DNA of 24,694 bases from a virus, in the IMG/VR virus record IMGVR_UViG_3300011114_001018, positions 1 to 24,694 of that record; one strand, 5' to 3'. The notes under the pieces were generated by a model, which saw nothing but the letters and a program-made list of their open reading frames with translations, was not told the DNA's origin and ran no database searches. Within the stretch, counting starts at the first letter, position 1, and each line of letters starts with the position of its first letter. Positions 1 to 24,694 of this stretch are shown here, piece after piece. A program made the position numbers and the translations under genes.

Positions 1-162
1 AAGTCGGCAGAGATCGCCAACAAGGCAGTCGACGGAGCGGGCTGCCCGTACCCCGGCGGATTGCAGAACTTCATCCAGGGCATTTCGACGAATCACATCG
101 GCGACTTGTACCTTCTCAAGCAGCGGTTCGGCACTAACGCCACCGCTTCAGTCTCCCCGTAG
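1..162 (+). CDS. C-terminal fragment of an unidentified, probably virion, protein
   Basis: The window opens inside a reading frame that is open from base 1 to the TAG at 160-162, giving the last 53 residues of a protein whose start lies upstream. The fragment is soluble-looking, with a Cys-Pro-Tyr-Pro-Gly-Gly turn near residue 15 and a Gly/Asn-rich stretch, and it ends in a short Ser/Thr/Pro tail. I recognise no domain. It lies 21 bases before the next gene, in the same direction and within the late/virion block, so a structural or tail-associated role is the natural inference from context only. Confidence 0.6.
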   Translation, partial: KSAEIANKAVDGAGCPYPGGLQNFIQGISTNHIGDLYLLKQRFGTNATASVSP

Positions 163-183
163 TCGTAGTAGAAAGGAGTCACC

Positions 184-600
184 ATGGCCGCAGTAGGTAA
201 ATACATTCACGCCTCGACCCACACGGGTCTCGCTATCAACATGACCAACGGCTACGTCGTTGGCCAGCGCCATCAGCTTCCGCTGTACGCGGACAGCCCG
301 GGTACGATTGGCAACAAGGGCGTTGGCCGGTTGTCCGCGTTGTACATCCACGTGAACACCATCGCGGGGGCGACGACCATCACTGCGCGGCTCAGCCTCG
401 ACACCGCCGGAGACCAGCCTTGGATCGGTGACTCGACCGCGACCATCAGCACGGGCATCACCACTGCAGCGCAGGGCGCGGTCACGTTCAAGATCGACGT
501 TGACTTCGTCCGATCCACGAACGACAACTTGTACCTCCACTTCAAGACGAACGCGGGAACCTGCATCGTGGACGCCGTCACCCTGACCTGGGAGGAGTAG
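184..600 (+). CDS. Hypothetical beta-rich virion protein, 138 aa
   Basis: The ATG at 184 is preceded by a strong ribosome binding site (AAAGGAG at 171-177), which decides the start. The protein is almost entirely predicted beta strand: alternating Thr/Val/Ile segments, for example around residues 55-75 and 85-110, with few charged residues, no signal peptide and no membrane segment. This composition is typical of small phage decoration, fibre-base or tail-associated proteins, but I do not recognise a named family. The next gene starts 3 bases after its stop, so the two are co-transcribed and probably co-translated. Function is unassigned; a virion role is inferred from neighbours and composition. 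Confidence 0.75.
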   Translation: MAAVGKYIHASTHTGLAINMTNGYVVGQRHQLPLYADSPGTIGNKGVGRLSALYIHVNTIAGATTITARLSLDTAGDQPWIGDSTATISTGITTAAQGAVTFKIDVDFVRSTNDNLYLHFKTNAGTCIVDAVTLTWEE

Positions 601-603
601 CTC

Positions 604-1527
604 ATGCCTCAAACCTCCAACAACACGGATGTCTTTGCACAGACCGTAGCAGGCGGCAGTTCTTCCTCGACCCTGTTCGCCGGGTTCTTCGGCGATGGGT
701 CAGACGGCGACGTCGTCATCACGACCCCGGTCACGCTGGCGCGGGATTGGTATTACAACAACCTGACCATTGATACCGGCGGTACGCTGAAGCCGCGTGG
801 TCAGCACATCTTCGTGAAGAACACCCTCACCGTTGGTGTCGGGTTGTCTATCAACGACGACGGCGTAGCGGGCGGCACGGGTGTCAGCGGGGGCACGGCC
901 CTGACCAGCATCTCTAACGGCTTCGGTGCAGGCTCCGGCGCGGGTGGGGCAGGACGGACAACGACGGGCGTCGGTAACGCAGGTGCCACGTCGTCCAACT
1001 GTTCGACCAACTTACTGGGACAGGCTCCTCAGGGCGGGACAGGCGGCGGGGTCAGTGCCCCTGTTGTAGCAGGTGGCGCGGGTGGTGCTGCTCCTTCCCC
1101 TACCATCCCACAGCGGTGGCCTTCCCTCGCGTCCATGCTCTCGGCGCGGCTCTACAACGGTACAGCTACATGGAACGGCGGGTCGGGTGGCGGCGGCGGC
1201 GGATGTGATTTGACAGGTGGAACCGGCACTTCTGGAAACGGCGGATCTGGCGGCGGCATCGTGTGGATCGCAGCGAAGACCATCGTCAACAACGGCGTGA
1301 TCTCCGCCAACGGTGGGGCGGGAGGTAACGGTGTAGCTACCGGTACGGCCTCGGCGGGCGGTGGCGCAGGGGGAGGCGGCGGACTGGTCGGCATCGTGAC
1401 CATGACGACTGGCTCGTACGGCACAATCACCGCAAGCGCCGGCCTCAATGGTACCGGAGCAGGAGTCGCCCCGACTGCTGCCGTCTCCGGCAAAGATGGA
1501 ACCGTTCACTACCTGGTGCTCGCATGA
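604..1527 (+). CDS. Glycine-rich tail fibre / adhesin-like protein, 307 aa
   Basis: Residues 1-80 form a beta-rich head (TTPVTLARDWYYNNLTIDTG around 40-59). Residues 85-290 are dominated by glycine tracts (GAGSGAGGAG, a seven-residue region of mostly Gly at 194-200, AGGGAGGGGG at 251-260) alternating with short strands such as IVWIAAKTIVNNGVISANGG at 219-238. Phage adhesins and fibre tips of this composition are known to pack parallel polyglycine-type helices, and the repeating strand/Gly pattern fits that kind of fold. It probably forms or caps a receptor-binding fibre exposed on the virion. It lies between another small virion protein and the lysis genes. Its TGA overlaps the next ATG (ATGA at 1524-1527). 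The receptor-binding role is inferred from composition, not from a recognised family signature. Confidence 0.72.
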   Translation: MPQTSNNTDVFAQTVAGGSSSSTLFAGFFGDGSDGDVVITTPVTLARDWYYNNLTIDTGGTLKPRGQHIFVKNTLTVGVGLSINDDGVAGGTGVSGGTALTSISNGFGAGSGAGGAGRTTTGVGNAGATSSNCSTNLLGQAPQGGTGGGVSAPVVAGGAGGAAPSPTIPQRWPSLASMLSARLYNGTATWNGGSGGGGGGCDLTGGTGTSGNGGSGGGIVWIAAKTIVNNGVISANGGAGGNGVATGTASAGGGAGGGGGLVGIVTMTTGSYGTITASAGLNGTGAGVAPTAAVSGKDGTVHYLVLA

Positions 1528-1715
1528 CCGTCGTACAGAAATGGCTGGTGTTCGCCAAGGACACGAACGAAAGCACGAAGAAGTGGCACCTGTCCCGCAA
1601 CCTGGACGTGTGCGGCTACTTCAACGGCGTCCCTCCGCGCCTGCAGGGGCAGGCCGAAGAGGAGAAGTGGAAGCTGCCGTACTTGTACAGCGAGACCGTG
1701 GAGTTGCCCGAATGA
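1524..1715 (+). CDS. Small hypothetical protein, 63 aa
   Basis: It begins with an ATGA overlap with the fibre gene and ends with an overlap with the next ATG (1712), so it is locked into a translationally coupled string. The protein is short and hydrophilic with a high Trp/Tyr/Lys content (WLVFAK near the start, WHLSRN in the middle, Glu/Lys-rich C-terminus). I see no membrane segment or known motif. Genes in this position, just after a fibre, can be chaperones or fibre-associated factors, but nothing in the sequence shows that. The tight coupling on both sides is the main reason for believing it is real. Confidence 0.65.
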   Translation: MTVVQKWLVFAKDTNESTKKWHLSRNLDVCGYFNGVPPRLQGQAEEEKWKLPYLYSETVELPE

Positions 1716-1906
1716 AAATCGTGGACATGGCTCCGGCCTTCGACATCCTCGGCAATGCTGGGCGCAAGCCCGAACCCAAGGTCTCCCTGCCTGCACCCAA
1801 GGTCTTCGACCTGATGCCCGGCAAGCTGGCCAAGGTGGAAGCCAACACCGACCGTGAACAGGTAGCACAGCTCGCGCTGTTCCCGAGTCTCACATGGAAG
1901 GGTTGA
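1712..1906 (+). CDS. Small hypothetical protein, 64 aa
   Basis: The chosen start is the ATG at 1712, which overlaps the TGA of the upstream gene. A longer in-frame reading back to 1448 would run through the fibre gene and is not credible. The product is short, with Pro/Lys spacing in the middle (KPEPKVSLPAPKVFDLMPGK, residues 19-38) and no membrane segment. The 3-prime end overlaps the holin-like gene by 13 bases. I recognise no family. Position suggests a virion-assembly accessory or lysis-cassette companion, which remains a guess. Confidence 0.6.
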   Translation: MKIVDMAPAFDILGNAGRKPEPKVSLPAPKVFDLMPGKLAKVEANTDREQVAQLALFPSLTWKG

Positions 1907-2169
1907 TCGCTGCAGTGACCGGGCCCCTCGGGGCACTGGCGCTGAGCGTGGCGATCCTCGTGTACTTGGCCAAGGCAATCGTGCCCATGCTCAAAGCGTA
2001 CTTCGATGCGCAGACGGCACAGCTTGCCAGCCTGGTGTCCGCACTCGAGAAGACCGTAGCAGCCCACGAGGCTGACCGGTCTGCATTCGAGCGCAGCATA
2101 GAGCGGCTGGGGAGCCGGCTTGAGAAGGTCGAGACAGAGATCACAACCATCGTCGCGAAGCTCGCCTGA
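1894..2169 (+). CDS. Holin-like membrane protein, 91 aa
   Basis: One clear hydrophobic segment spans about residues 5-30 (LGALALSVAILVYLAKAIV in its core). A charged, heptad-like amphipathic helix follows, roughly residues 40-88, rich in Glu, Lys and Leu. A short membrane anchor followed by a cytoplasmic coiled coil, encoded directly before an endolysin, is a common layout for small phage holins or holin-associated proteins. Its TGA overlaps the endolysin ATG (TGATG at 2167-2171), so the pair is translationally coupled. It is expected to sit in the inner membrane and let the endolysin reach the peptidoglycan. A spanin or antiholin is possible, since there is only one clear membrane segment and no obvious separate holin. 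Upstream Shine-Dalgarno pairing is weak. Confidence 0.68.
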   Translation: MEGLIAAVTGPLGALALSVAILVYLAKAIVPMLKAYFDAQTAQLASLVSALEKTVAAHEADRSAFERSIERLGSRLEKVETEITTIVAKLA

Positions 2170-2570
2170 TGCCGAAGTTCAGCGCGCTCAGCCTCAGCAG
2201 ACTCAACACCTGCAGCCCTGTGCTGCAGAGGTTGATGAAGGCAACCATCGAGATCGGCCCGGACTTCACAGTCCTCTGTGGGTTCCGGGGCAGGGCCGAG
2301 CAGGAGGCTGCTCTGGCGGCTGGCCATAGCAAGCTGGGCTGGCCGAAGTCGAGGCACAACATCAGCCCTTCGCACGCTGTCGACATCGCCCCGTACCCTG
2401 TTGACTGGCATGATGAGGCCCGCTTCCACGAGCTTGCTGACTCGGTGAAGCGGGCTTGGGGTGCCATGTCAGATGGAGCGAGGTGCGGCTACAGTCTTAC
2501 ATGGGGCGGGGACTGGACTACGTTTCGGGACTTGCCGCACTGGGAGCTGGGATTCGCCCGAAAGACATGA
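2169..2570 (+). CDS. Endolysin: M15-family L-alanyl-D-glutamate-type peptidase, 133 aa
   Basis: The protein carries the M15 zinc peptidase signature: a Gly-Phe-Arg region with a following Gln (CGFRGRAEQEAALAAGHSK, residues 37-55), then SRHNISPSHAVDIAPYPVDW at 61-80 (predicted zinc ligands His63 and Asp72), and DLPHWEL at 121-127 (His124 as third ligand). Phage members of this family cleave peptide cross-bridges of peptidoglycan, usually the L-Ala-D-Glu bond, to release progeny. The length is typical of a single-domain phage enzyme, with no signal peptide and no cell-wall binding domain, consistent with holin-dependent release. It is coupled to the upstream holin-like gene. Its last 53 bases overlap the end of the converging leftward gene at 2518-2892. 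Confidence 0.93.
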   Translation: MPKFSALSLSRLNTCSPVLQRLMKATIEIGPDFTVLCGFRGRAEQEAALAAGHSKLGWPKSRHNISPSHAVDIAPYPVDWHDEARFHELADSVKRAWGAMSDGARCGYSLTWGGDWTTFRDLPHWELGFARKT

Positions 2571-2892
2571 AGATGGGGCCGCCCTTGACGTCGGCCATCG
2601 GGAAGACGTGGGCATTCAAGAGCTCGAGCGCGAGGTCGAGCGTGCAGTCGTGCTCGTGCATGCAGGCGAAGATGACAGCCCGCTCGCTGTAGATGTACTT
2701 GCCGGCGTTCGCATCGTAGCCAACGACGCAGGAGTCGTAGACATCGTAGGGCTGGAGGCGCAGGGGATTGTCATCGCTGATGTCGATCTCCTCGGAGCCG
2801 CGCATGGTGTGGTCGTAGATCTCGAGCAGCGCATCACATCGGCTGATGGCGCGGTCGAACAGTTCACGAATCTCGGTGGTGGTGTCAATCAT
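2518..2892 (-). CDS. Small acidic hypothetical protein, 124 aa, last gene of the leftward operon
   Basis: I take the start at 2892 because that ATG overlaps the TGA of the preceding gene (ATGA at 2889-2892). A longer in-frame start would run through that gene. The protein opens with an amphipathic helix (MIDTTTEIRELFDRAISRCD). An acidic stretch follows (EEIDISDDNP), then a compact region with YDVYDSCVVGYDA and CMHEHDCTLDLALELL. The Cys/His cluster CMHEHDC could bind metal, but the spacing matches no finger I know. The C-terminus is a Ser/Pro tail. It terminates 53 bases inside the 3-prime end of the endolysin gene on the other strand. Function is unknown. Confidence 0.68.
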   Translation of the reverse strand: MIDTTTEIRELFDRAISRCDALLEIYDHTMRGSEEIDISDDNPLRLQPYDVYDSCVVGYDANAGKYIYSERAVIFACMHEHDCTLDLALELLNAHVFPMADVKGGPIFMSFGRIPAPSAASPET

Positions 2893-3128
2893 GGTGAGGC
2901 CTCGGTGAGAAGGAGAGAGTTGATGGCGTCGACAGAACACTCGACCGTCCACCAGACATGCAGGCACGCAGTGCAGACACGCTGACGGGCGAACCAGTGC
3001 GGCGTGACGAAGCCGATGTTCTCGGCGATGTCGTCACGGATTTGAACAGGGATGTGGGTAGCAGCGACGGCCGGACCACGGCTGGCTTTGACGCCAGTGT
3101 TCGGGCTGCTGCACTGGACGCAGGTCAT
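2889..3128 (-). CDS. NrdR-like zinc-ribbon protein lacking the ATP-cone, 79 aa
   Basis: The start at 3128 is set by an ATGA overlap with the upstream gene. Two Cys pairs, C3-C6 (MTCVQC) and C52-C55 (RVCTACLHVWWTVE), frame a zinc ribbon. The pattern resembles the N-terminus of NrdR: a first Cys pair, then a T-x-V-x-x-S-R element (TGVKASRGPA), then an Arg-rich lead into the second Cys pair followed by an aromatic strand. NrdR represses ribonucleotide reductase genes through this DNA-binding ribbon plus an ATP-cone. Here the protein stops right after the ribbon, and the segment between the pairs is longer than usual. It may bind nucleic acid as a phage regulator or act on nucleotide-metabolism control, but the resemblance is only at motif level. 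Confidence 0.62.
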   Translation of the reverse strand: MTCVQCSSPNTGVKASRGPAVAATHIPVQIRDDIAENIGFVTPHWFARQRVCTACLHVWWTVECSVDAINSLLLTEASP

Positions 3129-3709
3129 CGTGCCTTCACGCCGTGATCCGCACGGCCGAGGTAGGCATCGTTGGCAACGCACACCCGGTACGCCTCCATG
3201 ACTCCGGGGATGCTGACTTTGCCCGGCAGGATGGCGATGGTCCCGTCGGTCTGCACCATGGTCGCGCGGACCAAGTTGATGCGGCCGTCCGCTTCCTCGA
3301 CATCGCCGACAAAGGTGTCGCCGCTGGTCAGGCTGATCATGATGCGTCCGCCGGCTGGGTTGTCGCGTGCGTGCTTAGCCTCACGTGCGCGCTGGTGGGA
3401 GGCACGCAGTCCCTCGAGGATGTGCGGCTGCACCTTGCCCCCCAGCGGCTCAGCGTGCTTGCCTACGTAGCCCGGGACGGGCAGCGCAATGCCCTGCTCC
3501 AAGTTGTAGGCGCACCACTGCTTCCATGCAGTGCGCGCGCAGTTCCGCTTGTGGGTCGGGTAGGTGTAGAGCAGCTCGGTCAACGACTCAACCGTCATCG
3601 GATCGCAGGCCCGAAGCAGTCTGCCGACCGCAGTCGAGTACGCCTTGGCGCTGACCAGGTTGATGCCGATGGTCTGCTGCAGCCAGGTGATGAAAGGTTC
3701 GAAGTCCAT
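3125..3709 (-). CDS. Integrase-like N-terminal (SAM-like) domain fused to a small beta-barrel-like domain, 194 aa
   Basis: I choose the ATG at 3709 (MDFEPFITWLQ) over one six codons upstream, because a promoter with its -10 box at 3716-3721 would start transcription at about 3709. Residues 1-75 form helices resembling the core-binding SAM-like domain of tyrosine recombinases (FITWLQQTIG, AKAYSTAVGRLLRACD, KRNCARTAWKQWCAYNLEQG). A basic linker follows, then a strand-rich region at about 125-180 (RIMISLTSGDTFVGDVEEAD, INLVRATMVQTDGTIAILPG) that looks like a small SH3/Sm-type barrel. There is no catalytic domain with the R-H-R-Y residues, so it cannot be a recombinase. A DNA-binding accessory or regulatory role is plausible. 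It overlaps the next gene by ATGA. Confidence 0.6.
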   Translation of the reverse strand: MDFEPFITWLQQTIGINLVSAKAYSTAVGRLLRACDPMTVESLTELLYTYPTHKRNCARTAWKQWCAYNLEQGIALPVPGYVGKHAEPLGGKVQPHILEGLRASHQRAREAKHARDNPAGGRIMISLTSGDTFVGDVEEADGRINLVRATMVQTDGTIAILPGKVSIPGVMEAYRVCVANDAYLGRADHGVKAR

Positions 3710-3744
3710 ACAGACAGGATAACACACTACCCACAGTGTGTGAA
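3710..3744 (-). promoter_or_regulatory. Leftward promoter with embedded inverted repeat (candidate operator), predicted leaderless
   Basis: On the minus strand: -35 TTCACA (3744-3739), a 17-base spacer, and -10 TATCCT (3721-3716), itself part of GTGTTATCCT (3725-3716), one of the recurring GTGNTAYNCT sites. The spacer carries a perfect inverted repeat, ACACACT-6-AGTGTGT (3722-3741), well placed for a repressor or activator. Seven bases past the -10 box is 3709, the A of the ATG, so the transcript would have no leader. No Shine-Dalgarno sequence lies in the six available bases. Confidence 0.6.
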
Positions 3745-3751
3745 GTAGAAC

Positions 3752-4261
3752 TTATCGAAACCTAACTGTCCTCTTCGGGACTACAGAAAACCCTTCGGGC
3801 AGAGTCTCTCCCTTACGGAGTGCCTCCTGTGCTGCGGCCTTGTCCGGAGTCACGGTCACCTTGCGCCAGGCCAGCGGCCAGTGGGCCACGTCCTCGGGAG
3901 AGACGAGCGACTCAGAGTCCTGAAGCCACGCCGTGTAGTTGGATCCCTTCACGCGCGGGATCTCTCCTACCCCTTCCAGCTCGAGCAGCATCATGGTCGC
4001 GTACTCCCGGCAGCGTTGACGCCCGGAGTCGAGCGCCTTGCGCCGGGCGTAGAGTCGCTCCTCTTCTTCCTTGAGGAGCTGAGCCTCGGCATCGAGGCGG
4101 CGGGCCGCGACCACGCACGCGCCCACCTTGTCAGACGATGCTGCGATCCAATCGGCCAACGCCTTCTCCGTCTCCTCGGTGAGGATCCCATCGTTCTCGT
4201 CGATGAGGTTCATGAGCTGCGCGGCTTCGGACATCAAGTCCCAGGTAGACAGTTTCGACAT
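3752..4261 (-). CDS. Gp157-family phage protein, 169 aa
   Basis: Length and layout match the siphovirus Gp157 family: an N-terminal helical region (LMSEAAQLMNLIDENDGILT), a long central coiled coil with Lys/Glu/Arg heptads (DAEAQLLKEEEERLYARRKA), then a C-terminal strand region around VKGSNYTAWLQDSESLVSPE and a basic end (VVPKRTVRF). Members usually lie among phage replication and recombination genes, often near single-strand annealing or helicase functions. The family was first described for its effect on phage sensitivity when expressed in the host, and its biochemical role is not established. The ATG at 4261 has a good ribosome binding site (AGGAG at 4272-4268) and its own promoter-like motif. 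It lies in the replication operon after the polymerase gene. Confidence 0.75.
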   Translation of the reverse strand: MSKLSTWDLMSEAAQLMNLIDENDGILTEETEKALADWIAASSDKVGACVVAARRLDAEAQLLKEEEERLYARRKALDSGRQRCREYATMMLLELEGVGEIPRVKGSNYTAWLQDSESLVSPEDVAHWPLAWRKVTVTPDKAAAQEALRKGETLPEGFSVVPKRTVRFR

Positions 4262-4267
4262 GCGGTT

Positions 4268-4288
4268 CTCCTATATGTAGTGTAGCAC
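4268..4288 (-). promoter_or_regulatory. Extended -10 type promoter motif and RBS of the Gp157-family gene
   Basis: GTGCTACACT (4288-4279, minus strand) matches the recurring GTGNTAYNCT motif and reads as an extended -10 (TGC + TACACT). There is no convincing -35 hexamer 16-18 bases upstream. The predicted transcript start near 4272 coincides with the Shine-Dalgarno AGGAG (4272-4268), so the leader would be about ten bases. Confidence 0.5.
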
Positions 4289-4339
4289 GGATCCCTGCGG
4301 TGCGCGACCCAAGGATGTTTTTGACACCCTCGTCAGTTT

Positions 4340-6529
4340 TTATTCCTGAGCTTTGCCCCACGTAATCCCCGATCCGGATGTGACTTCGAGGCTCGGCATC
4401 CCCATCGAGATGGCAGCAGCAGACGCAGCAACCTTGATGGCTGACATGAGTGCAGACTCCTGCCCCTCGAAGCAGGCCAGCAGTGCGCCGTCGTACATCG
4501 GCAAGACTACAACGTGCTGCACGCCACTGGTTGCCAGCCCTGCCAAGGTCAGCCGCAGCAGCGTCGCCTCGTGCCGCTGCAACACACGCGCAACCAGACT
4601 GTTCTTCTGATGCGCCGTATTGCACTTCGCCGTCAGGCCCTTGGACAGCTCAATCCACGGGTTGTGCTTCCGCCACGCTGCCACGATTGGAGCGGCCCAT
4701 GCTGCGTCCTTGTCCGCGTGCCGGGCCAGCGTGTCAGCCGTGCCCCCGTTCAGCAGCGCCAGAGCGCACAGCTTAGCGACGTCGCGGGACACGCCAATGC
4801 GGGCACCGATGCCTGAGTACAGGTCACCGCCACCGTCGGCGAACAGCCCAGCGAAGAACGTGTTGCGGGGCTGGGCATCAAGGACCATCCGCTCCGCGAT
4901 GCGGAAGTGCGCGTTCTTGAAGTCGAAGTTCACAAACGTGGTTGTCGGCGGAGCGCAGACAAACGGGCGCGCAAAGTTCGGAACGGACTGACCCCACGCG
5001 TAGACCCGACCCTTTGGCTCAGCACGACTGGCAAGCCAGGCAGCGGGGCCCGGAAGGCTGACCTGCTGCCACCCGTCGGCGAGAGGCTCGGCGGCAGACA
5101 ACAGTACAGACAGGTTAGCCAGACGGCGGGCATGCTCAGGGTGGGAGTCCCCGGGGCCGAGGCAGCGCTCAATGCCGGGGGCCAGCAGCACGGTGACTCC
5201 TGCCGAGTTTGGACCAGGTTTGACCTGCACATTTGGGCGGTTTTGCACCAAGTGTGCAGGAACGTCCTTATAGTACAGGCCCTTATATATAGGACGTTCC
5301 TGCACAGAAACCGAAACGGGCCGATAGGCCAGGTTAAACCTGGGCCCAACTCGGCATTCGGTGAACTGCCGAACCTTGCCGTTCTCGCGGACCCGCAACC
5401 GTTGTGTGCTCTCCCGGGTGTAGCCGAGACGTTTGAGCAGGGACTCGATGCGCCGTACTGTAGCCCGGGTAGGCGTTGCGGTACCGGTCATGAGCTTTGC
5501 CAGCACCCCACCCGAAGGGGCGGCCAGGTCCCGGGCCCGCCACCGCTTGTCCCTGAACGTGGACTCGGCGGTACCTTGGAGGGCCACGCTGTCCTGAGGC
5601 TTCAGCGTTACGACTCGAAGCGCAACCACGTCGGCGCGCAACCGGTCCGGCAACATCTGCAGCAGCACCTTGGTCTTGCTGTAGATGCTCACGCGGTCGT
5701 CCGCGTACTTGTCTGCCCCGACCTCGCGGTGCTGCTCTTCCCCTTCCAGGTGCAGCTCGCCCACCTGTGCTCCCCGGGCCCAGCCCGGATCACTGAGCGC
5801 ACGCAAGACGGACAGGGCGTAGTGCTTGATCTCGACTTCGACATCGTCATCGGACAGGCGCTGCCCTGCCCACTTCTCGAGCTGCCGGAACCGCTCCTGC
5901 CCTCGTGCCGTGTCTACTGCCAAGGCCATGGCATCGGTCCGGATGGCGTGTCGGCGTGAACGAATCGCAGATAGAACAGGCATGGCATCAACCTCCGTAA
6001 TCCCAGGAGCAAACCCATCGAGGTACCAGGACTTCTTGTTCGCGCCCCGGATGGAGTGCAGCCGGGTGTCGTCCTGCCCGAACGCATGTGCTGCATTCTT
6101 CCCGACCTCCGATGCGGTTCGGACTGCGTTCATCCGCACCGCCCGCAAGGGAGGCGAGAACCCGCCGGCTCCGAAGCCATCGTACGCAATGAACACCGGC
6201 GTGTCCTCGGGCAGCGTGTCGATGAACTTCATCCACGCACTGCGGTGCCGCCGGTTCGAGGCCTTGACGTCCAGCACGACAGCGTCGAACTTCAGGTTGG
6301 TCGTGTCGTCGTGCAGCGTGCCGATGTAGATGCTCGTGTCGGGAACTGCATGGCTTACGTGCGCCGCACGGACAGGCTCCGCTGCCTTCATGCGGAACGA
6401 CGCCATCCCAGAGGACACGTACAGGACGGTGTTGCCCATGTCGGCGAGATCGCCTGCGTACGCCAGTCCTGTCAGCTCATCGTTGAGCGGCAGAAGTTGC
6501 GAGCAACGCGCGGAAGAGGTAAAGTACAT
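4340..6529 (-). CDS. Divergent family A DNA polymerase-like protein with a large unassigned N-terminal half, 729 aa
   Basis: The C-terminal 200 residues carry degenerate family A polymerase motifs. Motif A is VNFDFKNAHFRIAE, with the metal-binding Asp at residue 536. Motif B is SRDVAKLCALALLNGG, with R582, K586, L590 and N594 matching the spacing RxxxKxxxFxxxYG of Pol I and T7 polymerase. Motif C is LPMYDGALL, with Asp680. Both catalytic aspartates are kept, but the O-helix Tyr is Asn, the Phe762-equivalent is Leu, and HDE is YDG. Residues 1-500 show no 3-5 exonuclease motif I can recognise. The stretch at about 280-310 (VSIYSKTKVLL, then VVALRVVTLK) faintly recalls filamentous-phage gpII-type initiators, which is weak. 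The ATG at 6529 lacks a Shine-Dalgarno sequence; the same frame is open back to the helicase stop. It is probably the phage replicative polymerase or a combined initiator-polymerase. Confidence 0.68.
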   Translation of the reverse strand: MYFTSSARCSQLLPLNDELTGLAYAGDLADMGNTVLYVSSGMASFRMKAAEPVRAAHVSHAVPDTSIYIGTLHDDTTNLKFDAVVLDVKASNRRHRSAWMKFIDTLPEDTPVFIAYDGFGAGGFSPPLRAVRMNAVRTASEVGKNAAHAFGQDDTRLHSIRGANKKSWYLDGFAPGITEVDAMPVLSAIRSRRHAIRTDAMALAVDTARGQERFRQLEKWAGQRLSDDDVEVEIKHYALSVLRALSDPGWARGAQVGELHLEGEEQHREVGADKYADDRVSIYSKTKVLLQMLPDRLRADVVALRVVTLKPQDSVALQGTAESTFRDKRWRARDLAAPSGGVLAKLMTGTATPTRATVRRIESLLKRLGYTRESTQRLRVRENGKVRQFTECRVGPRFNLAYRPVSVSVQERPIYKGLYYKDVPAHLVQNRPNVQVKPGPNSAGVTVLLAPGIERCLGPGDSHPEHARRLANLSVLLSAAEPLADGWQQVSLPGPAAWLASRAEPKGRVYAWGQSVPNFARPFVCAPPTTTFVNFDFKNAHFRIAERMVLDAQPRNTFFAGLFADGGGDLYSGIGARIGVSRDVAKLCALALLNGGTADTLARHADKDAAWAAPIVAAWRKHNPWIELSKGLTAKCNTAHQKNSLVARVLQRHEATLLRLTLAGLATSGVQHVVVLPMYDGALLACFEGQESALMSAIKVAASAAAISMGMPSLEVTSGSGITWGKAQE
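5214..5343. repeat. Candidate replication origin: 16-bp perfect inverted repeat flanked by two short palindromes
   Basis: The arms TGTGCAGGAACGTCCT (5253-5268) and AGGACGTTCCTGCACA (5291-5306) are perfect complements around a 22-base AT-leaning centre that contains TATATAT and further partial pairing. Flanking sites CCAGGTTTGACCTGC (5214-5228) and CCAGGTTAAACCTGG (5329-5343) are variants of one palindrome, CAGGTTNRACCTG. All of it lies in codons about 396-439 of the polymerase gene, in the linker before the polymerase domain. An origin inside the initiator gene is known in other phages such as phiX174 and P2. The origin role here is inference. Confidence 0.5.
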
Positions 6530-6568
6530 GTGCTGTCCGAGTGGTATTGGGTAGCAGTTCTGGTCTTT

Positions 6569-6595
6569 GGGGGTGGAGTTGGTAGCTCCACCCCC
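6569..6595. other. Strong hairpin between helicase and polymerase genes
   Basis: A perfect 10-bp stem, GGGGGTGGAG (6569-6578) and CTCCACCCCC (6586-6595), closes a 7-base loop. In the leftward mRNA it is preceded by AAA and followed by AAAG, so it lacks the U-tract of an intrinsic terminator in that direction. On the plus strand only TTT follows. It starts 6 bases after the helicase stop codon and ends about 40 bases before the polymerase ATG. It may stabilise or process the mRNA or modulate coupling of the two genes. Confidence 0.5.
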
Positions 6596-6601
6596 TTTCC
6601 A

Positions 6602-8263
6602 TTACGCGCCGGCGACTGGTCCGCCACCGAGCGCATCGGGGTATCCGCCCAGGTGGTCTGGGTAGATGATGAGGTTGTTCGCTGCGCGGGTCACTGCAAC
6701 ATACAGCAGCCGGCGTTCGGAAGTGCGAGCGTCTTCGTGCGGGGAGTTCCACTTCTTGCTCGTGATCAGCAGCACCGTGTCGAGGGTCAGGCCCTTCGAG
6801 GAGTGCGCAGTCCCGAGGTAGATGGGCGCTTCGTCCACGTAGAACTGAGAGTACCAAGTGGCGTACTCCCTGTGGCTGGCGAACGTTCGCGCCTTGTCCG
6901 CGATGGCCTGATAGGTATCTTCTGCCTTGGCCTTGACCTTGTGCAGCCGCGCCGCGATGGACTCCTCCCACGTCCGCCCCTCTACCTGCTTGAAGCTGGC
7001 GACCGCTTTCTCCGTGATGGCTCCCTGCTTGCAGGTGTACGGGATGCCAGCGCGGAAGGCCGCAGCCTCGAAGCGCCGGAGCTCGGACCACGTACGGGCA
7101 AGCACCGCGACCTGCTTGCCGGGCAGCGCAGCACGGGCCCGCTTGATCAGCTCCGCCAGTGGGCTCTCCTGCGCTGTGGCGTAGCGCCAACCCTGACCGG
7201 CTCCGTCGATGCGGAGCGACGTGGCTGCGGGCCGGCCCCATGCGTACTCATGCACTACGTGGTTGCCGAGGTCGACGATGCTGCGGACTGACCGGCGGTT
7301 CTCGTTCAGGTACACAGTCTTCGTGGTCGGTCTGTCGATGAACTCCTGAAACACATCCGGGTCTGCACCCTTCCATTCGTGGATGGTCTGGCGCAGATCG
7401 CCGACTGCAATCAAGCGGCCGCCCTTGGCGATGTGCATCGCAGCCCGAAGCAGCAGGGGATCCATGTCCTGGCATTCGTCAACGATGACTACGGGCACAC
7501 GCCGCGGGCCTCGGGCGTACCACTCGACCAGCGCGTCGGCGAAAGACCACAGCCCGCGCAGCCCTACTGCTGTGTTGTAGGCGGTCAGCCACGCCGCAAT
7601 CGTCACGTCGAGGTTCCGGCTTTGCAGCCAGGCCACCATCGCATCGGTGTCCCGAAGCGGGATCCCCTCTGCCGTCAGCCGCGCGATGGTTGTCGTCAGG
7701 TTCTGGACGACACGCTGGTGTGCTTCGTTGCCCACCCCGAACAGGGTGATCTCTTCTGCCCCCTCCTCTTCGATGCCCATGAAGTCGGGCGGGTTGGCGA
7801 CACGTCCGTTCAGGACCTCGACCCAGATGTCTGCCTTCTCTTTGTAGTTCAAGTCGACGCACGTCTGGACCATGCCCCGTCTAAGCGTGCCGTTGTGCGG
7901 CGAACCCTCTGTGATCTCCACCTCGTACTGCCGGTTCAATGCCCGGCACGCAGTAGAGTGGAACGTCTTGGCCGGCGCGTCCTTGTCCTGCGGATCAAAC
8001 TTCAGGCGTGCGTTCAGTTCGTCCACGGCCGGACGGCTGAAGCTCAGCAAGAGGATGCTCTTCTTGTCGACGCCCGCATCGTACATGGCGGTGACTGCGT
8101 GGATGACGGCGGTGGTCTTGCCCGACCCGGCCGCCGCTACGACGGCCAAGTCCGTCGTGCCGTGCACGATGGCGTCCGCTACTGCTTGCTGCTCGGGGGA
8201 CAGGACGGGCTCGGTTGAAACAGGCGCGGTGAATGTGAATGACCAGTCCTCGTTGCGGTTCAT
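6602..8263 (-). CDS. UvrD/Rep-like superfamily 1 DNA helicase, 553 aa
   Basis: The full SF1 helicase motif set is present: Q-motif region LSPEQQAVADA at 21-31, Walker A AAAGSGKTT at 43-51, motif Ia LLLSFSRPAVDELNARL at 71-87, AKTFHS at 98-103, Walker B VVIVDECQDMDPL near 255-267, motif III VGDLRQTIHEWKGAD near 285-299, motif IV-type NENRRSVRSI, motif V GTAHSSKGLTLD near 480-491, and motif VI LLYVAVTRAANNLI near 518-531. UvrD-family enzymes translocate 3-to-5 on single-stranded DNA using ATP. At 553 residues it is shorter than bacterial UvrD (about 720). It starts in an ATGA overlap with the upstream gene (8263-8260) and precedes the polymerase gene, so it is most likely the replication or recombination helicase of this phage. 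Confidence 0.93.
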   Translation of the reverse strand: MNRNEDWSFTFTAPVSTEPVLSPEQQAVADAIVHGTTDLAVVAAAGSGKTTAVIHAVTAMYDAGVDKKSILLLSFSRPAVDELNARLKFDPQDKDAPAKTFHSTACRALNRQYEVEITEGSPHNGTLRRGMVQTCVDLNYKEKADIWVEVLNGRVANPPDFMGIEEEGAEEITLFGVGNEAHQRVVQNLTTTIARLTAEGIPLRDTDAMVAWLQSRNLDVTIAAWLTAYNTAVGLRGLWSFADALVEWYARGPRRVPVVIVDECQDMDPLLLRAAMHIAKGGRLIAVGDLRQTIHEWKGADPDVFQEFIDRPTTKTVYLNENRRSVRSIVDLGNHVVHEYAWGRPAATSLRIDGAGQGWRYATAQESPLAELIKRARAALPGKQVAVLARTWSELRRFEAAAFRAGIPYTCKQGAITEKAVASFKQVEGRTWEESIAARLHKVKAKAEDTYQAIADKARTFASHREYATWYSQFYVDEAPIYLGTAHSSKGLTLDTVLLITSKKWNSPHEDARTSERRLLYVAVTRAANNLIIYPDHLGGYPDALGGGPVAGA

Positions 8264-8826
8264 TGCGTCACCATAGTCGGCCGCACGTAGGGCTGCACGT
8301 ACATGTGCAGCCCCAGCTCAGCGAACTTCTTCAGCATCCAACTGTATTGTTCAGCTGTCAGCCCGAGATTCTTGATGTACGCGGGGCGCAGGTCCTGCAG
8401 AGGGAACGCCTCGGCCAGCAGCGTCAGCTCCGGCCACACCGGAGCTGCCCATGCCCGCACCGCCTCGAGCCGCGCGGCCTCCGCCTGTCGCGCCTCCTCC
8501 TGCTCTGCCTGCTCGATGAGCTGCTGCTTCGCCTTTGCCTGCCGCTTGAGCTCGTCGCGCTTCAGCTTCTCCGCTTTCTTGAACTCTTCCTTTCCAACAA
8601 ACAGCAGGATGCAATCACTGCCGACCCACACCTTCTCCGGGTGGTCTGGGTGCTCGAGCTCGTACCTGTAAAAGAGTCGTGTGGTAGTGCACAAATCGCA
8701 TGCGGTGCGCCCGGTTGGCGGAGGGCCCTGGATTTGCACCCCGGTGCCGACGTACTTGGTGGGATCCACCCCGAGGGCGTGCACGTAGCCGAACCTCTTG
8801 GCCTTGATGATGTCTTCGCGTGTCAT
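8260..8826 (-). CDS. Phage protein with Cys motif and long coiled coil, 188 aa
   Basis: The start at 8826 is fixed by an ATGA overlap with the RHH gene. Residues 1-80 form a compact domain with CDLC (C43, C46) and VGSDC (C72). The pattern CxxC ... vGSxC recurs in small phage zinc-binding proteins of unknown function encoded in early operons. Residues 78-125 form a highly charged coiled coil (EEFKKAEKLKRDELKRQAKA and beyond). The C-terminal 60 residues are a helical region ending in YVQPYVRPTMVTQ. It lies between a regulator and the helicase, so a nucleic-acid or replication-complex role is plausible, but no catalytic signature is visible. A longer upstream reading in this frame runs through the RHH gene and is discounted. 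Confidence 0.68.
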   Translation of the reverse strand: MTREDIIKAKRFGYVHALGVDPTKYVGTGVQIQGPPPTGRTACDLCTTTRLFYRYELEHPDHPEKVWVGSDCILLFVGKEEFKKAEKLKRDELKRQAKAKQQLIEQAEQEEARQAEAARLEAVRAWAAPVWPELTLLAEAFPLQDLRPAYIKNLGLTAEQYSWMLKKFAELGLHMYVQPYVRPTMVTQ

Positions 8827-9008
8827 GTCGTCTCCCTGGTCGCGGAGACGAAGGCCTGCAGGTTGACGCCGTAGACAATGTCGAGCGCCTTCTCGAGGGC
8901 ATCGCTCAATGTGCGCGCCCCGAGCATGGTCTGCAGGATGCGGAGACGGGCGTGGGTTTTGCGGTTGATGAGAACGTTGACGACTTCTTCTGGTTGACGA
9001 CGGGCCAT
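8823..9008 (-). CDS. Ribbon-helix-helix-like small regulator, 61 aa
   Basis: I choose the ATG at 9008 because a consensus Shine-Dalgarno (GGAGG, 9018-9014) lies just upstream; the longer frame to 9056 would start upstream of the promoter. The fold pattern is ribbon-helix-helix: a short basic strand (EVVNVLINRKT), helix one (HARLRILQTMLGA), a turn, and helix two (TLSDALEKALDIVYG). Such proteins bind DNA as dimers with the strand in the major groove and often repress their own promoter. This is the first gene of the leftward operon, next to a divergent promoter pair with an inverted repeat over its own -10 box, so it is a good candidate for the early switch. Its TGA overlaps the next ATG. Confidence 0.7.
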   Translation of the reverse strand: MARRQPEEVVNVLINRKTHARLRILQTMLGARTLSDALEKALDIVYGVNLQAFVSATRETT

Positions 9009-9024
9009 TGGCACCTCCACCTGC

Positions 9025-9053
9025 ATCGTAGTACGAAAACAGAGAGCCGTCAA
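9025..9053 (-). promoter_or_regulatory. Leftward early promoter (sigma70-like) with operator-like inverted repeat
   Basis: On the minus strand: TTGACG (9053-9048), exactly 17 bases, then TACGAT (9030-9025). Transcription would begin near 9018, at the Shine-Dalgarno GGAGG of the RHH gene. A short inverted repeat, TCGTA-G-TACGA (9026-9036), overlaps the -10 box and could be an operator. This is the best sigma70 match in the window and lacks the GTGNTAYNCT motif seen elsewhere, consistent with early transcription by unmodified host polymerase. Confidence 0.68.
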
Positions 9054-9060
9054 CATTTAG

Positions 9061-9089
9061 TTGGCATGGTTCACAAATGGTGGTACTCT
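9061..9089 (+). promoter_or_regulatory. Rightward promoter with extended -10 and direct repeats in the spacer
   Basis: TTGGCA (9061-9066), 17 bases, then TACTCT (9084-9089), within GTGGTACTCT (9080-9089), a copy of the recurring GTGNTAYNCT motif. ATGGT occurs twice at 9066-9070 and 9077-9081, one helical turn apart, inside the spacer: possible half-sites for a small regulator. The predicted start near 9096 abuts the Shine-Dalgarno AGGAGA (9097-9102). The -35 box is only 7 bases from the -35 of the divergent leftward promoter. Confidence 0.62.
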
Positions 9090-9108
9090 GATGACAGGAG
9101 AGAATCTC

Positions 9109-9357
9109 ATGGACCGCACTCATACACTGACCCGCCTCATCAACGTCATCGAAACCTCAGCGAAGACCCTCCCCGGCCTGACCTACGAGCTGAACTTCTG
9201 CGGTGACTGCTCTGCCGAGTACGACCCTCGCGTCTGGTTCGACATCAGTTACGCATCCCATACGGCCCGCGCTGCGGTTGACCTCGACGATCACTACATC
9301 TACATTGAGTCTGCTGTGCGCAGCGCGATCCTCGAAGCCGTGATATACTACTCGTAG
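9109..9357 (+). CDS. Small hypothetical protein, 82 aa, first rightward gene
   Basis: The ATG at 9109 has AGGAGA seven bases upstream and lies about 13 bases after the predicted transcription start. Earlier in-frame candidates (TTG 9061, ATG 9091) overlap or precede the promoter elements and are rejected. The protein has an N-terminal helix (LTRLINVIETSAKTL), a central strand region with two Cys (NFCGDCSAEYDPRVWF), and a C-terminal acidic strand/helix unit (DDHYIYIESAVRSAILEAVI). CGDC could be a metal or redox pair, but no partner pair is visible. The last codons contain a promoter-like motif (9340-9349) for the next gene. Function is unknown. Confidence 0.65.
   Translation: MDRTHTLTRLINVIETSAKTLPGLTYELNFCGDCSAEYDPRVWFDISYASHTARAAVDLDDHYIYIESAVRSAILEAVIYYS
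9340..9349 (+). promoter_or_regulatory. Extended -10 type motif upstream of the packaging genes
   Basis: GTGATATACT reads as a strong extended -10 (TGA + TATACT) and matches the recurring motif. No -35 hexamer is evident. Transcription would begin near 9356, giving a leader of about 17 bases to the ATG at 9373, which contains a GGAGAG ribosome binding site. It would drive the terminase genes. Confidence 0.5.
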
Positions 9358-9372
9358 TTGGAGAGTGCCTGC

Positions 9373-9723
9373 ATGAATCCCAAGCCCCCGTCGCACGTCG
9401 TGTCGTTGTTCTCGGGGGCTCCCGTCAAGAACACTGGAGCTGATGCCATCCTCCAACATATGCAGGTTAAAGCTCAGCAAAAGGCGAATCGCTTCTCGAA
9501 AGTTTTCACCGCAATCGAGGCGCGCGACATCACGACTGTGAGCTGGGAACTGCTCACGGTCGCGATCACAGAGATCGACGAGAAGGGGACCACGGTCCTC
9601 GGGCGCACCACTCTCATGGAGTTGGTGCGCCAGCTCTCTTCCAAGAACAACAGCATGCTCGAGGCTGACAAGGACGCCGCGCTCAAGGACGTCTCGACCT
9701 GGTTGCGGAAGAAAGCTGAGTGA
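9373..9723 (+). CDS. Candidate terminase small subunit (by position), 116 aa
   Basis: The ATG at 9373 is preceded by GGAGAG at 9361-9366; a TTG at 9358 in the same frame is less likely. The protein has a flexible N-terminus (PKPPSHVVSLFSGAP), then mostly helix: a basic helix around residues 34-45 (VKAQQKANRFSKVF), helices through EARDITTVSWELLTVAITEI, and a charged C-terminal helix ending in WLRKKAE. Small size, helical content and a GTGA overlap with the large terminase gene fit a small terminase, which recognises packaging DNA as a ring oligomer. I see no clear helix-turn-helix, so the assignment rests mainly on location. Confidence 0.5.
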   Translation: MNPKPPSHVVSLFSGAPVKNTGADAILQHMQVKAQQKANRFSKVFTAIEARDITTVSWELLTVAITEIDEKGTTVLGRTTLMELVRQLSSKNNSMLEADKDAALKDVSTWLRKKAE

Positions 9724-11210
9724 GCCTCTCCCAGTCAGAGATCGCAGCGATCATGGCAGACCCGGTTGAGTTCATCAGCCGGCTGACCATCGTGTCCAAG
9801 ACTGGGAAGCTGATCCGCCTCCGCCCGAACGCGGTGCAGATCGAGACCATCGAAGCGCTGCGCTCAGGCAAAGACGTGGTCTGCCTAAAGGCCCGGCAGC
9901 TCGGCCTGTCAACCGCAGTAGCAGCATACTTCTTCTGGCTCTGGTACACGAGCCCCGACCCCGAACGGTACGCGGTCCTCTCGTACAAGCTGGCGTCAGC
10001 GAAGAACCTGTTCGGGATGTGGAAGGGGTTCTACTCCCGCATGCCGGGATGGATGCGCCGGTCTTTGTCTGTTGACAGTACGACCGAGATGGTACTGGCT
10101 GACACAGGCGCGATCCTCATGGCAGCCTCGGCGCAGGGCGACGGCGGTCTGCGTAGCTGGACCTGCTCTGCCATCTGGATCAGCGAGGCCGCGTTCAGCG
10201 AGGGCTACGACGAGCTCAAGTCCACCGCAGTGGCATCCCTCAATGGGGGCCAGCTGATCCTCGAGAGCACGGCCAACTACCACGGCGACCCGATGTACCT
10301 CGAGCGCCAGCTCATCGAGTCCGGCATGGTCGATGGCATCAACCTCTTCTTCCCGTGGTTCGCGCTGCCCGAGTACAGCACTACGCCGCCCGAAGGCTGG
10401 CAGGCTGACGGTAGCAGCCCGCACTCCCCGGCGCAGCAGTACTGGGCGGAGGTCAACCGCAACAAGCTGGGCCTCGTGCGCTTCCGCCGCGAGTATCCGG
10501 AGACACCCGACCAAGCCTACGCTGCCGTGGCCGGAGCCTGGCTCGAGGACGGACTTTTTCAAGACGTCGAGTCCATCCGCCTCGACGCATCAGGCGGCGC
10601 ACTCGCAGGTGTAGACCCTCGGGACAAGTACGCTATCGGGGTTGACGCCGGAGCAGGTACGGGCGGCGACTGGTCAACCATCGTCGTCGTGTCTGCCCTG
10701 ACCCGGCAGGTAGTCGACGTCCGACGCAGCAACACCATGTCCCCGACAGAGTGGGCCGAGGTAGTCGCCGACGCCAGCCGTAAGTGGAACAACGCCAAGG
10801 TGTGCGTCGAGTCCAACGGTGTCTGGGGCGGCGTCATCGTGACAGAGCTGCGGCACATGTCGATCCCCCAGTGGACCGACGAGAAGGGCAACTACTGGAC
10901 GACCAACGCAGAGTCGAAGCCCCGCATGCTCGAGGGTGTGCGCGATGCGCTGGCTCGAGGGCAGATCCAACAGCTCGACAGCTGGACCATCGGTGAGCTG
11001 CGCTCCTTCAAGATCGACGAGAAGGGCAGGCCGTACGCACCGACTGGCGGCCTGCACCACGGCGACACCGTCATCGGATTGGCCCTTGCCCTTCAGTGCT
11101 TACTCACGGTGCGCGTATCAGACAAGCCCTTCCTGCCCCAATGGATCACGGACCGCAAGGTTGCCGAGGCCAGAAAGCAGGGCGCCCGCCATGAACTTCG
11201 CCGTTACTGA
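9720..11210 (+). CDS. terL: Terminase large subunit, 496 aa
   Basis: The start is GTG at 9720, overlapping the upstream TGA. The ATPase domain has a phage-type Walker A, KARQLGLST (57-65), and a Walker B, AIWISEAA (151-158), with the catalytic Glu but Ser where an Asp often stands. The nuclease domain has an RNase H-like fold with Asp309 (AIGVDAGAGTGGDWST), Glu364 (VCVESNGVWGG) and Asp449 (GGLHHGDTVIGLALAL). The protein powers translocation of DNA into the prohead through the portal and cuts the concatemer. Length is typical. It lies directly before the portal gene, the usual packaging order. The packaging strategy (cos, pac or direct terminal repeats) cannot be read from the sequence alone. 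Confidence 0.95.
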   Translation: MSLSQSEIAAIMADPVEFISRLTIVSKTGKLIRLRPNAVQIETIEALRSGKDVVCLKARQLGLSTAVAAYFFWLWYTSPDPERYAVLSYKLASAKNLFGMWKGFYSRMPGWMRRSLSVDSTTEMVLADTGAILMAASAQGDGGLRSWTCSAIWISEAAFSEGYDELKSTAVASLNGGQLILESTANYHGDPMYLERQLIESGMVDGINLFFPWFALPEYSTTPPEGWQADGSSPHSPAQQYWAEVNRNKLGLVRFRREYPETPDQAYAAVAGAWLEDGLFQDVESIRLDASGGALAGVDPRDKYAIGVDAGAGTGGDWSTIVVVSALTRQVVDVRRSNTMSPTEWAEVVADASRKWNNAKVCVESNGVWGGVIVTELRHMSIPQWTDEKGNYWTTNAESKPRMLEGVRDALARGQIQQLDSWTIGELRSFKIDEKGRPYAPTGGLHHGDTVIGLALALQCLLTVRVSDKPFLPQWITDRKVAEARKQGARHELRRY

Positions 11211-11217
11211 CAACCTT

Positions 11218-11231
11218 GTGATACCCTGAGG
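11218..11231 (+). promoter_or_regulatory. Extended -10 type motif and RBS immediately before the portal gene
   Basis: GTGATACCCT (11218-11227) matches the recurring motif and reads as an extended -10 (TGA + TACCCT). Its last base is only 8 bases before the portal ATG (11236), so a transcript from here would have a leader of about two bases. A Shine-Dalgarno-like TGAGG (11227-11231) would then serve only read-through mRNA from the terminase genes. Confidence 0.45.
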
Positions 11232-11235
11232 CACC

Positions 11236-12882
11236 ATGCCCCGTACCGAAAAAGACCGCATCCAGTTCCTCCGCGCCGCACTCCAGCAGCACACTGACTT
11301 CTGGGATGAGGCGCGCCCTCGGATGCGTCGCTACAAGAACGCGTACATGACCAGGTTCTACGCCGACATCGACATGGTAGCGGACACTGCCATCCGCGTC
11401 GAGACCGCCGACGCCTACGCAACCATCGAGTCCATGATGGGCAGCCTGTTCACGAAGTACCCAAGTGTCGAGGTTGGACCTGACATAACAGGGAAAGGCG
11501 ATGCTGTCTTCACCAAGACCATCGCGAACGACTGGCTGAAGTCCGCCCGTGCGCAGGTCGAAGCCGCCGCACGCATGGCCCTCATCTACACGCACAGCTT
11601 CCTGAAGCTGGCCCCGCGTGAGAGCAACACGTTGCTCGGCAAGATCGCGATGCGCGCCATTCCGCCGTGGCAGGTGATCGTCGATCAGGACGCGGCGGCG
11701 TGGGAAGATTCCAGGTTCGTTGGGCATGTTTACTATTTGTCTGTCGATGAGGCCATCGCCAAGTTCGGCAACAAGAAGTTCGTGGGCTCCCCGCAGAAGG
11801 ACTACTTCACAGACTACGAGCGCAACACCGACCGCAGCTACCGCAGCTACGGCGGCAAGAACGACGCCGAGCTGCCGAACGAGTACCAGTACATCGAGGT
11901 CGTCGAGATGTACGACATGCTCAACTCCGAGCTTTTGATGTGGTCTTCTCACTACAAGAACGGGGCAGAGCTGCTCGAGAAAGCGGCCATCCCTGTCATG
12001 ACCTTCGACGGCCGGAGCCTGCCGAACCTGGTGCCGTTCTACTTCGCACGTCAGCCCGACCGCCCGATGGTTGGCTACGCTGCTATGTCACGCGTCTACG
12101 ATCAGTGCTTCGAGAAGAATGTCCTTCGCACCTTCTGGGCAAACGCAGTTAGACGAGATTCAAGGCAGTTTATTTACAAGGAGGGGGCGTTCGACGACGA
12201 GGCTCTTGCCAAGATCACGAGCGGCGTGGACGGGGCCATGATCCCCACCGACAACGACACGCTGGCCGGTCTGATCGCCGAGGTCCCGGTCACGCCCATC
12301 AGCAGCAACCACAGCGCATACCTCAACTACATAGAATCAGATTTGCAAAAGGGCAGCTTGACCGCCGGCTTCACGCGGGGCGAAGCAAGCAAGGCCACGG
12401 CAACAGAGGTCACTGCGCTCATGCAGTACACCTCGAGCGAGCTGGGCAAGATGGCCCGCGACCGCGACGCCACCATCGAGCAGGCTGTCACCCTCTACAT
12501 CCGCATGCTGCTCCCGCTCATCGACGACGGCGACACCATCGTCGTCGCCACGCCGGACGGGGCCCGGACTGCGACGGTCGAAAAGCTTGATGCAGACTGG
12601 TCTTTTTACGCAACGGATGGGGGCGGTACGCCCATGACAGACATGGTGCGCAAGCAGCAGTTGACACAATTGCTCGCCGTCCTGCCCGGCCTCGGCGTTC
12701 CTGCCGAGAAGATCCGCGCAGAGGTCGTGCGTCTGTTCGACCTGCCCGAAGAGTTCAACGATGCGGCTCCGCCCGCGACCGCACCGGAGGCCCCGGCTAC
12801 TGCACCGGAGGCGCTGGCCTCTGTGCCTGAACAGGCCCCGACTACCGCCGCCGCTACGTCGACTGTGATCGGAGGTACCTGA
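11236..12882 (+). CDS. Portal protein (P22-type), 548 aa
   Basis: The protein is long and mostly helical with the composition of podovirus portals. It has an N-terminal clip/wing region (DFWDEARPRMRRYKNAYMTR), an early conserved stretch (DTAIRVETADAYATIESMMG), a tryptophan/proline loop (IPPWQVIVDQDAAAWEDSRF), a central PFYFARQPDRPMVGYAAMSR segment preceding helices that build the ring, and a C-terminal helical barrel. The last 40 residues are a low-complexity Pro/Ala/Thr/Glu tail with TAPEA repeated. Twelve copies form the DNA channel at the capsid vertex and dock terminase and later the tail adaptor. It follows the large terminase, and its stop overlaps the next start (TGATG). I base the family call on position, size and overall pattern. 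Confidence 0.85.
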   Translation: MPRTEKDRIQFLRAALQQHTDFWDEARPRMRRYKNAYMTRFYADIDMVADTAIRVETADAYATIESMMGSLFTKYPSVEVGPDITGKGDAVFTKTIANDWLKSARAQVEAAARMALIYTHSFLKLAPRESNTLLGKIAMRAIPPWQVIVDQDAAAWEDSRFVGHVYYLSVDEAIAKFGNKKFVGSPQKDYFTDYERNTDRSYRSYGGKNDAELPNEYQYIEVVEMYDMLNSELLMWSSHYKNGAELLEKAAIPVMTFDGRSLPNLVPFYFARQPDRPMVGYAAMSRVYDQCFEKNVLRTFWANAVRRDSRQFIYKEGAFDDEALAKITSGVDGAMIPTDNDTLAGLIAEVPVTPISSNHSAYLNYIESDLQKGSLTAGFTRGEASKATATEVTALMQYTSSELGKMARDRDATIEQAVTLYIRMLLPLIDDGDTIVVATPDGARTATVEKLDADWSFYATDGGGTPMTDMVRKQQLTQLLAVLPGLGVPAEKIRAEVVRLFDLPEEFNDAAPPATAPEAPATAPEALASVPEQAPTTAAATSTVIGGT

Positions 12883-13349
12883 TGCCCATCTACGATTTCA
12901 AGTGCGCGCAGCACGGCGAGTGGGAAGCCCTGGTCAAGTGGGCACAGGGATCGAAGTGCCCGGAATGCGGAGCGCCCGGCGTACAGCAGGTGTCCATGCC
13001 CGCGAAGATGACCACGCTGTGGAACGCAGGCTGGAACTCCGGCCTCAGCGGCAATGGGTTCCACTCCCCCAGCGTCGGGCACCGCGTGTCTGACAAGCGG
13101 GAGGAAGAGAAGATCATGAACGCTCGCGGCTTCCGGAACGTGAAGGACCTCGGCGGTGAGGCGTTCGAGGACAGCTTCACGGCCAACGCACAGCGCGAAG
13201 TACGAGAGCACAACACCCTCGTCGCCAAGTATCAGAGCAACCTCAAGGAGGCAGGCGGTGATAAGATCCGCGCTGTCACCGAGACTTTCCCCGCCCACGA
13301 AATGATCGCACAGGCGCACGCCCACGATGCTGCCAAGGAGTCTACGTAA
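12882..13349 (+). CDS. FmdB-like zinc-ribbon protein, 155 aa
   Basis: The N-terminus MPIYDFKCAQHGEWEALVKW with CPECG at 26-30 is the FmdB/CxxC regulatory zinc-ribbon signature, except that the first knuckle is C8-x-x-H11 instead of CxxC; the second is C26, C29. The rest is a hydrophilic, partly helical region (KREEEKIMNARGFRNVKDLG; then NAQREVREHNTLVAKYQSNL) ending in a His/Ala-rich helix. The ribosome binding site is GGAGG at 12871-12875. The gene lies between portal and scaffold in the head operon, so the protein could be a head-assembly accessory or a minor virion component. The ribbon suggests binding to nucleic acid or protein. The function of phage FmdB-like ribbons is not established. 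Confidence 0.75.
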   Translation: MPIYDFKCAQHGEWEALVKWAQGSKCPECGAPGVQQVSMPAKMTTLWNAGWNSGLSGNGFHSPSVGHRVSDKREEEKIMNARGFRNVKDLGGEAFEDSFTANAQREVREHNTLVAKYQSNLKEAGGDKIRAVTETFPAHEMIAQAHAHDAAKEST

Positions 13350-13873
13350 TGTCCCCAGAAGAAAAGGCCAATCTCGAGTCGATGCGTTCCGCTGCCATGA
13401 CCCGTCAGGGTGACTACGACGAGCAGGAAGACGAGGCGTACGCCGCCGCTGCCCCCAAGGGTTCGTTCAGCGGCAAGGCCGCCAACGCCCTCGTCGTCAT
13501 CACGAACAAGCTGCTCCCCCTGTTCGGCGTCAAGGACCTGTACGACAAGTTCACCGAGCCGAAGATGACCACCCTGCCGCCCGATTTCATGCGCATCCTG
13601 ACCATGTTCGGCAAGGCGTTCGATGACGCCATCGAGGCCGGTGCCCTGCCTGAAGACGCGAAGATCGACCTGGCCGCTGTCACCGATGACAACGGATTGC
13701 AGACCCTTGCCGGCCGCCTCGGCATGGCCGTGGCCTCTGGCGCCTTCAAGCGCTTCCTGTCCAAGAAGGCCCCGGCCTCCGCTGAGGAAGAGACCATGGA
13801 AGAAGCCCCTTCTGAAACCCCCTCGGCTGAGTCGGCCGAGTCCACCGATACCCTGTTCGCAGGAAGGATGTAA
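13349..13873 (+). CDS. Head-region hypothetical protein, 174 aa
   Basis: The start ATG shares a base with the upstream stop (TAATG). The N-terminus is acidic (DYDEQEDEAYAAAAPKG). A compact middle region at about 40-135 has helices (NALVVITNKLLPLFGVKDLY, PPDFMRILTMFGKAFDDAIE, LQTLAGRLGMAVASGAFKRF), and the C-terminus is a disordered Glu/Ser/Pro tail. No membrane segment is strong enough to call. Lying between the portal/ribbon genes and the scaffold suggests a head-assembly role such as a minor scaffold or internal head protein, but I do not recognise a family. Confidence 0.68.
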   Translation: MSPEEKANLESMRSAAMTRQGDYDEQEDEAYAAAAPKGSFSGKAANALVVITNKLLPLFGVKDLYDKFTEPKMTTLPPDFMRILTMFGKAFDDAIEAGALPEDAKIDLAAVTDDNGLQTLAGRLGMAVASGAFKRFLSKKAPASAEEETMEEAPSETPSAESAESTDTLFAGRM

Positions 13874-13875
13874 TC

Positions 13876-14652
13876 ATGTTCGATACCGCAGCCACGCCCG
13901 TCCCGGCACCTGCCGCTGAGCCCGCCGTCGAGACCCCTGTTGTCGAGTCCGCAGAAGCGGAAGACATCAGTCTCGATGAGCTCATCGGCTCCGCGTACGA
14001 TGACCACCCCGAACTGAAGGGCGGCCACAAGGGACTCCCCGACTACAAGAAGATCCTGGAGCACCTGCCGGAGAACGGACGCAAGCTCGTTGGGAATCTG
14101 CGCGCCTCGTACACGCAGAAGACTCAGGAGATCGCAACGCTCAAGCAGCAGCTTGAGACGGAGCGCACTGCACTGGCCCGAGACCGCGAGCTGATGACCA
14201 AGTCAGAGTTCGCACAGAAGGTAGCAGAGCAGGCAGCGAAGCCGTTGGAGCACGACGCCTGGAGTGACGAGGGACTGCAAGAGCGGATCGACCAGAAGGC
14301 TGCGCAGATGATGCAGCAGATGCTCGCCCCGCTGCAGCAGGATCTCGCCACGCAGAGCCGTCAGGTCGCGCTCGAGTCCTTCAAGCAGAAGCACCCCGAC
14401 TTGACCTCGGATGACATGCGCATGCCTGTCGCCCGTCTGCTGATGGATCGGCCCGAGCTTCGGCTTGAGGATGCGTACTACATCGTGAAGGGCCAGGTCG
14501 CCAAGGAGCAGAGCGTTGCAGTCAAGACTGCGCAGCGCGAGACTCTGATGAAGACCTCGACCGGCAACGCGGTGCGGTCTGCCGAGGCTCCGAAGTTCAA
14601 AGACGCGTGGACTGCCTACCAGTGGCACAAAGCCCACGGCTCCTCGAAGTGA
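13876..14652 (+). CDS. Scaffolding-like protein, 258 aa
   Basis: The layout is typical of podovirus scaffolds. The N-terminus is rich in Pro, Ala and Glu (residues 1-30). A short conserved-looking segment follows (HPELKGGHKGLPDYKKILEH), then a long coiled coil at about 75-150 with repeated Gln/Glu/Lys/Leu heptads. A helical C-terminus (DAYYIVKGQVAKEQ) follows, with a final Lys/Trp/His-rich segment likely to contact the capsid shell. Scaffolds guide prohead assembly and leave before or during packaging. The gene precedes the major capsid gene by two small steps, the expected order, and its TGA overlaps a GTG start downstream. There is no sequence signature beyond composition and order. Confidence 0.75.
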   Translation: MFDTAATPVPAPAAEPAVETPVVESAEAEDISLDELIGSAYDDHPELKGGHKGLPDYKKILEHLPENGRKLVGNLRASYTQKTQEIATLKQQLETERTALARDRELMTKSEFAQKVAEQAAKPLEHDAWSDEGLQERIDQKAAQMMQQMLAPLQQDLATQSRQVALESFKQKHPDLTSDDMRMPVARLLMDRPELRLEDAYYIVKGQVAKEQSVAVKTAQRETLMKTSTGNAVRSAEAPKFKDAWTAYQWHKAHGSSK

Positions 14653-14885
14653 AGAAGGCCAGCAAGAAGGTCGTGAAGAACGCGGCGACCGGGCGCACTA
14701 AGACAGTGCGCTACGGTCAGGTTGGGGCGACTGTTTCACCCGGCACCTCGCGCGGCGACAGCTACTGCGCGAGGTCTGCCGGCATCAAGAAGGGCCTGAG
14801 CCCAGAGAAACAGAACGACCCCAACACCCCGAACAATCTGTCACGCAAGAAGTGGGGCTGCGTAGGAAAGAAGAGCCGCAAGTAA
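14649..14885 (+). CDS. Small basic phage protein, 78 aa (GDSYCARS ... NNLSRKKWGC type)
   Basis: The best start is GTG at 14649, overlapping the scaffold TGA (GTGA); an ATG at 14607 in this frame would lie deep inside the scaffold gene. The protein is very basic with conserved-looking blocks KNAATGRTKTVRYGQVGATV, PGTSRGDSYCARSAGIKKGL and NDPNTPNNLSRKKWGCVGKK. Small proteins with this GDSYCARS/NDPN-PNNLSRKKW signature are encoded beside capsid genes in many marine and environmental phages and belong to a domain-of-unknown-function family (I think DUF6321). The two Cys and the strong positive charge suggest nucleic-acid contact or a structural role inside the head. The function is not established. 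Confidence 0.75.
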   Translation: MKKASKKVVKNAATGRTKTVRYGQVGATVSPGTSRGDSYCARSAGIKKGLSPEKQNDPNTPNNLSRKKWGCVGKKSRK

Positions 14886-14898
14886 ATCTCGCGGAAAC

Positions 14899-14908
14899 GT
14901 GCTATACT
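14899..14908 (+). promoter_or_regulatory. Extended -10 promoter of the major capsid gene
   Basis: GTGCTATACT reads as TGC + TATACT, the strongest extended -10 in the window and a copy of the recurring motif. No clear -35 hexamer precedes it. Transcription would start near 14915, giving the capsid mRNA a leader of about 134 bases, by far the longest in this window. Confidence 0.6.
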
Positions 14909-14914
14909 GCATCC

Positions 14915-15048
14915 AGTGCAACTCCTCCCGACTGCCTCAGCGGAACCCCAACAGGTCACCCGTAAGAGAAAACTGGGAGAGCGGAGCCTCTCGGCCACCC
15001 GACTGACTTAGTCCTCTCCCTCAAACCATTCAGTTAGGAGGCCGACAA
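14915..15048 (+). promoter_or_regulatory. Structured 5-prime leader of the major capsid gene
   Basis: The leader contains a degenerate direct repeat, CCCGACTGCCTCAG (14927-14940) and CCCGACTGACTTAG (14998-15011). GGGAGAG (14975-14981) can pair either with nearby CTCTC or with CTCTCCC at 15014-15020. A CCTCC (14924-14928) is complementary to the strong Shine-Dalgarno AGGAGG (15036-15041) of the capsid gene. It may be a stabilising or translation-tuning leader; no known riboswitch is recognised. Confidence 0.4.
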
Positions 15049-16080
15049 ATGGCCATTTCAAATGAACTCCTGTCCTCGACGTTGTTCTCGATTCGAGACG
15101 GCGAAGTAGACGAGCTCTTCCAGCGCGTCCCTTTCCTCGACTTCGCCAAGAAGCTCGGCGGCATCGAGTACCTCGACGGCGGTATCAAGATCCAGCGTCC
15201 CCTCGCTGTGTCGCAGCACTCCCAGATCACCCAGCTGGCGACCGGCTACGAGCCCGTCTCCCTCGCGGTGCAGGACGTCATGCAGCCCGCGCTGTATGAG
15301 TGGGCCGACTTCGTCGCACCCATCGTCATCACCAAGAAGGAAGAGCTCGAGAACTCCGGCGAGAAGGCGATTGTCAAGATCGTCGAAGCGCGCATGCGCA
15401 ACGTCATGGGCATCCTCCGCCGCGAGATCAACAAGCAGCTCGTCGCCAGCAACAGCGCCGTACTGACTCAGCTGCTCAGCCTCAACGGCGATGCCGTCTC
15501 CGGTATCACCACGGGCTACCTGATGCAGGGTGCACCGACTGCGGCGGGTCAGGGCAACACGGTCGGCGGCCTCGCCCGCTCGCTCGTTCCTGACGGCTAC
15601 GGTCTGTTCAACCGGTCCTTCACTGCAGGCGGCGCGTTCGGCACCGACGGCATCCGGGGCATGCAGCAGCTCGCAGCTGAGACCAGCGCCCGCGCACCGA
15701 TGGGTGAGGTCAAGCTCATCCTCGCTTCGGAAGCTGGCTACGCCAACTACCGCCGCGCGCTGTTCAACCAGGAGCGCTACATCGACGAGAAGCAGCTGAA
15801 CGCAGGCTACATGAGCCTCGCATTCGGCAACGCTGCGGTGTGCCAGGACGTCTTCTTCCCGAAGGCTGCCGACAACGACACCGCCGTCGCGAGCACCATG
15901 TACATGATCAACTTCGACGGTATCAAGCTGGTCATGCACTCGGATGGCGACCTCGCGGTCAGCCCCTTCGAGTACATCCCCGGCACTACCGCTCGTTCCG
16001 CCCAGATCTACTGGAAGGGTCAGTTGATCGCCGACAACTTGGCATCGTGCGCGGTGCTCTACAACGGAGACGTCTACTAA
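15049..16080 (+). CDS. Major capsid protein, 343 aa
   Basis: Size, position after the scaffold and a strong ribosome binding site (AGGAGG at 15036-15041) with its own promoter mark the major capsid gene. The N-terminus resembles an HK97-fold N-arm and E-loop region (SSTLFSIRDGEVDELFQRVP). A long spine helix with charged heptads follows (KAIVKIVEARMRNVMGILRR, then EINKQLVASN). A Gly-rich loop comes next, then a beta-rich A domain (GEVKLILASEAGYANYRRAL, YMINFDGIKLVMHSDGDLAV), ending in strands that include GQLIADNLASCAVLYNGDVY. It forms the icosahedral shell. The precise capsid family cannot be read off directly, but the pattern is consistent with an HK97 fold. Confidence 0.9.
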   Translation: MAISNELLSSTLFSIRDGEVDELFQRVPFLDFAKKLGGIEYLDGGIKIQRPLAVSQHSQITQLATGYEPVSLAVQDVMQPALYEWADFVAPIVITKKEELENSGEKAIVKIVEARMRNVMGILRREINKQLVASNSAVLTQLLSLNGDAVSGITTGYLMQGAPTAAGQGNTVGGLARSLVPDGYGLFNRSFTAGGAFGTDGIRGMQQLAAETSARAPMGEVKLILASEAGYANYRRALFNQERYIDEKQLNAGYMSLAFGNAAVCQDVFFPKAADNDTAVASTMYMINFDGIKLVMHSDGDLAVSPFEYIPGTTARSAQIYWKGQLIADNLASCAVLYNGDVY

Positions 16081-16081
16081 C

Positions 16082-16570
16082 ATGGCAACTTCTACTCTCA
16101 TTCAGTACCTCAAGACCACCGGGAACTCGGTCTCCGGCGGTACCGTCACCCTCGGCGGCGACATCAGCGACCGGCGTCAGGTCGAGACGTTCCTCACTGC
16201 GACCGCCATCACGGCGGGGCAGTGGGTTTCGTTCGACACTGCACAGACGGGCGCGGCCAAGGTCGTGGTCGTTCTGACGGCACCGGCGACGTTCGCCACC
16301 GGCAACCCGCTCGTCGTGGGCGTTGCGCTGAAGAGCGTGACCGGCACCGCCACTTCGCCGCAGCCCATCGACATCGTCGTGTCGGGCTACGCGGAGACGG
16401 CGGCCGTCGACAACGGCGTGGCGGCAGCGGGCGTGGCTCTCGTCGTGGACAACACGGCGGCGGGTCGTGCGAACGCTCTCGCTGCGGCGGATACCGCCAA
16501 CGCGTGCGGCGTGAGCCTCGCTGCGGCTGCGGCAAACGTCGCGCCCGTGTGGGTCTACAAGCAGTTCTGA
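16082..16570 (+). CDS. Capsid cement/decoration-like protein, 162 aa
   Basis: The start lies two bases after the capsid stop. The protein is small, almost all beta with Ala/Val/Thr/Gly composition and few charges. Strands such as AAKVVVVLTAPATFATGNPL and PIDIVVSGYAETAAVDNGVA precede an Ala-rich stretch and a final VWVYKQF strand. The pattern, with a mid-protein PLVVGVALK element and a C-terminal aromatic strand, recalls capsid cement proteins that trimerise on the mature head. Position right after the capsid gene supports a head decoration role, probably abundant. It is followed by the only large hairpin of the virion block. Confidence 0.65.
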   Translation: MATSTLIQYLKTTGNSVSGGTVTLGGDISDRRQVETFLTATAITAGQWVSFDTAQTGAAKVVVVLTAPATFATGNPLVVGVALKSVTGTATSPQPIDIVVSGYAETAAVDNGVAAAGVALVVDNTAAGRANALAAADTANACGVSLAAAAANVAPVWVYKQF

Positions 16571-16593
16571 TCTCGCATCAGTAGCAACAAGTC

Positions 16594-16625
16594 GGGTGGT
16601 GTGGGATACTCGTCCCGCACCACCC
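16594..16625 (+). terminator. Strong hairpin with embedded promoter-like motif between head and tail genes
   Basis: GGGTGGTG-TGGGA (16594-16606) pairs with TCCCG-CACCACCC (16613-16625), giving 13 pairs with one U-G wobble around a 6-base loop. No U-tract follows, so it is not a classical intrinsic terminator; it could attenuate or protect the highly expressed capsid mRNA. GTGGGATACT (16601-16610), a one-mismatch copy of the recurring motif, occupies the inner stem and loop, 34 bases before the next start. Confidence 0.4.
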
Positions 16626-16644
16626 GCATCTGCACGGAGTCCGC

Positions 16645-18159
16645 GTGAACCTGACCGAAATCCGAAACAAGATCAAGTCAATCACGGACTACTCTCCGGA
16701 GTTGACCGTCTACAACGAGCAGCTGGACCTGCTCATCGGCGACGCGTACAACGCCATCTGGACGGAGAAGCGCTGGCGCTTCGCCGAGAAAACCATCTTC
16801 ATGGACATCTGGCCGGACGTCAACTCGGCGCAGCCTGACGGTACCATCAAGACCCTGAGCGTCACGAACAACCGCCGACGCATCACCTTCAGCGGCCCGA
16901 TCAAGGCACTGCTCTCGTACCCCTACGTGTGGGAAGGGCAGATCATCCAGATCGACGGACGCGACTACTTCATCGACGCCGTGATCAGCGGCACCGAGAT
17001 CCGCTTGCGCGAACCCTTCCGAGGGACCACGGCAGCGGCCAACACCGGCTGGAAGATCAAGCACCGCTTCTACGACCTGCCGCCTGACGCCATCGAGATC
17101 CTCGGCCTGATGCACAAGGACACCCCTGCGGTCGGGAAGATCCCTCCGTACGGCGCAGTCCGTGGCATCACCTGCCGCCGCGAGGAAGACCTCAACCTGC
17201 GTGAGGACTTCACCAACTACTACAGCCAATGCTACATCCCCTACGGCACGAGCAACGTCCCCCCGGCGGAGACGCTGACGTTGACGCAGGGCACCGGCAC
17301 CATCCCTGTCGGCACCTACCTCGAGATCTGCTGGGCCTTTGAGACGGACGGCGGCAAGAAGGTCGGGGCGCTGAGCGAGCCGGCCATCTTCACGATCACC
17401 GGGCAGTTCGCCGCCGGCATCGTCGTCACCTTCAAGTCGTGGGACGGCGTGACCATCGCGTCGCCTGTGTACACGGACACCGTCGATCAGGTGATGAACC
17501 AGTGGGAGGGGCTGAAGAAGCGCGTCTACTTCAACCAGAACTTCAACCGTACGACCGGCATCCGCAACCCCGGCCTGCCTGTCTGGCGTGAAGTGACCTA
17601 CGGCCCGACCGCTACGCTGCCCGCGATGCCGTACCTCAATACCAGCGAAGACCCCGTCCGCGTTGCAGACACCGCCGGCACCTACCAGATCGAGGCGCTC
17701 TTTCAGGTCAGCCCCGGCAACAAGCGGTACATCGACTTCGATGGCTTGCACCTGCGCTTCCGCCCGTACCCCCGGCCCATCGGCAACGACTTCTACTACG
17801 ACCTCGTCCCTGGCGCCGAAGGGGAGTTGGGCTACAACTCCGGGAACGAGCGCCAGTTCCGCCAGTGGGAATGCCGCTACTACCGCAAGCCCTCGCGCCT
17901 CGGTCTGCCTACCGATACGCCAGAATTTCCAATCGAGTTCCATCAGCTGGTCATCTACAAGGTCCTGCACGACATCTACTCGAAGCACGACAACCTGGCG
18001 CAGGCGGGCAACTACCAGAAGAAGTACGAGAAGGAGATCCTCCGTCTCCAGAAGCGCTACGTCGACAGCATCGACACTGACATTGTGCGCCAGCAGTTCG
18101 GCGTCATGGGCCGCCGCTGGTCCCCGTACGATCCTGCCTCCCTCCGCCGGGTGAACTAA
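16645..18159 (+). CDS. Tail adaptor / head-to-tail connector protein, 504 aa
   Basis: I use the GTG at 16645 (protein start MNLTEIRNKIKSITDYSPEL), the first in-frame start after the hairpin, preceded by a weak purine stretch (CGGAG). Residues 1-55 are helical and end in DAYNAIWTEKRWRFAEKTIF, the arrangement of podovirus adaptors (T7 gp11-like), which pair an N-terminal helix bundle with a Trp-containing helix. A large beta insertion follows (residues about 195-330, including a fibronectin-like GTYLEICWAFETDGGKKVGA). The C-terminal part returns to helix (EFPIEFHQLVIYKVLHDIYS, KKYEKEILRLQKRYV). It should form the ring joining portal and nozzle. At 504 residues it is much longer than T7 gp11 (196), the difference being the beta insertion. 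Confidence 0.68.
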   Translation: MNLTEIRNKIKSITDYSPELTVYNEQLDLLIGDAYNAIWTEKRWRFAEKTIFMDIWPDVNSAQPDGTIKTLSVTNNRRRITFSGPIKALLSYPYVWEGQIIQIDGRDYFIDAVISGTEIRLREPFRGTTAAANTGWKIKHRFYDLPPDAIEILGLMHKDTPAVGKIPPYGAVRGITCRREEDLNLREDFTNYYSQCYIPYGTSNVPPAETLTLTQGTGTIPVGTYLEICWAFETDGGKKVGALSEPAIFTITGQFAAGIVVTFKSWDGVTIASPVYTDTVDQVMNQWEGLKKRVYFNQNFNRTTGIRNPGLPVWREVTYGPTATLPAMPYLNTSEDPVRVADTAGTYQIEALFQVSPGNKRYIDFDGLHLRFRPYPRPIGNDFYYDLVPGAEGELGYNSGNERQFRQWECRYYRKPSRLGLPTDTPEFPIEFHQLVIYKVLHDIYSKHDNLAQAGNYQKKYEKEILRLQKRYVDSIDTDIVRQQFGVMGRRWSPYDPASLRRVN

Positions 18160-20438
18160 TGCAGACCAATGCCCTCCCCGATGCCGTCGCTGGTGGCATC
18201 GACCAACGGTACACGTCTGTCGATAACTCCAGTGCGAACCTGCAGAACTACCGCTACTCGCCCGACGGCGGGTGGCGTAAGGACCGGGGCTGGGAACCGC
18301 TGATCAAGTACCCGACCACGGCGGGCTTGCCGACCTTCCCCTTGTCTGCGACAGAGCTGGCCATCGCCCGGTCTCCGTGCCGCTTCCTCGCAACGTGGGC
18401 ACGCCACGGCGGGTCGGAGGAGTACTACATCCAAGAGCGTGCAGGCATCCTGTCCTACACCTACGGCAACGTCGGCGATGCAGCCACGGCAGAGATCGTG
18501 CTGGCTACTGGTCGGCATCTGCCCAGAGTGGATGAGCCCGGCACGCAGTTCGTCCCCTACGGGCGCTTCGCCCTCATGCTCAACGGGCACGATGAAATGT
18601 CGAAGTGGTGGGGCCGCGCCAAGATTGAGCCCTTCGGGTTCATCCTGCCTACGCCTACGCCCTACTGCGTCGGCGTGCAGGTAGACTACGCGGTAGGCGT
18701 GATCCCCGGGGGCTCAGGCTATCCCGCTATCAGCGGTGACCCTGTCAACAACAGCCTCGACGCCATTGCGGTGCAGTTTGCGGCTGGTGACTACCTCGGC
18801 CTCGGCGACCCCGCGAAGGGCTCAATCAACTCGTACTCTTACCGTCAGACCTACGTCACTGACACCGGCAGCGAGTCCCCTGTGAGCGACCCGGCCAACG
18901 TGAGCTGGACGATTCTCACCGACGTCACGGCTCCCGGTGCTTCGGATGCGGAGCGCATCCGCAACGCCAACGCCAACGCCCGCAAGTACGGCGTCATGTT
19001 GCAGGGGCTCGAGCCCGGCCCCGACGGCACCGTGGCGCGCCGCATCTACCGCACCAAGAACAAGAAGGACGGCCTGACCGGCGCAGGCGATGTCTACTAC
19101 TTCGTCTGTCAGATCAACGACAACACCACCCGGCAGTATCTCGACTGCATCCCGGACAACCAGCTCGTCACAGCAGCCCCGACCTTCGCGGACTCTGTCA
19201 CGATCTCGAACGGGTACAAGTACGGCGCGGCGTGGAACGGCTCCATGTGGCTGGCAGGCGGGGACACCACGCCCACGCAGATCATCTACTCTGCACAGGG
19301 TCTGCCGGAGCAGTTCCCTGCGTTCAACTACTTCGATGTTGGTGTCAGAGACGGAGGCCACATAACGGCCGTGTTCCCGTACTATGACGTGCTGCTGGTC
19401 TTCCGCGAGAAGGCCATCGACGCCATCTTCACCAACGCAGCGGGCGACGGGTTCACCTGCACGACGGTCAACCAGAGCATCGGCACCATCGCGACGAACA
19501 CCATCCGCCTCATCCCCGGCGTCGGCGTGATGTTCCTCAACCTCGACGGCATGTACCTGGTCACCGGCGGTATGCGCGGCGGGGCCTCGATCCAAGTTAC
19601 CAAGGTCAGCTACCGTTTCGAGAAGGAACTAAGCCGGGTTTCCAAGAACTCTCTCTGCAGGGCAACCGCAGTCTACTCCGACCGCGAGAAGGAATACTGG
19701 TGTCACTTCCCCGTGGACGGCCAGACTGAGAACACCCACGGCGTGGTCTACTCCCCGTTGATGAATGAGTGGATGCTCCGCTCTGCCGTGAACCCGGAGT
19801 CCCCGGTCGTGGACTGGCGCTTCACGCAGCTTGCTGCGGACCGCAGCGGCTACATCATCATCGGCACGCAGCCCAGCCAAACCTCGAACAACCTGTACCC
19901 CGGCATGGGGTTGCAGGTCTGGACGGCCCGCCCCAACTCCGGCGACGGCATGCCGTTCACGATCTTCCAGACCATCGCGACCGTGTTGTACACCGGGTTG
20001 CCCGCGCCGACGGGCATTTGGCAGAGCGCGTGGGAAGACTTCGGCGACGACACGGTCAAGAAGCGCATACTGTCTGTGGACATCGAGACGGTCACCGAGG
20101 GCAACAACGAGATCGAACTGCTGTGGTCGGGCGACTACTCGTCCGAGTTCATCAGCGCCGGCACCGTGGCTCCGAAGATCGGGGACTACCTCAACGGCAC
20201 CGCGCCTGCGCAGGACGCCACGCTCACCTCGGGTGCGAACCTCGCAACGTGGGACGTGTCGAAGTGGCAGGACCACAAGGTGACCCGCATGCGCTGGGAT
20301 GTGAACACCGGGCTCGTCTCGCACTTCGCGTTCCGCGTGCAGTCCGCGAACACGAGCACGATCATCAAGTACAAGATCCTCTACATCGGCGGATCGGTCA
20401 TGACTCCGAACACCAAGATGCCCGGAGCGAAGTCCTAA
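18159..20438 (+). CDS. Tail nozzle / tubular protein B-like, 759 aa
   Basis: The start shares a base with the adaptor stop (TAATG). The protein is beta-rich throughout, with an N-terminal segment typical of podovirus nozzles, where an ordered arm is followed by a 'gw..d.G' element (NLQNYRYSPDGGWRKDRGWE). Propeller-like repeats include TAVFPYYDVLLVFREKAIDA, GVGVMFLNLDGMYLVTGGMR and ATAVYSDREKEYWCHFPVDG. The middle has a fibronectin-like YSYRQTYVTDTGSESPVSDP element. P22 gp10 and T7 gp12 show the same order of 'device reads sensor, then fires' blades. It is expected to form the hexameric nozzle below the adaptor through which DNA leaves. The family call rests on this layout and on position after the adaptor. 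Confidence 0.72.
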   Translation: MQTNALPDAVAGGIDQRYTSVDNSSANLQNYRYSPDGGWRKDRGWEPLIKYPTTAGLPTFPLSATELAIARSPCRFLATWARHGGSEEYYIQERAGILSYTYGNVGDAATAEIVLATGRHLPRVDEPGTQFVPYGRFALMLNGHDEMSKWWGRAKIEPFGFILPTPTPYCVGVQVDYAVGVIPGGSGYPAISGDPVNNSLDAIAVQFAAGDYLGLGDPAKGSINSYSYRQTYVTDTGSESPVSDPANVSWTILTDVTAPGASDAERIRNANANARKYGVMLQGLEPGPDGTVARRIYRTKNKKDGLTGAGDVYYFVCQINDNTTRQYLDCIPDNQLVTAAPTFADSVTISNGYKYGAAWNGSMWLAGGDTTPTQIIYSAQGLPEQFPAFNYFDVGVRDGGHITAVFPYYDVLLVFREKAIDAIFTNAAGDGFTCTTVNQSIGTIATNTIRLIPGVGVMFLNLDGMYLVTGGMRGGASIQVTKVSYRFEKELSRVSKNSLCRATAVYSDREKEYWCHFPVDGQTENTHGVVYSPLMNEWMLRSAVNPESPVVDWRFTQLAADRSGYIIIGTQPSQTSNNLYPGMGLQVWTARPNSGDGMPFTIFQTIATVLYTGLPAPTGIWQSAWEDFGDDTVKKRILSVDIETVTEGNNEIELLWSGDYSSEFISAGTVAPKIGDYLNGTAPAQDATLTSGANLATWDVSKWQDHKVTRMRWDVNTGLVSHFAFRVQSANTSTIIKYKILYIGGSVMTPNTKMPGAKS

Positions 20439-21175
20439 TGGCACGCCAGTACACCATCGGCCCGCAGCTCGCAGGCGACATCATCCTGATCGACCGCCAG
20501 AACGACGAGATCAATCAGGCCGTGGGCGAGCTCAACGGCAGCCTCGACCAGAACAACATGCCGCTCAACTCTGTTGACCGGACACGGATTGTTGCGCCTA
20601 CAACCACGGTAGTTGTCGGACCGCCGGCGCAGACGAGCTACACCTACCAGTCTCAAGCCTACCACATCGCCACCGTCTGCAATACGACCGTCTCTCTCCC
20701 GGTGACCGAATGGTCGATGGGATGGAATGCCTTCGAGGCTTCGTCCAACGCGACCAACCGCAGCGGCTTCGTGCTCGACTTCACCGCGCAGGAGGGCATG
20801 CTGAAGGGCGAAGCGGTCATCGACTTCGAGCACCGGCAGTCCTACTACATCTACTGGAAGAACGTCGGCGGAGCAGCGGGCTTCACTCAGAACATCAAGG
20901 ATCAGCACACCGGGGAACTCGGAGTGTTCGTCAACGACGTGCTCGTCGCACGCACAGGCCCGGTCTACATCGCGTGTGGCCGCCACACCTACACGATCCC
21001 GTACGCAACGCCGGTGAAGAGCGGCCCTGTCCACGTCGATGTCCGCTGGCTCATCGACTACAAGAACATCGAGCAGGTGTTCGCAGTCGGGGTCATCTAT
21101 GACCCGGCGGTCAATCAGGTTTACCCCATTCAGGTCTACAGCCGCATGCTGTGGTGCCGCAACCAGTACAGGTAG
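20438..21175 (+). CDS. Virion protein A of a similar-sized trio, 245 aa
   Basis: The start overlaps the nozzle stop (TAATG). An N-terminal helical arm (DIILIDRQNDEINQAVGELN) is followed by a beta-sandwich-like domain: strands TTTVVVGPPAQTSYTYQSQA, RSGFVLDFTAQEGMLKGEAV, SYYIYWKNVGGAAGFTQ and VHVDVRWLIDY. It ends in VYPIQVYSRMLWCRNQYR. The arrangement (short helix, then jelly-roll-like strands, then a closing strand with Cys and Arg-Asn) is shared with the next two proteins. It is probably a fibre-base, head-fibre or tail-associated structural protein. I do not recognise a family by name. Confidence 0.65.
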   Translation: MARQYTIGPQLAGDIILIDRQNDEINQAVGELNGSLDQNNMPLNSVDRTRIVAPTTTVVVGPPAQTSYTYQSQAYHIATVCNTTVSLPVTEWSMGWNAFEASSNATNRSGFVLDFTAQEGMLKGEAVIDFEHRQSYYIYWKNVGGAAGFTQNIKDQHTGELGVFVNDVLVARTGPVYIACGRHTYTIPYATPVKSGPVHVDVRWLIDYKNIEQVFAVGVIYDPAVNQVYPIQVYSRMLWCRNQYR

Positions 21176-21178
21176 AAC

Positions 21179-21910
21179 ATGAGCATCATCTCTACGACCC
21201 CTGTTCTGAACGGCGTGGTGGCCACGGCGGCTGCCGCGAACGCAACGTACACCGCCATCGCCACTGGCACTGCTGCCCTCGACAGCACCAACACCCAGAC
21301 CGAGTGGGTATCGCCGGAGCACGTCGACACCACGGCCAAGGACGCCGTGTGGAACACCGACATGGGGACGTTCTGCAACGCCTCGCTGACGTACACCCTG
21401 ACGTCGGAGTCCTTCGTCACCATCAACCTCGGCGGCACCACGCCGGTGCGGATCAACTTCACGCCGAACCTGATCTGGGATCGCGCCTACGAACTGCTCC
21501 GCATCCATGCTGACATCAACGTGGACGCGGTCGGAACCATCACGCTGCCCGCCATCCTTGGCAGCAGCCAGGACTGCTTCTACCTGCAGCTGTGGTATCT
21601 CGACAACACGAACACCTGGATCAGCGTGAGCCCGTGTCAATGGGGGTACTCGATCACCAACTACACAGAGTTCGACGTGACCGCTGTCAACGGTAGCTCA
21701 CACGGGCCGTACGACGCAAGCCCCGATCTCAAGGCCTACGCCCTGACGCACCCTCGGAAGCGCCTGCGTTGCAGCGTCAGCGGCTTCCTGCTCCCCGTAG
21801 CGAACGGCATCAAGGCCATCGAGCTGCGGGCAAAGTTGGATGATGTTGCAACCATCGCGTCGGTGACCTTCAAAGAAGCTACAATGGCGTGTGTCATGGT
21901 GAGGAACTAA
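21179..21910 (+). CDS. Virion protein B of a similar-sized trio, 243 aa
   Basis: The gene begins three bases after the previous stop. The N-terminal region is Ala/Thr-rich (NGVVATAAAANATYTAIATG), followed by a beta-rich domain (LTYTLTSESFVTINLGGTTP; DCFYLQLWYLDNTNTWISVS). It closes with RKRLRCSVSGFLLPVANGIK, then IELRAKLDD, and ends in MACVMVRN, paralleling the LWCRNQ end of the preceding protein. Its stop overlaps the next start (TAATG). It is a probable structural component of the same assembly as its neighbours, with unknown role. Confidence 0.65.
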   Translation: MSIISTTPVLNGVVATAAAANATYTAIATGTAALDSTNTQTEWVSPEHVDTTAKDAVWNTDMGTFCNASLTYTLTSESFVTINLGGTTPVRINFTPNLIWDRAYELLRIHADINVDAVGTITLPAILGSSQDCFYLQLWYLDNTNTWISVSPCQWGYSITNYTEFDVTAVNGSSHGPYDASPDLKAYALTHPRKRLRCSVSGFLLPVANGIKAIELRAKLDDVATIASVTFKEATMACVMVRN

Positions 21911-22674
21911 TGGCCTTCTCTGCGCCCAACGTCTTCGTCGCCAACACCCCGATGACCGGGGCTGCTCTGTCTGCGAACAACACCGCGCTGCGGACGTACC
22001 TCAACGTCGGCATCGTGCAGGCAGACATTCCTGCAGCCTCCGTGACCACGACAGACATCGTGCGCGGGGAGTTCTACAACGTCACGCCCGACTACCAGTT
22101 CACGACCGGCGACTTGTACACGCAGTTCATTGACCTGCTCCGCGTGAACGAGCGGTACTTCTCCGCGCACATCAAGCCGTACGATCTCATCGGCGCGAAC
22201 CCCTACCAGATCATGCCCGAGAGCGGCAAGCGCATCGTGCTCGAGCGCCCTGCTGACGTGATGTTCAGCGTGGCCTACCTCGGCGTGGGCGACCCGAACT
22301 ACCAGCTGCAGAATCGCCGCTACCGCAACCCCGGCTACGTCGGGCACACTCAAGGCGACGTCGTCCGCACCTCTGACATTGAGCTCTGCACGGCCGGGCA
22401 CTGCTTCACGGAAGACCCCGACTACGTGGTGCCTGTTGGCTCTGAGGACGTAGACAACAGCGGGAACGTCACGACGGGGGGTACAACGCCTGCCGCCATC
22501 GGGCTCTACTCCCGTAGGTGGTACTGCCAGCGGATCGGGTTCACCAACCTGCCCGCCGGCATCCACCACTTCTACGTTGCAATCAATCCTCGCTGCGACC
22601 GGGGCCACATCAAAGTCCTCATGTCCGAGGTAGAAGTCTTCCACCGCAAAGCTGCCTCTCGCGGGCAGGGATAG
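21910..22674 (+). CDS. Virion protein C of a similar-sized trio, 254 aa
   Basis: The ATG at 21910 shares a base with the upstream stop; a start seven codons earlier lies inside the preceding gene and is less likely. An N-terminal arm (MTGAALSANNTALRTYLNVG) precedes a beta-rich body (RIVLERPADVMFSVAYLGVG) containing a Cys/His segment (IELCTAGHCFTEDPDYVVPV). The C-terminal unit RRWYCQRIGFTNLPAGIHHF, then YVAINPRCDRGHIKVLMSEV, resembles the corresponding unit of the preceding protein (RLRC...GF.LP..G...). It is probably a paralogous virion protein. No enzymatic signature is seen. Confidence 0.65.
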   Translation: MAFSAPNVFVANTPMTGAALSANNTALRTYLNVGIVQADIPAASVTTTDIVRGEFYNVTPDYQFTTGDLYTQFIDLLRVNERYFSAHIKPYDLIGANPYQIMPESGKRIVLERPADVMFSVAYLGVGDPNYQLQNRRYRNPGYVGHTQGDVVRTSDIELCTAGHCFTEDPDYVVPVGSEDVDNSGNVTTGGTTPAAIGLYSRRWYCQRIGFTNLPAGIHHFYVAINPRCDRGHIKVLMSEVEVFHRKAASRGQG

Positions 22675-22683
22675 GAGTTCATC

Positions 22684-23403
22684 ATGGGTATCGCTTCAAC
22701 TCTCGGGGGTATTGCCGGATTTGCCGCAGGGCCTGTGGGCTCTACCATAGGCGCACTGGCCGGGTCTGCTTTGGAGGCGATCCCGTCTCTCATCAAGACG
22801 GACGCAGAGAAAGAGAACGAGAAGCGCCGCAAGGCGCTGCAGGCACAGCAGGACCTGGGCACCCTCGGCCTCACTGAGGCGGAGAAGCAGTCTCTGTACA
22901 CCGCAGGCACGAACCAGATCCAAGGCCAGCTGCAGCAGGCACAGGCACAGGCACGCGCTGCGGGCGCTGCGGGCATGGCCAGTGGCGGAGGTATCGACGC
23001 GCTGCGGCAAGCGCTGCAGGCCCAGCAGCAGGCCCAGCTGGCGTCCGAAGTGGCGCAGCGCACAGAGCAGCAGAACCTTGCGCGCAAGCGTGAGCTGGAT
23101 CAAGAACTGGAAGAGCGCATCGGGGCAGCTACGGACTACAAGCGGGATCGCTTGGAAGCGGCCATGACCCTTGCCTCTGGCGGGATCTCGACCATTCAGA
23201 AGGGCTTACAGAAGGGGCTGACGCAGGGCGGCAGCATGCCCAGCCCGGAAGAGATCGCAAAGTTCGCGAAGCTTTTCAACCTCGACCCAAAGACGGCCCT
23301 TGAGTTGGTGCAGACAAAGAAGAAGAATCCTGCTACTGACCCGTACATTGACTCTATCTTGACCCCGCCCGCCGCCGCACCCGCAACCGGAGTGACCCCC
23401 TAA
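22684..23403 (+). CDS. Internal virion / DNA-ejection-like protein, 239 aa
   Basis: A Gly/Ala-rich N-terminal segment (residues 5-33, GGIAGFAAGPVGSTIGALAG in its core) looks like a membrane-active glycine zipper. It is followed by a long Gln/Ala/Glu/Lys-rich helix at about 42-150 with strong coiled-coil character. A second Gly-rich helical segment (AMTLASGGISTIQKGLQKGL) and a Pro/Ala tail complete the protein. This composition is typical of podovirus ejection proteins that leave the capsid ahead of the DNA and form a channel in the envelope. The ribosome binding site is GGAG at 22673-22676, and the stop overlaps the next start. The role is inferred from composition and position after the tail genes. 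Confidence 0.65.
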   Translation: MGIASTLGGIAGFAAGPVGSTIGALAGSALEAIPSLIKTDAEKENEKRRKALQAQQDLGTLGLTEAEKQSLYTAGTNQIQGQLQQAQAQARAAGAAGMASGGGIDALRQALQAQQQAQLASEVAQRTEQQNLARKRELDQELEERIGAATDYKRDRLEAAMTLASGGISTIQKGLQKGLTQGGSMPSPEEIAKFAKLFNLDPKTALELVQTKKKNPATDPYIDSILTPPAAAPATGVTP

Positions 23404-24694
23404 TGGCTACCGAACAAGTTGGAACCAGCGGGCGCGTCTTCCGCATCACGCGGAACTACACCAATGAACGCATCCTCAAAAACATGGAGGCGTACACCGA
23501 CGCATACCTGAAGCCTCTCGAAGAGCGCTGGCAGTACAACATGCGGCAGGCGGAACTCAACGCTGCGGGCCGCAAGGATGAGTACGAAGCGAAGATGAAG
23601 CTGTATCAGGAGGGCGAAAAGCAGAAATCCGCCCGAGAGCTTGCGCGCGACAAGTCAATCTACAGGTTGAAAGAGCAGGAGTATCAGGCGCAAGACAAAG
23701 CAAACCTCAAGCAGCCAACGGCAGAGCGCGACGCGGCCAAACAAAACTTGGACGAGGCAAAGGCCAAGACCGAGCAAGTCAATGTCCCGCAGGGTGCCCA
23801 GAGCCAATCCTCGGGACCGGCCGGCAGCGGCGGCGGCCCGGCAGTTTCCGCTGCGCGGAAGAAAGCACAGGAAGGAATCCAGGCAGCGAAGGGGCAGAAC
23901 GACCCTCTCATTGACCCGGTAGGTTTGGCCGGGAATGTGCGGACGCGTACGGGTGTAGGCAACATTGCCGCTACCGATCCCGACACTGCGGACTTCACCT
24001 ACCACAGCACCGTAGAGGAGAGCATCAGCGCAAAGGCCGGCGACCTCATGCGAACGGGAATGGATGGCGACGAAGCGCGCATGCAGGCCGAATCGGATGT
24101 GCTTGGCGCGCTTGAGGCAGGCGGCGCCAAAGACTTTGCCGAAGGGTGGAGACGGCAGTCTAACAAAACAGCAGCGGAAAATGGCGGCGGCGGGTTCCGC
24201 CAATCGTCGAGCGTCAACTTTGGCTCGGAGCAGCAGTACAAATACAAAGACCTGGCAAACATTTATGCTGACCTCACCCCGGAGGAGCAGCTGGCGATCA
24301 AAGCAAAGATGACCCCCGCTCAGCGCGATAATCTCATCAAGCAGCTGGAAGGAAAGACGTTTGATAACGGGCCGATGCCTGTGTACGAGCCGACGGACAT
24401 CCTCACGGAAGCACGCCGCCTGCAGGGTAAGTACTTCGGGAAGACTGTAGAGCACCCTGGCTTTGAAATGCGCAACCGCATGGACGAACTCCTGCGCATG
24501 ACCCCGGAGCAGCGGGCTGTTGAGGTTGCTAACTTTTATGCAAACCGGGGGGCTCCTGCTGTAGCCCCGCTGCCTGCCACCCCCGTTTCGAATCAGATCC
24601 CCTTGACCGAAGAGGACATGCAGGGGCTCAACGACAATGCTCCACCTCTCGTCATTCCGCAGGGGTCGAATCAGATCCCGCTGACTGAAGCCGA
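23403..24694 (+). CDS. N-terminal part of a large internal virion-like protein (runs off the window)
   Basis: The frame is open from the ATG at 23403 (TAATG overlap with the previous stop) to the end of the window: 430 codons with no stop, so the gene is 3-prime truncated by the window. Residues 20-130 form a long charged coiled coil (Glu/Lys/Arg/Gln-rich). A Gly/Ser linker follows near 140-150, and residues 230-370 are a mixed helical region with recurring acidic turns (LTPEEQLAIKAKMTPAQRDN; RMTPEQRAVEVANFY). The last visible part is a low-complexity linker with SNQIPLTE occurring twice, 26 residues apart. Long coiled-coil proteins after a gene like the preceding one are often ejection proteins, sometimes with a C-terminal enzyme domain; that part is not visible here. 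Confidence 0.72.
   Translation, partial: MATEQVGTSGRVFRITRNYTNERILKNMEAYTDAYLKPLEERWQYNMRQAELNAAGRKDEYEAKMKLYQEGEKQKSARELARDKSIYRLKEQEYQAQDKANLKQPTAERDAAKQNLDEAKAKTEQVNVPQGAQSQSSGPAGSGGGPAVSAARKKAQEGIQAAKGQNDPLIDPVGLAGNVRTRTGVGNIAATDPDTADFTYHSTVEESISAKAGDLMRTGMDGDEARMQAESDVLGALEAGGAKDFAEGWRRQSNKTAAENGGGGFRQSSSVNFGSEQQYKYKDLANIYADLTPEEQLAIKAKMTPAQRDNLIKQLEGKTFDNGPMPVYEPTDILTEARRLQGKYFGKTVEHPGFEMRNRMDELLRMTPEQRAVEVANFYANRGAPAVAPLPATPVSNQIPLTEEDMQGLNDNAPPLVIPQGSNQIPLTEA
24588..24690 (+). repeat. Two copies of a 25-base coding repeat (SNQIPLTE)
   Basis: The segments 24588-24612 and 24666-24690 differ at three positions and lie 78 bases (26 codons) apart in the same frame, each encoding SNQIPLTE followed by an acidic residue or Ala. 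They may be the first units of a longer repeat array continuing beyond the window. Confidence 0.6.

Follow-up and report, generated by a model that had tools for sequence, protein, structure and literature searches.

A candidate internal promoter with a fold-back spacer and a predicted leaderless start in front of three overlapping genes of an uncultured tailed phage

Introduction

How is a phage gene expressed when its ATG lies directly behind a promoter-like sequence and is preceded by no Shine-Dalgarno (SD) sequence? The locus that raises this question is found in the entire IMG/VR record IMGVR_UViG_3300011114_001018 (24,694 bases), hereafter the window, which represents a tailed phage and has matches to terminase, portal, capsid, and internal virion proteins. 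On the minus strand, a gene of the Sipho_Gp157 family of Pfam (3752..4261), whose transcripts can read into the next gene, is followed by three small genes: gene 1 (P0001, 194 aa, 3125..3709), gene 2 (79 aa, 2889..3128), and gene 3 (124 aa, 2518..2892). The start of gene 2 overlaps the stop of gene 1 (ATGA) and the start of gene 3 (2892) overlaps the stop of gene 2, so that the three genes overlap head to tail. A preliminary description of this DNA proposed that gene 1 has an internal, leaderless promoter with an operator-like repeat in its spacer.

The promoter and the start of gene 1

The stop of the Gp157-family gene (3752) and the start of gene 1 (3709) lie on the same strand and are separated by a gap of 42 nt, which reads GTTCTACTTCACACACTGTGGGTAGTGTGTTATCCTGTCTGT on the minus strand. 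This gap comprises, on the minus strand, a -35 box TTCACA (3744-3739), a 17-bp spacer CACTGTGGGTAGTGTGT (3738-3722), and a -10 box TATCCT (3721-3716) with an extended -10 TG (3724-3723). Apart from the TG, this arrangement had been described before, and every position checked holds. The six bases GTCTGT separate the -10 box from the ATG of gene 1 (3709-3707). With six bases between the -10 box and +1, the predicted +1 is the A of this ATG, exactly where the transcription start had been expected.

Promoter-like sites as such are not more frequent than expected: the first 12 kb contains 3, compared with a mean of 1.9 (sd 1.6) in shuffles, and the case therefore rests on the place of the promoter. 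When the 42-nt gap was dinucleotide-shuffled 20,000 times, any promoter matching at 9 of 12 positions was found in 0.665% of the shuffles, and one with a -10 box ending 5-8 nt before the ATG in 0.115%; the same placed promoter with the extended TG was found in none of the 20,000. In the whole window, only one of the 4 sites with at least 9/12 matches has an ORF starting exactly at the expected +1, and this is the gene 1 promoter.

The gene 1 start has no SD, as had been claimed: its pairing energy with the anti-SD is 0.1 kcal/mol, the weakest of 25 starts in a hand-made list, three of which were entered one or three bases off the start codon. The next weakest is that of the lysin gene (-0.2 kcal/mol), and the other weak starts, those of the lysin, the helicase, and gene 2, each overlap an upstream stop. 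For the polymerase-like gene the SD is also weak (-3.2, the median of the background being -3.0), but no upstream stop overlaps its start, and gene 1 is therefore not the sole start of this kind. The gap between the helicase and the polymerase-like gene (6529-6602) contains a 12-pair hairpin (6569-6595, one G-T pair), and the polymerase-like gene, too, starts without a clear SD. Judging from the geometry and the lacking SD, the gene 1 message likely starts leaderless.

A candidate extended -10 promoter of the Gp157 gene, TGCTACACT, is found at 4279..4287 on the minus strand, followed by six bases and AGGAG, and is also present in the distant relative G019. It belongs to a recurring motif, TG-N-TAYACT (TACCCT in L005), followed by six bases and then AG..GGAG or GGAG. 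By our choice by eye, this motif is found in the window at 4279-4287 (-) and 9341-9349 (+), in the G019 stretch L085 at 3192 (-) and 7356 (+), and at the gene before the terminase in L005, L008, L009, L024, L025, L035, and L036; the set was chosen from 56 pattern matches (2 in the window, compared with 0.44 in simple shuffles) and by direct reading. With +1 six bases after the -10 box, these candidates place +1, by eye, at or next to the SD. Under the same geometry, gene 1 would therefore be leaderless. If the motifs act as promoters, leaders that are very short and open with the SD would be common in the lineage, and gene 1 would have lost even the SD.

At 9008-9110, the window also exhibits a divergent control region, with a leftward TTGACG-17-TACGAT before a small gene (9008-8823) and a rightward TTGGCA-17-TACTCT before an ORF at 9109.

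Conservation in a distant relative

The only relative carrying the whole region is G019 (IMGVR_UViG_3300032227_001595), of which the 12.5-kb stretch L085 was used. The gene order is the same as in the window (Gp157, gene 1, gene 2, gene 3), with a short extra stretch separating genes 1 and 2. The two gene 1 proteins are 38% identical, and 65 of 145 four-fold degenerate coding sites agree (21/48 in gp157, 20/43 in gene 1, 10/23 in gene 2, and 14/31 in gene 3), an agreement that would be close to saturation for this G+C-rich pair.

The gap between the Gp157 gene and gene 1 is 86 nt long in G019. It contains a 13-base block, TTCTACTTCACAC, which includes the -35 box (3738..3750 on the minus strand of the window, 2640-2628 in L085) and is identical at 13/13 positions. 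TTCACA is followed at the same 17-bp spacing by TACTAT. The TA...T of the -10 box and TG.CTG.A.GG over the +1 region are common to both genomes, and both -10 boxes match the consensus at 4/6 positions; the G019 promoter has no extended TG. The 16 bases between the block and the -10 box show 1 match in an ungapped comparison. A shared 13-base word was found in 0 of 3,000 shuffled gap pairs, the longest shared word being 12 bases, once. In a raw scan of L085, which gives a count without a shuffle expectation, the gene 1 promoter is the one promoter with at least 9/12 matches. With one informative relative as evidence, the gene 1 promoter is probably a real control point. The proposal of an internal promoter is thus supported by an orthologous promoter in the same gap, and a promoter first read by eye in an uncultured phage gains this support despite coding divergence near saturation.

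Leaderlessness is not kept in G019, the one ortholog in which it could be read. The same predicted +1 lies 24 bases before the ATG, and AAGGAGG precedes the ATG within this predicted 24-nt leader. The promoter is therefore conserved, whereas leaderlessness appears to be particular to the window phage. The difference may reflect either a deletion joining +1 to the coding region in the window or the gain of a leader in G019. Taken together, the two phages suggest that a promoter can be conserved while its leader comes or goes.

Few other relatives inform on this region. Close-relative scans of IMG/VR with gene 1, the polymerase-like gene, Gp157, and the helicase returned no relative. The capsid gene has 157 IMG/VR relatives, of which 80 were kept; 40 of these records were searched whole and the other 40 by tblastn (E<=1e-3) on retrieved DNA. 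Among the 40 whole records, the Gp157 family is found in one and gene 1 in two, G019 and G013, the latter being cut off inside gene 1, before its start. At the 80 capsid-relative loci, tblastn (E<=1e-3) found no gene 1. G019 and G013 were also the only records that IMG/VR alignment scans retrieved with gene 1, with its C-terminus, and with gene 2, and two scans of species genomes retrieved none. Among annotated phages, the region had no match as DNA and gene 1 of the window none as protein; gene 2 of G019 had no match either, and gene 1 of G019 had one weak partial match (E 0.4). With at most one mismatch, the block TTCTACTTCACAC is found in 7 of the 40 records, exactly only in G019 and as TTCTACTTCGCAC in the other six; the TTCTACTTCGCAC copies in G014 and G015, 831 bases past the terminase match, probably lie in the portal gene. 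The ends of the window (1-700 and 24000-24694) match different relatives (L086 and L002), and the G013 record, with a similar order of genes, is cut elsewhere, a hint that the genomes are circularly permuted.

The inverted repeat

The spacer, extended into the -35 box, contains the inverted repeat ACACACT-GTGGGT-AGTGTGT (3722..3741, minus strand), a candidate operator or RNA hairpin. Its two perfect arms (3741-3735 and 3728-3722) were confirmed in the letters. Of 20,000 gap shuffles, 3.2% contained a perfect 7+7 repeat with a loop of 3-12 bases, and 0.46% contained one whose loop has 6 bases. Over its full length the window has 30 such repeats, compared with a mean of 22.65 (14-37) in 20 shuffles. 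The promoter is better than chance at its place, and the repeat alone only modestly so. With up to 3 mismatches, no further copy of the repeat was found in the window, an absence without significance since the loose-pattern shuffle mean is 0.71. An ACACTAC half-site common to the gene 1 and Gp157 promoters (two occurrences in the window and four in L085) was considered as an operator motif. It was dropped because it is part of the extended -10 in the Gp157 promoter and occurs in opposite orientations in the gene 1 promoter of the two genomes.

As RNA, the repeats of the window and of G019 both fold into an 8-bp stem with a 4-base loop (UGGG in the window), starting at the same first base, with energies of -8.5 and -8.6 kcal/mol, respectively. 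These hairpin energies are not exceptional (z -1.08 and -2.26, and -1.19 for a fold of 71 nt). When the 16 spacer bases were shuffled 5,000 times, an equal fold from the same base was obtained in 0.26% (window) and 0.38% (G019) of cases. Looser definitions gave higher frequencies. When the fold could begin at any base, an equally low energy was reached by 8.9% of the spacer shuffles for the window and by 3.1% for G019. When the 5' base was kept and the stem had to have 8 bp and no more than one bulge, the frequencies among 20,000 shuffles were 6.9% (window) and 1.5% (G019). The base of the stem, ACAC/GTGT, is identical in the two genomes and the upper arms differ; with two sequences only, changes in pairing are not properly countable, and a gapped by-eye alignment makes the 3' arms look alike.

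The symmetry of the repeat as DNA differs between the two genomes. That of the window repeat is reached by 4.75% of shuffles and that of the G019 repeat by 84%, because one base is bulged in the latter. The dyad that suggested an operator is perfect in the window, whereas the G019 repeat is not symmetric as DNA and hence is no standard symmetric operator.

The predicted proteins

The structural model of gene 1 has a mean pLDDT of 68.7, with blocks within residues 1-80 at 78-93 and a C-terminal domain at 51-70. The modelled N-terminus resembles the core-binding domain of tyrosine recombinases, with Z scores of 9.3 for 5hxy (XerA), 8.8 for 4a8e, 8.2 for 2a3v, and 7.8 for lambda Int (1z19), over 81-82 residues; according to the warning of the tool, Z scores of helical bundles below about 13 may reflect a common arrangement only. 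Pfam gave no recombinase match at E<=10 and lists no family for gene 1 at E<=1, and a PDB profile search returned no recombinase chain. The model shows no catalytic domain of tyrosine recombinases: residue 85 is followed by a helix and a small beta domain, modelled with moderate to low confidence. This C-terminus resembles Sm/LSm proteins in the model (Foldseek, 4emh, E 8.8e-4; Z 7.4 for 3by7 and 7.1 for 4emh); the best single-sequence match to Sm has an E of 0.23, and no Sm chain was returned by the PDB profile search. Gene 1 is predicted to join a recombinase core-binding-like and an Sm-like domain in one phage protein, and this predicted fusion is the least familiar part of the system.

Gene 2 is a candidate NrdR-like zinc ribbon. 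Its matches to Zn_ribbon_NrdR of Pfam (E 1.1e-4 in the window and 1.7e-5 in G019) are both below the curated cut-off, and the better of the two matched stretches covers 17-18 of 42 profile positions. Gene 2 is not an NrdR as a whole: in its 79 aa Pfam gave no ATP-cone match. The PDB profile search listed no NrdR. Gene 3 is conserved in G019 and G013, but has no family match in Pfam and its model is unusable (mean pLDDT 52). The preliminary description of three DNA-binding-like proteins was thus overstated, gene 1 being such by model only, gene 2 by a sub-threshold ribbon, and gene 3 by nothing usable.

It also mentioned a ribbon-helix-helix protein. None of the results identifies a member of the three as such, and the gene with this appearance, judged by eye, is the small gene at 8823-9008, outside the three. 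This gene has homologs in L008 and L036. Pfam gave no match for it at E<=5, and the stretches of G019 that were fetched, outside the first 12 kb of that record, contained no homolog. Because of its place and of the missing homolog in these stretches, we set it aside as regulator of the gene 1 promoter.

Proposed mechanism and alternative explanations

The explanation that we favour, with a probability of about 0.6, is that an internal promoter gives a leaderless gene 1 mRNA with genes 2 and 3 coupled to it, and that the fold-back is most likely a regulatory site, with negative autoregulation by gene 1 as the leading guess. The three distal genes would receive their own message from a host sigma-70-type promoter in the gap behind the Gp157-family gene, with transcription starting at the A of the gene 1 ATG or no more than two bases from it. 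Gene 1 would be read from this leaderless mRNA, and translation of genes 2 and 3 would be coupled to it through their overlapping starts. Transcripts reading through from the Gp157 promoter probably cover the three genes too. A product of these genes, most likely that of gene 1, may sit on the fold-back over the -35/-10 spacer and shut the promoter. We take gene 1 as the leading guess because its N-terminal model resembles a DNA-binding core-binding domain; control by the repeat is plausible, and the identity of the regulator is a guess. If gene 1 binds its own promoter, this would be a DNA-binding role for a recombinase-like domain without its catalytic domain.

The repeat could instead function at the RNA level, as a hairpin within transcripts that read through from the Gp157 promoter, where it would affect processing, stability, or gene 1 translation, with the Sm-like domain of gene 1 perhaps binding the adjoining single-stranded UUCUACUUC; the promoter may also be real in this case. 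The equal geometry and energy of the two folds although the upper arms differ, the G019 repeat failing the DNA-symmetry test, the Sm/LSm-like C-terminus modelled for gene 1, and a terminator scan of the minus strand (1-12000) that lists none all point in this direction. RNA alone, however, needs neither the -35 box within the conserved block nor the constant 17-bp spacing to the -10 box, the fold energies are unexceptional, and pairing changes between two sequences cannot be properly counted. We regard an RNA hairpin as unlikely, but as the main alternative for the repeat. An operator is placed somewhat ahead of an RNA hairpin because the fold-back is locked between the conserved -35 and -10 boxes. 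Both functions may be combined, gene 1 being a dual autoregulator that recognizes the 20-base fold-back as a promoter DNA dyad and, in read-through transcripts, as an RNA hairpin carrying a UUCUACUUC tail. This model-based idea is highly improbable; if true, it would represent a new type of phage autoregulator, with a core-binding DNA domain and an Sm-like RNA domain.

The remaining explanations change the regulator or dispense with the promoter. That gene 2, rather than gene 1, is the regulator, its NrdR-like zinc ribbon binding the ACAC...GTGT half-sites, is improbable. The Zn_ribbon_NrdR matches speak for it, as do NrdR boxes, which are paired 16-bp palindromes with one zinc ribbon binding each half (PMC12051234); against it, the matches are sub-cut-off and partial, the PDB profile search gave no NrdR, and a single repeat is present instead of a pair. 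It counts against the favoured explanation that reinitiation on read-through RNA could account for the translation of gene 1. In the strict form of this alternative, gene 1 expression would depend entirely on transcripts from the Gp157 promoter, ribosomes would reinitiate 42 nt downstream, and the promoter-like site would be inactive, which we consider quite improbable: the candidate Gp157 promoter is common to G019 and the same-strand gap has no terminator-like site, but the promoter geometry is kept at the orthologous 86-nt gap despite the diverged coding sequence, and gene 1 has no SD for reinitiation. Chance matches to a promoter and to a repeat in an AC/GT-rich gap would account for a -10 box of 4/6, for promoter-like sites no commoner than in shuffles, and for a repeat equalled in a few per cent of gap shuffles; conservation in G019 already disfavours this explanation, which is very remote.

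Comparison with known systems

A literature search found no mention of the window locus, which is not proof of absence. Leaderless mRNAs whose promoter contains or adjoins an operator are already known in phages and bacteria (PMC4488713, PMC3017554). A closely similar layout is described for acuR-acuI-dddL of Rhodobacter sphaeroides, also a three-gene unit with an SD-less first gene and an n6 repeat overlapping the promoter (PMC3017554). Its RACE-mapped mRNA starts at the AUG of the first gene, the promoter comprises -35 TTGATT and -10 TATTAT, and mutations identified the overlapping repeat TAATAGAC-n6-GTCTATTA as the operator for the product of the first gene (PMC3017554). The acuR unit is bacterial, however, with a TetR-family regulator relieved by acrylate and with SDs for acuI and dddL (PMC3017554), whereas the phage locus has other proteins, repeat arms of 7 instead of 8, and is known from sequence alone. 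Leaderlessness is reported to be kept among acuR-like genes (PMC3017554); it does not strictly define units of this type.

Among phages, the regulators cI and cro of PY54 are expressed from leaderless mRNAs that start at the AUG beside an operator (PMC4488713), and lambda cI is likewise a leaderless, operator-adjoining regulator (PMC4488713, PMC3017554). In these phages, the repressor genes of the lysis-lysogeny decision flank one intergenic region (PMC4488713), whereas the gene 1 promoter is internal to a block of genes in one direction and its product has no repressor-family match. In Deinococcus-Thermus, a -10 box a few bases before the ORF gives a leaderless message (PMC12340547), as would be the case for gene 1. 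There it is a general mode of the host phylum (PMC12340547), whereas here it would be one case in a genome in which the other promoter candidates viewed put an SD after +1.
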